64,000 nucleotides of DNA from Bradyrhizobium sp. Ash2021 (lineage in GTDB: Bacteria; Pseudomonadota; Alphaproteobacteria; Rhizobiales; Xanthobacteraceae), in NCBI RefSeq assembly GCF_031202265.1, contig NZ_CP100605.1, positions 310,001-374,000 on the forward strand, read 5' to 3'. The notes below the pieces were generated by a model. The model made no database searches and had not been told where the DNA came from. It saw only the letters and a program-made list of their open reading frames with translations. The position numbers were made by a program, and so were the translations under genes. Of the stretch, positions 1 through 64,000 are shown in pieces (within the stretch, counting starts at the first letter, position 1; each line of letters opens with the position of its first letter).

Positions 1-711
1 AAGTGGTCAATGGTCTGATGTATGTGCTGAGCAGCGGTTGCCAATGGCGAGCGATCCCGAAGGATCTGCCGCCGCGCAGCACGGTGCACGGTTATTTTGA
101 CTTGTGGACTTGGGACGGCACGCTCGATCGCATCCATCACGCGCTCTATGTACAATGTCGGGAGTTGGCCAACCGAGAACCCAGCCCGAGCGCCGCCATC
201 ATCGACAGTCAAAGCGTCAAGAGCGCGGAAAAAGGGGGGCGTGGATTGACCCGCATGGCTACGATGCGGGAAAGAAGATCAAGGGCAAGAAGCGCCACAT
301 CCTAGTCGATACCCAGGGCTTATTGCTCCACGCCCTTGTACATTCGGCGGACATCCAGGATCGAGACGGCGGGGTGTTGGTGATGGCCACTCTGTTTGGC
401 CTGCATCCATTCCTGCTGAAGCTCTATGCCGACGGCGGCTACCAGGGGCCGATCTTTCAGTCCGCCGTTCGCAAAATCCTCCGGCAAATCGACGTGGAAA
501 TCGTCAAGCGTTCCGATACAGCAAAGGGCTTTGCGGTCTTGCCCAAGCGATGGATCGTCGAGCGCACCATCGCCTGGCTCAATCGCTGCCGCCGCTTGGC
601 CAAGGATTGGGAGTGTCTCAACCGAAAGGCCTTGGCGTTCTTGCGCCTTGCCTCAATCCGCCTCATGCTCAGAAAGCTCTGTCAAAAAACAGCATGATCC
701 CGGACAGACTC
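1..711 (+). mobile_element. IS5-family insertion sequence, right part
   Basis: The element carries a DDE transposase of the IS5 family and runs off the left edge of the window, so its left end is not visible. The right end is probably the stretch ending GGACAGACTC just after the transposase stop; its reverse complement (GAGTCTGTCC) looks like an IS5/IS427-group terminal repeat. The missing left end means the inverted repeat and target duplication cannot be checked. Confidence 0.75.
3..697 (+). CDS. IS5-family transposase, two frames joined by -1 frameshift
   Basis: The first frame (3 to about 240) ends in the conserved stretch IDSQSVKSAEKGG, and the second frame (from about 235 to 697) continues with AWIDPHGYDAGKK and the catalytic region, ending near WIVERTIAWLNRCRR. 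The two halves join in sense if the ribosome slips back one base on the A5G6 run at about 231-241. Programmed -1 shifting on such runs is known in the IS427 group of IS5, so the element may be active rather than broken. The start lies left of the window. About 230 residues are visible, with roughly 40 missing. Confidence 0.75.
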
Positions 712-1021
712 TTAGGGCCTAGAGGACGCGTCTAATTAATGCCGCCACCCGCCTATGGAAGCTACCGATCTGTCTGAACGCATCCTGCCGCTCTGATCCC
801 TCAGGAAGCAGTTGCGCGGCTTCCCATAAGCTCGCTAGCAACCGCGTCATGTCTTTCAATTCATCGGCCTCGGGCATTCCAACTGTGCGTCGGCTCAACG
901 TTTAGTCCTCATTGTACGAAGGGATAAATGTGGGTGTGGGGGCCGCGACGGGATAGCGCGGCAAGTAAGGGAAGAGAGTAAGTACAAATGGCATATCTAA
1001 GCAGTTGCCGCGCGGAAGTTA

Positions 1022-1180
1022 CTGGCGCAGCAAAAGGTGCTCTTCGTCCTGCACATTGACCCCGACCGCGACGCCGACCGCGCGCGGCGAGCCTTCGAAA
1101 GCCACCTATCGCGCGCCAGATGGATGACGGAGCAAGGTTATCGCCATCTGCTGCGAGGCGGCGCCTCGCGCAACTTATGA
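1022..1180 (+). pseudogene. 3' remnant of an unknown gene
   Basis: A short open frame without a start codon reads LAQQKVLFVLHIDPDRDADR and then an Arg/Ala-rich helix before a TGA. It has the composition of a real alphaproteobacterial protein but no upstream part, so it looks like the tail of a deleted gene. The family was not recognised. The rest of 712-1205 shows nothing else convincing. Confidence 0.25.
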
Positions 1181-1205
1181 CCATCGGCTCTGCGCAGAGG
1201 ATACT

Positions 1206-1538
1206 TTAGCTCAATGTAAATTGAGCCCCGGCCGCGCCCTTGCAACGCATGTACCGTTCCAGCTCATGGATCGGCGTCGACTTCGGGCGGCGCACAATGT
1301 CTAGCGCGACCGTTTGATGCGTGTCGCACCCGAGGCACTTCACCTCAAGATACCTATAACCAGCGTTCAGAGCGTCGCCCAGTGCCGGGGACGGTTGGGC
1401 CGGACCTTGGAAGCCCAGCATCCACGCGTTCCAGGCTTCGCAGGCAAGCCGATCCGCTTCCTTGCGCGCTTTCGCCGCCCGCTCAGCCGATGCCCGGACC
1501 GAGCCGCCGTAGATAGTCTCTCGTGATTTGGTGCCCAT
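1206..1538 (-). CDS. hypothetical protein with Cys pairs, altered C-terminus
   Basis: A 110-residue protein. The middle contains CLGCDTHQTV and later RRPKSTPIHELERYMRC, the layout of a small zinc-ribbon-like protein. From memory, relatives in Bradyrhizobium continue after the second Cys region with a longer basic tail. Here the C-terminus changes to a short unrelated end (GAAGAQFTLS), which suggests truncation by rearrangement. The function is unknown. The gene stands alone between decayed sequence on both sides. Confidence 0.5.
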   Translation of the reverse strand: MGTKSRETIYGGSVRASAERAAKARKEADRLACEAWNAWMLGFQGPAQPSPALGDALNAGYRYLEVKCLGCDTHQTVALDIVRRPKSTPIHELERYMRCKGAAGAQFTLS

Positions 1539-1986
1539 GCCGCAATGAAAGCGTAGCGGCGGTGGCCGTGCAAATTATCAATCCGTTGGGGATCGATACG
1601 CGGGCGGGCTACTGGGCGTCGTGGGTGTGGATAGTGAGCGCGCACTGTTCGCCCATCTGATCGCCAGCGTCAACGCAGTCTGCATTCGCAGCTGACCAGT
1701 TCGGATCGGTGTAGGTCATAAAACTGCACGATTGCGAAGAATTTTAATCATGGCAATGCGGCTGGCCCTGACGTGACGATCCTGCGCGATGAGCGCGTCC
1801 GATGGAGAGCGCGCTTAGCTCGTCGGTCCACAGCGACCGCGTCATCTCAGTGATGATATTGCCCTTATCCGGTCTTAGGCTAGTGCTAGCCGCAAGCGCA
1901 TGACTTGACGCGCGAACGGCACGAACAGTTGCAGAAAGACGTAAACTTGCTCGCGCTCCGGATTTGCTGCCGTTGGGTGACCCGCT
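1539..1986. other. gene-free stretch
   Basis: No frame with convincing coding character was found on either strand, and no RNA gene, repeat or terminator was recognised. It separates two minus-strand genes. Confidence 0.4.
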
Positions 1987-2975
1987 TCATTCACCGAAGC
2001 GTTCCATCAGCAGCCGTCGTGCCAGAAGCTGCACGTTGTATGCGTCGCAGACGGTTAGGCTCGCACTCGCTTTCGTGAAACGGCGCGTGGTGGTAGTACT
2101 GCGAAGCCAACTCGCATAGGCTAAAGCGTCGACAATCGAGACCTTACGGTCCCGGACCAGACCGTAAGTCCATTTCGCCTTGCCGATAGAAGGAATCTGC
2201 CGCGAACGCTCGATACGAGTCTTTGGACCCCTAATAGTCCATATAAACGGGTCATTGATATCGATTTTAGCTTTCCGGAGTCGTTGTTTGAGTTCGTTGA
2301 GCACGACAGGATTCCACGAGCCATCCTTGAGCCTAGACGGGTTCTCTCGGCTGGCGCGCAGTTCAAGCTGCATCTCTTCGATGGCCGAGTACGCCAGCGT
2401 GACCGCATTGGCGATGCGGACGTGAGCAAGCGGTTCTTTCTGCACTCTGAACTCGTGCGGCGAGTAGCGCGGGTGCATATCCATATGATGTGCGCCCGCC
2501 GAGCGATAGCTGTAGCGAGCTTGTGGATCGCGTAGGACAGGGAGGCCCTGCTCACAAGTGCGGCAAACCGGCACGCTGCGGTGATCCCGCTTGTTGAGAA
2601 GAACGATGGCACATTTTGCTTCGCTCCACTGAGACGAATTTGAATGTCCTCCATCGGGTCGAAGTATCCCATCGCGCTGCCGTGCAAAATGTCGATTGCT
2701 GAACATAGGAGAACGACGGCTTGACGAGCACGTTGTTCGGTTGTTGCGCGTATCATGATCTCCATGTCGAAGAATATAGGATGCCCGTCGCTATAGTAGT
2801 TCTGAGAGGGCGCATGACCGCGCTCCAACCGGATACGTTCATTTTCGGCATGCAATTCGTCGCGGGTGCCTCGAAAGACACCAGATGCCTTTTCGTACTG
2901 CCATGCCGCTGCTGCGGCCTTAAAAGCCGTGCCGGGGTAGTCCCCTGAAAAAATTGCCGAATGATAAAGGAGCAT
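1987..2975 (-). pseudogene. frameshifted hypothetical protein
   Basis: Two overlapping minus-strand frames together give one protein of about 330 residues. The start frame (from 2975) reads through IIFFDMEIMIRATTEQRA-like helical sequence to DPMEDIQIRLS. The second frame then takes over near 2625 with EAKCAIVLLNKRDHRSVPVC and runs to 1987. The second part holds a CRTC pair and a long helical C-terminal half. The split means it is probably inactive, unless it is a sequencing error. The family was not recognised. Confidence 0.4.
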
Positions 2976-3465
2976 TTACTGGCCCATCATTGCGAATCGG
3001 GAGCGCTCACGGTGGCACAATGCAGGGTGATAAACCGAAGGGTGCTGGCGTCTCTCCCGGCTATTCACAAGCTGCCCCGCAAGGACCGGCATCCCCCAGG
3101 CTTGCGCCGAGGGTTCAAGCAGCGGCGTAGAGAGTGGCACCTACGCTCGGAAACTGTTCGGGACATTGTAGGGACGCCGCACTTGGCGGAATGAGGCAAG
3201 TAGTTGATTTTATGAAATAAAAACTCGTCGTTTGCGGCATTCCCCTCTCCCACAAGGGGAGAGGGAGAGTTCCCATGACTTTAGGCCACCGATACCATAA
3301 ATTCAGCGGAAGGCTGTCGGGGGGAACGTAGGTAGCGCTCTCTCGCTACTAACTCTTTCTCTTTGGTCCGACCTGCTGAAGCAACGACCTTCGCCGCGAA
3401 ATTGGAAACGCGGGTTCACTGGAAAGCGGTCGCGTTGTAAGAAAGCGCTGATTTCAGCCCCTTCG
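2976..3465. other. gene-free stretch with palindrome
   Basis: No gene was found. The only structure is the perfect 9-bp hairpin at 3243-3265, listed separately. Confidence 0.4.
3243..3265. repeat. intergenic palindrome
   Basis: CCCTCTCCC, a 5-base loop (ACAAG), then GGGAGAGGG: a perfect 9-bp stem. No T-run follows on either strand, so it does not look like an intrinsic terminator. Palindromes of this type are scattered in intergenic DNA of related genomes, and it may be a REP-like repeat. Confidence 0.4.
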
Positions 3466-3639
3466 TTAAGAGGCGCCTCGCTTTCTGGCGGGGCGTTTGG
3501 GATCCATGCCCCATAGCGGTGTACCTTGTTTCTGACGTAGCGCGATCCGACGCCGGAGGCGATCCTCTCCATACCTTTTCCGAAAAATGCTCTCGCACAG
3601 CCAGTCGTGGTCGAGCAGTCGTGGATCTTCGCTGAGCAT
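3466..3639 (-). CDS. small conserved-looking hypothetical protein
   Basis: A 57-codon frame from ATG, reading MLSEDPRLLDHDWLCESIFR and then a very basic segment ending in GMDPKRPARKRGAS. The frame stays open upstream to about 3720 without another ATG, so the start could lie further 5' or the gene may be 5'-truncated. Composition is protein-like, and the other frames here are not. The function is unknown. Confidence 0.35.
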   Translation of the reverse strand: MLSEDPRLLDHDWLCESIFRKRYGEDRLRRRIALRQKQGTPLWGMDPKRPARKRGAS

Positions 3640-3744
3640 CTTGATGTCGGTCGCACCTTCCAGCAGCTGGTATTGGCCACTACTGTAGCGATAGTGGCGA
3701 ACCCGCCTCGCGGGAGTGGAAACGGCTGTCCTAGTTCGCGATTG

Positions 3745-4758
3745 TCAGAACGTCTCGGTAATCTTGCTCAGGCGAGGGGGACGATCCGGGTCAAATCCGC
3801 AAACGCGCGCCGTCTGTTCGATCATCCGATAGGCCGGGACGAGCATCGTGATCGGGTCAGTGGCGGGATCGTCTTCCCGGAGCCACGGCAGCGAGCCGTG
3901 CGGTCCGCCACACAAATGCAGAGCGATGTTTTGCTCGCGCAGCTCGCGTGCCAGCGCGTCCATCGTGGCAGCCGTTTCATCCATGAGGCGCATCATGATA
4001 ACCGGCGTCCTCCACGATAACGCGGCGCGCGGACCATGCTGCAGCTCGGCGGCGGAAAGACCCGTCGCCGGCAAGCGGAGGATTTCGGAAAGTTTTAAAG
4101 CGATCTCCCGGGCCGATCCCAGCCCCAAGCCCCGCGCGGCCACGAACACGGCGGACGCCTCGGCAAGATCGTCTGATATCCGCGACCAATCCAGCGCAAG
4201 GGCGCGGTTCAGGCGCTCGGGCAGTCGCTCAACCGCCGACCTCAGCGCGTCGTCGTCGGCGAGTTCTGCAATAAGCTCGCACCCTGCGGCCATCGAGCCG
4301 ATCACGGTTTTTGTCGCCGCGACGGAGTGCTCGGCGCCCGCTTCGACCGGGATGACGAACTCCGCTTCTGCCGCGACCGGCGAAGCCGTCGCATTGACGA
4401 TGGCGATGGTCCGGGCGCCCGCGGCGCGCGCTGATCTCGTCGCCGCGACAAGATCCGGGCTGCGACCGGATTGCGAGATGACGATGAACAGCGCATTGCG
4501 AAGTTTTAAGGGCGTACGAAATGCCGTGATGACGGAGGGCGCGCTGGCCGAAACGGGCAGGCGAAGCCGCGTCTCGACAAGGTACCTCAAGAAAACGCCG
4601 ACATGCCCGGAACTTCCTCGGCCGCACAGCACGCACAGCGGCGCGGAGCCGATTCCAAGTCGCTGGGCAATTTCACGCGTGGCGGCGCGGTTACCAACGA
4701 TCCGCGCGACGACATCAGCGCCTTCCGCGATCTCGTTCGCCATCGCTGATGTCGTCAC
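3745..4758 (-). CDS. SIS-domain glucosamine-6-phosphate deaminase (NagB-II-like)
   Basis: A 337-residue protein with two SIS (sugar isomerase) domains, the fold of the GlmS isomerase half without the glutaminase domain. Domain 1 shows CGRGSSGHVG near residue 45 and SQSGRSPD near 95; domain 2 shows ARGLGLGSAREIALKLSE near 215 and ELQHGP. Such stand-alone double-SIS proteins in amino-sugar loci are the NagB-II deaminases, which convert glucosamine-6-P to fructose-6-P and ammonia. Its ATG overlaps the stop of murQ by four bases, so the two are translationally coupled. An AgaS-type deaminase/isomerase is the main alternative. Confidence 0.75.
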   Translation of the reverse strand: MTTSAMANEIAEGADVVARIVGNRAATREIAQRLGIGSAPLCVLCGRGSSGHVGVFLRYLVETRLRLPVSASAPSVITAFRTPLKLRNALFIVISQSGRSPDLVAATRSARAAGARTIAIVNATASPVAAEAEFVIPVEAGAEHSVAATKTVIGSMAAGCELIAELADDDALRSAVERLPERLNRALALDWSRISDDLAEASAVFVAARGLGLGSAREIALKLSEILRLPATGLSAAELQHGPRAALSWRTPVIMMRLMDETAATMDALARELREQNIALHLCGGPHGSLPWLREDDPATDPITMLVPAYRMIEQTARVCGFDPDRPPRLSKITETF

Positions 4759-5699
4759 GGTTCAACCACTCCACGCCGGCCGCGCGGCGCTGCTCCCTTG
4801 AGATGTTGGCGATGGTCGCCCGCGAGATCGGCAAAGACGCGGCGAAGGTTGCCCTCGCATCTTTTCAGAACGGCCTCCGCCTCGGCCGGGTCGACGCCCA
4901 ACGCCAGCAGGACGGCGGTCTTGATGTCTCCTCCCGCCTGATCAAGTGCACGCGCGGCATGCGAGGGATCGCAGTGCGCGATTTGCGCAACCATGGCTTC
5001 CGCGCGCCGCTTCAGCTTGGCATTGCTCGGCTGCATGTTCACCATCATGCCGCGATAGACCCGCCCGAGCCGCAGCATAATGCCCGAGGAGATCAGGTTG
5101 AGCACGACCTTCTGCGCCGTGCCCGCTTTCATCCGCGTGGAGCCGGCGATCAGCTCGCGGCCGGTCTCGATCAACACCGGGTACTTGGCCGATGTCAGCA
5201 GGACCGTGCGGGGATTGTTGGCGACACCGATCGTCACCGCACCGGAGGCTCCAGCCTGCTGCAGCGCCGCCACCGTGAATGGCGTTGTCCCGCTGGCGGC
5301 GACGGCGATCACCACGTCTTGCGGCGTGAGTTTTGCGGTATCGACCTGGCGGACCGCATCGTCGATATCGTCCTCGGCGCCCTCAATGCTGGTGACAAAC
5401 GCGCTATCGCCGCCGGCGACGATAAAGTGGACCCGCTCGTTGGGCCAGGCGAAGGTCGGCATCAGCTCGGCGCCGTCCTGTACGGCAACCCGGCCCGACG
5501 TGCCGGCGCCGACATACACAATGCGGCCGCGATCGCCGAGCGTGGCCCTGGCCGCTTCCGTGGCCGCCGTGATCGCCGGAAGCGCGTGGCCGATCGAGCT
5601 GACGGCCGCAAGCTGGCCCTCCCACATCGCTTCCATGGCGGAAGCCAGCGACCATCCGTCAAGACCGGCAAAGCGGGGGTCGACGTCTTCGGTAGCCAT
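4755..5699 (-). CDS. murQ: N-acetylmuramic acid 6-phosphate etherase
   Basis: A 314-residue cytoplasmic lyase that splits the lactyl ether of MurNAc-6-P to give GlcNAc-6-P and D-lactate in cell-wall recycling. Family hallmarks are visible: YVGAGTSGRVAVQDGAEL near residue 60, a second SIS-like segment with AVAASGTTPF, and the signature GSTRMKAGTAQKVVLNL near residue 185. Length is normal. It is the middle gene of the minus-strand run nagK-like, murQ, nagB-II-like. The start lies 27 bases after the kinase stop. Confidence 0.9.
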   Translation of the reverse strand: MATEDVDPRFAGLDGWSLASAMEAMWEGQLAAVSSIGHALPAITAATEAARATLGDRGRIVYVGAGTSGRVAVQDGAELMPTFAWPNERVHFIVAGGDSAFVTSIEGAEDDIDDAVRQVDTAKLTPQDVVIAVAASGTTPFTVAALQQAGASGAVTIGVANNPRTVLLTSAKYPVLIETGRELIAGSTRMKAGTAQKVVLNLISSGIMLRLGRVYRGMMVNMQPSNAKLKRRAEAMVAQIAHCDPSHAARALDQAGGDIKTAVLLALGVDPAEAEAVLKRCEGNLRRVFADLAGDHRQHLKGAAPRGRRGVVEP

Positions 5700-5726
5700 G
5701 TCCGTGATCCAGTTCCGATGGCCCCG

Positions 5727-6650
5727 TTATACGCCAAACTTGGGCGCCGGTTCGCGATCGATTTCCCTTTTGGGCAAGACAAACCGCCGCCGCGCGACCA
5801 GCAACGCGCCGGCCGCCGCGTCCGCATGAGGACGCTTCAGGCGCGCGCGCAGGTCCGGCGTCAGCCAGGGAGTAATCGCATCCGACAGCCCGCCCACCAG
5901 CGAGAGCCGCTCAATTCCCCTCGCCAGGAACAGGTCGAGCAGATCGCCGATGGCATCGGCGGCGCGTTCGACAACGCGGCGCCCGACCGGATCGCCCTGA
6001 TGGGCGTGCCGCATCACGATGGGCGCCAAAGCGGCATAGTCGCCGGCTCTTGCTTCTTCGGACCAGGCCACCGCCTGATAGGGATCGTGATCAAACGCCT
6101 CGAGCACCTCCGAAAGCAACGGCGTCATTTCGCCGCGGCGATCGGCGGCCCGCAGCGCCAGCCGAACCACCTGCAGACCGATGTCGGCGCCGCTGCCTTC
6201 GTCCGAGACCGGAAAGCCGTAGCCGGCAAGACGGATTTCGCGGCCGCCGATCAGGCCGACGCCGACCGAGCCGGTGCCGGCGACGACGATGGCCCCGTCC
6301 GCGCCGCTGTGGGCGCCGAGACAAGCCGCCATGCCGTCGCTGATGAAGACAATGGACGCAAAGGGATGCGCGATCCTGTTGAGCGCCGGTTCCGCGCCGC
6401 GCCGACCCAGACCGGCAACGCCAATTCCGGCGTGCATCCGCGCAAAATCTTCCCGCGCGAGGCCGGCCTGTGCGGCGGCGGCCTCCGTGGCCTCCATGAT
6501 GGACCGCCAGGCCTTTTCGACGCCGATCCGCGTCGTGGCAGGACCCGAGCTCGCTTCACCGAGCAGCCGGCCATTCTCGTCTTCAATCCGGGCACGGCAG
6601 CTGGTTCCGCCCCCGTCAATTCCGAGATATGTGGTACCTTTTGTTCCCAT
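5727..6650 (-). CDS. BadF/BadG-type N-acetylglucosamine kinase
   Basis: A 307-residue ATPase of the BadF/BadG/BcrA/BcrD family. The phosphate-1 loop LGIDGGGTSCRARI is at the N-terminus, the second glycine-rich loop GTGSVGVGLIGG sits near residue 135, and the adenosine motif SLVGGLSDA near residue 265. In this neighbourhood the likely role is phosphorylation of GlcNAc (and perhaps MurNAc) released in peptidoglycan turnover, feeding MurQ and NagA. It is the first gene of the minus-strand operon and is divergent from nagA. Confidence 0.8.
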   Translation of the reverse strand: MGTKGTTYLGIDGGGTSCRARIEDENGRLLGEASSGPATTRIGVEKAWRSIMEATEAAAAQAGLAREDFARMHAGIGVAGLGRRGAEPALNRIAHPFASIVFISDGMAACLGAHSGADGAIVVAGTGSVGVGLIGGREIRLAGYGFPVSDEGSGADIGLQVVRLALRAADRRGEMTPLLSEVLEAFDHDPYQAVAWSEEARAGDYAALAPIVMRHAHQGDPVGRRVVERAADAIGDLLDLFLARGIERLSLVGGLSDAITPWLTPDLRARLKRPHADAAAGALLVARRRFVLPKREIDREPAPKFGV

Positions 6651-6764
6651 CGAAAGTTAACGCGAGGGCTTCATTCGGGGTCCTCTCAACGCCCAATAAA
6701 GAACATATGGGGTCTCCTGTACTGCACTCGTCTCACGAGCACGTGACTCCCACCTCTCGGATGA
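6651..6764. promoter_or_regulatory. divergent promoter region with inverted repeat
   Basis: These 114 bp must hold the promoters of both the kinase-murQ-deaminase operon and the nagA operon. TCACG-AGCA-CGTGA at 6733-6746 is an inverted repeat just upstream of nagA and could be an operator. No regulator gene for amino sugars (GntR, RpiR or ROK type) is present in the window, so the repressor would act in trans. Confidence 0.4.
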
Positions 6765-7958
6765 ATGCTGATGGACCACTCCTGGCCTTCCGACCTCACG
6801 ATCGTCGCGCCGCAGGTCTTTGATGGAACCGCGATGCGCGGGCCGGGGTCAGTCAGCATTTCCAACGGTCGGATTGAAAGCGTCACCTTCGGCGAGGCGG
6901 ACGCGCGTGCGTCAATCCGGCTTCCGGCAGATGCGATTCTGGCGCCCGGATTCATCGACATTCAGGTGAACGGAGGCGGCGGCGTTCTTCTCAACGACCA
7001 GCCAACGGAGGCCGGCGTCCGGCGCACCGTCGAGGCGCACCGCAAGGCGGGGACCACGGGCTGCCTGCCGACACTCATCACCGATCGAAGCGAGGTCATC
7101 GAGCAGTTGGCCGCAGTTGCTCAGGCATGCCTTAAGATTCCCGGCGTGCTCGGCTTTCATCTGGAAGGGCCGGCACTCAACCGCTTACGCAAGGGCATTC
7201 ATTCGGAGTCCGAGATACGCCTGCCCACCGACCGCGATCTCGCCGCCATCAGGCGTTTCGGGAGCTGCGGCAGCTCCGTTGTGACGTTGGCCCCGGAATG
7301 CATGCCCGCGTCCATGATCGAGGAATTGCTCGCCGCCGGATTGCGTATCTCGGCCGGCCATAGCGAGGCGACGGCTGCCGAAATGGAGCATGCGGCCAAT
7401 CTCGGTGTGTCCGGCGTCACCCATCTCTACAATGCCATGTCGCAGCTGAGCGCGCGCGAGCCGGGCTTGGTGGGCGCAGCCCTGCAGGACGACCGGCTAT
7501 TCGCCGGGATCATCTGCGACGGCATCCACGTGGACGCCACCGGTTTGCGGATTGCCTTCCGCTGCAAGGGACGCGATCGGCTGATGCTGATCACCGATGC
7601 CATGCCCCTGGTGGGCACCAGCGACCGGCAATTCATGCTGCATGGCAGGCAGATCACCTTGCGGGAAAATCGCCTGACCGGCCCCGATGGCACGCTCGCC
7701 GGCGCTCACCTCACCATGATCGAGGCCGTGCGCAACGCCGTTGCGCTTCTCGAAGTCCCCCTTGTCGACGCTCTCATCATGGCCTCCCGGACGCCGGCCG
7801 TATTTCTGGACCTGGGATCCGAGCTTGGACGGATTGCGCCCGGGTACCGCGCTGACCTCGTCGCCTTCAAGGCGAACTTTGAAGTTGTCGGCACATGGAT
7901 TGCTGGCCAAAGTGTCAGTGCAACAGGCGAGGCGAGCGGGGTTTCGCACCGAGGTTAG
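6765..7958 (+). CDS. nagA: N-acetylglucosamine-6-phosphate deacetylase
   Basis: A 397-residue amidohydrolase-fold enzyme converting GlcNAc-6-P to glucosamine-6-P, the substrate of the deaminase encoded on the other strand. Visible motifs are APGFIDIQVNGGGG near residue 62, the metal Glu in GFHLEGPALN near 130, AGHSEAT near 205, THLYNAMSQL near 222 and the catalytic Asp in LITDAMPLVG near 285. An ATG two codons downstream (6771) is an alternative start. The stop codon is followed without any gap by the ATG of the aspartokinase-like gene. Confidence 0.9.
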   Translation: MLMDHSWPSDLTIVAPQVFDGTAMRGPGSVSISNGRIESVTFGEADARASIRLPADAILAPGFIDIQVNGGGGVLLNDQPTEAGVRRTVEAHRKAGTTGCLPTLITDRSEVIEQLAAVAQACLKIPGVLGFHLEGPALNRLRKGIHSESEIRLPTDRDLAAIRRFGSCGSSVVTLAPECMPASMIEELLAAGLRISAGHSEATAAEMEHAANLGVSGVTHLYNAMSQLSAREPGLVGAALQDDRLFAGIICDGIHVDATGLRIAFRCKGRDRLMLITDAMPLVGTSDRQFMLHGRQITLRENRLTGPDGTLAGAHLTMIEAVRNAVALLEVPLVDALIMASRTPAVFLDLGSELGRIAPGYRADLVAFKANFEVVGTWIAGQSVSATGEASGVSHRG

Positions 7959-9155
7959 ATGCGCCACCATCCCATCATCGTGCAGAAATATGGCGGTGCC
8001 TGTCTTGAAACACCGGCACGAATCCGCGCGGTGGCGAGCCGTCTCGCCGAGTTGCACGGCCGCGGTTATCGCGTCGTGGCGATCGTCTCCGCCATGGGCA
8101 AGACCACCGACCAACTGATCGAGATGGCCTATCAGGTCAGCCCGCATCCCAATCGCCGCGAACTCGACATGTTGTTGACGACGGGTGAGCGCATCAGCAT
8201 GTCGCTGATGAGCATGGCGCTCTCCGATCTCGGCGTGCCCGCGATCAGCTTCACCGGCAGCCAGGCCGGCGTGATGACCGATCAGTCCCATTCCGCCGCA
8301 CGCATTCTGGATGTGCGACCGGTTCGCGTGCGCGAGGAACTCGATCGTGGACGCATTGTGGTGCTGGCGGGATTTCAGGGCGTAAATCCGGCGACCAGGG
8401 AAATCACCACGCTTGGCCGGGGCGGCAGCGACACCACGGCGGTCGCCATGGCCGCGGCGTTAAAAGCCGAGTGCTGTGAAATCATCAAGGAGGTCGACGG
8501 AATTTGCTCGGCCGATCCGCGCATCGTGCCGGATGCAAAACCCTTGCGTCAGCTGGATTTCGCATCGCTATCCGAAATGTGCTTCTGGGGTGCGACGGTC
8601 CTGCATTTTCGCAGCGTAGAGCTGGCGCAAAACCAAGACGTGCCTTTGGTTGTGAAAAAATGGGGTGGCGTCGAACACAGTACGCAAGTGATGAAAGAGG
8701 TTGCAGGTATGGAAAGCGGAAAGGTTTTGGCCGTCAACTCGATAGCTCGCATTGAGCATGTGGAAATCGATTCCACCGATCTCAATCGGGGCTTTGAGAA
8801 ATTCGCGCAGCATCTCAAGCAAAACGGCCTGTCCTGGCCCCAGCTCCTTGCCTCGTCCTTCAGCGCCGGAAAAACCAGGATGACCGTGGCTTGCGATTCG
8901 GAATGGCTCGACGCTCTGTTGCGCACACTGGAACGCAGCCAGGGTTTGCGCAAGCAGCGCGAGACCTCAAGCTCGGTGAGTCTGACTTGCTTCGGCGGGG
9001 TTTCGTCGGACCTGCCATTGCGGGCCTTGCGGGTTCTGCAACGGCACGGGATTGTCGCTGACCAATACGTTCTGTCGCCGCATTCGGTGAGCCTGTTTGT
9101 GCCGGTAGAGAGGAGGGAGGCTGCGGTCAGGGCCTTGCATGCGCTGATCCAGTAA
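7959..9155 (+). CDS. aspartokinase-like protein
   Basis: A 398-residue protein with the amino-acid kinase fold. [10 protein letters not shown] stands where aspartokinases have [30 protein letters not shown] and [13 protein letters not shown] follow the family well, and [16 protein letters not shown] matches the ADP-binding part. The C-terminal 130 residues, where ACT domains sit, are divergent. Its ATG directly abuts the nagA stop, so it is co-translated with amino-sugar genes. The substitution of the first-loop Thr-Ser by Ala-Cys hints at a changed substrate. Whether it phosphorylates aspartate is uncertain. Confidence 0.75.
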
Positions 9156-9313
9156 GTGCAGGTGCGCGGGAAGCGATGAGGCAGTGATTCCGCTGTACGG
9201 TTTGATTCCTCGCGAGATTGGCGCCACTTCACATAGACACCATCAGCGAATCCTAGTATCGAACCCGCTTCGCTGAGGGCAATCCCGCACGAACGGCGTC
9301 AAGTACGCTCAAT

Positions 9314-9780
9314 GTGCTGACGATTGTGAAGCCGGAGACTGTCGTCCATTGGCATCGTGCCGGGTTTAGGTCCTACAGGCGCTGGAAGTCACGATCTCGT
9401 CTCGGCCGACCGACGGTTCCGGCCGAAATACGACGGCTGATCCGAAAGATGAGCATTGCCAATGCGCTGTAGGGGGCGCCGCGGATCCATGGCGAGTTGC
9501 TCAAGCTCGGTATCGAAATCGGCCAGACCAGCGTTGCCGAGTATATGACCAGGCGAAGAGATCCGCCGTCCGACCTTTCCTTCGCAATCACGCCGACGGC
9601 ATCGCCGCGATGGATCTGTTCGTCGTGCCGACAACCTCATTTCGGTTGCTGTATGGCCTATTGATCATGGGGCTGGACGACGACAGATTTTATGGCTTGG
9701 CGTCATGGCGCATCCGACCGCAGAATGGATTGCAAATCAGATCACGGAAACGTGCGGCTGGGACCAAGCTCCCCGCTATC
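9314..9780 (+). pseudogene. decayed rve-type transposase, left part
   Basis: Frames read in succession give LTIVKPETVVHWHRAGFR, then a basic region, GAPRIHGELLKLGIEIGQTS, NHADGIAAMDLFVVP and finally MAHPTAEWIANQITETCG up to APRYL. A TAG replaces an expected Trp codon just before GAPRIHG, and at least two frameshifts follow. The gene is cut at 9780-9783 by the IS1634 insertion; the interrupted reading LIRDLD resumes at 11803. The partial C-terminal tails at 20915, 21083 and 62648 appear to belong to the same transposase family. Confidence 0.7.
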
Positions 9781-9783
9781 TAA

Positions 9784-11802
9784 CCCAACTTGCGCAGTTG
9801 GGGCGAGATTTGGCTATTTTTCAGGATTTTGCATCGCGTGACCTGAATCGGATCAATCGGTTAGACGGTGCGAAGCGGGGATTTCGGCGTGTAGTGCCAA
9901 CCTTGGGTATTTTCTGGGAGCGGCGAGTCGGATTGATTTGGGCGCATGTACCTGCGCCACACCACGATACGCAAAGACGGCAAGGTTCATCGCTATTGGC
10001 GAGTTGTGCGCAGCGTGCGTGTTGGTCGTCGGGTCATTCAGCAAACGGTGGCGCAACTCGGCGAACTCAATGAGCAGGGTCGCGTGCAGGCACGGGCGCT
10101 GGCGCACCGACTGATCGGCACTCCCGAGCAAGCGCAACTGTTCGATGATGGCAGCGAGCAATTGACGGTGCCGGTGCGGTTGAAGGGCATCCGCATCGAG
10201 CGCCCGCGTCAGTTTGGCGATGTGTATCTGGCGCTCGCGTTGTGGCGCGGAACCGGGCTTGAGGCTCTGTGCGAGCGGCTGCTTCCGATCGGCAAGGAGC
10301 GCATCGCGTGGTCGAAGATGGCGACCGTACTGGTCGCCGCGCGGTTTTGCGAGCCATCGAGCGAGTTGCACATTGCGGAAGACTGGTATCGGCGCACGGC
10401 GCTTTCAGATCTGCTGCAGCTCGGTGGCGAGGAGGTCAACAAGGATCGGCTCTATCGCGGGCTCGATCATCTGCTCGGCTACAAGACCGAGCTCGAAGCG
10501 CATCTGTCGCAGCGCTGCGGAGAGCTGTTTGCGATCCAGAACGAGGTGCTACTCTACGACGTGACGAGCACGTATTTTGAGGGCCAGGCCGCGGCCAATC
10601 CGCAGGCGCAACGCGGCTATTCCCGTGATCATCGCCCGGACTGCAAGCAGGTGTGCATCGCGCTGGTCGTGACCTTTGACGGCTTTCCCCTGGGCTACGA
10701 AGTATTCGCCGGCAATACCCACGACTCGCGAACCTTGCAGACGATCGTAGCCACCATGGAGGCCCGGCATGGCATGCTGGGGCGGGTCTGGATCACTGAT
10801 CGTGGCATGGCCAGCGCCGACAATCTGGCGTGGCTGCGCCAGACCGACCGGCGCTACATCATCGGTGCGCCGAAGTCGGAACTGAAGAAGTTCGCCCTCG
10901 AACTCGCTCGCTCGGATGGCTGGCGCATGGTCCACGAAGGCGTCGAGGTCAAGCTGACACGCCACTCCGAGACCGGGGAGACCGCGATCCTGTGCCCCTC
11001 GGCCGATCGGCGCAGCAAAGAGCGCGCCATGCACGACAAGTTCAGCCGGCGGATCGAAGAAGCGCTCGGGCGCATGGCCGCGCGGCTGGCTCGTTCGAAG
11101 AAACGTGTCGATCCGACGACGGTGAACCGGCAGATCGGCCGCATCCTGCAGCAAAACCAGCGATCCGCCGCCCGCTTCGCGATCACGCTGGAGCCGGATG
11201 GCTGCCCCGCGGGTTTCCGCCTTGGCGTCGCTTACAACGACTCATTCGACGACTGGGCCGCCCTTTCAGAGGGCGCCTATCTGTTGCGTTCGAACATCTG
11301 CGATTGGAGCGATCAGCAGCTCTGGAAGGCCTATATCCAGCTCACGCAGGCCGAAGCCGCTTTTCGTATCCAGAAGGACCAACTCAACCTCCGTCCAATC
11401 TGGCACCAGCGCGAAGATCGCGTGCAGGCTCATATCCTCGTCTGCTTTCTTGCCTTCGTGCTGTGGAAGAGCCTGGAGATGTGGCAGAGCCGCGCAGGTC
11501 TCGGTAATTCGCCGCGCATCATCCTGGAAGAACTCAAACGCATTCAGTCCCAGGACGTCGTTCTGCCGACCGCAGCGCATGGCCAGATTTGCCTGCGCTG
11601 CGTGACCCAGCCGGACCCGGCACAGGCCGCTCTCCTCAATCGTCTCGGAATCGTCCTGCCAAAGCGAATGCGCCTCGCCGAGCCATACTTGCCTGCTCTC
11701 GAACACAGCGCCTGATCCTCACCCGCCACAAAATGTAGTGCCAACTTTTTGGCTAAGACATTGATCTGCCTATGGTGGGGGCGCGATTCTGCGCAAGTTG
11801 GG
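9784..11802 (+). mobile_element. IS1634-family insertion sequence, complete
   Basis: It is bounded by 13-bp inverted repeats CCCAACTTGCGCA (9784-9796) and TGCGCAAGTTGGG (11790-11802), with a direct duplication CTAA on each side (9780-9783 and 11803-11806). The left end itself forms a hairpin, since CCCAAC is followed by GTTGGG after TTGCGCA. It carries one intact transposase. Removing the element and one CTAA restores the reading frame of the host remnant (RYL-IRD), which confirms the boundaries. Confidence 0.88.
9946..11715 (+). CDS. IS1634-family transposase
   Basis: A 589-residue DDE transposase related to IS4. The N-terminus [20 protein letters not shown] is typical of the family, the first catalytic Asp lies in [12 protein letters not shown] near residue 205, the second in WITDRGMAS near 285, and the Glu in the [20 protein letters not shown] segment near 475. 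The frame is intact and full length, so the element may be mobile. Confidence 0.9.
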
Positions 11803-11867
11803 CTAATCCGCGATCTGGATGGGGCCTAGACCCGGAAGAGATTGTTGTTTTAGCTAACCACGGAGTG

Positions 11868-12011
11868 ATGAAACTGCGCTCTGCGGTCGCGAGAGCGATG
11901 GCGTTGCTGCCGGAAGATCGCGATGCGGCGATAATAGTCCGAAAAGGCGAACTGTCGCAGTCGATCCTCGGTTTCGAGCAGATCAAGCAGCTTGCGGTGC
12001 GGTGGGAGTAG
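11868..12011 (+). CDS. small hypothetical protein
   Basis: A 47-codon frame from ATG, reading MKLRSAVARAMALLPEDRDA and then a helix ending in QIKQLAVRWE. It is more protein-like than the opposite strand. The function is unknown. It lies just right of the IS1634 element and may be what is left of a longer gene. Confidence 0.35.
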   Translation: MKLRSAVARAMALLPEDRDAAIIVRKGELSQSILGFEQIKQLAVRWE

Positions 12012-12352
12012 GCGGACGCCGGGTGTTCGCTGCGATAGCCGTAGGACTTGCCGATAATTCTCGCGACCCTCTCGCGAGCATCGCCTTTTCCCCGTTCCGG
12101 AAAATTTCCGGAACGGGGCGGCTCGTCCCCGTGCTTCAAGCCCGCGCGCTGCCGCTCCTTCGCCTCGGCCTTCATCTTGGGCGTCAGCGCCCGCATGATG
12201 GCGACCGCCTCGGAGGGCGTGCGAACTGTTTCGACGGCGCGGCGAGCGCGTACAGGACGGCGGGCGTCAAATCCGAAACGAGTTCGGATTTGGAACCAAA
12301 CGTCTGATAGACCTGCATGAACTTTTGGGCTGCTGGTGTAGGGCGTCGTCAT
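12012..12352 (-). pseudogene. ParB/replication-type hypothetical, 3' truncated
   Basis: The frame begins MTTPYTSSPKVHAG at 12352, and the recognisable part is EAVAIMRALTPKMKAEAKER followed by a basic linker and GDARERVARIIGKS, a pattern seen in plasmid ParB-like DNA-binding proteins. After about 12030 the frame loses coding character because the plus-strand small ORF occupies this DNA, so the 3' part seems lost. The ATG overlaps the stop of the upstream gene (ATGA). Confidence 0.35.
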
Positions 12353-12678
12353 GTCACCGCTCCCGGCTTCGCCGTCTTGAAGCGCCAGCCGTCATCGACT
12401 TGTTCGATGAGGCCGCGCTCCTGCAGCCACGGGATGACGGGTTCGCCGTGCGGACAGCCGGTCGCGTGCGCTAGTCGGTTCATCGCTGCCAGCGTGTCAG
12501 CTTCGGAAAGGGCGGCCTTGCCGTACTCTCGCGAGATTTCCGCAGCCCTATCGAACACCGCCTCGAATTCGCGCTCGGGGAGATGGCCGATCAGGGTTTC
12601 GATGGACGACAGATCGAAGTCGGGATCAGCCATCTGCACGGCGTAGGCCTCGATTTCTGTTGGGTTCAACTTGGTCAT
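12349..12678 (-). CDS. hypothetical protein of an integrated element
   Basis: A 109-residue acidic protein, MTKLNPTEIEAYAVQMADPD, with a C-terminal segment GLIEQVDDGWRFKTAKPG that resembles the end of a small winged-helix domain. It overlaps both neighbours by ATGA junctions, so the row 12881-12675, 12678-12349, 12352-12012 behaves as one translationally coupled unit. The function is unknown. Confidence 0.5.
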   Translation of the reverse strand: MTKLNPTEIEAYAVQMADPDFDLSSIETLIGHLPEREFEAVFDRAAEISREYGKAALSEADTLAAMNRLAHATGCPHGEPVIPWLQERGLIEQVDDGWRFKTAKPGAVT

Positions 12679-12881
12679 TGTGCCTTCTCCTGTGGTGATG
12701 ATGCTTGGCCGCCATCGACGATCTCATCAACGAGTGCGCACAAACGTTTACGCCAGCGATAGGCGATTTCATGGCCGGGATCAGCGTCGGGCAAAACGGA
12801 TGGCCCCGCGTTGATCCGTTTTCCGCGACCCGGTGCCCCCCTTCTTGCGACGGCGTCACCTTGCGCGGCGCTGGGCGCGGT
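12675..12881 (-). CDS. small ORF upstream-coupled, start unclear
   Basis: The open frame ends DPGHEIAYRWRKRLCALVDE followed by about 15 residues, with its TGA overlapping the ATG of the next gene. No ATG lies between the preceding stop and the conserved-looking end, so a GTG or TTG start, or a 5' truncation, must be assumed. The sequence suggests a short helical DNA-binding-like protein; the function is unknown. Confidence 0.3.
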   Translation of the reverse strand, partial: TAPSAAQGDAVARRGAPGRGKRINAGPSVLPDADPGHEIAYRWRKRLCALVDEIVDGGQASSPQEKAQ

Positions 12882-12904
12882 TTATTGCTCGATCAGCCAT
12901 CTTC

Positions 12905-13279
12905 TCATCCTCCTGTTTGGCGCTGGCTTGGTGTTGACTGCCGCCTTGCGCTTGGTCGTTGCCAGTTCTCGGGGAAATGATCAGGCGTGTACCGGCAGCG
13001 CTCGGCGACCATGGCGGCGGCACGCATGGGCACGCCGCTGGTGACGGGCCAAACCTCGCCGAAGAGATCGGGATCGCCGAGAAGTGGCCGAGTTCGGCGG
13101 ACCAAACCACTCTCTCGGCAGTCTCGCTTGTGGGGGTGGCCTGTCGTGGCGGCACCGCCCTCGATAGAGGGCGCGGTGTTTGCGGGTAGATCGACGCCAG
13201 CACCGCCTTTCATTCGCGACGGCGGACTATCCGCCGTTTTGTCGTGCACCGATTTTAGTGTCACGGCGACGGTTGCCAT
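12905..13279 (-). CDS. hypothetical protein of an integrated element
   Basis: A 124-residue frame starting MATVAVTLKSVHDKTADSPP, overlapping the 3' part of the longer upstream gene by 53 bases in another frame. The second half, FGEVWPVTSGVPMRAAAMVA, has normal protein composition. The function was not recognised. The long overlap makes the start uncertain. Confidence 0.35.
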   Translation of the reverse strand: MATVAVTLKSVHDKTADSPPSRMKGGAGVDLPANTAPSIEGGAATTGHPHKRDCRESGLVRRTRPLLGDPDLFGEVWPVTSGVPMRAAAMVAERCRYTPDHFPENWQRPSARRQSTPSQRQTGG

Positions 13280-14009
13280 CGCGTTGTGTTTGCTGGCGTT
13301 TCAAGGTCGGCGCGATGGTGCCGGACCGGTCGATTTTAGTCTCACCGATTTTAGTCTCACGCTCGCCGATTTTCGTCTCACGCGGTGGCCGTTCCCGGTG
13401 CCGGAACCACGTGGCCCTGCTGATGCCCTCGGCATTCCACGGTGCGCCCAGCGACGGCCTGCCACGCTTGCCGGTGGCCTTCTTCCTCCGCTTCCGTCGC
13501 GACGGTGCGGCCTTGGGCGCGGGCTCGCCGGTCGCAGCCCGAGCCATGCGTTCCTTTTCCCGTTTCCATTTTTTGTTCGCCGCGTAGAGCTGCGCCTTGA
13601 TGGCCATGCGCTCGAGCTTCGGGCAATCGCCCGCGCCGATGCAGGTGATCTCCAGAAGCTCGCGGGTCTTGAGGTCGCGCCCGATGCGGCGCGCAAGATC
13701 GTCGGCGTTGCGCCGAGTGCCGCCGCCGATGTCTTGGAGCGTGTTGTCCAAGCTGTCGTCGTCACCGATCTCAGGAAGCAGATTGATGGCGTACCGGCGC
13801 ATCATGTGCGGCGAAAAGCCGTTAAGCGCTTGCTGGTTGAGCAATTCGAAGATGACATCGCGGCCCCAGTCGTCGTCAGGCAGCGTGGTACCGAAGGTGT
13901 GACCGATGAATTTGCCGAGTTGCCGGAGCGTGGCTTTGCCGACATCGAACGACAACGGGCTCCTGTCGGTGCAGGCTTGTGGCTTGCCAAAAGATGTCTG
14001 GCGGTGCAT
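13227..14009 (-). CDS. hypothetical basic protein of an integrated element
   Basis: A 260-residue protein. The first 150 residues are globular (FIGHTFGTTLPDDDWGRDVI, then LLEITCIGAGDCPKLERMAI), and the last 110 are highly basic and repetitive, with RRKRRKKATGKRGRPS and several repeats of ETKIG near residues 220-232. A bipartite DNA-associated protein of a plasmid or phage-like element is plausible. A terminator hairpin lies about 100 bp upstream and isolates it from the next gene. Confidence 0.5.
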   Translation of the reverse strand: MHRQTSFGKPQACTDRSPLSFDVGKATLRQLGKFIGHTFGTTLPDDDWGRDVIFELLNQQALNGFSPHMMRRYAINLLPEIGDDDSLDNTLQDIGGGTRRNADDLARRIGRDLKTRELLEITCIGAGDCPKLERMAIKAQLYAANKKWKREKERMARAATGEPAPKAAPSRRKRRKKATGKRGRPSLGAPWNAEGISRATWFRHRERPPRETKIGERETKIGETKIDRSGTIAPTLKRQQTQRDGNRRRDTKIGARQNGG

Positions 14010-14110
14010 TTAGAAGGTCTCCTTCTGGACGCTTTGGTCGGTGGCCGGGGAGGTTTGAGTTTCGTCGGTCGATCCGTAGAGGCGGGCTGATCGGTCGAAG
14101 CACACAAAGA

Positions 14111-14140
14111 AAGCCGCAGTCCTGCCGGGGACTGCGGCTT
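14111..14140. terminator. intrinsic terminator, probably bidirectional
   Basis: AAGCCGCAGTCC, a 6-base loop, then GGACTGCGGCTT: a perfect 12-bp stem. TGCTCTTTT follows on the plus strand and a short pyrimidine run TTTCTTTG on the minus strand. It lies between two minus-strand genes and would stop transcription coming from the 14542-15465 gene. Confidence 0.75.
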
Positions 14141-14541
14141 TGCTCTTTTACGGTGGGCGCGCAGCAGCGCAGCTCCGCCAGGGCGAGACGGCGCGGCACG
14201 ATGCTGCCTTGTATTTTTTCAGGTGTGGCTTAGGGTTTGGAAAGGTGCGGGCGCGCATTTGGGCCACCGTGAATGGCGTAAATGATCTGGGCCCGCTCAC
14301 CAGAGGCGGTTGGTGTCGAGCAACACCGCCGCCTCGCGCATTTCAACTCAGCCCTCATCGAATGTCCACCCCTCGACGACGTTGCGACCGCTTGCGCGAA
14401 TGCGCGGGTCTCGAATGGACCAGGGCGCGTCGTCGGCAATGCCGATCTAATATTGACCATCGTCGCGCTGGACGACGTCAAGATCAGCGACGGTCGGCGG
14501 CGACACGGTCTCGCAGAGGCGGTGGTTGGTCCTCGGCGTCG
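14141..14541 (-). other. short ORF debris of the integrated element
   Basis: No long gene. On the minus strand a short frame begins MTTPRTNHRLCETV with its ATG overlapping the stop of the 14542 gene, and a second piece reads APWSIRDPRIRASGRNVVEG and then WTFDEG before a stop. They look like small phage- or plasmid-type genes, possibly frameshifted. Confidence 0.25.
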
Positions 14542-15465
14542 TCATATCTTCGATTTCTGTCCGTCGAGCGGGTTACGCTCTTTTCGGACGCGATAACCCC
14601 GTTTCTCTAAGCAATCAGGCCCACAAACCTTTCGGTTTGTTGCGAAGGTGCTGAACGAGTTGCCGCACTCAATGCAAATCTTGGAAATCATGCGGTCGCG
14701 ACTTAGCGTGACTTCGATATCCTTCCCCTGATGCTTCCGAAATCGGTCAACTTGCTCAACGTATGATCGTCGGGAGTTGTACAGCGGATCGTCGTCCTCA
14801 TCGGCCTCGGCGGCCTCCGGCCAATCGAACAGGTCCATGTCCGGTGCGGCGTCAGCAAGCTCCGCGCTCATCGGGGCGAGCAGCCGTTCGGCCTGCTCGA
14901 CGAAGTGTTGTTGCATCTGCTCAATTTCATCACGCGCCTGTTCGATCGCCGCCGTATACGCATCATACGCCCGAGCAACCGCTTCGCGGTAAACGGCGTG
15001 CGCCGGTTCATGCACCCGTTCAAAGGCACGGTTGATCGCCTTGCGCTGTGCGTCGAGGGCCGCCATCTCATCGGCGTGCCACTGCTGCACCTCGGACGTC
15101 ACGCGACGTAGTTCGTCCTCGACCTCGCGGACTGCATCTTGAACGTTGTCGTCAAGATCGGCATCGATATAGCGTTCGATCTCGGCCACCAGAATATCGT
15201 GCAGCACGCCGGGATGCAGCGCCTCCAATGCGTCCAGCTCGGTCGCGCCAGCGCCGAAACGAGCCTCAAAATTTGGTGCCCTGAGGTCGGAGGCTTTGAT
15301 TGGCGTCCGAGGTAATCTGTATTCTATGCACTGCTCTGGCGTGAGGGCCAAAGGTTTGAGCTGGATATCCACAAGCCTCGCGATCGAAAATATTCCTATT
15401 TTCATCCGACCCAAATCAGGTCTAGAAACACCGCCGTCTCTTCCCTCAAGAGGGGCGTTGGCCAT
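14542..15465 (-). pseudogene. C-terminal part of a TOPRIM-like plasmid protein
   Basis: From ATG 15465 the frame gives about 307 residues. The segment LTPEQCIEYRLPRTPIKASD then FEARFGAGATELDALEALHP resembles what follows the DHDPSG core in TOPRIM-type proteins of plasmids and integrated elements. Here that core is missing, so the 5' half seems deleted. A long coiled coil follows (about residues 95-190) and then a C-terminal CIECGNSF...CGPDC zinc-finger-like module. The upstream extension of the frame to 15684 is not protein-like. The function is inferred only from pattern memory. Confidence 0.4.
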
Positions 15466-15694
15466 CGTCACGAACGTTGGGAAGGGATGCGATGGACGCG
15501 GCAGCGTCGGGTGCGCAGGCATGATCGCAGAGCGGTTCTTTGAACCGTGAGCGATCAGGGCGCGCCAGACGACGGCGCTGATGCGGACGGCAAAGCCGTG
15601 TGGTCCTGGCGTCCAGCATTTTTTTCGTTCGCGAACAACGGACAAAACGCAATAAAGCCAAAGGCTTCCGTGATATCGACTCACATAGAAGAAA

Positions 15695-15715
15695 GCCCGC
15701 CCGAATGAGGCGGGC
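15695..15715 (-). terminator. intrinsic terminator for the oxlT-like gene
   Basis: Read on the minus strand, GCCCGCC, loop TCATTCG, GGCGGGC and then TTTCTTC. It lies 170 bp beyond the stop of the antiporter gene and would end its transcript. Confidence 0.65.
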
Positions 15716-15884
15716 CCCGATAGGCCCTAGACCGTTCACCCCCGAAAGCAGACGTCGAACGTTGACCTGCGCTCGATGGTTGCAGCCCATTAAAATTGAG
15801 CAACGGCTACCGCACCTCGGCGATGGTAGCCGGAAAGGCCGTGCAGCTTTGCAATGGGTGCCGCCGCACGGTTTGAGCCGATGA

Positions 15885-17540
15885 TCAGAAGATCTTAGCC
15901 GCGCTCTGCAGCGTGATCCAGACGCCCCATGCCAGCGGGATGCCGACAAAAGCCCAGAACAGTGCGGCCTTCGCGTCGAGTCCGCCAAGCCCGATTTCAA
16001 ACGAGCCGGAGGGGCCCGACACGCTCGCGCTTGCGGCGGCCGCCTGCATTTTCGCGACTTCCGTCTCGCGCATGTGCCACTTCGGGTTGACCGGCTTGAT
16101 CAGGTAATTGCAGATCAAACCTGCGATCAACATCGCGCACAGAATATACATCGTGGTGTTGTAGAGCTGGTCGGGCTTGACGCCGGCCGCCAGCTGGAAT
16201 TCGCGGATATAGTTCACCACGACCGGGCCGATAATGCCCGCCGTCGACCATGCGGTCAGCAGACGGCCGTGGATTGCACCGACGAACTGGGTACCGAACA
16301 TGTCGGCAAGATACGCCGGAACGGTCGCAAATCCACCGCCATACATCGACAGGATGATGCCGAGGCCGAGGACGAACAGCAGCTTCGAACCCATCGCCGC
16401 GAACGTCGGCACGAGCGCATAGAGAACAATACCCAGGATGAAGAAAGTGTAATAGGTGTTCTTGCGGCCGATCTTGTCGGACAAGGACGCCCAGAAGAAG
16501 CGGCCGCCGATGTTAAACAGCGACAGCAGACCGGTGAAGCCGGCCGCGATACCTGCGATCGTCGTTTTCTGGGCGGCGGTCAGTTGATCGAAACCGACAT
16601 CCGGCAATCCGATCAGTTTGCCTGCGAAGATTTCCTGAAGCATCGGCGAAGCCATGCCGATCACGCCAATACCCGCCGAAACGTTCAGGCAGAGCACCCA
16701 CCAGATCAGCCAGAACTGGGGAGTCTTGTGCGCGTCCTTGAGGTGCACGTTATACTGCGAGATCATCGTGTTGGTCTTGGCCGGCGGCGTCCATCCTTCC
16801 GGACACCAACCCGATGGCGGCAAACGATAGCGAAAGGCTCCGATTAACATGAACACGAAATAGATGACGCCCATCGCAACGAAGGTCTCCCAGATGCCGA
16901 CCGAGGTCGGCGTCTTGAAATAGTTCGTCAGAAGGTTCGCCAGCGGAGCTCCGATCATGGCGCCGCCGCCGAAGCCCATGATGGCCATGCCGGTCGCCAT
17001 GCCGCGGCGATCGGGAAACCATTTCACCAGCGTCGACACCGGCGAGATGTACCCGATGCCGAGACCGATGCCGCCGATGACGCCCGAGCCCAGCCACAAC
17101 AGCCAAAGCTGGTGCGCGTAGACGCCGATCGCCCCAAGGAAGAGGCCGCCGCACCAGCACAAGGCGGAGACGAACCCGGCCTTGCGCGGTCCAACCCGCT
17201 CCAGCCAGCCGCCCCACACCGCTGCGGCGATGCCGAGTAGTACGAAGAACAGCGTGTACATCCAGCCGAGGCTCGCAACCCTCCAATCACAGGTCGTCGT
17301 GAACAATTCCTGTACGAGCGACATGTCGGGACAGGCCTTCGGTGCCGTCAGTCCAAGCGCTCGCGACAGCGGCAGCCAGAACACGCTGAAGCCGTAAGCC
17401 ATGCCGATGCAGAGATGAACACACAGCGCCGCCGGCGGGACCAGCCAGCGATTGAAGCCCGCTCTCGCAATCGTGCGTTCCTTGTCGAGAATGCCACCTC
17501 CGGCGCGAGGTAAGGCTCCAACACTACTGATCGTCGTCAT
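15885..17540 (-). CDS. OxlT-type MFS oxalate/formate antiporter
   Basis: A 551-residue inner-membrane protein with about 12 transmembrane segments. Family features are the N-terminal helix CVHLCIGMAYGFSVFWLPL, the MFS loop motif GWLERVGPRKAG near residue 115, and GIGLGIGYISPVSTLVKWFP near 158, a hallmark of the oxalate/formate antiporter group. A second MFS loop, SLSDKIGRKNT, is near residue 355. The protein is longer than Oxalobacter OxlT (about 420 residues) because of loop and C-terminal insertions, as in other proteobacterial homologues. No formyl-CoA transferase or oxalyl-CoA decarboxylase gene is nearby, so the substrate is inferred from family only. Confidence 0.8.
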   Translation of the reverse strand: MTTISSVGALPRAGGGILDKERTIARAGFNRWLVPPAALCVHLCIGMAYGFSVFWLPLSRALGLTAPKACPDMSLVQELFTTTCDWRVASLGWMYTLFFVLLGIAAAVWGGWLERVGPRKAGFVSALCWCGGLFLGAIGVYAHQLWLLWLGSGVIGGIGLGIGYISPVSTLVKWFPDRRGMATGMAIMGFGGGAMIGAPLANLLTNYFKTPTSVGIWETFVAMGVIYFVFMLIGAFRYRLPPSGWCPEGWTPPAKTNTMISQYNVHLKDAHKTPQFWLIWWVLCLNVSAGIGVIGMASPMLQEIFAGKLIGLPDVGFDQLTAAQKTTIAGIAAGFTGLLSLFNIGGRFFWASLSDKIGRKNTYYTFFILGIVLYALVPTFAAMGSKLLFVLGLGIILSMYGGGFATVPAYLADMFGTQFVGAIHGRLLTAWSTAGIIGPVVVNYIREFQLAAGVKPDQLYNTTMYILCAMLIAGLICNYLIKPVNPKWHMRETEVAKMQAAAASASVSGPSGSFEIGLGGLDAKAALFWAFVGIPLAWGVWITLQSAAKIF

Positions 17541-18138
17541 CGAGATTGTTCCACTGTAGATTCCAAGTACCGGGCAGGTCTGCCGCCCACGATCCCCGCA
17601 TTCAATTCATCGCGACGCGAGCTTGATTGCAGCCAGGCACCTTCTCGAGATGCGCAGAATCGCTAAGCGCATTCGACAGACCCGCAACGGATGTGCCCGT
17701 ATGTGTGCAGGCTGCGGACGCCTGGTCCTGCGAGTTCGCAGCGGGCGCCGCGAGGCACGACAGAACTCCGCAATTGCTTGCGGAGAAATCGATCGGTACT
17801 AAAATTCAATGTGTGTCGATACGATGGCGAATTGCTTTGGGGTCGGGAGGAATGACGCTCCTCTTTCTGATGTCATCGCCCCGAGCGGCGCTGGCTGCAG
17901 GATTCCGTCTGCTTTATCCGGAGCCGTTCAAGTCGCAATTGGACACGGTTGGAAGGTTGATGAGAAATCAATGCCGCCGGCGAATGCAAGCAGGGTTGGC
18001 TCGTTCGACGATCATGACCGGTCACATGCTCGCCGCCGAACTGATCGCGCGGTTCAAGATGGAATATGTCAAAGCTGTCGATTTGCCTCTGAGAGGCGAA
18101 GCATCGGACGGGCTGCAGCTCGCCCGATGCTCCGATAC
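17541..18138. other. intergenic region upstream of oxlT
   Basis: About 600 bp between the antiporter start and the 3' end of the solute-binding-protein gene. It must hold the oxlT promoter, but no box could be assigned with confidence. Open frames here lack coding character. Confidence 0.35.
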
Positions 18139-19773
18139 TCATTCAAGCTCGAGAGACCGATACCGGCCGTTTTCGTCAATCGCCGTTCCCCAGATCTTGT
18201 GCGACGCCTGGTGTTCGGCACGGCTGAAATTGAGGGAAGTGCCGAGACCCAGATCGAGATTGTGCATATTCTCAAGAACGTCGATCAGGCGTTCAGTATC
18301 GAGCTGCGGACCCGTCCGTTTGAGTGCCTGGATCAGGACGTTGGCGGCAATATACCCTTCGAGCGACACATAATCCGGCGCCTCGCCGGGAAAATACTTG
18401 GCGAGCGCATTTTTGTATTCGAGGACAGCGCTAGAATAGCCGCCAACCGCAGGTACCACCTGCGTGACGATGACGCCATTAGCGAAGCGCGGCCCAAGCA
18501 GCATCAGTTCATCGGCAAGTGCGGTGCTGCCAACGAACGAGACGTTGGTGTAAATCATTGCAGGAAAAAGGTATCGCGTCTTCTCGATGAACTTGGCGGC
18601 GGCCCGGTACGTTCCAACCATGACCACGGCTTTGATCGCGCCCTTCTGCGCCTTTAACTGATTGACCGCCTCGTCGACGTCCACCGTATTCCGCTTGTAG
18701 TTGAGCCGAAGAATGGAGGCGTCGTTCAGGCCGAGCGAACGAAACGCCTTTGAGACGCCCGTAAATCCGGCATCACCATAGGAATCCTGCTGAGCGAATA
18801 CGGCGATTTGCCGGGGCTGCAGGCGGCGCAGCTTTATCAAATAGCGGACGGCCGCGTCAGTCTCCTCCGCATAGCCCGCGCGATAGTTGAACACATAGCG
18901 ATCGGGAGGATCGTTGCGCAGAACATTCGCACCCGTGAACGCGCCGAAGAACAATGCCCGCCGCTCGAGCGTGTAGGGTACCGCGACGGCCGCGGTTGGC
19001 GTTCCTACATTTCCTATGAAGCCGAAGACCTGATCCTTCTCGTAGAGCTGCTTCATGGCGTCCACAGTCCGCGTCGGCTCATAACCGTCGTCCGCCGAGA
19101 TCAGCCGGAGCGCCCGGCCCTCCACGCCGCCGGCGTCGTTGGCTTGATTGAAAGCGGTATCAATCCCGAGTTTCATTTGCCGCCCGAGCTCCTTCGCCGG
19201 ACCGGAAAACGGTGCCACCATCCCGAACCGGATTTCGGTCGCGGTCACGCCGCGCGCGGTGGAGGCGAGAGCCGCTCGCGGCAGGGAGGCGGCGGGCGCC
19301 GTCGCGGCAGCGGCTGGCGCGGGCCCGATCACGCCGATCAGTGATGCCGACTTCCCGGCAAGCGACTGTTCGAGATCGGCAAGCTGGCGCTCCGCCGTTC
19401 TGCAATTGGTCCGGCCTGCCGTCAGAGCATTACGGCCATCTGCGACACTACGATCGAACAGCCGCGAAAGATCGTCGCGCTCGGCCTCGTTGGACGCGTT
19501 CGCCTTGATCACCGCCTGGAACTTGTCGACGATGAACTGGATCCGGGGGCGCGCGACGTCCGGGCACGCCAGCGCCGAACCAACGATCGGTCCGATGCGG
19601 CCCGCCAGGTCGCGCACGAGATTCAAATTGTCGGCAGGCGCGGCGCACGCCGCGGCCGTGAACAGAGCGCCAAGTGCCGCCGCTACCCAAACTAGTCGCG
19701 AGCTCCGCACAATACCGACGTTGGACCCGATATCGGGCATCGTTGCTGTGTCCGCATGTGCCATTTCAATCAT
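18139..19773 (-). CDS. branched-chain-type ABC solute-binding protein with extra N-terminal domain
   Basis: About 544 residues. A hydrophobic export signal VWVAAALGALFTAAACA lies near residue 30. Residues about 40-140 form a Cys-containing helical domain (two Cys in ACPDV and NCRT) not found in LivJ-type proteins. The periplasmic binding domain starts at EIRFGMVAPFSGPAKELGRQ near residue 175, followed by AFNQANDAGGVEGR, and continues to the end. The ATG at 19773 is chosen because it overlaps the stop of the upstream gene (ATGA). No permease or ATPase genes adjoin, so it may serve a sensor or an unlinked transporter. Confidence 0.75.
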   Translation of the reverse strand: MIEMAHADTATMPDIGSNVGIVRSSRLVWVAAALGALFTAAACAAPADNLNLVRDLAGRIGPIVGSALACPDVARPRIQFIVDKFQAVIKANASNEAERDDLSRLFDRSVADGRNALTAGRTNCRTAERQLADLEQSLAGKSASLIGVIGPAPAAAATAPAASLPRAALASTARGVTATEIRFGMVAPFSGPAKELGRQMKLGIDTAFNQANDAGGVEGRALRLISADDGYEPTRTVDAMKQLYEKDQVFGFIGNVGTPTAAVAVPYTLERRALFFGAFTGANVLRNDPPDRYVFNYRAGYAEETDAAVRYLIKLRRLQPRQIAVFAQQDSYGDAGFTGVSKAFRSLGLNDASILRLNYKRNTVDVDEAVNQLKAQKGAIKAVVMVGTYRAAAKFIEKTRYLFPAMIYTNVSFVGSTALADELMLLGPRFANGVIVTQVVPAVGGYSSAVLEYKNALAKYFPGEAPDYVSLEGYIAANVLIQALKRTGPQLDTERLIDVLENMHNLDLGLGTSLNFSRAEHQASHKIWGTAIDENGRYRSLELE

Positions 19774-20267
19774 TGCGATGTCTCGGCGGAACGGGTTTTT
19801 TGGCGCCATTGCATGAATTGCTGAAGAAGCTCTTCGGACTGCTCGGGCGTGACGGTTTGGCCGGGGCTTTGCTGTGGCCGCACGGTTTTTATCGACTGCA
19901 CGGCCGCTGCAAAGGACGCCGCAATGCTCGACTCCTGGGGAGTCTGAATCCACAGGACATAGAACAGCGCCGCGACCGCCGAAACGCCGACCGCCGCGGC
20001 CACAAACAACATCTTACGCCCATTCCGATCGCGCCTCGGCGTCGAAGGCTCGTCCATGACCTCAGGCTCGAGCGGCCGACGCAACGATTGGTAGACCGCA
20101 TTCTCAAGCGCGATGTCGGCTGAAGTGCGCCGCTGAGCGGGGGCGTTGTCTGGTTCGAAGTGCAGTTCGTTAAAAGCGGGCGACCTTGGCATTTCGCGCA
20201 ATCGGCGGGGTGCATAGTAAAGTGGATCGTGCGGGGTAGTTCGGTCTTGCTCGCTCAAAACGCTCAT
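19770..20267 (-). CDS. single-pass membrane protein coupled to the binding protein
   Basis: A 165-residue protein. A charged cytoplasmic N-terminal part (MSVLSEQDRTTPHDPLYYAP) ends in a basic patch RRDRNGRK, followed by one transmembrane helix MLFVAAAVGVSAVAALFYVL near residue 85 and a soluble tail with a Gln-rich helix. It overlaps the binding-protein gene by four bases, so the two are made together. Its topology suits an anchor or interaction partner in the envelope. The function is unknown. Confidence 0.6.
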   Translation of the reverse strand: MSVLSEQDRTTPHDPLYYAPRRLREMPRSPAFNELHFEPDNAPAQRRTSADIALENAVYQSLRRPLEPEVMDEPSTPRRDRNGRKMLFVAAAVGVSAVAALFYVLWIQTPQESSIAASFAAAVQSIKTVRPQQSPGQTVTPEQSEELLQQFMQWRQKTRSAETSQ

Positions 20268-20914
20268 ACGCTACTCCTGTGATGCTCTGCTGTTGTGCAT
20301 TGCTGTTCTCGGCGCCCTCGAAAAAGTTGAAAGAGGGCGGCGACGGAAATCTTCGAACCGCAACCATCGATCGGAAGAATTTGAATCAAGATGTCGGATG
20401 CTGGTCCAACATCGCGGGATGCCATACGCATCTGACCGCGAAAAATTCCAAACTTCACCGCCCCACCGATCCCCGTTGCCTCAATTTCGACATCCACCCG
20501 CTTGCCCCAGCGGATGGATATTCCGCGCAAATGCTGCGGAACTTCACTCGGAAGTGATGGAGTTAGCGCGTCATTAGTAAGTTCGAATCGAGGCGGAACG
20601 GAGTAAAGATTTTGTCGGCCGACGACGGTATTTCAGACTTTAGGGGATGGCATCGGGCTCCGACATCCCGGGTTCCGCTCCCCACTCGTAATCTGGTGGA
20701 GGTGGCGCAGATCGATCCCATATCATCGCCGGAGAAGCCTGGATTTGTCGAACGTAGGGCCTCACCGCCACGTTCAAGGCAATATTCCAAAAGATGTTAT
20801 CGGATTGCGAATGGGTGCGGCGGCGACGTCCAGCTGCATTCAGCCACCTGATGGTCGAAATGGGTCAAATGCGGCGGTCCAGGCGCAAGACTCGTCAGGT
20901 GTGCCTGTCGGAAA
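20268..20914. other. intergenic region with one weak ORF
   Basis: The promoter of the two-gene unit should lie here. A minus-strand frame 20264-20530 (88 codons, with IRWGKRVDVEIEATG and MRMASRDVGPASDI) could be a small gene but has no homology that I recognise and overlaps the next start by four bases. The rest shows nothing. Confidence 0.25.
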
Positions 20915-21060
20915 TCAAATCCGGACATATTCGTGATGCAATCCGCCGATGACCGGGCGGCAAAGAATACGCCCTGCCCTCTTTTCGGTGCGCGATAGGG
21001 GCGCATCCTTCTCCAAGGCCAAGTGAGTGCGCGTCTCATTATACAACACGACTACGGAAC
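20915..21060 (-). pseudogene. 3' tail of an rve-type transposase (copy A)
   Basis: The minus strand reads VLYNETRTHLALEKDAPLSR and then GRILCRPVIGGLHHEYVRI before TGA, the characteristic C-terminus of the same rve transposase family that is decayed at 9314-9780. Only about 45 codons remain. A second tail (copy B) lies 20 bp further on in the same orientation. The 30 bp around the stop recur at about 60815-60847. Confidence 0.65.
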
Positions 21061-21069
21061 GCCCGTTGT

Positions 21070-21810
21070 GTGTACCGAAACCCTAAACCCGGACGTAGTG
21101 ATGATGAAGTCCGCCCAAGATTGGGCGACAAAGAATGTGTCCAGCGCGATCGACGGCGCGCGAGACCGGTGCATCTTTCTCCAGGGATAGATGCGTGCGG
21201 GTCGCATTGTACAACGCGGCTTGATAACACCCACGGGACCGGTTTTCGCGAACTGTTGTACCGGTGGCATCCGTGGTTCGGTCTGGCGGTTTTCGTTCAT
21301 CAAACAATCGGCAAGTCGGGCGACGAGGTCTTTCGCTGTACGCTGAGCGGCCCCGATGGGGTTCGCTGGCTTGAGGTGCCGGCTTGGATGTTCGATCGGG
21401 CGGCTTGTGCGGATGCCTCGGTTGTTGCCATCGTGCCTCATGTCGATTCATCAGCGCTGTCCGTGTTGGCGGGCCTTCTGGCGGGTGTATTGAAGGCGCG
21501 CGCCGCATCATCGAATGCCCTGCTTTCCGGCACATGCAGGATCTCTCGCGATCAGAATCGGGGAGAGGCTCATGTCAAGCAAGACAATGGCGCGCCGGCC
21601 GCCAGCACAGCGAGGCTGGATGGATCGGCGGCGCAAAGCGCCGCAAATGGACCTGTTCGCAAGCGGCCAGTCCAGCGGCGTCATCGGAGCGCCGGCATGG
21701 CTGCAGTTGCCGACGGAGGTGCAACGCACGCTGACCAGGCTGATAGCGCAGCTGATCCTGGAGCATGCGGACAAGAGCAAGTCGGCCGCAATGACGGAGG
21801 TCGGTCATGA
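21070..21810 (+). CDS. DUF5372-like first gene of the recombinase cassette
   Basis: The frame is open for 246 codons, but the conserved core is about 21240-21560: [40 protein letters not shown] and [10 protein letters not shown], then AL-rich helices. The same core occurs at 62810-63090 before the second recombinase. The true start is unclear because no ATG lies close to the core, and the 5' part overlaps the antisense transposase tail. Such small proteins regularly precede large serine recombinases; whether it is an accessory or directionality factor is inference. Confidence 0.5.
21083..21230 (-). pseudogene. 3' tail of an rve-type transposase (copy B)
   Basis: The minus strand reads [20 protein letters not shown] and then [19 protein letters not shown] before TAG. 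It is clearly homologous to copies A and C yet diverged in sequence, so the copies are old or came from different elements. The coding part ends where the first gene of the recombinase cassette begins on the plus strand. Confidence 0.7.
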
Positions 21811-21817
21811 TCTCTGA
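21572..21817 (+). CDS. second small gene of the recombinase cassette
   Basis: An 81-residue protein starting [20 protein letters not shown], then [20 protein letters not shown] and a helix ending [15 protein letters not shown]. The homologue at 63134-63373 shares the pattern basic N-terminus, (Q/D)xDLFxSG, APAW, LPxE and LIxDHA. Its stop overlaps the recombinase start by 11 bases. It lies inside the long frame of the first gene in another frame. The helical end suggests a small protein-protein or DNA-binding factor. Confidence 0.55.
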
Positions 21818-23876
21818 CAAGATCCGCCCCTATCATCTGGAGCGCAAAGCGCTGCTCTATGTGCGGCAGTCATCGGCCCATCAAGTGCTGCACAACCGGG
21901 AGAGCAGTGCTCTGCAATACGCCATGCGGGATCGGCTGATGGCGCTTGGCTGGTCTCAGATCGAGGTGATCGACGACGATCTCGGCCGCTCGGCGGCGGG
22001 CTCCGTTCAGCGCGCCGGCTTCGAGCGGATGGTCGCGGAGGTGTGTCTCGGTAAGGTAGGCGCCGTCTGCGCGCGCGAAGTCTCCCGCTTTGCCCGCAAC
22101 AGCCGCGACTGGCAACAACTGATCGAGATGTGCCGCGTGGTCGATACGGTGCTGGTCGATCAGGAGACCGTCTATGCGCCGCGCCACGGCAACGACCGGC
22201 TGCTGCTCGGATTGAAGGGCAGCCTGAACGAGTACGAGCTTGACCTGTTGCGCCAGCGTTCGCTCTCGGCGCGCTACGAGAAGGCGCGCCGCGGCGAACT
22301 GGTGGTCGCAACGCCGGTCGGCTTCGTGAAGGTCGGCGATCGCTACGAGAAGGATCCGGACCGCCGCGTGCAGGAAGCGATCACCCTGGTCTTCGACAAG
22401 GTCATGGAGCTTGGCAGCGCCCGCCAGGCCTTGCTCTGGTTCCACGAGCATGATCTCGATCTGCCGGTGAAGCAGAACAATGGCGATGTGACCTGGCGGC
22501 GGCCGAACTACACAACCGTCTACCGGATGATCGAGAACCCCATCTACGGCGGCGCCTATGCTTATGGTAAGACTGCGGTTGCGGTAGGCTATGGAGCCAA
22601 TGGTACCGGCGTGAAGATCCGCCGCAAAGCGCGCAGCGACTGGCTGGCGCTGATGCCAAATGCCCATGAGGGCTACGTCAGTTGGGAGAAGGCGGAGGCG
22701 ATCCGGACCATGGTCAGCACCAACGCTCCCACCAACCGTCATCATGGCGCCCCCAAACATGGCGACGCTCTGCTGGCCGGCATAATCCGATGCCGCCGCT
22801 GCGGGCGCAAACTGACGCTTCGATATACGGGCACAAAGCATGACATTCTGCGCTACAGTTGCAGCCGCGCATGGATGGACAATGGCGAACCGTTCTGCAT
22901 CGCCTTTGGCGGCCTGAGCGTCGACGACGCTATCGCGGAGGCGCTGCTCGGCGTTGTGGGCCCCGGCGCCATCACGGCCGCTGTCGCCGCCGAGAAGCAA
23001 GCCGGCCAACGGCGCGATCAGGTGCGCGAGGCTCTTCTGCGCGATCTTGAAGCGGCGCGCTATGCAGCCGATCGCGCCTTGCGTCAGTACGACGCTGCTG
23101 ATCCCGCCAACAGGCTGGTGGCTGGCGAACTGGAAACACGCTGGAACAAGGCGCTGGCGCACGTCGCGCAGGTTGAGGGCAAGATCGCAGTCCATGGCGC
23201 GGCCATGCCCACGCCAGTCATCGATCCGGCAGCGCTTACCACGCTCGGGGCGGACCTCAAGACCGTCTGGGCGGCGCCAACGACGGACGCGCGCCTGAAA
23301 AAGCGTATCGTACGCACCCTCATCCGGGAGGTGGTCGCCGACATCGATCAGGAGGCCAGCGAGATCGCGCTGATCGTCCACTGGATCGGTGGCGTGCACA
23401 GCCAGATGCGCCTGCCAAAGCGACGGCGCGGCCAGCGCAACAGCGCCTCAGCCGATCTGATCACGGCTGTGCGCCAGCTGGTGCTGATCGCCAATGACGA
23501 TCTCATCGCCGGCATCCTCAACAGGAATGGCCTTGTCACCGGCAACGGCAACCGCTGGACACGGGAGCGCGTCACATCGCTACGCTCGCATCACCGCATT
23601 CCGGTGTTCAAACCCGCAGCTGACGGGATCGAGCCGTGGCTCAATCTCAGCAAGGCCGCGCAGCTTCTCAAGATCGCGCCCAAAACCCTGAGACTGGCGG
23701 TGGAAGCTGGCGAGATGACTGCCATCCATCCCTTATCCGACGGCCCTTGGATCTTCGCCCGGGTCGATCTCTCGACATCAACCGCGCAGGCAATCACTGA
23801 ACGCGCGCGTCAGAACCCAAAATACTCCACGGGATCGAATCCGGATCAGCAAAACCTCTTCCCTTCAACCACATAG
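21807..23876 (+). CDS. large serine recombinase
   Basis: A 689-residue site-specific recombinase. The resolvase domain starts at the N-terminus with [13 protein letters not shown] (catalytic Ser 22 or 23), followed by [10 protein letters not shown] and the arginine segment [14 protein letters not shown] near residue 90. The recombinase domain follows from about residue 170 ([20 protein letters not shown]), then a zinc ribbon [15 protein letters not shown] near 325 with CSRAW and PFCIAFGG, a coiled coil near 390-450, and a C-terminal helix-turn-helix-like region. It is intact and probably acts on attachment sites that were not identified here. A diverged copy starts at 63363. Confidence 0.9.
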
Positions 23877-24032
23877 ACAGATGGGTGTTATGATGCAGGA
23901 TTGTAGTAATCGGCATAGTCTCGCAGAATCCGGCGCAGATGTGCCTCCCGGTGAAGGTCCCACGGGCCTTTTCTTTTCCCCGTTTTCTGTCACCCTCTGT
24001 CCTTCAGTGTCTGGTATCGATGGAGACGCGAC

Positions 24033-24236
24033 GTGGCGACTGGTGTTGTTATGTGGTTTAACGCGACGAAGGGCTACGGATTCATCCAGCCCGACAGCGG
24101 TGGCAAGGATGTGTTCGTCCACATCTCGGCGGTGGAGAAGGCCGGTTTCAGCAACCTCGCTGAGGGTGCCAAGATCAGTTACGAGGAAGTCCCCAACAAG
24201 GGCAAAACGTCGGCTGAAAATCTGAGGCTTGGCTGA
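24033..24236 (+). CDS. cold-shock domain protein
   Basis: A 67-residue CspA-family protein, a five-stranded beta barrel that binds single-stranded RNA and DNA. RNP1 KGYGFIQP is at about residues 13-20 and RNP2 DVFVHIS at about 26-32. The start is GTG at 24033, the only start giving the normal [11 protein letters not shown]-terminus. The long pyrimidine-rich leader (about 23960-24030) could hold the cold-responsive element usual for these genes. It stands alone. Confidence 0.92.
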
Positions 24237-24249
24237 GAGCGCCCGGGTT

Positions 24250-24438
24250 TCATTTCACCACCCGCAATCCGTGCCCGCTTTCCAGCCGGTCCATAGCCGC
24301 TGCAAAATCCTGCCGATCAAGTATGGTGATCAATTGCGCGATCGCTTCGTCGGCGTCGATCTTTCCCGGCTCCAGATGCTCAGCGATGATCACGCCGGAT
24401 TGACGCAGCGCCGTGATGATCAATTCTTGGTCGGTCAT
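24250..24438 (-). CDS. small conserved hypothetical protein
   Basis: 62 residues from MTDQELIITALRQSGVII, ending LESGHGLRVVK. It is a helical acidic protein of a type I recall as common in Bradyrhizobium genomes. The in-frame ATG at 24468 would add ten residues; 24438 is preferred by analogy. It converges with the cold-shock gene. The function is unknown. Confidence 0.6.
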   Translation of the reverse strand: MTDQELIITALRQSGVIIAEHLEPGKIDADEAIAQLITILDRQDFAAAMDRLESGHGLRVVK

Positions 24439-24735
24439 TGGCCCCTCTTCAGCTTCCGTTTCCCCCACTTCGTATCCTTGCGCGACGGATTATTAAACAC
24501 CCGCTCGACGTGCCTATTGCGCACCCTCAGCATGCTGATGCGCGCATGCATGATCGGCCCTCGATTCTCTGCCGCCATAAGCAGCGCTTCAATTGCTGTC
24601 TGCGGCACGCGCAGCTACCGGCCGTCTGTGCACATGATCAAGCTGACCGAAACGCGGGAGATCACGCCCTACGTATGGGTTCATCCGGATGATGAGCGAT
24701 AGGTGCAGTTCATCTCCCGCGGGCAGTCACTGTTT
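24439..24735. other. gene-poor spacer
   Basis: The only readable piece is a plus-strand frame ending MIKLTETREITPYVWVHPDD before TAG at about 24702, which may be the remnant of a small protein. Nothing else was seen. Confidence 0.25.
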
Positions 24736-25167
24736 TCAAACCGCAGAAGCCGCTGCGGTCTCGTGTGCTTCAGCAGGCGTTGCGGCCTTAGGCGAACGCT
24801 CCGACACCTGAGTTCCCATAGGTAATTGCAGCACGGTCGCTCGCTGCCCCTCACAGAGCAGCGTCACCAGCACGTTGCTTCCATCTGGAAATTCGATCGC
24901 ATCATGGTGACGATGCGGAACATCCGGCTCTATCGCGCCGAATTTTCCCACCCGGAAATTGATGACTTTCGTCCAAATCCATCGGTTGTCGTATTTGACA
25001 TCTTCGGCGAACGCCAGTTCGGTCCCGGGAAGCATGCAGACCGCCACAGCGGGCTCACTTTCTGATGCGAAGCCACGCGTCGAAGTCCCGCGGAAGGTCG
25101 TGGTGATCAGCGTCTCTCCAACTTTGGCGGGGCGCGTCGCTACAGCGTGCAAACTATAGTCACACAT
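24736..25167 (-). CDS. conserved hypothetical protein (MCDYSLH family)
   Basis: 143 residues starting MCDYSLHAVATRPAKVGETL; proteins with this opening are widespread in Rhizobiales but uncharacterised. The body is beta-rich (VCMLPGTELAFAEDVKYDNR, then FRVGKFGAIEPDVPHRHHDA) with a His cluster HRHHD near residue 85. The final 25 residues are low-complexity Ala/Glu. The longer frame to 25203 is rejected because the family start is MCDYS. Confidence 0.7.
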   Translation of the reverse strand: MCDYSLHAVATRPAKVGETLITTTFRGTSTRGFASESEPAVAVCMLPGTELAFAEDVKYDNRWIWTKVINFRVGKFGAIEPDVPHRHHDAIEFPDGSNVLVTLLCEGQRATVLQLPMGTQVSERSPKAATPAEAHETAAASAV

Positions 25168-25386
25168 TAGATTTGCTCCTCTTTCGAGATAGCGCACCCA
25201 CACCCGCGATGGCGCAGGCGTCTATCAGTGTGTCCATTTTTTAGAACCGTAACGCGGCATCATACACCGCGCCACGACGATATGCATTGACGCTTTCACG
25301 AAAAATCGTGGAACCAATGGCGGGCGTCCGATCCGACCCGCTGCCGTTCGCGGGCGTTGATAAGTCGGGTGGCGACTCGTTGGCTC

Positions 25387-25542
25387 TCAGAAAAATCCGG
25401 GGCTGAGATCCAGGCCGTAGGTAAGTAAAAGCAGAGTAACCAGCAGACCGGCGCCGTAGAACACGGCGAACTGCTTAACAATATCGACTTCGTTTGAGGC
25501 TGTGAGAATTGCGCGCGACAGCGCTCGTGCAACAGCAGTCAT
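25387..25542 (-). CDS. small membrane protein
   Basis: 51 residues: MTAVARALSRAILTASNEVD, then one hydrophobic helix FYGAGLLVTLLLLTYGLDL near the C-terminus. Its length and single helix fit an inner-membrane microprotein. The function is unknown. Confidence 0.5.
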   Translation of the reverse strand: MTAVARALSRAILTASNEVDIVKQFAVFYGAGLLVTLLLLTYGLDLSPGFF

Positions 25543-25614
25543 TTGCGACCTCCAATGCTCAGCCCAAGGATTGGTCTCGCCAACAGAGATTAAGCCGGCC
25601 AACCGAGGCGGCCC

Positions 25615-25767
25615 TTACTTCTTGTTCGACGGGTCGCGCGCTTCCGAATCGACGGCACGCGCCTCGTATTCGTCAGCAAGAGCTTTTAGCCGGCGCTCAA
25701 TCTCTTCGTCGCCAGCCGGACCAGCCAGACGGCGGCACGTTTCAGCTTGTTCGCGCAGTTTCGCCAT
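25615..25767 (-). CDS. small helical hypothetical protein
   Basis: 50 residues starting MAKLREQAETCRRLAGPAGD and continuing EEIERRLKALADEYEARAVD. Short proteins of this kind (Cys-Arg-Arg-Leu, then LxxLADEYxARA) are, from memory, very common in Bradyrhizobium in many paralogous copies. The start is an ATG six bases downstream of the stop of the next minus-strand gene. Confidence 0.55.
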   Translation of the reverse strand: MAKLREQAETCRRLAGPAGDEEIERRLKALADEYEARAVDSEARDPSNKK

Positions 25768-25772
25768 GGGCC

Positions 25773-25967
25773 TTACGCCGGCGCGTGAAGCCCAGGGCGA
25801 TGACAGCCATTCTTTGATACGGGAAGCCGTTCTAACTGCCTGGCCTTCTTAATCAGGGCGTCACGCTCTGGTCCGGGCCTCAGCTTTTGGGCTTCTTCTT
25901 TCAGGCCTAGAGCTTCTTGCTCCAAGCGCTCTTTGAAAGAATTGATGTGTGTTACGGTGCGGCTCAT
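25773..25967 (-). CDS. small helical hypothetical protein, C-terminus possibly frameshifted
   Basis: 64 residues starting MSRTVTHINSFKERLEQEAL, then LKEEAQKLRPGPERDALIKK. After ARQLE the expected continuation SRIKEWLSSP is found in the neighbouring frame (about 25790-25830), which suggests a one-base change near 25833. The end PGLHAPA is in the present frame. The function is unknown. Confidence 0.5.
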   Translation of the reverse strand: MSRTVTHINSFKERLEQEALGLKEEAQKLRPGPERDALIKKARQLERLPVSKNGCHRPGLHAPA

Positions 25968-26250
25968 GTCGCATTCCCCGTATCAGTGGGGCGGGAGCGC
26001 AACACTCTCTGTCACCGGTAATGCCCAGGAGGCGGAGCGGTGATGGTGCAAGCATACGCCGCAGGGATCTCAAACGCGAGTTAATTCGCGCGCCCGCTGG
26101 TTCACCTGCCTAGGCTCCAGGGCAGCCAAAAAGCCGGGCGCTGGTCGAAATAGGCCAACCGGGATCTCAAAATTGAGGCCACTCCTAATTTGAAACGAGG
26201 GCGGAACGAACCTCATCGTTGGAACGTGGTCCACCACTGCACAACGGGTG

Positions 26251-26442
26251 TTATCCGTTTTGTTGCGCAGTGGTTACTTCCTCATCAATGACGGCCTCCA
26301 GCCGTTTCATCTCGCTCGCCAGCAAGGTCCAACTCCGCGAAATACCCATGTGCGCGGTCGCGCGTTGGATGGAAATATCCGCTGCTATTCCGAGGACTTT
26401 GTGTTCGTTTGAATAGGTTCTGCATTGGTCTGAGGTGACCAT
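26251..26442 (-). CDS. small conserved hypothetical protein
   Basis: 63 residues: MVTSDQCRTYSNEHKVLGIA, a helix, then SRSWTLLASEMKRLEAVIDE. The pattern MVTSxQCRxYxxE...ISRSWxxLAxQ is familiar from multi-copy small proteins of Bradyrhizobium. The function is unknown. About 280 bp of non-coding DNA lies between it and the previous gene. Confidence 0.55.
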   Translation of the reverse strand: MVTSDQCRTYSNEHKVLGIAADISIQRATAHMGISRSWTLLASEMKRLEAVIDEEVTTAQQNG

Positions 26443-26498
26443 GGCGGCTCCGCTTCTACAGGCGGGAGCGCGATACTCTCTGCCACCGCTGCGAAGGA

Positions 26499-26981
26499 GT
26501 GGCCGGTGATGAGACTATTCCCATCGCCCGCCGGTTTGCTGTCCTGCCGGATATGAAGAAAAGTGAGACGCGTGAGAATTCATGGTCGTTTTACGATCTG
26601 GGATTTGGCGACCGTATCGCCTTATTACTCGATTGGTGCAAACGCAGCGGTGATGACACCTTTATCGAGATAGCAATCGAGCTCACCACTAATCCCTCTC
26701 GGCGCTTTGATCCGTGGAGTGATGGACAAAAGCTCGTCTCGTTGATGACTGAACTGGAAGAAAGCGCGGAGTATGGCTCTTTGAGGGGCGCTGATAAGCT
26801 TCGCGCAGCGATCGAGGACAAGCTTGTCGCCATGTTAGACGGCTACATCTTCCCTGACGACCTCGACAATATATTAGACTCAATAGAGGGGAACGAGCAT
26901 GCGATCGGCGCTCGCGTCGTAGAAGCCGTCAACGACGCCATGCGCTTTCAGTTTGAACGTGTTCCCGCGTCGAGCACGTAG
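26499..26981 (+). CDS. hypothetical protein, 3' end fused at a rearrangement
   Basis: 160 codons from a GTG; ATG codons further in (MKKSETREN near residue 19) are alternatives. The sequence SFYDLGFGDRIALLLDWCKR and the Asp-rich YIFPDDLDNILDSIEG look like a genuine protein, with a codon bias less GC-rich than its neighbours. The last nine residues are encoded by DNA that belongs to tenA on the other strand, so the original C-terminus is probably lost. No family was recognised. Confidence 0.45.
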   Translation: MAGDETIPIARRFAVLPDMKKSETRENSWSFYDLGFGDRIALLLDWCKRSGDDTFIEIAIELTTNPSRRFDPWSDGQKLVSLMTELEESAEYGSLRGADKLRAAIEDKLVAMLDGYIFPDDLDNILDSIEGNEHAIGARVVEAVNDAMRFQFERVPASST

Positions 26982-27322
26982 CGTGTATAAGCCAGCATCT
27001 CGACCGCCGGAGGGGTTTGTTCAAGATCGCTGGGCGACAGGCCCCAGCCGGCGCAGAGCTTCACATGCAGGTTCATCTCGATGTCGAGGATGGCCGAGAG
27101 GCCGGCCGCCGCTTCGCGCATGTCAGCGAGCTTGGGCGACTTGTAGACGGAGAGCGCGTAGGCGCGGGCAAACTCGGTGAGGAACAGGTAGTCCTGAACG
27201 AGGTAGTGACGAAACGCCGCTTCGGCGAGCGAACCGTCTGCCAACCCGTTCGTGAAGGGATGCTCGGTGTAGGCCCGCCACTCGGCGGATGCATCTGCCT
27301 TTAGACGCTCGAAGAAACTCAT
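26948..27322 (-). pseudogene. TenA-family thiaminase/pyrimidine hydrolase, 3' truncated
   Basis: From MSFFERLKADASAEWRAYTE the frame follows TenA: PFTNGLADGSLAEAAFRHYL, QDYLFLTEFARAYALSVYKS and CAGWGLSPSDLE. After LAYTRYVLDAG (about residue 120) it runs into TRSN and a stop, whereas the family is about 220-230 residues. The breakpoint at about 26960 coincides with the end of the plus-strand hypothetical gene. Residues for the last half of the helical bundle are missing, so activity is unlikely. Confidence 0.75.
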
Positions 27323-27412
27323 GATCTTTCGCTGGGTTTGCGTCTCAATGAGTGGCTTTGGCTCGCTACCAATAGCACGTCGCAAACCGGATGGACCTTG
27401 ACCTTGTCCGCT

Positions 27413-27748
27413 TCAATCGCCCGCGCCGGGATTTGGTGAGAAGTATTGGAGCTTGTCCGGCTTCCCCTCCCACTCCTTAGAGTCGGGCGGGAGCGCCTTT
27501 TTGATCGTAATATTCGGCCAGATCTTCGCGTATTCCGCATTCAGCGACAGCCATTTCTCAAGCCCCGGCTCGGTGTCAGGCTTGATCGCGTCGACCGGGC
27601 ATTCCGGCACGCAGACCCCGCAATCGATGCATTCGTCCGGGTGGATGACGAGCATGTTCTCGCCCTCGTAGAAGCAGTCCACGGGGCACACGTCGACGCA
27701 GTCCATGATCTTGCAGCGAATACAGCTCTCGTTGACGACGAAGGTCAA
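27413..27748 (-). CDS. fdxA: seven-iron ferredoxin
   Basis: A 111-residue FdxA-type electron carrier. Cys 9, 17 and 50 fit the 3Fe-4S cluster and Cys 21, 40, 43 and 46 the 4Fe-4S cluster, as in Azotobacter ferredoxin I; Cys 12 and 25 are the extra ones also found there. The C-terminal extension after residue 60 is complete. It sits between tenA and the MarR-type regulator on the same strand, 39 bp after the regulator stop, so the two may share a transcript. Confidence 0.9.
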
Positions 27749-27786
27749 TTGAGCGTCCTTTCAGCAGATCGCAGTGGTGAACTCAT

Positions 27787-28389
27787 TCATGGTGACCGTC
27801 CGTCCTCGCGGTGCTCGTTCATTGGTTCAAAATAGACGCACAGAAGACCTGCGTCCTCTGGCTGAATCGGAACACCGAGGAGCAGGCATTCAGCGGCCGA
27901 GGCGCCCGTGCCCGGCGGGTTGCCGCACATCTCTCGGCCGAAATGCGTGCAGTCCGGGCAAACACCGATCCGCCGATGCGCACCACTCGTAGCTAGAGTG
28001 GACAGCACTTGGTGCAGGGCGCGACGGATCGCAGTTCGCTCCGGCGCGTCGAGCGAATCCACCGCGCGCACCAGAACTTCGAACGGATCGCGTGCAAGCG
28101 CTTTTTTGCCCTTGCTCGTCAGCAGCAGACTTACGCTTCGCCCATCCGTCTTGAATGGCTTTCGGACCAGGTACCCACCCGCTTCAAGCGCCTTAATGGC
28201 TTGTGTGGCGGTGCCGCGGGTTGTCGCTTGAAATTCCGCGAATGCCGACGGGGTCCGCGAGAACGGGTTGGCACGCGCGAAGAAGCGGAGCGCCATCCAT
28301 TGGGCCGGACTGAGTTCGCCGTCATAGCCCTCAGCTTGTACGAGTCGTCCCACCTGCAGCAGGAGCTCTGCCGTTTCGCGCGCTGACAT
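27787..28389 (-). CDS. MarR-type regulator with Cys-rich C-terminus
   Basis: 200 residues from MSARETAELLLQVGRLVQAE. The winged helix spans about residues 35-105 (LSPAQWMALRFFARAN, then GTATQAIKALEAGGYLVRKP and the wing TDGRSVSLLLTSKGKKAL). The C-terminal 60 residues carry six Cys in CPDCTHFGREMC...AAECLLLG...LLCVYF, a possible metal or redox sensor. It is divergent from rpoH across about 100 bp containing two TTTCGAAA palindromes, which are its likely operators. The longer frame start at 28428 would overlap the upstream palindrome. Confidence 0.7.
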   Translation of the reverse strand: MSARETAELLLQVGRLVQAEGYDGELSPAQWMALRFFARANPFSRTPSAFAEFQATTRGTATQAIKALEAGGYLVRKPFKTDGRSVSLLLTSKGKKALARDPFEVLVRAVDSLDAPERTAIRRALHQVLSTLATSGAHRRIGVCPDCTHFGREMCGNPPGTGASAAECLLLGVPIQPEDAGLLCVYFEPMNEHREDGRSP

Positions 28390-28415
28390 GATTGCCTCTT
28401 TGAAAACATAATAGC

Positions 28416-28469
28416 GTTTCGAAATCAACTTGACAACAGGTTTGGATGCAGATAATTCTGTTTCGAAAC
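28416..28469 (+). promoter_or_regulatory. rpoH promoter with paired GTTTCGAAAC-type operators
   Basis: TTGACA at 28430-28435 and TAATTC at 28453-28458 (17-bp spacing) form a strong vegetative promoter for rpoH. GTTTCGAAAT (28416-28425) lies just upstream and GTTTCGAAAC (28460-28469), a perfect palindrome, lies just downstream. Their centres are 44 bp apart, about four helical turns. The layout fits a dimeric repressor that closes the promoter from both sides, most simply the divergently encoded MarR-type protein. Confidence 0.6.
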
Positions 28470-28487
28470 TAGTTGGAGGGCTTGATC

Positions 28488-29384
28488 ATGGCCCGCAACG
28501 CGGCGCTGCCGATCCTTACGGCGGAACCCGGCCTCACCCATTATCTTGAGGAAATCCGGCGGTTCCCGATGTTGGAGCGCCAGGAAGAATACATGCTAGC
28601 CAAGCGCTGGCGCGAGCACGGCGATCGCGACGCGGCGCACAAGCTCGTCACCAGCCATCTGCGGCTCGTGACCAAGATCGCCAGGGACTATCGCGGCTAC
28701 GGCCTGCCGATCTCCGAGGCGATCTCCGAGGGCAATGTCGGCCTGATGCAGGCGGTCGAGCGCTTCGAGCCGGAGAAGGGCTTCCGGTTCGCCACCTACG
28801 CCGTGTGGTGGATCAAGGCGGCGATCCAGCAATACATCCTGCGCTCGGGGTCGCTGGTGAAGATGGGCACCACGGCCAACCAGAAGAAGGTGTTCTTCAA
28901 CCTGCGCAAGGCCCAGAGCACAATCTCCATCCTCGACGATGGCGATATGCGGCCGGACCAGGTGAAGATCATCGCCCGGCGGATCGGCGTCACCGCAACG
29001 GACGTGATTTACATGAACCGGCGGCTCGGCGGCGACGCCTCGCTCAACGCCGCGATCCGCGAGGACGGCGAGTGGCAGGACTGGCTGGTGGACGAATCCC
29101 CGGACCAGGAGACGACGCTCGCCGCGCGCGAGGAGTTCGATAACCGCCGCAAGACGCTGTCCGATGCGCTCACCGTGCTCAACAAGCGCGAGCGGCGCAT
29201 CTTCGAGACGCGCCGGCTCGCCGAGGAACAGATCACGCTCGTGGAGCTGGCCGAGGAATTCGGCGTCTCGCGCGAGCGCGTGCGCCAGATCGAGGTGAGC
29301 GCCTTCGAGAAGGTGCAGAACGCATTGAAGCACCGCGTCGCGAGCCCGTGCGCCCTACCGGCCAGCTTCATTGCGCCGTCGTAG
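28488..29384 (+). CDS. rpoH: RpoH-type sigma factor (sigma-32)
   Basis: 298 residues, the length of alphaproteobacterial RpoH. Region 2 has SHLRLVTKIARDYRGYGLPI and FRFATYAVWWIKAAIQQYIL; the RpoH box lies near residues 125-140 (KKVFFNLRKAQ); region 4.2 is LVELAEEFGVSRERVRQIE. The start at 28488 is preferred because a GGAGGG Shine-Dalgarno lies 9 bp upstream; the frame also has a TTG at 28473. Rhizobia often carry several rpoH copies, and this one has a dedicated regulator next to it. Confidence 0.9.
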   Translation: MARNAALPILTAEPGLTHYLEEIRRFPMLERQEEYMLAKRWREHGDRDAAHKLVTSHLRLVTKIARDYRGYGLPISEAISEGNVGLMQAVERFEPEKGFRFATYAVWWIKAAIQQYILRSGSLVKMGTTANQKKVFFNLRKAQSTISILDDGDMRPDQVKIIARRIGVTATDVIYMNRRLGGDASLNAAIREDGEWQDWLVDESPDQETTLAAREEFDNRRKTLSDALTVLNKRERRIFETRRLAEEQITLVELAEEFGVSRERVRQIEVSAFEKVQNALKHRVASPCALPASFIAPS

Positions 29385-29511
29385 ATATGGGACCGTTTTG
29401 GCTCTTGAGAAGCGCCACTTTGGCGGGCCTTGGATTTTATCCATGAATTTCTTGGAACGTATGACCGCTAGGTCCGTTATCCCGGATAGTCCCAAAATTC
29501 GTCAGGAGCGC

Positions 29512-29691
29512 GGTCGGAGAAATCGAAACGATTGCCGAGCCGAAAGACAACCGGATCAGACGCCGCGCTTACGAGATCAGCGAGAGAGCCGGCCCAGATA
29601 GAAGCAAGATCACTGGGAGCAGGCGACATACCAGGTCGAGAACGAACTCGAGGCTGAACAGGATCTCATACAGGGCAACTCAATACAGTAA
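29512..29691 (+). pseudogene. DUF2934-type small protein, frameshifted
   Basis: The first frame reads IRRRAYEISERAG, and the adjacent frame continues with QDHWEQATYQVENELEAEQD and a stop at 29691. DUF2934 proteins have the pattern IRxRAYxIWExxGxPxGxxxxHWxxA, so a one- or two-base change near 29595 has broken the gene. No clear start codon was found. Confidence 0.5.
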
Positions 29692-29734
29692 CCGGTCGGA
29701 CCGCCGATACGTGTGATGATGCGGATTTAGCCAA

Positions 29735-29974
29735 ATGACAAACAAGAAACCGAAGCGCTCGAACCAAAGCAATGCCATCTCAAGGTGGGACGACGAAGGT
29801 GGCGCGCCCAGCGCTGGTGACCGATCGGTCAGAAACCGCTCCACCGGTATCGAGCAGCCCGTTAAGGACGCTGTGGCTCCGACCCACACCGAGGATTGCC
29901 AGTCGAATTCGGACGTCCCGGGAAAGAGCAGATTGGCAGTTCGGGCTGGCGTCCTGCGTAAGAAAGGGCGGTAG
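29735..29974 (+). CDS. small basic hypothetical protein
   Basis: 79 residues: MTNKKPKRSNQSNAISRWDD then EGGAPSAGD, followed by a less conserved-looking tail rich in Arg and Asp. The start region reads like a small protein family known in these bacteria. It could be truncated or extended at the C-terminus. The function is unknown. Confidence 0.4.
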   Translation: MTNKKPKRSNQSNAISRWDDEGGAPSAGDRSVRNRSTGIEQPVKDAVAPTHTEDCQSNSDVPGKSRLAVRAGVLRKKGR

Positions 29975-30093
29975 AGCAACAACGGAACGGCCAATGCTAC
30001 AGATAAGGCCAATGGCGTTGAGACGGCGATGATGCCTGATGTTTTGATCAGGCTCCCGCTCGAAAACCTCCGCATGTATGGAAAGGGCAAGGA

Positions 30094-30669
30094 ATGACAA
30101 ACGTCACCCAGCCGCTCGTCACGCCGCCGCCGAAGGGAATCCTCGATCCGCGCACTGGCCGACCGATTGGTACCGACGATCCCTCGTTCTGGACCCTCAA
30201 CGACGAGCTTGCGGACAAGGGCTTTCTCGTTACCGCGACCGACGAACTGATCACCTGGGCGCGCACCGGCTCGCTGATGTGGATGACGTTCGGACTTGCC
30301 TGCTGCGCGATCGAGATGATGCAGATGTCGATGCCGCGCTACGATGCCGAGCGTTTCGGCTTCGCCCCGCGCGCGTCGCCTCGTCAGTCCGACGTGATGA
30401 TCGTGGCCGGCACGCTCTGCAATAAGATGGCACCTGCTTTACGCAAAGTCTACGACCAGATGCCGGAGCCGCGCTACGTGATCTCCATGGGCTCCTGCGC
30501 CAATGGCGGCGGTTATTATCATTATTCCTATTCGGTCGTGCGCGGTTGCGACCGCATCGTGCCGGTCGACATCTACGTTCCCGGCTGCCCGCCGACCGCG
30601 GAGGCGCTGCTCTACGGAGTCATGCTGTTGCAGAGGAAGATCCGCCGCAGCGGCACCATCGAGCGCTGA
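30094..30669 (+). CDS. nuoB: NADH-quinone oxidoreductase subunit B, orphan copy
   Basis: 191 residues, full length. The four ligands of the terminal 4Fe-4S cluster N2 are in place: Cys 70 and 71 (LACCAIEMM), Cys 135 (GSCANGGG) and Cys 165 ([10 protein letters not shown]). In complex I this subunit passes electrons to quinone together with NuoD. No other nuo gene adjoins, so it must be an extra copy that either replaces the standard subunit under some condition or works with another complex. The nearest candidate partner in this window is the hyf-like operon 10 kb away. Confidence 0.9.
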
Positions 30670-30745
30670 TTGGCGCGGCCAGTGTGCCAGCGCCGGGCTC
30701 GGTTCGAAGCGTGCGAGGCTGCTTTAGGACCAACTCGGAGCTGCC

Positions 30746-30886
30746 ATGATCGACGGTCTTCGACGGGGCGCCGCGTGCGACCGGATCTGCAGCGTCCGCG
30801 GCTTCGAAACGAAGGTCGAACGCAAACTCCTCGATGCACTTGCAAACCCGCGCAGCGTGAGAGACGGACTGGCCGTCCACACTTGA
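30746..30886 (+). CDS. possible small protein
   Basis: 46 codons from ATG: MIDGLRRGAACDRICSVRGF, then TKVERKLLDALANPRSVRDG. Composition is protein-like and no longer frame competes, but no family was recognised. Confidence 0.25.
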   Translation: MIDGLRRGAACDRICSVRGFETKVERKLLDALANPRSVRDGLAVHT

Positions 30887-31009
30887 TAGGCGCAGAATAG
30901 CGGCTAACCTCTCAGCCACATTAGTCCAAAAACTCGGTCGACTCACGAAAACCTAATTTAGACATGATCCGCTATGCGGCGAATGTAGGCTAAAACGAAG
31001 GAAGCGATT

Positions 31010-31558
31010 ATGCTCCAGGCGGTATCGCGGCTCTTTTCGGAGCTTCCCCTATTTCTTTTGACCGCCGTCGCTACGCATTTGGTCATGTCATTTGCGCAGA
31101 CATTGATGCATTACAAGCTCGGCCACCATCCAATCGGCGGTAAGTTCTTTCGTAGCCATATCAACTTCCATCACACCTACTATTCCAAAGATCATCTCGT
31201 CTCACGGACGTACCGCGGTGACGAAGGCAACAATACACCCTTCTTCTTCATTCCGGTGTTTCTGGTAGGAGCTTGTACATACCTCGTATTGCCCAATGAT
31301 CTCTTCGTGGTTCAGGTAGTTGCATGTGCGGCGTCGTTCTACGCGCACGTCTTTTTCGACAAGGAATACCACGTAGAGGGATCGCGGCTTCAGCGGTTTG
31401 CATGGTTCAGAGGCAAACAGGAACTGCACTTCGTTCATCACCGGCACGCGAACTGCAATTTCGCGGTGATCCATTTCTTCTGGGATAGGATTCTCGGTAC
31501 CTATAGAAGGCCGGATGCTCGGTTTCGTGCCAACAGCGGTCATTCCGCAACCGCGTAG
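31010..31558 (+). CDS. fatty acid hydroxylase/sterol desaturase-family membrane protein
   Basis: 182 residues with about four hydrophobic segments. The di-iron His motifs of the superfamily are present: HYKLGHH near residue 35, FRSHINFHHTYYSKDH near 48-63, YHVE near 122 and HFVHHRHANCNFAVIHFFWD near 139-158, ending in RILGTYRR. It probably inserts oxygen into, or desaturates, a lipid at the membrane. The protein is shorter than many relatives (about 250) but all His clusters are there. It stands alone; the substrate cannot be told. Confidence 0.75.
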   Translation: MLQAVSRLFSELPLFLLTAVATHLVMSFAQTLMHYKLGHHPIGGKFFRSHINFHHTYYSKDHLVSRTYRGDEGNNTPFFFIPVFLVGACTYLVLPNDLFVVQVVACAASFYAHVFFDKEYHVEGSRLQRFAWFRGKQELHFVHHRHANCNFAVIHFFWDRILGTYRRPDARFRANSGHSATA

Positions 31559-31743
31559 ATGAGTGCTGCCCTCACCGGGAAGCGAGGCGGCGCGTCGGGT
31601 GGAGCGGGCGCAAACGCCGCAAGCCATTTGAAGCGCCTCGCCTTTACGTTTTCGGTACACAGGCTTGACCTTGACGCCCGCGCGTCGCAGGTTTCGGGGC
31701 GCCGCGCGCGGCTCGCGCGCCCAACAGGCAGGATCGATCTTTC

Positions 31744-31926
31744 ATGGCATTCGTGCAGTTCACGCAACCGGACGATCAGCCCATCGTCATCAACACGGAT
31801 AGGATCGTGACCGCCACACCGCTGCCCGACGGACAAGGCACGCGCATCACCTTCAACAACGGTGGCCATCAGGACGTGAAGCAACTCATCGCTGACGTGC
31901 TGCGGCAGTTGAACATAAGCGCGTAG
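31744..31926 (+). CDS. small beta-rich hypothetical protein
   Basis: 60 residues: MAFVQFTQPDDQPIVINTDR, then TRITFNNGGHQDVKQLIADV. The arrangement (short strand, polar turn, IxxDRI, FxxG, helix) resembles the small FlbD-like fold. It is a recognisable small family in Bradyrhizobium. The function is unknown. Confidence 0.55.
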   Translation: MAFVQFTQPDDQPIVINTDRIVTATPLPDGQGTRITFNNGGHQDVKQLIADVLRQLNISA

Positions 31927-32000
31927 GCTCAGGACATCGCCGCCTGGGTGCGCACCATTCCGCCGATCAAGTGAGATCGTGCACTTTCTTGAGTGGTGCC

Positions 32001-32032
32001 CAATGTCGCAGATGAGTCATACTGCGACATTG
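32001..32032. repeat. perfect 11-bp inverted repeat
   Basis: CAATGTCGCAG, a 10-base spacer ATGAGTCATA, then CTGCGACATTG. The spacer contains the near-palindrome ATGAGTCAT, giving nested dyad symmetry. No T-run follows. It lies in a 270-bp gene-free stretch and could be a recombinase or regulator binding site. Confidence 0.5.
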
Positions 32033-32197
32033 CCCCGAGTCCGCGTCATGTCCGTTCATCCCCCAGGATGTGAATCGGCGCCATATAGTGACCCCTCCAA
32101 TGTCATGTGGATCAAAGACTTATCGTGCCGATCGGCGTCAGGACCCCGCGCCGATTAACAGATTGAGCAAGTTACGCTGAAAGCAAGCTGTATCGAA

Positions 32198-32590
32198 GTG
32201 ACGGCCAACATGTCGAATAACGCAGGCACCACCGACGTTAAAGCACTCGAAATCCCCTGGATGCCGAATGCCAAGCCTGACGTAACCGGCGTTGAACTTA
32301 CCGAGACAGGTAAACCCGACCAAAAGCTGGTGCAGTCCGTCGTGCGCGCCTACGCATGGCTCCGTGAACTTTCGAACGGTACGCATGCCTCGATTGAAAG
32401 CCTTGCGACAACAGTCAAACTGAACCCGAAGGTGATCCGGCAAGCCCTTAGGCTGGCGTTTCTCGCTCCCGCAACCATGGATTCGATCCTGCAGGGCAAT
32501 CAGCCCGCTCACCTATCATTGAAGAGCATCCCGTTCACGCTGCCCTTGTCGTGGGACCAGCAACAACAGGCATTGGGACTTACCCGCTGA
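32198..32590 (+). CDS. HTH protein resembling the C-terminal module of recombinases
   Basis: 130 residues; ATG at 32210 (MSNNAGTTDV) is an alternative start. The core LVQSVVRAYAWLRELSNGTH, then IESLATTVKLNPKVIRQALR and LAFLAPATMDSILQGNQPAH, is a helix-turn-helix module of the kind that ends some large site-specific recombinases and ParB/KorB-like proteins. Here it is encoded as a stand-alone protein. It ends shortly before IS21-like end repeats, so it may be cargo or debris of a mobile element. Confidence 0.55.
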   Translation: MTANMSNNAGTTDVKALEIPWMPNAKPDVTGVELTETGKPDQKLVQSVVRAYAWLRELSNGTHASIESLATTVKLNPKVIRQALRLAFLAPATMDSILQGNQPAHLSLKSIPFTLPLSWDQQQQALGLTR

Positions 32591-32599
32591 TGTTGCAAC

Positions 32600-32820
32600 A
32601 AAGTTGAGATGTCTCTAGCTCTGCAAAGTTGAAATGTCACTCGGCGGCCTTGCTGGGAGCGTGAGCCGGCGCCGCGGAGACCACGATATCGGAGCGGCGC
32701 CGGGTCCTGCGGAAAGCTTTCGACTTCAATTTGGCGGCTTCAGCCTTTTGCAGGGCACGGTTCTTTAGGAGGCCCGGCTTTTCCCGGTTCGGTAACTCGT
32801 CAGGCTCATAACCTGGAGAG
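32600..32820 (-). pseudogene. remnant of a mobile element with 25-bp spaced repeats
   Basis: AAAGTTGAGATGTC (32600-32613) and AAAGTTGAAATGTC (32625-32638) are direct repeats 25 bp apart, as found at the ends of IS21-type elements. Reading inwards on the minus strand, a frame ending at 32637 gives GYEPDELPNREKPGLLKNRA followed by a basic segment, the tail of an unidentified transposition-related protein. The upstream part is lost. Confidence 0.4.
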
Positions 32821-32983
32821 GCACAGGTTCAAAATCTCAGCCTTGCAGCTACGCCAACCATCTGATATTGCGCAATAAACAGCCAATCGGCGAGTCTCTG
32901 TCACAGCGATATCTTACCCCCGGCCTCAACTCTTAGTTGCTCAACGCAACTGGCAGGAATTAGATTGTCATGCGACACATCCG

Positions 32984-33415
32984 GTGGGGGAATCAGTGCT
33001 CGAAGAAGTTAAAATCGCCGGAGAAGCTAGTTATGGGGCCGAAGGCGAGACGCTTTCAGATCTCCGGCCGATCAACTTTGTTTTCGGATCAAACGGCTCT
33101 GCAAAGACCACAATCTCGCGCATCGTCGGAAACGTAGGCGCGTACCCCGCCTGCCAGGTCACGTGGCGTGGAGGACGTCCGATCGAATGCCTGGCATTCA
33201 ACAGCGACTTCGCGCGAAAAAGCTACGCGACGCAGATGGCGGGAATTTTCACCCTTGGTGAGCAGCAGAATGATGTTTTGCAAAGGGTGGCAGAGCAAAA
33301 AGCCTCTGTGGGCGATTTGCAGCGAGACGTAACTCAGCTTGAGACAACACTCGGGCCGACAGACGGGAGCAGCGGCAAACGGGCTGCCGAATCGGATTTT
33401 CTAACCAATCAATGA
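32984..33415 (+). pseudogene. AAA_13/RloC-like ATPase, N-terminal fragment
   Basis: About 140 residues. A GTG near 32996 gives the usual opening LEEVKIAGEASYG; LSDLRPINFVFGSNGSAKTT carries the Walker A loop and IECLAFNSDFARKSY follows. These are the first elements of the AAA_13 group, to which the RloC and PrrC anticodon nucleases belong (about 600-800 residues). The frame ends after a coiled-coil start, so Walker B and the nuclease are absent. It appears to be the stump of a phage-defence gene. Confidence 0.6.
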
Positions 33416-33465
33416 GGATGCTATTTGCCCTCATAAATTGCGCGGTAACGATGCAATCAAAAAGA

Positions 33466-33488
33466 TGCGGGGCCGAACGGGCCCCGCA
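33466..33488 (-). terminator. intrinsic terminator after the MHS transporter gene
   Basis: Read on the minus strand, TGCGGGGCC, a 5-base loop and GGCCCCGCA are followed by TCTTTTT. The perfect 9-bp GC stem lies 33 bp beyond the transporter stop. Confidence 0.85.
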
Positions 33489-33520
33489 CGCAGCCTATAT
33501 TGCCAGCTTGCCGATAGCGC

Positions 33521-34870
33521 TTATGCGGCGGTGTCGCCCCAGATTTTCATATGGCGTGTCTCCGGCATCAAGAACAGGCTGAGCACCAAGCATACCACCG
33601 GAACAGCGATCGGGTAGATCAGAGCGTAGGCGAGACTTCCCGTTGCCGTGTAGGCCGCCGTGGTGATGAACGGCACCAAGCCGCCGCCCCAGCCGTTGCC
33701 GATCATGTACGGCATGGACACCGCAGTGTAGCGGATGCGGCCGGGGAAGAATTCGGCCAGGAACGCGCCGATCGGCCCGTAGACCATGCCGACGTAGCAG
33801 ACGAGGATCGCGACGATGAAGATCGCGATTGGATAGTTGATATGGCCTGGCTGCGTGACCGCCCCGAGCCAGGTGTACAGCGGATAGTACGTGACCGCCG
33901 CCAAGAAGAAGCCGCCCAAGATCACCGGCTTGCGGCCGATCTTGTCGGACAGCCAGCCGAACAAGACGAGCGACGGGGTGCCGATGACCAGGCCGATTCC
34001 CACGATCCAGGAGGTCGTCAACGTGTCCAACTTGGAAACCGTCTGCAGGTAGAACAGCGCCCAGAACTGGCTGCTGTACCAGACCACGCCCTCGCCTAAT
34101 ACGACAATGGTCGCGATCACCACGTACTTCAAATTGACGGGGTTGAGGAAGGCCTCGCGCCATGGATTCCTGCTGGTCTTCCCCTTGGCCTTGATCTCCG
34201 CGTAGACCGGCGACTCCTCGAAGTTGGCCCGCATGTAGAGGGTGACGAACACCAGCAGGAAGGAGAACAAGAACGGGATGCGCCAAGCCCAGTCATTGAA
34301 TGCGGTCTCGCCGAAATAGCTGCGCGTAACGATGATCACGACGAGCGACAGCACAATCCCGAGTGTGGGCGAGGTCTGCAGCCAGCCGGTATAGTAACCG
34401 CGGTGTTCGTCCGACACGTGCTCGGCGACATAGGTGATGGCGCCGCCGTACGAGCCGCCCAGGCAAAGGCCCTGGAGCATTCGCAAACAGAACAGAATGA
34501 TCGCGGCGCTCAAGCCGATCTGTTCGAAGGTCGGGATCAACCCGATCGCACCCGTACCCAGAGCCATGCCGACGAGCGTCAAGATGAACGTATATTTGCG
34601 GCCGACGCGGTCTCCCATCCAGCCGAACACAAACGCCCCCAACGGACGGACCAGGAACCCGGCGGTGAACAGCGCGATCGTGCTGAGCAGGGCGGCAATG
34701 GCGTTGCTCTTATCGAAGAATTTGACCGACAAGATCGTGGCCAAGCTCCCGAAAATATAAAAGTCATACCACTCGATGACGTTTCCCGCGGCCGCGGCAG
34801 TGATCACGGTCCGAAAGTTCTGCGGAACTCGGGCCGTTTGAGCTGTTTGTCCCATTGCCATTTGAGCCAT
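33521..34870 (-). CDS. MHS-family (metabolite:H+ symporter) MFS transporter
   Basis: 449 residues, 12 transmembrane segments. The N-terminal signature GNVIEWYDFYIFG is diagnostic of the MHS family (KgtP, ShiA, ProP); GWMGDRVGRKYTF and LFGWLSDKIGRKPVI are the two MFS loops, and LRMLQGLCLGGSYGGAI the fourth-helix motif. It imports a small organic acid or related compound by proton symport. The substrate cannot be read from the sequence. It is a single-gene unit with its own terminator; the start at 34870 is preceded by GGAGGAG. Confidence 0.9.
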   Translation of the reverse strand: MAQMAMGQTAQTARVPQNFRTVITAAAAGNVIEWYDFYIFGSLATILSVKFFDKSNAIAALLSTIALFTAGFLVRPLGAFVFGWMGDRVGRKYTFILTLVGMALGTGAIGLIPTFEQIGLSAAIILFCLRMLQGLCLGGSYGGAITYVAEHVSDEHRGYYTGWLQTSPTLGIVLSLVVIIVTRSYFGETAFNDWAWRIPFLFSFLLVFVTLYMRANFEESPVYAEIKAKGKTSRNPWREAFLNPVNLKYVVIATIVVLGEGVVWYSSQFWALFYLQTVSKLDTLTTSWIVGIGLVIGTPSLVLFGWLSDKIGRKPVILGGFFLAAVTYYPLYTWLGAVTQPGHINYPIAIFIVAILVCYVGMVYGPIGAFLAEFFPGRIRYTAVSMPYMIGNGWGGGLVPFITTAAYTATGSLAYALIYPIAVPVVCLVLSLFLMPETRHMKIWGDTAA

Positions 34871-35160
34871 GTGATTCTCCTCCTATTTCAGGGATTCATC
34901 ACTTCGCGGCGGTCGCACTGGACCGCCGCATGGTGAAACGCTTCCTCGCCATTGAGCTTCGCATTTTGTTGAACTGAAGTCGGCCGTGCTGCTCACTGGT
35001 CGACTTAGTCGATGTTGGGTGAGCCATAGGCACAACCCCCCTGCGAAGTACAGCAAATGCCACCGGGTCTGGTCAGCGGTGGCTTATCGTGAGTTTCATG
35101 ACTTCGAGAGCTTTTAGCGGGTATGTTTACCAGTCTATCCCGATAGCCTGTTTTGATCTA

Positions 35161-36402
35161 GTCGTCCGCTTCAATTAATTTGAACGGAGATGGGTTTTGT
35201 GATTCGATTCCGTCGCAACGCGGGCGACGGAGGCAATCATGGCTGCCAAGGAGATTTCGGTAAAGAAGTATGTTGTTCGGCTGAGCGGCGAGGAACGCGA
35301 ACAGCTTGAAGCGCTGATACGGAAAGGCAAAAGCCCGGCGCAGCGGCTGCTGAAGGCGCGGATATTGTTGAAGGCCGATGTCTCGGAAGCCGGCGCAGGT
35401 TGGAGTGACAGCCGGATCATCAAGGCTTTGGACACCAGCGTTTCCATGGTTTACCGGGTGCGAAAGCAATTGGTGGAGGAAGGCTTCGAGGCTGTGTTGA
35501 GCCGCAAGCAGCGGGCGACACCGGGGGTTGCTCGGATTTTTGACGGCGAGAAGGAAGCCAAACTGATTGCCCTGGCTTGTTCCAAGCCGCCCAAGGGACG
35601 CGCGCGCTGGACCCTGCGGCTGTTGGAGAAAAAGGTCGTGGAACTGAAGATTGTCGATCGTGCCAGCGACTCAACGATCGGAAGGACGCTAAAAAAAACA
35701 TTCTCCAGCCCCACCGCCGACAGTGCTGGGTCATTCCGCCGAAGGCCAATACCCGTTCGTAGCCGCCATGGAGGACGTGCTGGCCGTCTACATGCGACCG
35801 CGCGATCCTGATCGTCCGCTGGTGTGCCTGGACGAGACCTCAAAGCAACTGCTCGCCGAAACGCGCCTGCCGATCCCGATGAAACCGGGACGTCCGGCCC
35901 GTTGTGATTACGAGTACGAGCGCAATGGGACCGCCAACCTCTTCATGATGTTTGCGCCGCTCGAAGGCTGGCGCCACGTCAAAGTCACCGATCGTCATAC
36001 CGCCGTGGACTACGCTCACGTCTTGAAAGACTTGGCCGATGTCCACTTCTCAAGCGCCAAGACCATTGTTCTGGTTCAGGACAATCTCAACATCCACAGC
36101 AAGGCGTCACTTTATGAAGCTTTCCCGGCTGCTGAAGCCAGGCGCCTGGTCGAGCGCTTCGAATGGCACTACACCCCAAAGCACGGCAGTTGGCTCGATC
36201 TGGCGGAATCCGAACTCGGCGTCCTGTCGTCCCAGTGCCTCGATCGCCGGATTCCCGACAAACAGACCCTCGTCGAGGAAATCGCTGCTTGGCAACACGA
36301 CCGCAACGCCAACCACACCAAGGCCAATTGGCACTTCTCAACATCCAACGCACGTATCAAACTCAAGCACCTCTACCCCTCAATCTGAATGAATCGGGCG
36401 AC
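35161..36402 (+). mobile_element. IS630-family insertion sequence, complete ends
   Basis: The left end GTCGTCCGCTTCA and the right end (read inwards) GTCGCCCGATTCA form imperfect inverted repeats, each bordered by the TA dinucleotide (35159-35160 and 36403-36404) that IS630/Tc1 elements duplicate. Length is about 1.24 kb. The transposase inside is spread over three frames. Confidence 0.85.
35239..36388 (+). pseudogene. IS630-family transposase, frameshifted
   Basis: Frame 1 (35239 to about 35695) holds the N-terminal helix-turn-helix (SDSRIIKALDTSVSMVYRVR). At an A8 run (about 35691-35698) the sense continues in a second frame, NILQPHRRQCWVIPPKAN, and from about 35750 in a third, FVAAMEDVLAVY, to 36388. 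The DDE residues are in CLDETSKQLL, VQDNLNIHS and the WLDLAESELG region. The A-run shift could be programmed, but the second shift near 35745 is not expected, so the gene is probably dead. Confidence 0.8.
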
Positions 36403-36548
36403 TAGAGACGGGAGACCAAAATCGAACAGAGAGACCGCGACCACGCACAGAGACGGCAAAGGCCGGAATGAGAACGGCGAAATTGCCCGCAAAAGCGGGC
36501 TATTTCTAATCAAAGCCAGATTGCGTGGTTTGGGAAGACTGGATGGTG

Positions 36549-36611
36549 AGGGCTCGAACCTGGGACCCGATGATTAAGAGTCATCTGCTCTACCAACTGA
36601 GCTATGCGCCC
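36549..36611 (-). tRNA. tRNA-Lys(CTT), 3' truncated
   Basis: The minus strand reads GGGCGCATAGCTCAGTTGG, with D-arm, anticodon arm GATGACTCTTAATCATC (anticodon CTT) and T-loop GGTTCGAGCCCT. After CCT the expected GG and the acceptor strand TGCGCCC are replaced by CACCATCC, so the T-stem is incomplete and the acceptor stem cannot form. This is 63 of about 76 nucleotides. It is a tRNA pseudogene, and the break lies close to where integrases normally cut. Confidence 0.85.
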
Positions 36612-36629
36612 GGAACCAGGTCCGGAAAG

Positions 36630-36950
36630 CCTCCGGAGATCGCCGAGGCGGCCGTGGTTCCAGCTCGCGATGAGTTCAAAGGCAAGGTCCCTGACCTCTA
36701 TGTGTCGTTAAAACCCGGGCTCACCCCAAACGAGGGTATCCGCAAACGCGTGGAAGACTCCGTGATCCGCGAGATCGGGCCGATTGCCCGTCCGCGCCGT
36801 GTGGTGATCGTTCCCGATATGCCAAAGACTCGCTCCGGCAAGATCATGCGCCGCGTCCTCGGGGCGATTTCGAACAACGAGGATGCCGGCGACATCTCGA
36901 CGTTGGCAAATCCTGAAGTCGTCGATGAGATCCGGAAGATCAAGGCCTAG
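36630..36950 (+). pseudogene. acs: acetyl-CoA synthetase, C-terminal fragment
   Basis: About 107 residues with the C-terminal domain of Acs: EIAEAAVVPARDEFKGKVPD, then PIARPRRVVIVPDMPKTRSG with KIMRR (the acetylatable catalytic Lys is in KTRSGKIMRR). The large N-terminal adenylation domain is absent; the frame upstream runs into the tRNA remnant. The natural stop at 36950 is kept. Confidence 0.85.
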
Positions 36951-37059
36951 GCCGAGGTCGTAGAATGTTGTCCTGAGAGAACGATCATTCGGAGCAGGGA
37001 GAAGCAATCAACTCCTGGAAAGATGGAGGACCGACAAAATTGTCGAACGCATCCGATCA

Positions 37060-37281
37060 TTGTTAGCGAGGTTCTCGGAGAACGAAGAGACTGTGCGCCA
37101 GCTAGTGGCGACAGACGCCAGCTTTGACGCGCTATGTGACAAATACCGCGAGGTTATCGGGCGCCTCAATCGCCTCGAGCGCCTCGATGATCTCGAAGCG
37201 GAGGTCGGGCGGCTCAAGGAGCGGAGAGCTGGGCTGGAGGAAGAGCTGCTGATGCGCATCGAGGGATATCAGCCACAATAG
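37060..37281 (+). CDS. small coiled-coil protein, possibly DUF465/YdcH-like
   Basis: 73 residues from TTG, or a few more if translation starts upstream at about 37040 (KIVERIRSLLARF continues the helix). FDALCDKYREVIGRLNRLER, then LEAEVGRLKERRAGLEEELL, forms a long helical hairpin of the YdcH type. It is preceded by GGAGGA at about 37025. The function is unknown. Confidence 0.5.
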   Translation: MLARFSENEETVRQLVATDASFDALCDKYREVIGRLNRLERLDDLEAEVGRLKERRAGLEEELLMRIEGYQPQ

Positions 37282-37777
37282 CGCAAGTTCTGCGAGACAC
37301 GGAGCGCGAAACAGCGGGGTCGACTTCCGCTTGTGGCCCTCCCGACGCTGAGCACTGAAGCCCTCTGCTGACTCACTGTGCAACTCCTCTACCAGAATCC
37401 TCTGGTCCTGATTGCATCAGGACGAACACTTGCGTACTTGAAAATGTGACCGACTCCCACGGACGTTGCCGCGGCGCGTAGAAACGTGCGTGGTGCGCCT
37501 CTAGGCAGAGCACGATCGTCGAAAGATAAGAGTCTGGTCGATCTCATTTTTGATTTTGATAAGTGCGTCAAGAATCAAGGGTCCGCACGACGCCTTATCT
37601 ACTTCCTAAGTGTCGATACGGGGATCTGAATCGTCGTCAGGGTTCCAGCGATATACGAAAAACCGATTGATGTGCATCGAACCATCGCGGCGGAAAAAAC
37701 CGTCCCTCAATCGGGATCGAGCTCTTGGGCAAGCTAAATTGAACCATCGTGGTCTCCACCATCAAGGATGACAGCCA
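37282..37777. other. gene-free stretch where sdhB would be expected
   Basis: About 500 bp downstream of sdhA. No SdhB-like iron-sulfur protein sequence (no Cys-rich motifs) was found in any frame, nor any other gene. Confidence 0.5.
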
Positions 37778-39571
37778 TCAATAAATGCGAGCTCTTGGCT
37801 CGATATATTGAATCTCGTTGGTCAAAGTGTAGGCGTGGATCGGTCTGTAGTCTAAACGAACCTTCCCATCCGACCCTACCCATGCGAGGGTGTGTTTCAT
37901 CCAGTTTCGATCGTCCCGATCGGGAAAATCTTCACGTGCGTGTGCTCCGCGGCTTTCGGAACGGGCGATTGCGGAATTCACCAAAGCCGTTGCCTGGAGA
38001 AGAAGATTTTCGAACTCCAAGGTTTCGACCAGGTCCGAATTCCAAATCATCGAACGGTCCGAAACGGCGATGTCGGAAAGACCGCTCCACACTTCGCCCA
38101 GTGCTTGCTTGCCTTCCTGCAAAATGGTTCCCGTCCGGAATACGGTAGCGAAGCTTTGCATGGCGCGCTGCATCTGCAGCCGGAGCACCGGGGTGGGCGT
38201 GCCACCCGTGGCGTTGCGCAGTCTGTCGAAACGAGCGAGCGTAGCTTGCCCCGCGTCAGAAGCCAGTTCGGGTTGCGGAGCTTTTGGGGTCAGTTTTTCG
38301 GCGCAGCGCAGCGCGGCGGCGCGGCCGAATACGACGATATCGAGGAGCGAGTTGCAGCCCAGCCGGTTCGCGCCATGCACCGAAACGCAGGCGGCCTCGC
38401 CGATGGCCATCAGGCCCTTGACGGTGGCGTCCGGATTGCCGTTGGAGGGCTGGATCGCTTCTCCGTGATAGTTGGCGGGGATGCCGCCCATGCAGTAGTG
38501 GGCTGTCGGCAGCACGGGAATCGGCTGCCGCGTCACGTCCACTCCAGAGAAGACGCGCGCCGATTCCGAAATGCCGGGCAGCCGCTCATGCAGCATCGCC
38601 GGATCCAAGTGGTCGAGATGAAGGTAGATGTGATCCTTCTTCGGACCCACCCCCCGCCCCTCGCGGATTTCGACCGTCATGGCGCGAGAGACGACGTCGC
38701 GTGACGCGAGATCCCGCGCGGAAGGCGCGTAGCGCTCCATGAAGCGCTCGCCCTCGGAGTTCACCAGGTAGCCGCCCTCTCCCCGCGCACCTTCCGTGAT
38801 CAGACATCCTGCCCCATAGATCCCGGTCGGATGAAACTGCATGAACTCCATGTCCTGCAGCGGCAGCCCGGCGCGAAGGACGATCCCGCCTCCGTCGCCG
38901 GTGCAGGTGTGTGCCGAGGTACAAGAGAAGTAGATCCTGCCGTAACCTCCGGTGGCTAGGATGACGGTCTGCGCCCTGAAGCGATGCAGGGTTCCGTCCA
39001 TCAGCGACCACGCGATGACGCCGCGGCACTCGTCATCCACCATGATGAGGTCGAGCACGAAATACTCGATGAAAAACTCAGCACCGACCCGTAGAGCTTG
39101 CCCATAGAGGGTGTGGATCAAAGCATGTCCCGTTCGATCCGCCGCCGCGCATGCACGGGGGACCGGGTTCTTGCCGAAGTCGCTCATATGCCCGCCGAAC
39201 GGCCTCTGGTAGATCTTTCCGTCTTCGGTACGGGAGAAGGGCATCCCCGCATGCTCGAGTTCGATCACCGTGGGTGCGGCTTGCCGGCACATGTATTCGA
39301 TCGCGTCCTGGTCGCCGAGCCAATCGGCCCCCTTGACCGTGTCGTACATATGCCATTGCCAACTGTCCTCGCCGAGGTTGCCGAGACTGGCGGCAATGCC
39401 CCCCTGGGCCGCGACCGTATGACTACGTGTCGGAAACACCTTTGTGATGCAGGCAGTCGTCAAGCCCGCTTCGACGGCGCCTTGGGTGGCGTGCAAACCG
39501 GCACCGCCGGCACCGACAACCACCACGTCAAACGTGTGGTCGATGAACGAGTATGCGCGTGTCGAACCCAT
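37778..39571 (-). CDS. sdhA: succinate dehydrogenase flavoprotein subunit
   Basis: 597 residues, full length. The FAD loop [13 protein letters not shown] is near residue 16, the FAD-linking His is H51 in [14 protein letters not shown], the substrate-binding HPTGIYGAG lies near 245, and the catalytic Arg region [15 protein letters not shown] near 350. In the cell it oxidises succinate to fumarate together with SdhB, C and D. Here sdhB is missing downstream and sdhC is frameshifted, so this copy can only work with subunits encoded elsewhere. Confidence 0.93.
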
Positions 39572-39587
39572 GTTGTTCCTTGGCGGG

Positions 39588-39974
39588 CTAGGATCGGATA
39601 CCGATCTTCAAAATGGCGTAGACGCCGGCGATTGCGACGACTGCAGAAAGGAAATTGTTCAACGCCAACGAGACCACCTTGGGCCCCTCATTGTGAACGT
39701 AGTCTTCGAGAATGACCTGCATCCCGATGCGCATATGCCATGTTCCGGATAGGACGAGCAGCAGCATCGGGATTGCCACCAATGGATTGCCGAGATAGCT
39801 GCGGACCGTCGCGTAATCAGCGCCCGTCAGCGCGACAAGCAACGCGATAAGAAATAGCGCGAGCGGCACGTTTGCTGCAGCCGTCAGCCGCTGGATCCAG
39901 AAATCCCGAGTGCCGGTTTTCGCCGAGCCGAGCCCGCGGACGCGGTTCAAAGGGGAGCGCATATCTTTCATCAA
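39588..39974 (-). CDS. sdhD: succinate dehydrogenase membrane anchor subunit D
   Basis: 128 residues with three transmembrane helices. [20 protein letters not shown] and [20 protein letters not shown] hold the haem-ligand and quinone-site region (His near residue 80 and Tyr-His-Asn near 92). It overlaps the sdhC end by ATGA and lies 16 bp before sdhA. It appears intact. Confidence 0.88.
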
Positions 39975-40383
39975 AGTGCTCCTCTCATCCAGATTCCGAC
40001 GGCCCAGACCAGGATGGTGAGGATTACGGAGCCGATGAGCGTTGCACGCGCCATCAGGTTGGCTGAACGCAAATCAAATCCCCGTCCAATATCCCAGGCG
40101 AAATGACGCAGGCCGCCTAACAGGTGATGAATTAGCGCCCATGTGAAACAGAACAGAACAGAACGAATTCGCCGGGCAGCGAAGTAATGCAGGCTTCGAA
40201 TGCTCGATAGGATTTCGGGCCTTCCGCCGCCGATATCAGCCACCAGGTAAGAAGGAGCGTTCCGAAATAGAGCGCCGCGCCCGTCGTCCGGTGCGCGATC
40301 GACATCATCATGGTCATCGAGCGTCGATAGATCGCGAGGTGCGGAGAAAGTGGTCTCGGCCTCAATCGTGCTTCGATTGACAT
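39971..40383 (-). pseudogene. sdhC: succinate dehydrogenase cytochrome b556 subunit, frameshifted
   Basis: From MSIEARLRPRPLSPHLAIYR the frame is typical SdhC (SIAHRTTGAALYFGTLLLTW) up to about 40160. There the sequence TTCTG is present three times in tandem and the frame ends SVSHGR and a stop. With only two copies the reading would go on correctly as VLFCFTWALIHHLLGGLRHF, with the haem His in this segment, down to 39971. A single five-base slippage therefore separates broken from intact. Confidence 0.88.
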
Positions 40384-40520
40384 TCGTCGTTCTCCATCCA
40401 CCACGAAAGCGCGAAGACGTTGCCGTTTCCTGCGTGAGTTTCAGAGCTCGTTCACTCAAGCGATCGGTGCGCGCGATCCGGCAAGACGCTGATTTTAGCG
40501 TTTGGACACATCCCTCACTA

Positions 40521-40570
40521 TAGATATATAGAACATTACTTATTGACATTATAGCATTACTAGTTAGCAT
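40521..40570 (+). promoter_or_regulatory. candidate promoter/operator of the xre-hyf operon
   Basis: An AT-rich island in otherwise GC-rich DNA. TTGACA (40543-40548) and TAGCAT (40565-40570) are spaced by 16 bp; a second TAGCAT lies at 40552-40557. Upstream, TAGATATAT (40521-40529) recurs before the paralogous XRE gene at 55623-55631 in the same orientation relative to the gene, so it is a candidate binding site for these regulators. Confidence 0.4.
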
Positions 40571-40620
40571 GCAAGAATGATGTTTGATATTCATCCAAAT
40601 TCTGGCCGTAGGGCAATCCG

Positions 40621-40941
40621 ATGATCACGTCGGCTCAATTGCGGGCTGCCAGGGTGCTTCTTGGCATTGATCAGCGTCAACTCGCGGAATTGTCCGGACT
40701 TTCCGTGCCCACGATTCAACGCATGGAAGCGAGTGAGACAATGGTTCGGGGCAATGTCGATTCGCTGGTGAAGCTGATTACGGCTCTCGACGCCGCCGGT
40801 ATTGAGATGATCGACGAAGGAGCCGTTAGCAATTCGCAGGGACGCGGTGTGCGGCTGAAAATCAATTCCGGATCGGCAAGGACCTATTTGGACCATCAGA
40901 TAGAAAACAAGGCATCGAGCGGAACGAGGGTGCGCAGGTAA
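40621..40941 (+). CDS. XRE-family regulator heading the hyf-like operon
   Basis: 106 residues. The helix-turn-helix occupies about residues 6-60: QLRAARVLLGIDQRQLAELS, then LSVPTIQRMEASE, followed by NVDSLVKLITALDAAGIEMI typical of XRE proteins of rhizobia. The basic tail after residue 75 is variable. Its TAA shares bases with the ATG of hyfB (TAATG), so regulator and complex are co-translated. It is about two-thirds identical in its core to the protein encoded at 55270-55590. Autoregulation of the operon is a natural inference. Confidence 0.85.
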   Translation: MITSAQLRAARVLLGIDQRQLAELSGLSVPTIQRMEASETMVRGNVDSLVKLITALDAAGIEMIDEGAVSNSQGRGVRLKINSGSARTYLDHQIENKASSGTRVRR

Positions 40942-42956
40942 TGTCGGCTGTCGTTTTGCAAATGGGTTGTGTTGCGGGATTGCTTGGCTTGGCAGTTCTG
41001 GCGATCGTTCTGAGCCGCTCAAAGATCGCTACGGCCGTCATCTACGGCGCCACGTTGGCGGTGTCCGTGATTGCGTCGGCCGGGTCGATCCGCTGGCTGC
41101 TCGGCGGCGCGGCTGGCGCCACCGAACTGACCTTGCCGGTCGGATTGCCGTGGCTCGGCGCCCATTTCCGCCTCGATGCATTGGCCGCGTTCTTCCTTGT
41201 TGTCGTCAATCTGGGGGGAACGGCAGCAAGTCTCTACGGACTCGGCTACGGCCATCACGAACAGGCGCCACACCGCGTGCTGCCGTTCTTCCCCGCCTTC
41301 CTGGCCGGCATGAACCTCGTCGTTCTGGCGGACGACGCGTTTTCCTATCTGCTGTGCTGGGAATTCATGTCGCTCGCTTCCTGGGCGCTGGTCATGGCGC
41401 ATCACCGCGAAACCGGCAACGCGAAGGCGGGATATGTCTATCTTGTGATGGCAAGCTTCGGCACGCTGGCGCTGCTGCTGGCGTTCGGCCTGCTGGCGGG
41501 CCCGGCGGGAGATTATGGATTTGCAGCAATTCGCGCTGCCCAACACACGCCCTACGTGGCGACGTTGGTCTTGATCTTGATGTTGCTCGGAGCCGGTTCA
41601 AAGGCCGGCCTGGTGCCGCTGCACGTTTGGCTGCCGCTCGCGCATCCGGCCGCGCCGAGTCATGTTTCGGCGCTGATGAGCGGCGTCATGACCAAGGTTG
41701 CGATCTACGGTTTCATCCGCGTGATATTTGATCTGCTGGGACCGCCCACGTGGCCGGCGAGCGTGATTGTCCTTTTCCTTGGCGGCATCACTGCTGTCAT
41801 GGGAATCCTGTATGCCATGATGGAAAAGGACATCAAGCGCCTGCTGGCCTACAGCACGATTGAAAATGTCGGCGTCATCTTCGTGAGTCTTGGCCTCGCG
41901 CTTGCCTTCCAGGCCAACGGCTTGAAGCCGGTGGCGGCCCTCGCCCTCACGGCGGCACTGTTCCATGTACTCAACCACTCCTTCTTCAAGAGTCTGTTGT
42001 TTTTCGGGGCCGGCGCTGTCCTGACGTCGACCGGCGAGCGGGACATGGACAAGCTTGGCGGCCTCATCCACCGGATGCCGTTCACCAGCTTCGTCTTTCT
42101 GGTCGGCTGCGTCGCCATATCGGCGCTTCCGCCGTTTAATGGCTTCGTGTCGGAATGGCTTGTCTTCCAGGCCGTGTTGCAAAGCCCGGAGTTACCTCAA
42201 TGGGCCCTGAAGATCATGGTGCCCGCGGTCGGGGCGCTGCTGGCCTTGGCTGCAGCATTGGCAGCCGCGTGTTTCGTGAAGGCATTCGGCGTGACTTTTC
42301 TCGGACGACCGCGCAGCCCGGCCGCGGAAAACGCTAAAGAAGTCGACCGCTACTCGCTTTCGGCGATGTTCCTCCTGGCCATACTTTGCCTGTTGGCCGG
42401 AATCCTGCCGGGATTGGTCATCGATGGGCTTTCGCCGATCACGGTGCAGATTCTCGGTAGCCGCATGCCGATACAGGCTAACGAGCCGTGGCTTTCGATC
42501 GTGCCAATTGCGGCGAGCCGCAGTTCATACAATGGTTTGCTTGTGATGGTATTCATCGCGGTATCCGCCTCACTCGCGGTTTTTTTCATCCATCGCTTCG
42601 CCTCTCATGCCCTGCGGCGGGGACCAGCCTGGGGCTGCGGTTTTTCCGATCCGACCCCCGCCGCTCAGTATTCGGGTGGAAGCTTCGCTCAACCGATCCG
42701 TCGTGTTTTCGGTACGCTCATGTTCCACGCCCGCGACCATGTCGACATGCCGGCCCCTGGAGATATCAGGCCAGCGCGTCTCAGGATCGAATTGCACGAT
42801 TTGGTCTGGGAGGGAATGTATCTGCCCCTCGTGGGCGCGGTCGGCTTCGCCTCCGATCGGCTCAACCGTCTCCAGTTCCTGACCATCCGGCGATACCTCA
42901 GTCTCGTTTTCGCCACCCTCGTCACACTACTGCTGGTGCTCGCGATATGGTCTTGA
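40941..42956 (+). CDS. hyfB: hydrogenase-4 component B-like antiporter subunit
   Basis: 671 residues, about 15 transmembrane helices, Mrp/NuoL-N family. Proton-channel features are the Glu in LCWEFMSLASWAL near residue 140, the broken helix with Lys in GAGSKAGLVPLHVWLPLAHP near 220 and the second Lys in EKDIKRLLAYSTIENVG near 300. The C-terminal extension with GPAWGCGFSDPTPAAQYSGG is the one found in HyfB/HycC. It is the first membrane subunit of the operon and overlaps hyfC by 10 bp. Confidence 0.88.
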   Translation: MSAVVLQMGCVAGLLGLAVLAIVLSRSKIATAVIYGATLAVSVIASAGSIRWLLGGAAGATELTLPVGLPWLGAHFRLDALAAFFLVVVNLGGTAASLYGLGYGHHEQAPHRVLPFFPAFLAGMNLVVLADDAFSYLLCWEFMSLASWALVMAHHRETGNAKAGYVYLVMASFGTLALLLAFGLLAGPAGDYGFAAIRAAQHTPYVATLVLILMLLGAGSKAGLVPLHVWLPLAHPAAPSHVSALMSGVMTKVAIYGFIRVIFDLLGPPTWPASVIVLFLGGITAVMGILYAMMEKDIKRLLAYSTIENVGVIFVSLGLALAFQANGLKPVAALALTAALFHVLNHSFFKSLLFFGAGAVLTSTGERDMDKLGGLIHRMPFTSFVFLVGCVAISALPPFNGFVSEWLVFQAVLQSPELPQWALKIMVPAVGALLALAAALAAACFVKAFGVTFLGRPRSPAAENAKEVDRYSLSAMFLLAILCLLAGILPGLVIDGLSPITVQILGSRMPIQANEPWLSIVPIAASRSSYNGLLVMVFIAVSASLAVFFIHRFASHALRRGPAWGCGFSDPTPAAQYSGGSFAQPIRRVFGTLMFHARDHVDMPAPGDIRPARLRIELHDLVWEGMYLPLVGAVGFASDRLNRLQFLTIRRYLSLVFATLVTLLLVLAIWS

Positions 42957-43903
42957 TCTCAGACATTCTTGTGCAGGGCATACAGATGGCGCTGGTGCTG
43001 CTTCTCGCGCCGCTACTGACCGGCTTCGTGCGCAAGATCAAGGCTCGGCTGGTGCGTCGCAAGGGAGCTTCGATTTTTCAGCCGTATCGCGATCTGCTGC
43101 GGTTGCTCCGCAAGGAGGTGGTTTTGGCCGACAACGCCTCATGGCTGTTCCGGGTAACGCCGTACGTGACGTTTGCTGCGATCTGGGTTGCCGCCGCCTT
43201 GGTGCCGACTTTTGCGACCGGCCTCCTGTTCAACTGGACCGCAGATCTTATCGCCATTGTCGCGTTGCTGGGAAGCGCACGCTTCTTTCTGGCGCTCGCA
43301 GGCATGGACGTCGGCACCAGCTTTGGCGGAATCGGTTCCAGCCGCGAAGTCATGATCGCAGCGCTTGCAGAACCGGCGATGCTCCTGATTGTGTTTTGCA
43401 TGGCCCTCGTTGCCGGCTCGACCCAACTTTCGACGGTCGCAGATTTCATGGGTTCGTCCGATGTCGGATTACGAGTATCGCTCGGAATGGCGATGATTGC
43501 GCTCATTATGGTGGCGCTTGCGGAAAACGCGAGAATCCCAGTCGACAATCCGGCTACGCATCTGGAACTGACCATGGTGCATGAGGCGATGGTCCTCGAA
43601 TATTCCGGACGCCATCTGGCGATGATTGAATTCGGCGCCTTTCTCAAGCTCTTGCTCTATATCTCGCTGATCGCCTGCGTGTTCTTCCCCTGGAAGATAG
43701 CGTTGTTCGGGACCGGCGCCTTGGCATACACGATCGGCGCTGGCGCCTACATCGTCAAGCTTGCGGTTGCCGGCTTTTTCCTGGCGCTGTTCGAGACCGC
43801 CACGGCGAAAATGCGCGTTTTTCGCGTTCCGCAATTTCTCGGTGCGGCGCTGATGCTGGGCTTGCTCGGTACGCTACTTCTATTCGTGTCGAGGAGTCTT
43901 TGA
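42947..43903 (+). CDS. hyfC: hydrogenase-4 component C-like subunit (NuoH family)
   Basis: 318 residues, about eight helices. The NuoH/HycD signatures are RRKGASIFQPYRDLLRLLRK near residue 38, GGIGSSREVMIAALAEPAML near 124 and the acidic loop ENARIPVDNPATHLELTMVH near 185. This subunit links the soluble electron-transfer arm to the proton-pumping arm and lines the quinone-like cavity in complex I. The ATG at 42947 is chosen because a longer frame would lie inside hyfB. Confidence 0.88.
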   Translation: MVLISDILVQGIQMALVLLLAPLLTGFVRKIKARLVRRKGASIFQPYRDLLRLLRKEVVLADNASWLFRVTPYVTFAAIWVAAALVPTFATGLLFNWTADLIAIVALLGSARFFLALAGMDVGTSFGGIGSSREVMIAALAEPAMLLIVFCMALVAGSTQLSTVADFMGSSDVGLRVSLGMAMIALIMVALAENARIPVDNPATHLELTMVHEAMVLEYSGRHLAMIEFGAFLKLLLYISLIACVFFPWKIALFGTGALAYTIGAGAYIVKLAVAGFFLALFETATAKMRVFRVPQFLGAALMLGLLGTLLLFVSRSL

Positions 43904-44565
43904 TGCACGGTCTCGCCTTCGACATCTCCCATACACTTGCCGGCGGGCTCGTCCTGATCAGCTTCATGATGCTGTACCAGGATCGGCTTTATTCGCTGCT
44001 CAACGTCTTTGCACTCCACGCCGTGGTACTGGCCCTTTCCGTGGCCTGGCAAGCCTACATTCAGGATGCGCCTCATCTTTACGTAACCGCCGCAATCGCG
44101 CTTGTCTTCAAGGCGATCGTCATCCCAGTGGCGCTACACCGCATCGTCAAGCAACTCGGGATTCATCGCGACATCGAGTCGGCGGTCGGTATCGGCCCGA
44201 CTATGCTGGCTGGAATGGGTCTGGTCGCCCTCTCGATGGTGCTGATGCTACGGGTCACCGCGGAAGCTGACCCGCTGGCGCGCGAAGACCTTGCCTTCGC
44301 CCTGTCGGTCGTGCTGCTCGGCCTGCTGGTGATGGTGACGCGCCGCAACGCCGTCAGCCAGGTCGTGGGCTTCATGTCGCTGGAGAACGGATTGGTGCTG
44401 GCTGCGACCGGCGCTAAAGGCATGCCGCTCGTCGTCGAGATCAGCGTTGCGTTCTCTATCCTGATCGCCTTCATCGTCATCGGCATTTTCCTGTTCCGAA
44501 TTCGCGAACGCTTCGATTCCGTTGATGTCTCCGCGCTCGACGACTATCAAGGCGAACGACGATGA
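43903..44565 (+). CDS. hyfE: hydrogenase-4 component E-like membrane subunit
   Basis: 220 residues, about six helices, related to a fused NuoK-like unit. SYMB-like landmarks are the buried acidic region in SLENGLVLAATGAKGMPLVV near residue 155 and the C-terminal FRIRERFDSVDVSALDDYQG. The ATG overlaps the hyfC stop (TGATG), and the end overlaps hyfF by ATGA. It belongs to the proton-translocating membrane arm. Confidence 0.85.
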   Translation: MHGLAFDISHTLAGGLVLISFMMLYQDRLYSLLNVFALHAVVLALSVAWQAYIQDAPHLYVTAAIALVFKAIVIPVALHRIVKQLGIHRDIESAVGIGPTMLAGMGLVALSMVLMLRVTAEADPLAREDLAFALSVVLLGLLVMVTRRNAVSQVVGFMSLENGLVLAATGAKGMPLVVEISVAFSILIAFIVIGIFLFRIRERFDSVDVSALDDYQGERR

Positions 44566-46013
44566 ACATTCATTTCTTCAATCCCGTGATCGCCGTCCTG
44601 CTGATACCAATTGGCGCGGCGGCGCTGCTGGAGGTCTTGCCGGGTTATCGGCTGACGGCTCGGCTGAACGTCGTCGCGAGCTTGGCGACATTCCTTTCGG
44701 CTCTATCGCTGTTCGTGATCGAACGTCCGCAGCCTGCGCCTTACGTGCTGGTGGACGATCTGAACATCGTCTTCATTGTGCTCAACACCTTCGTCGGTTT
44801 CACGACCAGCATCTTCAGCGCCAGCTACATCGCCCACGAACTCGAGACCGGCCGGTTGACGTCGGCCTATTTGCGTTTCTATCACGCGATGTATCAGATC
44901 ATGATGTTCGGCATGAACCTCGCCTTCGTGTCGAACAATATCGGCCTGATGTGGGTCGCGGTGGAAATCGCCACCCTGTCGACGGTGCTGATGGTCGGCA
45001 TCTACCGTACCCACGCAGCACTTGAAGCGGCGTGGAAATATTTTATCCTCGGCAGCGTCGGAATCGCGTTCGCACTGTTCGGCACCATCCTGGTCTACAT
45101 GGCGGCGCGTCCGGTGGTAGGGGAAGGCCAGGATGCCATGGTCTGGACGCTCCTGATCGAGCATGCGTCAACCTTCGATCCTGCTCTTCTCAACGTTGCT
45201 TTCGTGTTTCTGTTTCTCGGATACGGAACGAAGGTCGGCCTCGCGCCGCTGCATGCCTGGCTGCCTGACGCGCATGCCGAGGGTCCTACTCCGATATCTG
45301 CCGTGCTGTCGGGCCTGCTGCTGAACGTCGCGCTCTATGCGCTGCTGCGCTTCAAGATCCTGCTCGCCGCCAATCCGGCGGCGATTGCTCCCGGACCCTT
45401 GATGGTGACGATGGGCCTGATCTCGCTCGTCTTCGCCGCGTTCATGCTCTACCGTCGCCGCGACATCAAGCGCCTGTTCGCCTACTCCTCGATCGAACAC
45501 ATGGGCATCATCGTGTTCGCGTTCGGAATGGGCGGCCCGCTCGCTAATTTTGCCGGGCTTCTGCATATGGTGATGCATAGTCTGACCAAGTCGGCGATCT
45601 TCTATGCTGTCGGTCACATTTCGCAGATCAAGGGCACGCAGAAAATTGCCAGGATACGCGGCTTGACGGTGACCCATCCTGCGCTTGGCTGGGGCCTGGT
45701 GATGGGCGTCGCCGCAATCGCGGGATTGCCGCCGCTTGGAATCTTCATGAGCGAGTTTCTCGTCGTGAGTTCCACCTTTGCGCGGCAGCCGTTGCTCGCG
45801 AGCGTGCTTGTGTTCGGGATCTTGCTGGCCTTCGGCGCACTGATGTTGCGCCTGACAAGCGTCGCATTCGGCAACCCCCGTGGCAGTACGGCCTCAGCCG
45901 AGGCTTCCTATGTGCCGATGTTTGCGCATCTCTCGCTGGTTCTGGGCGCGGGTATCTATCTTCCCTCACCGATTGTTGTCTGGTTCCAGCATGTGGCTCG
46001 TCTACTTGGATAG
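44562..46013 (+). CDS. hyfF: hydrogenase-4 component F-like antiporter subunit
   Basis: 483 residues, about 14 helices, second Mrp/NuoN-type antiporter subunit. The Glu in MWVAVEIATLSTVLMVGIYR lies near residue 133, the Lys in GYGTKVGLAPLHAWLPDAHA near 225 and another Lys in RRDIKRLFAYSSIEHMGIIV near 310, all as needed for proton transfer. It begins four bases inside hyfE and is followed after 18 bp by hyfG. Confidence 0.88.
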   Translation: MNIHFFNPVIAVLLIPIGAAALLEVLPGYRLTARLNVVASLATFLSALSLFVIERPQPAPYVLVDDLNIVFIVLNTFVGFTTSIFSASYIAHELETGRLTSAYLRFYHAMYQIMMFGMNLAFVSNNIGLMWVAVEIATLSTVLMVGIYRTHAALEAAWKYFILGSVGIAFALFGTILVYMAARPVVGEGQDAMVWTLLIEHASTFDPALLNVAFVFLFLGYGTKVGLAPLHAWLPDAHAEGPTPISAVLSGLLLNVALYALLRFKILLAANPAAIAPGPLMVTMGLISLVFAAFMLYRRRDIKRLFAYSSIEHMGIIVFAFGMGGPLANFAGLLHMVMHSLTKSAIFYAVGHISQIKGTQKIARIRGLTVTHPALGWGLVMGVAAIAGLPPLGIFMSEFLVVSSTFARQPLLASVLVFGILLAFGALMLRLTSVAFGNPRGSTASAEASYVPMFAHLSLVLGAGIYLPSPIVVWFQHVARLLG

Positions 46014-46031
46014 TTTGAGGATTAACAGGAT

Positions 46032-47543
46032 ATGCCATCGCTGATTGATCTCATGCTGGAGGGCCGCGAGATCCAGCAACACAGCCCGTGGCCGCGAGCC
46101 ATGGTCGATGCTTCCGTTTGGAATTTTGCAGCAAACGAGCTCGCACAGGAACGCTGGAACCTGCTGGGCCTTTGGGGAGAACCCTCGACGGTGCACATGG
46201 CGATTATGGATGAGCACACAGCGGAAATCGCGATCATCAGCCTGGATTGTCTCGATCGCAGTTATCCCTCGGTCGGCCAGCATCATCCGCCGGCGATTCG
46301 ATTGGAGCGCACCATTCGCGATCTTTTTGGACTGGCAGCGGAAGGCTCTCCCGATCCACGCCCCTGGCTCGATCACAATCGTTGGGGCACGCGCTTCCCG
46401 TTGGGAGATCGCATCGACGCCTTGTCGCAGGCATCACCCTATCGCTTCCTGCCGGTGGTGGGCGATGGGCTGCATCAGATTGCGGTTGGTCCCGTGCATG
46501 CCGGGATTATTGAGCCTGGGCACTTCCGGTTTACGGCGAGCGGGGAGACTGTTGTTCGGTTGGAAGGGCGGCTGGGGTATACCCACAAGGGTATTGAGGG
46601 GCTCATGACCGGAGCCAGCCTTGAACAGGCCACCCGCCTCGCCGGACGCGTATCCGGCGACAGCACCGTCGCCTATACTTATGCATTTTCGCGCGCGGCT
46701 GAAGCGGCGCTCGGACTTGTCGTGCCTGATCGCGCGGTCTGGCTGCGCGCGCTGTTCGCTGAACTAGAGCGGCTTGCCAACCATCTTGGTGACATCGGCG
46801 CCATCTGCAACGACGCTTCCTTCACGCTGATGCACGCTCATTGCAGTGTGCTACGCGAGAGCGTCCTGCGCGCATCCAATACCGCATTTGGTCATCGTCT
46901 GATGCGAGACATGATCGTGCCCGGGGGTGTCACCCGCGACCTCGACAATGACGGGATAGAAACCATCCAGGCGACGCTGGATAATGTCCGCCTGCACTTT
47001 CCCGCTTTGATCGAACTGTACGACAACACCGCTTCGCTGCAGGATCGTACTGTCGATACGGGCGTGCTTAAGCCCGCGTTGGCCAGGCAGTACGCCGCCG
47101 GAGGCTACATAGGCCGCGCTTCTGGGCGATCCTTCGACGCGCGGCGGACCCTTGCCTATCCACCCTATGACAACCTGCGCTTCGATGTACCTGTCCTCGG
47201 CGACGGCGACGTCAACGCGCGCGTCTGGATCCGTGTTCGCGAGGTTGAGCAAACTCTTTCCCTCATCGACCAGATATTGAACCGGCTTCCCAAAGGCCCG
47301 CTAGGTACACACGCTGGGCTATTTCGGGAGCCGCGGGAAGGCATGGCGATCGTCGAGGGATTCCGCGGCGACGTCCTGGTTTGGCTCCGCCTGCGGGATG
47401 GCCGGATCGAACGGTGCCACCTGCGCGACCCATCCTGGTTTCAGTGGCCACTGCTGGAGGCAGCAATCGAGGGCAATATCGTCGCGGACTTCCCGCTCTG
47501 CAACAAGTCGTTCAACTGCTCCTACTCTGGCCATGATCTCTAA
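46032..47543 (+). CDS. hyfG: HyfG-like large subunit lacking the NiFe ligands
   Basis: 503 residues: a NuoC-like N-terminal third and a NuoD/hydrogenase-large-like rest. The region GRLGYTHKGIEGLMTG near residue 180 and AELERLANHLGDIG near 245 are typical. The NiFe motifs are changed. L1 RxCGxC reads RVSGDS (residues 206-211), with both Cys as Ser. The C-terminal motif PCxxC reads NCSYS (residues 495-499), with one Cys as Ser. Three of four nickel ligands are gone, so hydrogen chemistry at a NiFe site is ruled out on known principles. A redox or quinone role as in complex I or Ehr complexes is more likely. Confidence 0.88.
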   Translation: MPSLIDLMLEGREIQQHSPWPRAMVDASVWNFAANELAQERWNLLGLWGEPSTVHMAIMDEHTAEIAIISLDCLDRSYPSVGQHHPPAIRLERTIRDLFGLAAEGSPDPRPWLDHNRWGTRFPLGDRIDALSQASPYRFLPVVGDGLHQIAVGPVHAGIIEPGHFRFTASGETVVRLEGRLGYTHKGIEGLMTGASLEQATRLAGRVSGDSTVAYTYAFSRAAEAALGLVVPDRAVWLRALFAELERLANHLGDIGAICNDASFTLMHAHCSVLRESVLRASNTAFGHRLMRDMIVPGGVTRDLDNDGIETIQATLDNVRLHFPALIELYDNTASLQDRTVDTGVLKPALARQYAAGGYIGRASGRSFDARRTLAYPPYDNLRFDVPVLGDGDVNARVWIRVREVEQTLSLIDQILNRLPKGPLGTHAGLFREPREGMAIVEGFRGDVLVWLRLRDGRIERCHLRDPSWFQWPLLEAAIEGNIVADFPLCNKSFNCSYSGHDL

Positions 47544-47555
47544 GGACGGCACAAG

Positions 47556-48089
47556 ATGCGCAAGCTGCTGTTTGAAAGTCTGTTCCGCCTGCCATTCACC
47601 GAGAAACCGCCGTCCGCGGACGACGCAGCGGTGGCAGAACTCGCCGCTTCTGTCGGGCGAGCGGCGCGGAGGCGTCTCGGCCGAAGTCTCTCGATACGCG
47701 AGGTAGACGCAGGATCCTGCAACGGATGCGAGCTCGAGATCCATGCCCTGAACAATGCCTACTACGATGTCGAGCGCTTCGGCATCCGGTTTGTTGCCTC
47801 ACCGCGCCATGCCGATGTGTTGATGGTGACCGGTCCCGTTACCAAGAATATGCGCGAAGCGCTGGAGCGCACATATCATGCGATCCCCAATCCCAAGTGG
47901 GTCGTCGCGGTCGGAGATTGCGGTCGAGATGGAGGGTGTTTCGCCGGAAGCTACGCGGTGGTCGGAGGGGTATCACAAGTCGTTCCCGTTGATATTCATA
48001 TTCCCGGCTGTCCCCCACCGCCGACCCGGATCTTGCAGGGACTGCTTTCTCTGCTCGATCAGACGGCCAAAAGCGCCACTTCCCCTTGA
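47556..48089 (+). CDS. hyfI: HyfI/NuoB-like 4Fe-4S subunit
   Basis: 177 residues. Cys 55 and 58 (GSCNGCELE), Cys 122 (GDCGRDGG) and Cys 152 (PGCPPPP) can bind one 4Fe-4S cluster next to the HyfG site. The spacing C-x2-C is the hydrogenase-small type, unlike the CC pair of NuoB. No gene for the polyferredoxin subunit (HyfA or HyfH) or a formate dehydrogenase follows, so the input partner is not encoded here. It starts 12 bp after hyfG. Confidence 0.88.
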   Translation: MRKLLFESLFRLPFTEKPPSADDAAVAELAASVGRAARRRLGRSLSIREVDAGSCNGCELEIHALNNAYYDVERFGIRFVASPRHADVLMVTGPVTKNMREALERTYHAIPNPKWVVAVGDCGRDGGCFAGSYAVVGGVSQVVPVDIHIPGCPPPPTRILQGLLSLLDQTAKSATSP

Positions 48090-48559
48090 GGATCTGGGGC
48101 CGACTTCGATTATTTCAAGCCGGCTTGATTGCAGGGTGCATTCAGACCGCAATTGTCCTTGTCATTACGCCGTTGATGATTCTTTTCGCGCAGTATCGGG
48201 ATGATGATTCCAACGCGTCTGGTCGCGACCCGGCGTCCTCGGTGATCTCCTTGTTGCCTCTAATCTATGTGGTATTCGCCGCGGGGGTGGCTTTGACAAA
48301 GCACCGCTACCTAACGCTGACGACCACGCGAATCCGCCACGCATCGCGACTCATGTCATCTTCCGAGCCTGAGCGCGCGGCGGGTACGATCGCCATCTGT
48401 CTCTTGTTTGCATCGATCGGATGCGCATCATTTGCCTTGCAGCCGCCTCCCGCCAGGCGCCGTGGTAAAGATAAATCCGGGAGCATACGATCGTACCGCG
48501 TCGATAAGCTGCCTGCTCCCCGCTATATAGCCGCCCAAGCCGCCGTAGGCTTTAGCTAA
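48086..48559 (+). CDS. membrane protein, C-terminus overlapping the hemA remnant
   Basis: From a TTG sharing bases with the hyfI stop, the frame gives two clear hydrophobic helices ([20 protein letters not shown] and [20 protein letters not shown]) and a third ([19 protein letters not shown]). After about 48440 the frame reads DNA that is hemA on the other strand, so the natural C-terminus is lost. It could be a seventh operon gene that was cut by the rearrangement. No family was recognised. Confidence 0.4.
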
Positions 48560-49296
48560 CGTTCCTTCGATGACGTCGACCAGTCCGGAAACCCCGTCGC
48601 GTTCGGCGACGCCGGCCCCCGTCGGTCCGTACATTCCCACGGCGTGGACTTCGCGGCAGTACGTCAACGCATTATGGCGTCTAGCGAGTTCACAGATCGC
48701 GCCCACGGGAGCGAAGTCGCCGTCCATGGAATATAGACTCTCGAACAGCACGATCTTGGGGCGGCTCTCGCCTGCGGATGTCAGTAGCTGCTTGAGATGA
48801 TCGAGATCGTTGTGCCTGAAGATCTCTTTTGCACAGTTGGACTGGTTTACGCCTTCGATCATTGAGTTGTGGTTCAACTCGTCGGAAAGGATGAGACAGT
48901 TCGGAATGAGCTTGGCGATTGTCGAGATGCTGGATTGGTTTGCGACGTATCCCGAGGTGAACACCAGCGCCGCTTGCTTTGCATGCAGGTCCGCAAGCTC
49001 CCGCTCCAATTCAACCAAGGGAAGGTTCGTCCCTGCGATGTTGCGTGTGCCGCCGGATCCGGTTCCCAAACGGCGTGCCGTGTCGACCATCGCCTGGACC
49101 ACGGCCATGTTCTGGCTAATGCCGAGATAATCGTTCGAGCACCAGATCGTTACTTCGCACCGCTGCTCGAATGCCAGACGGCGCAAGGCAACCGGCCGGC
49201 GATTCTCTCAAGATCGACAAACGTCCTGTACCGCTGTTCCTCCTTCAGGCGGAGGGTGGCACCCGCGAAAACTGTCTCGAAATCGCAGTAGACAGC
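48428..49296 (-). pseudogene. hemA: 5-aminolevulinate synthase, broken
   Basis: The N-terminal frame (about 49296 to 49160) has [20 protein letters not shown] second frame from 49186 has [40 protein letters not shown], the PLP Lys in [18 protein letters not shown] and [16 protein letters not shown], where homology ends. The PLP-ring Asp in [10 protein letters not shown] is replaced ([12 protein letters not shown]). The missing last third, the frameshift and the lost Asp make it non-functional. Confidence 0.82.
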
Positions 49297-49568
49297 GCTC
49301 TGAAGAAGTTCCGGCCTTTTATCGGATCCTGGACCGATGCCGATCAAGGCATAAGTGGAAGGCACGCGTCGAGCCGTTGTGGCGGGTTCGGCACTTTTCC
49401 GTTGCGGCATTGGACAGTCCCGCCGTCATGGCTCGGTTTAGGACCCGCAGGGTATCTCCCCGATAGGGTCGTTCCCCGGAGAACCGACTAGACTTGCTTA
49501 CGAGCGTTAGCTATACATCTATGGAATATCGTTAGTCATGTCGAATACATCATAATTAGCGAGAACGT

Positions 49569-50324
49569 ATGAAGATTCTCGGTCGATACAAGGGCAAATT
49601 GGGTGACATCGCGATCTGGGAAAGCGAAAAGACCCGTGATCGCTTCTATCTCGAAGGAGAGACCTTTCAGAGCCAAAGCTCGGCGGCCGGAGAGAGTCGA
49701 CTCCCATACGTAAAAATGATGGAAACGTTTTTGAGCGACGCCAAGAACGTCCTTCTGCTCGGCTGTGGCGGGGGGAATCTCGCGACAATGCTGGCTCGCT
49801 CGGGCAAGAGCGTGACCGTCGTCGACCACAATCCGGTCAGCTTCGACCTCGCCAAGCGATTCTTCGGAATGCCGAAGGAAGTTACCTGCTTCGTCGCAGA
49901 TTTTAAGGAGTATCTCGCCGCCGAGACGCGCAGCTTCGACGGCATCGCGATTGACGTGGGCGGACCCGGGTTTTGTTATGAAGACAAATTCGATCCGACA
50001 ACCTGTCATTCGATCACGGCACGACTGAGCCGAGGCGGACGCGCCATCCTAAACATGCTTGTCGCGACCGACTTCGACGCGGCGCCTGACCTGATAGGAG
50101 GTGACCTGGCCGAAGGTCACTTGAGTTCGTGGATATTCGATCAGCCGGGTCTTCTGAACCGAAATGTCCTTCTCGCCTGCCTGCCGAAGGCCCGCCGTGC
50201 CGCGAACAAGCGCTATATGGCGGAATTGTCTACGACCAACGGCCAGCTTTGGACGCTGCGGCGCCCCCGTCGGCCTTCCCACCAGAGCCAACCTGTTGTC
50301 GTCGAGATCGCATGCGCAGACTGA
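49569..50324 (+). CDS. spermidine-synthase-like SAM-fold protein (copy 1)
   Basis: 251 residues. The N-terminal strands resemble the spermidine synthase lid (FYLEGETFQSQSSAAGESRL, then PYVKMM), the nucleotide loop is VLLLGCGGGNLATMLARSGK near residue 60, the acidic VVDHNP follows, and a DGIAIDVGGPGF segment near 120 stands where spermidine synthases have DxxDPxGP. The changed segment makes polyamine synthesis doubtful, and a related methyl- or aminopropyl-transferase is possible. It is the first gene of a run with pckA (22 bp apart). A paralogue lies at 55856-56602. Confidence 0.7.
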   Translation: MKILGRYKGKLGDIAIWESEKTRDRFYLEGETFQSQSSAAGESRLPYVKMMETFLSDAKNVLLLGCGGGNLATMLARSGKSVTVVDHNPVSFDLAKRFFGMPKEVTCFVADFKEYLAAETRSFDGIAIDVGGPGFCYEDKFDPTTCHSITARLSRGGRAILNMLVATDFDAAPDLIGGDLAEGHLSSWIFDQPGLLNRNVLLACLPKARRAANKRYMAELSTTNGQLWTLRRPRRPSHQSQPVVVEIACAD

Positions 50325-50346
50325 TCTGCGCCTAGGGAGAAAATGA

Positions 50347-51945
50347 ATGTTGGAACAGGGTATCCGCAATCCGGAATACGGGGCAGATAAATTCGGCTTC
50401 ACGGATCTTGAGGCGGTCAATTGGAATTTGTTGGAGCCGGAACTTTACGAACGCGCCCTTGCCGGCGGCGAAGCTCAACTCACGTCCGGCGGCGCGCTCT
50501 GCGCCGAGACCGGCGTACATACCGGACGCAGTCCGAAGGACAAGTATATCGTTTGCGACGACCTGACGGACGCGACCGTCTGGTGGGAAAACAACGGCAA
50601 GATGACGCCAGCGCAATTCGCGCGTTTGTACCAGGACTTCATCGCGCACTCGCACGGCAAGACGTTGTACGCCCAGGATCTTCGCGCTGGCGCCGACGCG
50701 GAATTCGGAGTGCGGACGCGCGTCTTCACCCAACTCGCCTGGCACTCGCTGTTCATCCGCACACTGTTACTCAGGCCGAACCGAAGCGAGCTTGCGACCT
50801 TCGTTCCGGAGCTCACGATCTACTGTTGCCCGACGTTCAAGGCGGACCCTAAGCGCCACGGCGTCCGAAGCGACACGGTGATTGCGATCGATTTTACCAA
50901 AAAGATCGTCCTCATCGGGGGAAGTTCGTATGCGGGAGAGATCAAGAAGGCCGTCTTCACGACCATGAACTACTTTCTTCCCGCCCAGGCCGTCATGCCG
51001 ATGCATTGTTCCGCAAACGTCGGGCCAAAAGGCGATGCCGCGATCTTCTTCGGCCTGTCGGGGACCGGAAAAACGACGCTCTCCGCCGACCCCGGTCGGA
51101 CGCTGGTCGGTGACGACGAACACGGGTGGGGCCCCAAAGGCATCTTCAATTTCGAGGGCGGCTGCTACGCCAAGGCGATCAAACTGAGCCCTGAGGCCGA
51201 GCCGGCCATATATGCCACCACGCAGCGCTTCGGGACTGTCCTGGAAAACGTCGTTTTCGATCCGATCACCCGTGTTTGCGATTTCGACGACGGCTCAAAG
51301 ACGGAAAACACGCGCGCGGCCTATCCGATGCATTTCATACCCAATGCTTCGAAAAACGGGCGCGCAGGACATCCGAAAAATCTCGTCATGTTGACCGCCG
51401 ACGCGTTCGGGGTGATGCCGCCTATCGCCAAGCTGACAGCGGCGGAAGCCATGTTTCACTTTTTGTCGGGATATACCGCCAAGGTTGCCGGAACGGAAAA
51501 GGGCGTGATTGAACCCGAGGCTACCTTTTCGACCTGCTTCGGTGCGCCGTTCATGCCCCGTCATCCCTCGGTTTACGGAAATCTATTGCGTTCCCTGATT
51601 GCGAAGCACAACGTGAACTGCTGGCTGGTTAACACCGGCTGGACAGGCGGAAAATATGGCGTGGGACAGAGGATGCCCATCAATGTCACCCGCACCCTGC
51701 TGACGGCCGCGCTCAACGGCATGCTCAACGATGGCGAATTCTACATCGACAAGCATTTCGGCTTCCAGGTACCTGTAGCCGTCAAGGGGGTCGACAGCCG
51801 CATCTTGAAGCCGCGGGAGACATGGAGTGACAAGGAGGCGTTCGACGTCGCCGCCCGAAAGCTCGTGCAGATGTTCAAGGACAATTTCGCCAAATTTGAA
51901 AGTGTCGTTCAGGCGGATGTCATGGCCGTTGCAATGTCCGCATAG
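50347..51945 (+). CDS. pckA: phosphoenolpyruvate carboxykinase (ATP)
   Basis: 532 residues, full length. It converts oxaloacetate and ATP to phosphoenolpyruvate, the entry to gluconeogenesis from organic acids. Landmarks are the substrate Arg in [15 protein letters not shown] near residue 61, the metal His in [14 protein letters not shown] near 220, the P-loop [14 protein letters not shown] near 236 and the second kinase motif [10 protein letters not shown]. All catalytic residues look intact. It sits beside the SpeE-like gene and before a DUF983 gene, separated from it by a 9-bp-stem hairpin. Confidence 0.95.
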
Positions 51946-51993
51946 GAGCGGCCCCAGTCTGGCTGATCCGAGACGCCAAAACGTAACCTTGGC

Positions 51994-52014
51994 GATCGGG
52001 CAGCTTGCCCGATC
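51994..52014 (+). terminator. hairpin between pckA and the DUF983 gene
   Basis: GATCGGGCA, loop GCT, TGCCCGATC: a perfect 9-bp stem. No T-run follows, so it may act as a weak or Rho-assisted terminator, or protect the pckA transcript 3' end. Confidence 0.45.
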
Positions 52015-52037
52015 ACCTTCAGACCAGGACCAACCGA

Positions 52038-52415
52038 ATGTCCGTAAGCGATTCGCATCTGCCCATACGCGTCTGGCCGGCGATCGTTCGCGCGGTATCC
52101 GGAAGGTGTCCCGCGTGCGGCGGCGGCAAGTTCTTCAAAAGCTATTTGCATCAGGTCGACAGGTGCTCGGTGTGCGGTGAAAGCTTCGGTCAAATCCATG
52201 CTGACGATGGGCCGGCGTGGTTGACCATCGGCATCGTGGGTCACGTCGTGGTGCCTATGGCCTTGTTTACCGAAACGAATTTTCAGTGGCCGCTTTTGGT
52301 AAGCATGCCGGTATGGCCGTTGACGGCTTTTGCCATGACGATGACCATACTGCCACGGGCGAAGGCTCTATTCATTGCGGCAATCTGGGCAATGAAGGCT
52401 CCCGGCTTCGAATGA
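52038..52415 (+). CDS. DUF983 membrane protein (copy 1)
   Basis: 125 residues. The zinc-ribbon-like N-terminus GRCPACGGGKFFKSY, then CSVCGESF, is followed by DGPAWLTIGIVGHVVVPMAL and a second hydrophobic helix, the usual DUF983 layout. It lies in the inner membrane; the function is unknown, although DUF983 genes often sit near respiratory genes in alphaproteobacteria. ATG 52038 gives the standard length. A second member is encoded at 53895-54290 on the other strand. Confidence 0.8.
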   Translation: MSVSDSHLPIRVWPAIVRAVSGRCPACGGGKFFKSYLHQVDRCSVCGESFGQIHADDGPAWLTIGIVGHVVVPMALFTETNFQWPLLVSMPVWPLTAFAMTMTILPRAKALFIAAIWAMKAPGFE

Positions 52416-52547
52416 GGCGGTAGAGGACTGTCGCGTGGGATACTTGCCGGCAAGGTGAACATCGAGCAAAGGCTCGCTTGAACCTCTGCTTCGTAGTATC
52501 ATCCGCCCCGTCGCTACCGAACGAGCGCACCCTAAGGTCCATCCGAC

Positions 52548-53132
52548 ATGGGCGAAACCAAGGAAACCAAGCAGGAAACCTCCCTGATTCCATTTCCGCG
52601 GCTCGCTGCGGCGTATCTCCTTTTTTTCTGCCTTGAATGCGTGTTGGCCGTCGAAGTCAGGTCCGTCGCTTTTTTCTCGGACAGCATCGTGTTCCTTGAA
52701 GGGGCTTCCGTGAGCGTCCTGATGTGGCCGAGGCTGAATTGGAGCCTGCCGAGCCGCGAAGCATTTGCCCGTTTCTCAAGAACCATGATTCTCGTCCCGG
52801 CGTGTTTCATGTTCTGGATGATCGCGGCGAACTATTACGGTGCCGAAGTTCCTTCTGCAGCACCAATGGCTACGATTGGAGCCGTGCTCCTGCTTACTAA
52901 TATCGCTTGCCTGATGATGCTGAGACGAGGCATGTCCGTGCACCCGGCGGATTCGAGTTCGAACGTTCGAAGTCATGCGATCATGAACGCTGCGATCATT
53001 CTGGCCGCATTTCTGACGTGGGGATCCGGGACGATGTGGCCGGACGTCCTGGTCGGCCTGGGGATTTTATACATGAACGCGGACGCGGGGGAGCATGTTG
53101 AGCTCGCGGCGCTGACGCCCGAGGCCGCATGA
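52548..53132 (+). CDS. CDF-like membrane protein without metal ligands
   Basis: 194 residues with about five or six helices. The order of helices and the segments SVAFFSDSIVFLEGASVSVL and WPDVLVGLGILYMNADAGEH match cation-diffusion-facilitator transporters, but the HxxxD/DxxxD metal site is only partly kept (Asp in FFSDS and Asp in WPDVLV remain, no His), and the cytoplasmic domain is absent. The gene is intact. Transport activity is uncertain. Confidence 0.6.
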   Translation: MGETKETKQETSLIPFPRLAAAYLLFFCLECVLAVEVRSVAFFSDSIVFLEGASVSVLMWPRLNWSLPSREAFARFSRTMILVPACFMFWMIAANYYGAEVPSAAPMATIGAVLLLTNIACLMMLRRGMSVHPADSSSNVRSHAIMNAAIILAAFLTWGSGTMWPDVLVGLGILYMNADAGEHVELAALTPEAA

Positions 53133-53213
53133 CAGACGATCACTTGGATGCAATCCGGCGAAATCGATCCCTTGCCGATGAACTGGAATTTACGTCTCGA
53201 TTTAGCAGCGGTC

Positions 53214-53831
53214 TCAGCGAGAACGCGCATACGACGCATGTGCCGGCGTCCACATTTTGTCATCGATCCTGCGCGCAAGCGCAGCCTCGCCAACGTCGGG
53301 AGCGAGTCCTTCTTCGATGGCTGTCAATCCAACCGCTCTCGCAACCTGGAAGGCGACATTTCTTAAAGGGCCGAAACAGGCGGCAAAATGTTTCCATCCG
53401 AAAGCTTTGTCCTCAGGGAGATTTCCGCGAGGGCTTTGGCGGCAGCCATGAACATGGCGTCACTTATCCGCGTTGCCTTGGATGCTATGGCCCCGAGGCC
53501 GCCACCGGGAGAAATGTAAGAATTGTTCACCTGGTCAGTCCGGAACGGCCGGCAGTCCCGCGTCATTGGCGGAAACGGGCTGCCCACCCCAATAACGCCA
53601 CGTCCGTCGGTCCAGGCGAGAATATCGGCTGGCGCCGCCTCGCTGCAAGAAGTCGGATTTCGACAGTGGAAAAATGACCGGCCGCCGAGCTCCCGCCGCC
53701 ATTTTGCGGACGACGTCCTCGTTGAAGGCTCCACGTTGCCCCGAAACGCCGATCAAGACGTTGGGCCGCGCGTTAGCAACCGTTTCCAGGAGACCAGTAC
53801 TGCCGTCATTCGCAATTACCGAGCCCACCAT
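53214..53831 (-). pseudogene. NAD-type malic enzyme, C-terminal part in three frames
   Basis: On the minus strand, ARPNVLIGVSGQRGAFNEDV and ARRPVIFPLSKS, then in another frame PADILAWTDGRGVIGVGSPF and NNSYISPGGGLGAIASKATR, then in a third FQVARAVGLTAIEEGLAPDV and DDKMWTPAHASYA before TGA at 53214. This is the last 200 residues or so of a malic enzyme. Two frameshifts and the missing N-terminal half make it non-functional. Confidence 0.82.
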
Positions 53832-53894
53832 ATCAGCAGCGAATTTAGCGAACGACGGCCGTTGAATCGAATGGCGGTCCGAAACATAGATGGG

Positions 53895-54290
53895 TTATTC
53901 TTTAACTCGCGGGATGAGTTTCGCTTGCGATGCCTTGTGATGATACTGCAGCGAGATAAGCAGGCTTTTCAGCCCTCGTAGCGGCCAAAGCGTCACGATC
54001 AGGATCAGCGGGAGCCAGAGCGCCGCGTGGACCCAGTACGGCGGCTGATACTTGACCTCAGTTATGAGGGCCGCGCCGACGACGATGGCGCCGGCGATCA
54101 TGATGACGAATATGGCGGGACCGTCGCCGGCATCCGCAAAGGTGAAATCGAGGCCGCACGATTCGCAATCGGGTTTCAGCGTCAGGAATCCGTCAAAGAG
54201 CTTTCCCTTGCCGCAGCGCGGGCAGCGGCACAACAACCCCGTGAGATAGGGCGAAGGACCGATTGCCGGCAATTGCTTTTCTGTGACCAT
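53895..54290 (-). CDS. DUF983 membrane protein (copy 2)
   Basis: 131 residues. LLCRCPRCGKGKLFDGFLTL and PDCESCGLDFTFADAGDGPA form the Cys motif, then IFVIMIAGAIVVGAALITEV and VHAALWLPLILIVTLWPLRG are two helices. It is closer to the usual DUF983 consensus than copy 1. It lies in the minus-strand run XRE regulator, SMP-30-like, DUF983, with 56 bp to the gene upstream. Confidence 0.82.
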   Translation of the reverse strand: MVTEKQLPAIGPSPYLTGLLCRCPRCGKGKLFDGFLTLKPDCESCGLDFTFADAGDGPAIFVIMIAGAIVVGAALITEVKYQPPYWVHAALWLPLILIVTLWPLRGLKSLLISLQYHHKASQAKLIPRVKE

Positions 54291-54346
54291 CGTATTGGCC
54301 TTTGCGCCGTTCGGACGGCGGCAAATGCCGACGTCGGTTCGGAACG

Positions 54347-55225
54347 CTAATGAGGGGCGATCTCCGCGAGCCGTATGGAACTCGCGGCTCCCGGAACATC
54401 GACAAACGTCGTCTCAACGCGTGCCGTCTGTTGGCGATTGGGATAATCCCCTAGATCGGCAGCGACCGTCAGACAAAAGAGCGTTCGGCCGTCCCGCCCG
54501 CCCAATTGACACGCGACCGCCTGGCGGCCCGGTACGTGGACGCGATGCGTAACGCGTCCACCTTGCAGCACACGGACAAACAGCGGCTGTCGGGCGGCGG
54601 CCGCCCAGACCGCTCCCTCCGAGTCCGCGCAGATGCCGACCGGGCTCATCCTTTCGAAATTTGCGAACACCCTTCGATGCAGCAGCGCGCCGTCGTTCCC
54701 GATCTGGAAAGCGAGGACCCGATTGCCGAGCGTCTCCGCGACCAGCACTTCATGAGTGCTTGTGATCGCCAGTCCGTTCGGATGAGCCATATTCTCGGCA
54801 ACCGACCGGATCTTGCCGTCCGGCGTCGCCAGGAGGACCCGGGCCGACGCGAAGCAGTCCGGACCCGCCGCGTCGGCATCGAATGAAGTCACGTAGGCGT
54901 TTCCATCCCGGGCGACAGCCATGTCCCTCAGATATCCGACCGCAGCGTCAGCCAGGTCGGCATGGATCGTCGCCTTCGCGCCGCGCAAGTTCAGTATCAA
55001 CCTCTGGGTCATCGAGGCGACCAGCAAGTCGCCGTCGGGCAAGAAGCCGAGACCGAACGGCCGGCTGGGCACGTCGGCGACGACCGTGACCTTGCCGTCC
55101 AGATCAATGCGGTAAACCGTTGCGGCGCGCGGGTCGGACACCCACAAGGCGCCCATGTGCCATCTCGGCGCCTTAAGGCGCCAAAATCCGCCTGCGAGCA
55201 CAGTAGTCTTCGCCGTTTTCAACAT
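54347..55225 (-). CDS. SMP-30/gluconolactonase-like beta-propeller protein
   Basis: 292 residues. Repeating blade motifs such as WHMGALWVSDPRAATVYRID, RPFGLGFLPDGDLLVASM, GYLRDMAVARDGNAYVTSF, HPNGLAITSTHEVLVAETLG and SPVGICADSEGAVWAAAARQ give a six-bladed propeller. The Asn in HPNGLAI and the Asp and Glu residues of the blades could bind the divalent metal. No signal peptide was seen. A sugar lactone or related ester is the usual substrate; the specific one is unknown. It is 45 bp downstream of the XRE gene and probably in its operon. Confidence 0.75.
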   Translation of the reverse strand: MLKTAKTTVLAGGFWRLKAPRWHMGALWVSDPRAATVYRIDLDGKVTVVADVPSRPFGLGFLPDGDLLVASMTQRLILNLRGAKATIHADLADAAVGYLRDMAVARDGNAYVTSFDADAAGPDCFASARVLLATPDGKIRSVAENMAHPNGLAITSTHEVLVAETLGNRVLAFQIGNDGALLHRRVFANFERMSPVGICADSEGAVWAAAARQPLFVRVLQGGRVTHRVHVPGRQAVACQLGGRDGRTLFCLTVAADLGDYPNRQQTARVETTFVDVPGAASSIRLAEIAPH

Positions 55226-55269
55226 CTTCGATCGGGTTATCCCATTGTTGCGTCAGCCGCAGCCCGCAA

Positions 55270-55590
55270 TTATCGAACGCGTTCCAAGGTCCGCGGCGAT
55301 GATGGCTTGGGCTGTTTTATGTTCTTCATCTTCGGCTTCGTGACGTGTTCCCTCAGCCGGACGCCGCGACCGCCAGCCGTGCTAGGTACGCCCGGATTGA
55401 TGAGTTCGATCCCCGCGTTCTCCAGAGCCGAAACCAGTTTCATCAGAGAATCGACATTGCCGCGGATGACGCCGTCGCTCGCCTCCATGCGCTGAATAGT
55501 CGGCACCGAGAGGTCCGCCAATTCGGCCGTCTGCCGCTGATCGATGTTCAGGAGCGCGCGGGCGGCCCTGAGTTGATTGGCGGTAATCAT
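55270..55590 (-). CDS. XRE-family regulator (paralogue of the hyf-operon regulator)
   Basis: 106 residues, the same length as the protein at 40621-40941 and about two-thirds identical over the first 80: QLRAARALLNIDQRQTAELA, then LSVPTIQRMEASDGVIRGNV. The recognition helix (VPTIQRMEAS) is identical in both, so they should bind the same or very similar DNA. It heads the minus-strand run with the SMP-30-like and DUF983 genes and is divergent from the second SpeE-like gene. Confidence 0.85.
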   Translation of the reverse strand: MITANQLRAARALLNIDQRQTAELADLSVPTIQRMEASDGVIRGNVDSLMKLVSALENAGIELINPGVPSTAGGRGVRLREHVTKPKMKNIKQPKPSSPRTLERVR

Positions 55591-55622
55591 GAGTGGGCGG
55601 CCTCCGGTGCGATGTGCACACG

Positions 55623-55631
55623 ATATATCTA
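55623..55631 (-). promoter_or_regulatory. TAGATATAT motif upstream of the second XRE gene
   Basis: On the minus strand TAGATATAT lies about 33 bp before the ATG. The same nine bases lie about 92 bp before the first XRE gene (40521-40529). The surrounding AT-rich tract with TTGATAT is also shared in style. It is a candidate operator, with only two sites to support it. Confidence 0.35.
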
Positions 55632-55855
55632 CACCCTGCGAATTATTGTTTCAAGCATCAATTTACATGCACGAGATATCAATACACGCTAATTTGGCTC
55701 GGGAGCTAGGCGGTATCACGGCAACGATGCTGAGCCGACGCCGAATCGTCCCACCCGCGCGCCAAACATTAGCAGCAAGCGCCGAATTGATTTGCGCCCT
55801 GCACGTTACATGATAAGAGATGTTTTACACATGTTTTCTAATGTTTTGCTCTTTT

Positions 55856-56602
55856 ATGGTGTCGACTGTGCGATTGTTGGAACGTTATCAGGGTAGGAAC
55901 GGGCAGATCGAGATCGTCGAGTGCTCTTGGGACGGTACGCGCGTGTACTTTGAAGAAGGCGTTCGACAAAGCCAGGCGACGCCCGACGGCGAAAGCGTGT
56001 TCACCTACGTCAAGATCATGGACGAGCTCCTATCACGCTCCGAACACATCCTCGTCCTGGGCTGCGGGGGCGGGAATCTCGCGACACGGCTTTCGCGTCT
56101 CGGGAAGCGACTGACCATCGTCGACATTAACCCGATCAGTTTCGTCCTCGCGCACAGATACTTCGATCTCCCGGATGACCTGCCCTGCATCGTTGCCGAC
56201 TTTCGTAAATTCGTGTTCGATGACCGCGCATACTACGACGGCATTGCAATCGACGTCGGCGGACCAGGATTCAGGTTCGCGGAGGAATTCGATGCAGAGA
56301 CCTGCGACGCCATCCGTGCTCGGCTGGCACCGGGCGGCCGGATCGTAATGAATGTGATGGTGTCGAACGACATTGATACGACACCTGACCGGATCGCGGC
56401 CAGGCTCGCAGGTGAAGAACTGCGGACATGGATTGTCGATGAGCAATTCATCGAGGATCGCAACGCAGTCATCGCCTGTATCCCCGAGAAGACGATAGGT
56501 TCACGGGCAGCGCTCGATCGCGTGATGCACCATAGCCATGAACAATGGGCGATCCGACGAGGGCGACTGCGAGGCCGCGATCTTGCCATTGGAATGCGCT
56601 GA
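55856..56602 (+). CDS. spermidine-synthase-like SAM-fold protein (copy 2)
   Basis: 248 residues from ATG 55856; the frame also has an ATG at 55820, but alignment with copy 1 favours the shorter start. TYVKIMDELLSRSEHILVLG, then CGGGNLATRLSRLGK, the acidic VDINP and DGIAIDVGGPGF mirror copy 1. Its stop overlaps the start of the first ketosynthase gene (TGATG), which ties this protein to fatty-acid or polyketide-type chemistry rather than to polyamines. Confidence 0.72.
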   Translation: MVSTVRLLERYQGRNGQIEIVECSWDGTRVYFEEGVRQSQATPDGESVFTYVKIMDELLSRSEHILVLGCGGGNLATRLSRLGKRLTIVDINPISFVLAHRYFDLPDDLPCIVADFRKFVFDDRAYYDGIAIDVGGPGFRFAEEFDAETCDAIRARLAPGGRIVMNVMVSNDIDTTPDRIAARLAGEELRTWIVDEQFIEDRNAVIACIPEKTIGSRAALDRVMHHSHEQWAIRRGRLRGRDLAIGMR

Positions 56603-57792
56603 TGTCCCAGTTTGCGAAAGACAGGAGCGAGACCTGGATAACCGGCATCGGGATTGTCTCGTCGCTGGGAGATGGATTAGAGGCAACCTGGGACGCCCTT
56701 CATCAGGGTCGCGTCAATGTCGATCAGAAGACATATGCGCCACGGATGGTCCATCCTTTGCCACCGCTCGAATTGGATGCCCAAATTCCTAAAAAGGGCG
56801 ACCAGCGCCAGATGGAGACGTGGCAACGCATCGGCACGTATGCAGCCGGCCTGGCGTTGGATTCCGCGGGTATCAAGGGCAACCGGGAAATCCTGGCACA
56901 GACCGACATGATCGTGGCAGCCGGCGGCGGCGAGCGCGACCTCGATGTCGACGCCGCGATTTTGACTTCGCGTGCAGACGCCAGGTCGGGGGCCCTCAAC
57001 GAACGGCTGATGAACGACCTCCGCCCTACCCTGTTCCTCGCGCAGCTATCCAATCTGCTCGCCGGCAACATATCGATCGTCCACGGCGTGTCCGGATCGT
57101 CACGAACGTTCATGGGCGAGGAAGCCGCCGGCGTGGATGCGGTCCGGATCGCATGGGCGAAGATCGCTTCCGGTCAGAGCGAGATTGCCCTGGTCGGCGC
57201 TGCACACAACGGCGAGCGCAAGGAAATGCTGATGCTTTACGAATGCGGGGGCTTCAATCTCAAAACGGACTTCGCATCGGTCTGGTCGCGTAACGGTGGC
57301 GGCTTTGCTTTGGGATCAGGTGGCGTATTCCTGGTGCTCGAGTCGAAAACGCATGCCGAGCGCCGAGGCGCCAAGCCGTTTGCAAGTCTCGTCAACGTCG
57401 TGTCCGGTCATTCCCCCAGATCTGCCCCCGGCGGAGTTGAAAGTGCTCTGGAGGGGCTCTGGGCGTCCCTGGGCGCCACCGAGAAGGCAACTGCGATCTA
57501 CACGGCCGCGACCGGCGCCGCACCGGCCACCACGGAAGAGGCCACTTTCCTGTCGGCGCACGTTGATGTCGCGGTCCGCGCAGTCGGATCGTCGTTCGGG
57601 CACCTCTGCGAAGCGCAATTCCCGTTGGCCCTGGCCCTCGGTTCGCTGAGCCTGTCCCGGGGCGCCCTCGTTCCTCCAACCGATACTTCCGGCCGGGAGA
57701 CAGCGGTCGACGTGATGCCGGACCGGATCGTCGCCGTCGGTGTCGGACACTGGCGCGGCGAAGGAATGGCGCTCTTGGAAGCCGTCTCATGA
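56602..57792 (+). CDS. ketosynthase-like protein without active-site Cys (FabF2XL/chain-length-factor type)
   Basis: 396 residues, thiolase-fold beta-ketoacyl synthase. At the nucleophile position the sequence is HGVSGSSRTFMGEE (residues 161-174), so Cys is replaced by Gly 165. The second half still has RNGGGFALGSGGVFLVLE and SSFGHLCEAQF. Such Cys-less partners pair with an active ketosynthase, as KS-beta in type II polyketide synthases and FabF2XL in the rhizobial very-long-chain fatty acid cluster. It overlaps the next gene by ATGA. Confidence 0.78.
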   Translation: MSQFAKDRSETWITGIGIVSSLGDGLEATWDALHQGRVNVDQKTYAPRMVHPLPPLELDAQIPKKGDQRQMETWQRIGTYAAGLALDSAGIKGNREILAQTDMIVAAGGGERDLDVDAAILTSRADARSGALNERLMNDLRPTLFLAQLSNLLAGNISIVHGVSGSSRTFMGEEAAGVDAVRIAWAKIASGQSEIALVGAAHNGERKEMLMLYECGGFNLKTDFASVWSRNGGGFALGSGGVFLVLESKTHAERRGAKPFASLVNVVSGHSPRSAPGGVESALEGLWASLGATEKATAIYTAATGAAPATTEEATFLSAHVDVAVRAVGSSFGHLCEAQFPLALALGSLSLSRGALVPPTDTSGRETAVDVMPDRIVAVGVGHWRGEGMALLEAVS

Positions 57793-59123
57793 TGACGACC
57801 GCTGAAACCTGTCTTGAGTCCACCAGAAAGTCGCGTAACGCGAAATCTGCGATGCGTGATGGCCGCGACCGACCAATCGTTGTCGTTACCGGCATGGGGG
57901 TGATCACATCGCTCGGCGAGGGCAAGACTGAGAACTGGGCGAAACTCACTGCCGGACAGTCCGGAATAAGTACGATCCGGCGCTTCTCCACCCATGGATT
58001 GAAGACGCGCATCGCCGGCACCATCGACTTCGTGGAAGTAAAGCCGTTCTCCTCGACGACGCTGGCCGAGCGCTTGGCGGACATCGCCATCGAAGAGGCC
58101 GTCGCCCAATCAGGAATTGGAAGGAAGGGCGATTTTCCAGGCCCGTTGTTTCTCGGTCTAGCGCCGATCGAAGTCGAGTGGCCGCAACGCGAAGAAATCG
58201 CCCGGGCTTCCGGCGAAGCCGGCGCCATCGACTACGATGTCCTGCTGCGGGCCAGTGGCGGCGGCCGGTTCGCGAATGTGCACGCCCGCTACATGTTCGG
58301 CTCGATCGCGGACCATCTCTACGAGAGGTTCGGTACAAAGGGATCGCCCATCTCGGTGTCCACGGCCTGCGCATCGGGCGCCACGGCGATCCAGCTCGGC
58401 GTCGAGGCAATCCGGCGCGGAGAGACCGACGCCGCGCTCTGCGCCGCGACTGACGGGTCCGTCAACGCCGAGGCCGTGGTACGGTTTTCCCTTCTCTCGG
58501 CCCTGTCGACCAGCAACGACGATCCGCGCCGCGCGTCAAAGCCGTTTTCGAAAAATCGGCAAGGTTTCGTGATGGCCGAAGGCGCCGGCGCGCTTGTGCT
58601 GGAGAGCCTCGAGGCCGCGCAATCGCGCGGCGCGAAGATCTTGGGCGTGATCGCCGGCTGCGGCGAATTGGCGGACACATTCCACCGAACCCGTCCGAAA
58701 CCGGACGGCCTGCCGATCGCGGATTGCATGCGCAATGCGCTGACCGACGCCAGCATGACGTGCAACCAGATCGACTACATCAACGCGCACGGAACCAGCA
58801 CGCCTGAAAACGACAAGATGGAATACGTCGGCACCGCTGCCGTGTTCGGCGATCATGCACGCAAAATTCCGGTCTCATCCAACAAGTCGATGATCGGGCA
58901 TACCCTTTCGGCCGCGGGCATCATCGAAGCGGTTTTCACCTTCCTGACGCTTGAGCACCAACGCATCCCACCGACAATCAACTACGACATTCCGGATCCC
59001 GCAATCCCGTTCGACGTCGTGCCGCACAAGGCAAGGGATGCGCGCGTCGCAACGGGGATGTCGAATTCGTTCGGGTTTGGCGGCCAAAATGTCTCGCTCA
59101 TCATGAGGCGGGCAGTGACCTGA
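57789..59123 (+). CDS. beta-ketoacyl-ACP synthase, active (FabF1XL-like)
   Basis: 444 residues. The catalytic triad is present: Cys 194 in VSTACASGATA, His 334 in NAHGTSTPEND and His 371 in NKSMIGHTLSAAG; the C-terminal NSFGFGGQN loop is also there. It condenses acyl groups with malonyl-ACP. Paired with the Cys-less partner it resembles the fabF2XL-fabF1XL pair that builds the C28 chain of rhizobial lipid A, but acpXL, fabZXL and lpxXL are absent here. The gene is therefore a second copy or serves another lipid. Confidence 0.88.
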   Translation: MMTTAETCLESTRKSRNAKSAMRDGRDRPIVVVTGMGVITSLGEGKTENWAKLTAGQSGISTIRRFSTHGLKTRIAGTIDFVEVKPFSSTTLAERLADIAIEEAVAQSGIGRKGDFPGPLFLGLAPIEVEWPQREEIARASGEAGAIDYDVLLRASGGGRFANVHARYMFGSIADHLYERFGTKGSPISVSTACASGATAIQLGVEAIRRGETDAALCAATDGSVNAEAVVRFSLLSALSTSNDDPRRASKPFSKNRQGFVMAEGAGALVLESLEAAQSRGAKILGVIAGCGELADTFHRTRPKPDGLPIADCMRNALTDASMTCNQIDYINAHGTSTPENDKMEYVGTAAVFGDHARKIPVSSNKSMIGHTLSAAGIIEAVFTFLTLEHQRIPPTINYDIPDPAIPFDVVPHKARDARVATGMSNSFGFGGQNVSLIMRRAVT

Positions 59124-59141
59124 CCTGAATCGAAAAAAATA

Positions 59142-59155
59142 TTGGCCGCGGCCAA
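59142..59155. repeat. 14-bp perfect palindrome after the ketosynthase genes
   Basis: TTGGCCGCGGCCAA follows an A7 run 18 bp after the ketosynthase stop. Read on the minus strand it is followed by ATATTTTTTT, so it could stop transcription coming from the right. It could also be a binding site for the downstream gene. Confidence 0.4.
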
Positions 59156-59210
59156 ATCGAGCGCTTGCCGCCATTATTTGTTGGCTTAACCATGAAAGCA
59201 TCAGGTAGTT

Positions 59211-59594
59211 ATGCTCTTGCCCCAACCCCTTCTGGTGTCCACGGTTCTGGTGGTCGAAGACGATGAGGTATTGCGCATGTGCGCAGCAGAAGTCGTCGCC
59301 GACGCCGGTTTTAGCCCGGTCGAAGCGGCGAATGCCGACGAAGCGTTTGCGATATTGGAAAGCCGCTCGGACATTGCGCTGCTTTTAACGGACATCCAGA
59401 TGCCCGGCAGCATGGACGGCTTAGACCTTGCCCGAACCGTCCATGATCGATGGCCGGCCATCAAGATCATTCTGGTGTCGGGACGAGTGGAACTGTCTGA
59501 GCGCGAAAGACCCATCAACAGCCGCTTCTTCCAGAAGCCGTTTGCGATGAAGCAGATGATAGAAGGATTGCAAGAGATGATTTCATCTCAATGA
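59211..59594 (+). CDS. single-domain response regulator
   Basis: 127 residues, a CheY-like receiver domain without output domain. Acidic pocket Glu 16 and Asp 17-18 (VVEDDEVL), phospho-acceptor Asp 61 in LLTDIQMPGSMDG, Ser in VSGR and Lys near 108 in FFQKPF. It is likely a phosphate sink or a partner of a hybrid kinase encoded elsewhere; no kinase gene is nearby. The frame is intact. Confidence 0.88.
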   Translation: MLLPQPLLVSTVLVVEDDEVLRMCAAEVVADAGFSPVEAANADEAFAILESRSDIALLLTDIQMPGSMDGLDLARTVHDRWPAIKIILVSGRVELSERERPINSRFFQKPFAMKQMIEGLQEMISSQ

Positions 59595-59701
59595 ACTGCG
59601 CGCGTTATCTTCACAAGCCCGGCGACAGCCCGTCTCAAATACATATCATGGTGCAATTGCAATGAGTGGCGATCGATCCAGACTCTTGAAGTTTGGCGAG
59701 T

Positions 59702-59851
59702 ATGTCTATTTGGGAAGGCCGCAAGGCTGATCGGGGCAAGGTCGTCGAAAACAATCGGAGTGCCGTCAAGATACTTTGGGACAATGGGCTCACGAATTCG
59801 ATTTTCCACAACGACATGACCAAGGTGGCATTCGCGCCCTTGAAATCTTAA
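59702..59851 (+). CDS. possible small protein
   Basis: 49 codons from ATG: MSIWEGRKADRGKVVENNRS, then ILWDNGLTNSIFHNDMTKVA. It is protein-like in composition, but no family was recognised. The remaining DNA between 59595 and 59973 shows nothing else. Confidence 0.25.
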   Translation: MSIWEGRKADRGKVVENNRSAVKILWDNGLTNSIFHNDMTKVAFAPLKS

Positions 59852-59973
59852 GCGTGGCTGTGAGGGGACTTACTTGGAGCTTGTTACCACGAGATCTAGC
59901 GAGGTTATTTATGGCAATTCCGACGATTGAATGTGAATCGGCGTGGGGGTCCGACGCCGATCGGCAAGCTAAG

Positions 59974-60509
59974 TCTTTGACATCACTAATCTGGGTGGGG
60001 TCATTCTGTCGCGCCGATTCACACTCGCTGCTGGCGACTGGATCCGGGCACGGCATAATCTCCTCGTCACCGGGCCATGCGGCGTCGGCAAGAGCTGGCT
60101 CGCTTGCGCCCTCGGCAACAAGGCTTGTCGAGACGACTTCTCAGTTGCGTACCATCGCGTGCCACGTCTCTTCGCGGCCCTTGCACTCGGTCGCGCCGAT
60201 GGCCGCTATACCAAGATGCTGCGTGCTATCGCTCGCCTCGATCTGCTCATTCTTGATGACTGGGGACCGGAGCCTCTCGACGCCGATCAGCGCCGCGATC
60301 TGCTCGAGATCGTCGAGGACCGATATGAAGCTCGTTCGATCATCGTCACCAGCCAGCTGCCCGTCGATCGCTGGTACGAAATTATCGGAAATCCCACCAT
60401 CGCCGACGCAATCCTCGATCGCCTCGTCCACAACGCTTACCGCATCGACCTCAAAGGAGAGAGCCTCAGAAAGCAAAAGCAATCCGCTCCAGGTCAACCG
60501 GCCACTTGA
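59974..60509 (+). pseudogene. IstB-type AAA ATPase of an IS21-family element, 5' lost
   Basis: The open frame reads TNLGGVILSRRFTLAAGDWI, then the Walker A loop LLVTGPCGVGKSWLACALG, Walker B LDLLILDDWGPEPLD, sensor region SIIVTSQLPVDRWYEIIGNP and the C-terminal HNAYRIDLKGESLRKQK. IstB proteins are about 250 residues; here the first 60 or so are missing behind a stop. No IstA is present. The element is a remnant, but the right-end repeats survive. Confidence 0.8.
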
Positions 60510-60565
60510 CCTTCTTATCACTCAACGACATCATCAAATTGACCCATGCGATTGACGCCAAGGGT

Positions 60566-60631
60566 GGCCGGCTTCCGATCGGAATACCCGGCCGGCTTCA
60601 AATTGGAATGCATGGCCGGCTTCGTCGGTAA
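60566..60631 (+). repeat. IS21-type end repeats, three units of 24 bp
   Basis: GGCCGGCTTC recurs at 60566, 60590 and 60614; the first two units continue CGATCGGAATA and AAATTGGAATG. Serial repeats of this kind are the transposase-binding sites at IS21-family ends, and they lie 57 bp after the istB stop as expected. Confidence 0.75.
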
Positions 60632-60639
60632 CGTTCCTG

Positions 60640-61232
60640 AAGATCGTATTATTGACGTTGCTGAAGAAGACCTTCCTGCGATACTTCGAATGGGAGGCAG
60701 ACGTGTGACCTAGGCAAAGTGATACTCAGGGAATTTTGCAGGGACATTCCCGTCGCGCGGCATCCAGCTATCTCAAAGCCGTCTGCGCTTCAGGTCGTTG
60801 AGGTAGTCGAAAGTGGTGTGCCTGTCGTAAATCAAATCGGGACATATGCGATCTTGAATCAGCCTCCGAGGTCGGGGTCAAGCAAACTCTAGCTGGCCGA
60901 GTGTGTTTCGGCGCGGGGTCTCGACCTTGATCGGCAACGGGGTCACATCAGCCCAATTCAACGAAATCAATGGCCTGAAGGGGTCCCGATGATGCCGATG
61001 GGGCGCATTTTTCGATCAGCATTCACAGGCCGCGATAGTTTTTGCGGGGTCTGGATGCCATTCCTCACTAGGGATTGGCCGGCCGAAGGGATTGCGGCGG
61101 AGTTGCGGCACAATGTTCCCGGTCAGCGCAAGACCCAGCGTAGCAAGCTGTCCTTGCTGGTGGCGACGATGCTGACCCTGGGATTCCTACCCGTGACGGC
61201 AAATCAAGTTCACTCACGGACATCCGATCGCG
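60640..61232. other. patchwork of mobile-element fragments
   Basis: A plus-strand frame ending LLKKTFLRYFEWEADV (stop about 60710) is the tail of an unidentified gene. At about 60815-60847 the sequence GTGCCTGTCGTAAATCAAAT repeats, with one change, the DNA flanking transposase tail A at 20902. About 61090-61180 reads LRHNVPGQRKTQRSKLSLLV, which resembles the N-terminus of an IS4-type transposase. No intact gene was found. Confidence 0.4.
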
Positions 61233-61856
61233 ATGATCGCCCTCGAACCTTGGCTCGTCGAGGCCGCATTGGCCCGTCTCCCCCAGCCCCTCAGTCCCGC
61301 CGATCAGCGGATCATTTTTTCCGATCCGGATGGTAACTTGGAAGTTCGACCTAGACTCTACTCCGAACTAAAGAATATTGCGGTGTGGGTAAAAAACAAT
61401 CCTGGCATGGGATCGCTCTACCGCTCTCAGCATGAGCTGGTTTTCGTCTTCAAGTCCGGCAATGGGCCGCACACCAACAACATCGAGCTTGGCAAATTCG
61501 GGCGCAACCGTAGCAATGTGTGGCGTTACGATAGTGCCAGCACGCAGGCTCGCAAAGGCAATAATCTGCTCGCATTGCATCCAACGGCTAAACCGGTTGA
61601 CCTAGTAGCGGATGTTCTGCTCAACTGTTCACACCGTGGCGAGATTGTGCTCGACTCCTTTCTTGGTAGCGGCACGACACTCCTTGCGGCCGAGCGAACA
61701 GGCCGCATTTGTCGCGGCATCGAACTCGATCCGCTTTATATCGATACTGCGATCCGGCGCTGGCAGAACCTGACGGGCAGTGATGCCATCCGGCTTTCGG
61801 ACCGCAAGCTCTTCCGTGAAATTGAAGCGGAGAAAGAGCAAGAAGATGAGCGGTAA
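61233..61856 (+). pseudogene. DNA methyltransferase (N6/N4 type), C-terminal part
   Basis: From about residue 45 the frame is a beta-class DNA methylase: SELKNIAVWVKNNPGMGSLY, the segment QHELVFVFKSGNGPHTNNIE, LHPTAKPVDLVADVLLNCSH, and the SAM motif VLDSFLGSGTTLLAAERTGR followed by GIELDPLYIDTAIRRW. The catalytic DPPY motif should lie upstream and is absent, so the N-terminal half is lost. The C-terminus overlaps the next gene by 11 bp. Relatives often carry an N-terminal ParB-like domain. Confidence 0.78.
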
Positions 61857-62268
61857 ATCCGATAAAAGCTATGAGGTCGGATACGGAAAGCCACCAAAGG
61901 CAACACGCTTTAAGAAAGGCACGTCCGGCAATCCGAGTGGACGTCCAAGAAAAGCGCCTCAATCACTCGACCCCTGCAGCATCATCGAAGCAATTGATAA
62001 CGAAGAGATCCAAGTAAGCGACAATGGCAAGCTCAAACAGATGACGAAGGCTGAAATCGAATTCCGGCAACTATTTACAAAAGCAATCAGAGGAGATTTG
62101 GCGGCAGCGCGGCTTGTCGTGGACATGGCTACCACCCACCTTACCCTCGAGGCTATGGGCGAGTTCGAGTATGAATTCATTGGAGTGACCGAGGCGAAAC
62201 AACGTTTCGGACGTAACTGGCAAAACAGGATCCAAGAATTAAACATGTCGCGGGGATACCAGAGGTGA
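61846..62268 (+). CDS. DUF5681 protein (copy 1)
   Basis: 140 residues. The DUF5681 opening YEVGYGKPPKATRFKKGTSG followed by NPSGRPRKAP is clear; a helical part with FRQLFTKAIRGDLAAARLVV follows. DUF5681 proteins occur with DNA methylases and phage-packaging-like genes. It starts inside the methylase end and ends overlapping the next DUF5681 gene, so the three are coupled. Confidence 0.8.
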   Translation: MSGKSDKSYEVGYGKPPKATRFKKGTSGNPSGRPRKAPQSLDPCSIIEAIDNEEIQVSDNGKLKQMTKAEIEFRQLFTKAIRGDLAAARLVVDMATTHLTLEAMGEFEYEFIGVTEAKQRFGRNWQNRIQELNMSRGYQR

Positions 62269-62600
62269 GCACTGGATACCGAAATCCGCCTCGGAGTGGC
62301 CAGTTCAAGAAAGGTCAGTCCGGTAATCCGAAGGGGCGACCAAAAGGAAAAACCCAACCGGTTTCGACGGCCTATCTTTTTTATAAAATTGCAAGCGAGC
62401 AAGTGGCGATTGAAATCGATGGCAACGAAGTGACGATGACGCGCTGGGAGGCGTTAGTACGCCAGGTCCAAACTCTTGCCCTGAGCAGGGATGCACGTGC
62501 TGTACGATTGATGCATCAAATGCGAAGGCGATTTCCTGGCAACGCACCGCGGGGTGACAAATACCTGTCAGTCGTCAGTGACGACGACATGAAGCTTTAG
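62265..62600 (+). CDS. DUF5681 protein (copy 2)
   Basis: 111 residues from GTG. GYRNPPRSGQFKKGQSGNPK followed by GRPKGK is the DUF5681 motif, then a beta strand EQVAIEIDGNEVTMTRWEAL and helix. It shares the motif with copy 1 but little else, so the two are distinct members rather than a recent duplication. Its start overlaps the copy 1 stop. Confidence 0.8.
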   Translation: MSTGYRNPPRSGQFKKGQSGNPKGRPKGKTQPVSTAYLFYKIASEQVAIEIDGNEVTMTRWEALVRQVQTLALSRDARAVRLMHQMRRRFPGNAPRGDKYLSVVSDDDMKL

Positions 62601-62628
62601 ATGTGTAGACCTTGGTTCGCGCAGTGAG

Positions 62629-63360
62629 TTGGTTGTCTTTATCGCAATCAAATCCGGGCATATTGATGATGGAGACCGCCCAGGATCGGGCGGCAGACAA
62701 TGTCCCCGGCCCGCTCGGCGCCGCGAGGGACCGGGGCATCCTTGTTCAAGGACAAATGAGTGCGCTTGGCGTTGTACAACGAGGTTTGAGAACGCCCACA
62801 GGACCGTTCTTCGCGAGGTTCTTTATCGGCATCATCCTTGGTTTGGTCGCCGAGTTTGCATTCATGGTGCCGTTGACAAGGGTGGTTTTGTCGTCTTCCG
62901 CTGCACGCTGAAAGAGTCGCGAACAGATCCGGGGCTTGAAGTGCCGGCCTGGATGTTCGACCGGACGGCGTGCCCTGAGCCCGGGCTTTTGGCAGCTCAA
63001 CCTTATGTCAGCATCGAGGCACTTGCGGCGCTCTCCGCGCTGCTCGATCTGGCGTTGAAGGATCAAACGCCATCAGCCGTCCCGCTTTCTGGCGCATCCG
63101 AAGCCTCTCACGACCAGAATCGGGGAGAGACCCATGTCACACGTGACGAGAAATTCAGGGAAAGGATACCGACACAATCGACGATCGCGCCCGCGGGACC
63201 AAATAGATCTGTTCGGGAGCGGCCTAGCGAACGACGCCACCAGCGCGCCCGCATGGCCGGAGCTGCCGGCGGAAGCGCGGGCAGCGCTCACAAGCCTGAT
63301 GACGCGGTTGATCCTCGACCATGCTGCGACGACAGCGACGCCGCGCGCGAAGGAGGCTGA
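62629..63360 (+). CDS. DUF5372-like first gene of the second recombinase cassette
   Basis: The long frame has its conserved core at about 62810-63090: LREVLYRHHPWFGRRVCIHG, VFRCTLKESRTDPGLEVPAW and MFDRTACPEP, then AL-rich helices, matching 21240-21560. As in copy 1 no ATG is close, and the 5' part overlaps an antisense transposase tail. Confidence 0.5.
   Translation: MVVFIAIKSGHIDDGDRPGSGGRQCPRPARRREGPGHPCSRTNECAWRCTTRFENAHRTVLREVLYRHHPWFGRRVCIHGAVDKGGFVVFRCTLKESRTDPGLEVPAWMFDRTACPEPGLLAAQPYVSIEALAALSALLDLALKDQTPSAVPLSGASEASHDQNRGETHVTRDEKFRERIPTQSTIAPAGPNRSVRERPSERRHQRARMAGAAGGSAGSAHKPDDAVDPRPCCDDSDAAREGG
62648..62785 (-). pseudogene. 3' tail of an rve-type transposase (copy C)
   Basis: The minus strand reads LYNAKRTHLSLNKDAPVPRG and then [19 protein letters not shown] before TGA at 62648. 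It has the same position and orientation relative to the recombinase cassette as copy B at 21083. Confidence 0.68.
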
Positions 63361-63373
63361 TCATGATCTCTGA
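63134..63373 (+). CDS. second small gene of the second recombinase cassette
   Basis: 79 residues: MSHVTRNSGKGYRHNRRSRP, then DQIDLFGSGLANDATSAPAW and a helix TSLMTRLILDHAATT. It corresponds to 21572-21817 in position, length and pattern, and overlaps the recombinase start by the same 11 bp. Confidence 0.55.
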   Translation: MSHVTRNSGKGYRHNRRSRPRDQIDLFGSGLANDATSAPAWPELPAEARAALTSLMTRLILDHAATTATPRAKEADHDL

Positions 63374-64000
63374 CAAGGTCAGGCCTCATCATTTGCAGCG
63401 CAAGGCGATTCTTTACGTGCGCCAATCCTCAGCCCATCAAGTATTGCACAATCGTGAGAGCAGCGCACTACAATACGCCATGCGGGACCGGCTGATGGCG
63501 CTCGGCTGGTCAGAGATCGAAGTGATCGATGATGATCTCGGTCGTTCTGCCGCCGGCGGGGTACAACGCGCTGGCTTTGAGCGGATGGTAGCGGAGGTTT
63601 GTCTCGGTAAGGTTGGTGCGGTTTGCGCCCGCGAGGTCTCGCGCTTCGCTCGCAACAGCCGGGATTGGCAGCAACTCATCGAGATGTGCCGCGTGGTCGA
63701 CACCGTTCTGGTCGATCAGGAGACCATCTATGCGCCAAGGCTCGGCAACGACCGCTTGCTGCTCGGGCTCAAGGGGAGCCTCAACGAGTACGAGCTGGAT
63801 TTGTTGCGCCAGCGCTCGCTTTCGGCGCGCTACGAGAAGGCGCGCCGGGGCGAGTTGGTTGTGGCGGCGCCTGTCGGCTTCGTGAAGGCCGGCGACCGTT
63901 ATGAGAAAGATCCGGATCGGCGTGTCCAGGAAGCGATCAAGCTGGTGTTCGACAAGGTCGAGGAACTGGGCAGTGCCCGACAGGCGCTCTGCTGGCTCCA
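63363..64000 (+). CDS. large serine recombinase (copy 2), cut by window edge
   Basis: The first 212 residues are visible and are nearly the same as in copy 1 ([57 protein letters not shown]). Most nucleotide differences between the two copies are synonymous, so both have been under selection for protein function. The rest lies right of the window. Confidence 0.88.
   Translation, partial: MISDKVRPHHLQRKAILYVRQSSAHQVLHNRESSALQYAMRDRLMALGWSEIEVIDDDLGRSAAGGVQRAGFERMVAEVCLGKVGAVCAREVSRFARNSRDWQQLIEMCRVVDTVLVDQETIYAPRLGNDRLLLGLKGSLNEYELDLLRQRSLSARYEKARRGELVVAAPVGFVKAGDRYEKDPDRRVQEAIKLVFDKVEELGSARQALCWL

Follow-up and report, generated by a model that had tools for sequence, protein, structure and literature searches.

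Composition and conservation of the operon

Analysis of the window, a stretch of 64,000 nucleotides from Bradyrhizobium sp. Ash2021, identified seven genes, an XRE-type regulator followed by hyfB, hyfC, hyfE, hyfF, hyfG and hyfI, a gene set that had been proposed in the preliminary description and is confirmed by coordinates and profile matches (Table 1). The operon is genuine and intact, and purifying selection acts on it: the dN/dS ratio between the window copy and a second, chromosomal copy is 0.04–0.14 for each of the seven genes, which argues that their function is kept. Judged by its sequence, it is one of two genome copies of an already known family, Hyq (hyqRBCEFGI), the 'endo-hydrogenase' of Azorhizobium caulinodans ORS571, studied with deletion phenotypes (PMC2650096, PMC2930871, PMC3357923); the preliminary description had missed both this identity and the wide distribution of the family. 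A decaying hydrogenase-4 is rejected, as the operon belongs to this conserved published family.

Table 1. Features of the Hyq operon and its upstream region (positions in the window)
Feature	Position	Strand	Basis
Candidate XRE operator, degenerate palindrome AGATATATAGAACATTA, 3 mismatches to TGATGTNNNNNACATCA	40522..40538	.	Consensus from XRE-bearing upstream regions
XRE-type regulator (HyqR-like), 106 aa	40621..40941	+	PF01381; 67.5% identity to A. caulinodans HyqR residues 1-80
hyfB (HyqB), NuoL-like antiporter subunit, 671 aa	40941..42956	+	PF00361; NCBIfam hydrogenase 4 subunit B above cut-off
hyfC (HyqC), NuoH-like subunit, 318 aa	42947..43903	+	PF00146
hyfE (HyqE), membrane subunit, 220 aa	43903..44565	+	NF008556 hydrogenase 4 membrane subunit, 84.9 bits, below cut-off of 136
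hyfF (HyqF), NuoM-like antiporter subunit, 483 aa	44562..46013	+	PF00361; NCBIfam hydrogenase 4 subunit F above cut-off
hyfG (HyqG), fused NuoC/D- and HycE-like large subunit without NiFe ligands, 503 aa	46032..47543	+	PF00346, PF00329
RVSGDS, HyfG residues 206-211, where RxCGxC is expected	46647..46664	+	HycE and family alignments
NCSYSGHDL, HyfG residues 495-503, C-terminus, where DPCxxCxxR is expected	47514..47540	+	HycE and family alignments
hyfI (HyqI), NuoB/HycG-like [4Fe-4S] subunit, 177 aa, four cluster Cys	47556..48089	+	PF01058

The assembly contamination is listed as 4.19%, so the small contig, by itself, could be foreign; the chromosomal copy sits on a 9.3-Mb contig. As had been stated from the window, neither a formate dehydrogenase nor a polyferredoxin gene is attached: none was found among the ORFs adjoining the operon and none is recurrent in the clustering of 102 loci, and the same is true of NuoI/HyfH-like genes. 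This clustering rules out a conserved partner gene (formate dehydrogenase, ferredoxin or similar) beside the operon. The genome profile search yielded one NuoI above the cut-off, 8 kb from NuoD of complex I, and two weak sub-threshold matches, ruling out an additional NuoI/HyfH paralogue; with no recurrent partner at the 102 loci either, the complex appears to have no electron-input module. A SpeE-like neighbour gene is present at 11 of the 102 loci, with no functional link apparent.

The last base of the XRE gene is the first base of hyfB, and an XRE gene adjoins hyfB in 44 of 91 usable loci (of 110 loci, 12 had no hyfB and seven less than 400 bp upstream; counted among the 91 are two true FHL loci, Rhodococcus and a gene retrieved twice, as L135 and L188, and in five the XRE gene fell beyond the distance limits, by a narrow margin in four). 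The palindrome (at most two mismatches) occurs in 42 of 81 upstream regions of XRE-bearing operons and in none of 32 others, counts for which the consensus had been chosen by eye from the same regions, the sequences being related and non-independent and the shuffles mononucleotide; in both Hyq copies of the window's genome the sites are beyond the two-mismatch limit. Together with the overlap, this pattern adds support to the dedicated XRE control suggested earlier, and the XRE protein may be expected to bind the palindrome just upstream and thereby control the operon. A NifA box and a sigma-54 promoter have been published upstream of the A. caulinodans hyq regulator gene. Our scan for such sites gave 7/12 and no TGT-N10-ACA for both genome copies, and likewise 8/12 and none for A. 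caulinodans; the best scores resemble those of shuffles, and the published sites were not recovered.

Metal-binding and ion-path residues

Both motifs that had been claimed for HyfG, RVSGDS and NCSYS, are present. In the PDB, HyfG matches HycE (7z0s_E) best, in sequence as well as in fold, and DPCYSCTDR falls on NCSYSGHDL both in an ungapped HMMER alignment with E. coli HycE and in the alignment with two Cys-bearing large subunits. This register places the ligand positions at Ser208, Ser211, Ser497 and Gly500, and aligns Cys496 with the Pro of DPCYSCTDR. The statement that three of the four metal cysteines are serines therefore needs correction: the C-terminal register had slipped by one residue, and all four ligands are gone. 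The four positions read S-S-S-G in 140 of 159 distinct family rows (Ser208 in 156, Ser211 in 145, Ser497 in 153, Gly500 in all 159), and no row has more than one Cys there; in the earlier register, with Cys496 as a ligand, four cysteines occur in none of 160 rows, a set that includes the window's HyfG twice. These 160 rows, 159 of them distinct, were kept from 195 sources with a tblastn match by dropping identical sequences and those below 300 bits, which left out NuoD, two FHL rows and Rhodococcus; a further alignment was made with 29 of an initial 48 sequences.

The earlier wording that the large subunit 'has lost' its NiFe site implies a local event and is misleading, the motifs being common to the whole clade, from alpha- through gammaproteobacteria; this range, together with the dN/dS ratios, indicates more than chance. 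A recent loss of Cys codons or a sequencing error is ruled out by the agreement of the second copy and the 159 distinct rows. Of the two outcomes named beforehand as speaking against the observation, restored codons or an intact second hyfG, neither was seen: the chromosomal copy has identical HyfG motifs, and the four cysteines are found together in no row of the family.

Asp210, Asn495 and Gly500 are invariant in the 159 rows, Asn495 standing where hydrogenases and complex I have the canopy Asp. The predicted HyfG structure, with a pTM of 0.84, drops below a pLDDT of 50 in the two segments that line the pocket (134-185, 478-503). HycI cleaves HycE after Arg537; in the alignment HyfG ends level with this residue and has none of the 32 further residues of the two Cys-bearing relatives, so that the cleavable C-terminal extension of group 4 NiFe hydrogenases is absent. 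Three other cysteines, Cys259, Cys490 and Cys496, correspond to those of A. caulinodans HyqG (258, 491, 497) that were called completely conserved (PMC3357923); all three are present in 131 of 159 rows and none in five (L077, L078, L183, L190, L194), hence complete conservation does not extend to the wider family. Public names for this type of protein include 'nickel-dependent hydrogenase large subunit', 'hydrogenase expression protein HypE' and 'NADH-quinone oxidoreductase subunit C'; such misleading names can distort genome-based counts of H2 users.

The other claims on conserved residues were borne out. HyfI, whose best PDB match is HycG, keeps its four cluster cysteines (Cys55, Cys58 and Cys122 in 161 of 161 rows, Cys152 in 160; Cys128 is variable), which suggests a redox-active complex. 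The antiporter Lys and Glu residues are kept (for example HyfB E141 in 93/93 and K221 in 92/93 rows; HyfF E135 in 176/177 and K224 in 174/177), and charged columns are conserved in HyfB, HyfC, HyfE and HyfF. In HyfG, E161 (46 of 47 rows) and H251, R362, E404 and R445 (47 of 47 each) align with proton-path residues of HycE named in PMC9474812. The conservation of these charged columns and proton-path residues points to an ion pump.

Hydrogen and the function of the complex

In the genome of the window no match was found to HypD with two models (PF01924, TIGR00075), by which Hyp maturation was tested, nor to FeFe hydrogenase or NifD, and no PF00374 match exceeds the cut-off, which rules out a Cys-bearing NiFe large subunit elsewhere in this genome. 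NiFe chemistry on nitrogenase H2 is thereby excluded as a role here, and this genome, with its two Hyq copies, allows Hyq to be considered apart from nitrogenase H2 and NiFe chemistry. Among hand-picked, mostly complete, non-random genome samples (36 for HypD, 65 for NifD), HypD is absent from 16 of 36 HyfG-positive genomes and NifD from 29 of 49 tested.

With no ligand Cys, no C-terminal extension, no HypD and no PF00374 match above the cut-off, Hyq is very probably not a NiFe hydrogenase; every NiFe-holding residue being missing, it probably pumps protons by means of some other electron reaction. That it is a redox-linked ion pump is likely. We moderately favour the fuller description as a minimal complex I relative with six subunits, in which ion translocation is coupled to a redox step on the cytoplasmic side. 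The proton-pumping complex proposed in the preliminary description stands as a complex-I/Mrp-like assembly without NiFe ligands. For the donor, acceptor, direction and coupling we infer the following. A soluble carrier of low potential, resembling ferredoxin or flavodoxin, would dock on the side of HyfI that a NuoI/HyfH subunit would otherwise cover and exchange electrons with the single [4Fe-4S] cluster. The cluster would pass electrons to or from a small oxidant, ubiquinone being the most probable, in a pocket between HyfG, HyfI and HyfC, where Ser208/Asp210/Ser211 and Asn495/Ser497/Gly500 now replace the former ligand shell; the antiporter subunits HyfF and HyfB would receive the charge change by way of HyfC and HyfE, and the reaction should be reversible. 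A quinone partner is a tentative suggestion and, the quinone residues of complex I being absent from HyfG, a guess by analogy.

The genetics of A. caulinodans point elsewhere. Deletion of hyq affects diazotrophic growth and the release of H2: at 20 uM O2 the rate went up from 12 to 175 pmol per 10^9 cells per min, and below 1 uM O2 it was 61,000 in a hup mutant, 14,000 in the hup hyq double mutant and 56,600 in nifK hup (PMC3357923), while nodules released H2 only in the hup hyq double mutant (PMC2930871). In the A. caulinodans genome FeFe hydrogenase has no match, and the PF00374 matches other than HyqG are confined to 12 kb, in what is presumably the hup region; no simple indirect source of H2 therefore suggests itself. 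Since 2012, when the authors noted for eight genera that HyqG has no NiFe cysteines (PMC3357923), genetics has thus indicated H2 handling and sequence the impossibility of a NiFe centre, which stand in contradiction. The same authors proposed a reversible hydrogenase; in a nickel-free form, H2 and protons would be handled in the HyfG pocket beside the HyfI cluster by a novel metal or chemistry, coupled to pumping and the quinone pool. The phenotypes in three papers (PMC2650096, PMC2930871, PMC3357923), the retained E161 and HycE proton-path residues, and the lack of another hydrogenase in A. caulinodans outside the presumed hup region favour this reading; we consider it very unlikely, given the missing ligands and maturation end of HyfG, the five rows without any of the three cysteines, the many HyfG-positive genomes, including that of the window, without NifD, and a cell-free assay not being at hand in PMC3357923. 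Its strongest form, a fourth, nickel-free, [4Fe-4S]-linked hydrogenase class whose Ser/Asp/Asn pocket reversibly handles H2 and protons, driving or driven by a complex-I-type pump, is most improbable; if true, such a class would occur in bacteria possibly without nitrogenase and without the HypD needed for NiFe centres. A NiFe site with unusual Ser/Asn ligands or Cys496-based binding is extremely unlikely: A. caulinodans does have hup and maturation genes (PMC2650096) and the three cysteines occur together in most rows, but five rows have none, HyfG has no C-terminal extension, and HypD is missing from the window's genome and from other HyfG-positive ones.

Two further readings dispense with H2. 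The pocket could take another small substrate (a sulfur compound as in MBS, a nitrogen or a carbonyl compound) and drive the same pump, since HyfG has neither hydrogenase nor quinone residues and MBS shows that such a pocket can switch substrate (PMC7684303); HyfI has four cluster cysteines against the three-Cys cluster of MBS described there, no recurrent neighbour gene at the 102 loci hints at a substrate, and we regard this as unlikely. A cation/proton antiporter without redox turnover, its cluster merely structural or a sensor, would fit the well conserved antiporter subunits, the lack of an electron-input subunit and the change of both classic sets of catalytic residues in HyfG; it is quite unlikely, as the HyfI cysteines are nearly invariant and the strongly conserved pocket suggests chemistry.

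Comparison with known systems

The closest system is Hyq of A. caulinodans, with the order R-B-C-E-F-G-I, regulator first, in both organisms, and identities of 60% for HyfG, 76% for HyfC and 67.5% for XRE residues 1-80. Both large subunits have RVSGDS and NKSFNCSYxGHDL and lack both NiFe Cys motifs, and HyqI has the four cysteines of an N2-type cluster. A. caulinodans has a NifD match and, according to the papers, hup genes and NifA-dependent expression, whereas the window's genome contains two Hyq copies but lacks NifD, HypD and any NiFe large subunit above the cut-off.

HyfB and HyfF exceed the NCBIfam hydrogenase-4 cut-offs and HycE is the best match of HyfG, which links the operon to hydrogenase-4 and formate hydrogenlyase (Hyf, Hyc). 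Unlike group 4 NiFe hydrogenases, it has no four-Cys ligand set, no C-terminal extension, no NuoI-like HyfH/HycF subunit and no HypD in the genome; unlike the Azospirillum and Pantoea operons, it has no hyfA, hyfD, hyfH, hycH/I or hyp genes beside it. Its subunits are homologous to those of complex I, and hyfG ends at the same place as NuoD, but neither the NADH module (NuoEFG) nor NuoI is in the operon, and the quinone-site residues differ (NuoD Tyr is Gly209, the loop His is Ile160 and the canopy Asp is Asn495). The cysteines that are adjacent in complex I (PMC7684303) are spaced as CxxC in HyfI. MBS, the sulfane sulfur reductase of Pyrococcus furiosus described in that paper, resembles the window's complex as a complex I relative whose NiFe ligand set is incomplete and which lacks the quinone residues; its proximal cluster is held by three cysteines, that of HyfI by four.

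We know of no solved precedent for a one-cluster complex without a bound donor subunit. With six subunits and one cluster, Hyq would be a natural, very small complex I relative in which to ask for the minimum required for electron-ion coupling. The earlier view of a complex related to the Ehr group is upheld, as are the unattached electron module and the XRE gene joined by overlap. Ehr, as used in PMC6349859, comprises group-4-related complexes with antiporter-like subunits and no Ni/Fe ligands, all true of the window's operon; it is a loose grouping, and the examples given there are proposed to pair with formate dehydrogenase, which is unattached in the window.

Ligand positions and other conserved residues of HyfG

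The top PDB match of the large subunit HyfG, both by sequence and by fold, is HycE of the E. coli formate hydrogenlyase (Foldseek E 2.3e-27, TM 0.82 by query length). The HMMER alignment of the two proteins is ungapped at the C-terminus, and a second alignment, which also included three NuoD proteins and two Cys-bearing large subunits (from Azospirillum and Pantoea), agrees with it on the C-terminal register, with DPCYSCTDR over NCSYSGHDL. Hence the four NiFe ligand positions are Ser208, Ser211, Ser497 and Gly500, none of which is Cys in the window. The preliminary description, according to which three of the four metal Cys are replaced by Ser, was correct as to the loss but not as to the count, since all four are gone. 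Ser-Ser-Ser-Gly occupies these positions in 140 of 159 distinct family sequences; two sequences have a single Cys there, and none has more. In these two, HyfG from family loci L126 and L183, the Cys occupies the first of the four positions (RTCGDS and RSCGDS, respectively), the remaining three being non-Cys when read in the HycE register.

Asn495 takes the place of the canopy Asp, termed strictly conserved in the accessible text of PMC9474812, in all 159 sequences, and Asp210 is invariant as well (159/159). The loop Glu161 is retained in 46 of 47 sequences, and H251, R362, E404 and R445 in all 47; these five align with HycE residues that the same text assigns to the proton path. Quinone residues of complex I were not found in the HyfG alignment, the NuoD Tyr corresponding to Gly209 and the loop His to Ile160. 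HyfG ends level with HycE Arg537, as does NuoD, and the two Cys-bearing relatives run 32 residues past this end.

The four cluster Cys of HyfI (C55, C58, C122 and C152), reported earlier as present, are retained in 160–161 of 161 sequences. The charged residues reported for the antiporter subunits likewise proved to be conserved columns in the family alignments of HyfB and HyfF, and also of HyfC and HyfE.

Operon layout, neighbors and upstream region

Window ORFs and domain scans show XRE-hyfBCEFGI as an intact seven-gene unit, from which hyfA, hyfD and hyfH are absent. The XRE gene does overlap hyfB, as previously described; the pairs hyfB/hyfC, hyfC/hyfE and hyfE/hyfF overlap too, while hyfG starts 18 bases after the preceding gene and hyfI 12 bases after hyfG. 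The Ash2021 genome (9,704,287 bases) consists of two contigs. The smaller one (375,468 bases) contains the window and the larger one a second full hyf copy, with dN/dS between the copies of 0.04–0.14 across the seven genes.

Clustering of neighbors at 102 loci yielded the six core genes and the XRE gene. It also yielded a SpeE-like gene of methyltransferase fold at 11 loci; in Paraburkholderia such a gene is located directly before hyfB. No electron-input partner recurred among these neighbors, in line with the earlier remark that no polyferredoxin or formate dehydrogenase gene is attached. In the genome a single NuoI exceeds the cut-off, and the NuoD of complex I is 8 kb away from it.

The sdhC gene adjoining the operon reads in two frames, and the minus-strand frames scanned (table) showed no sdhB, so this second sdh cluster seems to be disrupted or wrongly sequenced. 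A 5-aminolevulinate synthase fragment lies between hyfI and a SpeE-like gene, and a gene resembling ATP-type PEP carboxykinase was recognized by eye; the small contig carries, alongside hyf, a patch of central-metabolism paralogs (the PEP carboxykinase-like gene, sdh and the hemA fragment).

An XRE homolog sits next to hyfB in 44 of 91 usable loci. Of the 20 loci in the gammaproteobacterial-type set, 11 have another kind of regulator gene, longer and located beside hyfB or upstream of it (HTH_3 and Cupin_2 domains in the one example scanned). The palindrome TGATGTNNNNNACATCA, its consensus picked by eye from the same sequences in which it was counted, occurs with at most two mismatches in 42 of 81 XRE regions, in the 150 bp that precede the XRE start. 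It is absent from all 32 regions without XRE and from both windows taken further upstream (0 of 81 each), and 0.5% of shuffles contain it. Our scan missed the published NifA and sigma-54 sites even in Azorhizobium caulinodans and is therefore no firm guide. The sequence ATGTTTGATATT is found just ahead of the XRE start and recurs unchanged in A. caulinodans, in the chromosomal copy and in one further relative (G700). Several relatives, and the chromosomal copy too, carry another small XRE gene of similar type directly after hyfI on the opposite strand; the similar gene in the window is situated about 14 kb past the start of hyfB.

Coordinates of the operon and associated features (L, family loci; L004, chromosomal copy of Ash2021)
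Feature	Sequence	Position	Strand	Remark
XRE-hyfBCEFGI	window	40621-48089	+
Candidate palindrome	window	40522-40538		three mismatches to TGATGTNNNNNACATCA
ATGTTTGATATT	window	40580-40591
sdhC	window	39971-40404	-	two frames
Region scanned for sdhB	window	36300-37780	-
5-Aminolevulinate synthase fragment	window	48428-49186	-	profile positions 44-278 of 402
PEP carboxykinase-like gene	window	50347-51945
SpeE-like gene	window	49569-50324
SpeE-like gene	window	55820-56602
SpeE-like gene	L004	14903-15703
SpeE-like gene	L190	1999-2832
SpeE-like gene	L169
Second XRE gene	L004	14375-14695	-	after hyfI
Second XRE gene	L097, L111, L123, L125, L141, L156			after hyfI
Distant hyf form	L189 (Rhodococcus plasmid)	2987-10275		order I-B-C-E-F-G
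PF00374 matches besides HyqG	A. caulinodans	661,661-673,350		presumably hup

Distribution of the family and of NiFe and nitrogenase genes

Family matches have E below 1e-100 and are followed by a gap to 3e-59 and weaker, a truncated fragment (G563) being the sole exception. Members occur on chromosomes and plasmids of alpha-, beta- and gammaproteobacteria. An Acidobacteriota MAG also contributes one (L148), and a Rhodococcus plasmid carries a more distant form, whose HyfG has the motifs RISGDT and NKSFNLSYAGNDL. The maximum-likelihood tree groups 46 sequences (96/93); Rhodococcus, a long branch of unsure position, joins next (100/99 for 47), and the two Cys-bearing large subunits from Azospirillum and Pantoea fall outside. 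Two other NuoD-like proteins (L025 and L027), with RICVP at the ligand site, lie outside both NuoD and Hyq.

The window's genome has no match to HypD (two models), FeFe hydrogenase or NifD, and none to PF00374 over the cut-off. Among HyfG-positive genomes, hand-picked for these counts, HypD is absent from 16 of 36, NifD from 29 of 49, and both from 15 of 36. Within the genus, NifD is found in 11 of 20 genomes with HyfG vs 9 of 16 without it (Fisher p = 1); by subgroup, in our own grouping, the closer form is accompanied by NifD in 4 of 13 genomes and the 65% form in 6 of 9.

Comparison with the Hyq system of Azorhizobium caulinodans

XRE-hyfBCEFGI is the same operon as hyqRBCEFGI of A. caulinodans (PMC2650096, PMC3357923, PMC2930871), labeled a canonical Ni,Fe-hydrogenase in the 2009 paper (PMC2650096). 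The 2012 paper (PMC3357923) noted that HyqG is without the NiFe Cys, so the core of the preliminary description is already in print. We located that operon by an exact published primer part, found in one of 391 family genomes, where four primer parts match; its HyqG carries the same motifs as HyfG of the window. The 2012 paper describes three HyqG Cys as completely conserved; 131 of 159 sequences have all of them, and five have none.

According to these papers, hyq deletion slows diazotrophic growth from 7.2 to 8.8 h and raises H2 release 15-fold at 20 uM O2 (PMC3357923); below 1 uM O2 a hup mutant releases 61,000 vs 14,000 pmol H2 per 10^9 cells per min for the hup hyq double mutant (PMC3357923), and in nodules only the double mutant releases H2 (PMC2930871). 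In the A. caulinodans genome nothing matches FeFe hydrogenase, and apart from HyqG all matches to PF00374 fall in one region, presumably hup (table). These H2 genetics stand against the distribution of HypD, NifD and Cys. A NiFe enzyme recycling nitrogenase H2 cannot be the general role of the family, HypD and NifD being missing from many HyfG-positive genomes. Our searches of open-licence PMC papers, text only, turned up no earlier mention of how HypD and NifD are distributed, of the changes at Asn495 and Asp210, or of the palindrome.

Most likely, the Hyq complex is a redox-linked ion pump without NiFe, whose electron donor, acceptor and direction we infer rather than observe. With the operon in the window the Hyq family gains a member, a complex of the Ehr type that is related to group 4 hydrogenases and to complex I.
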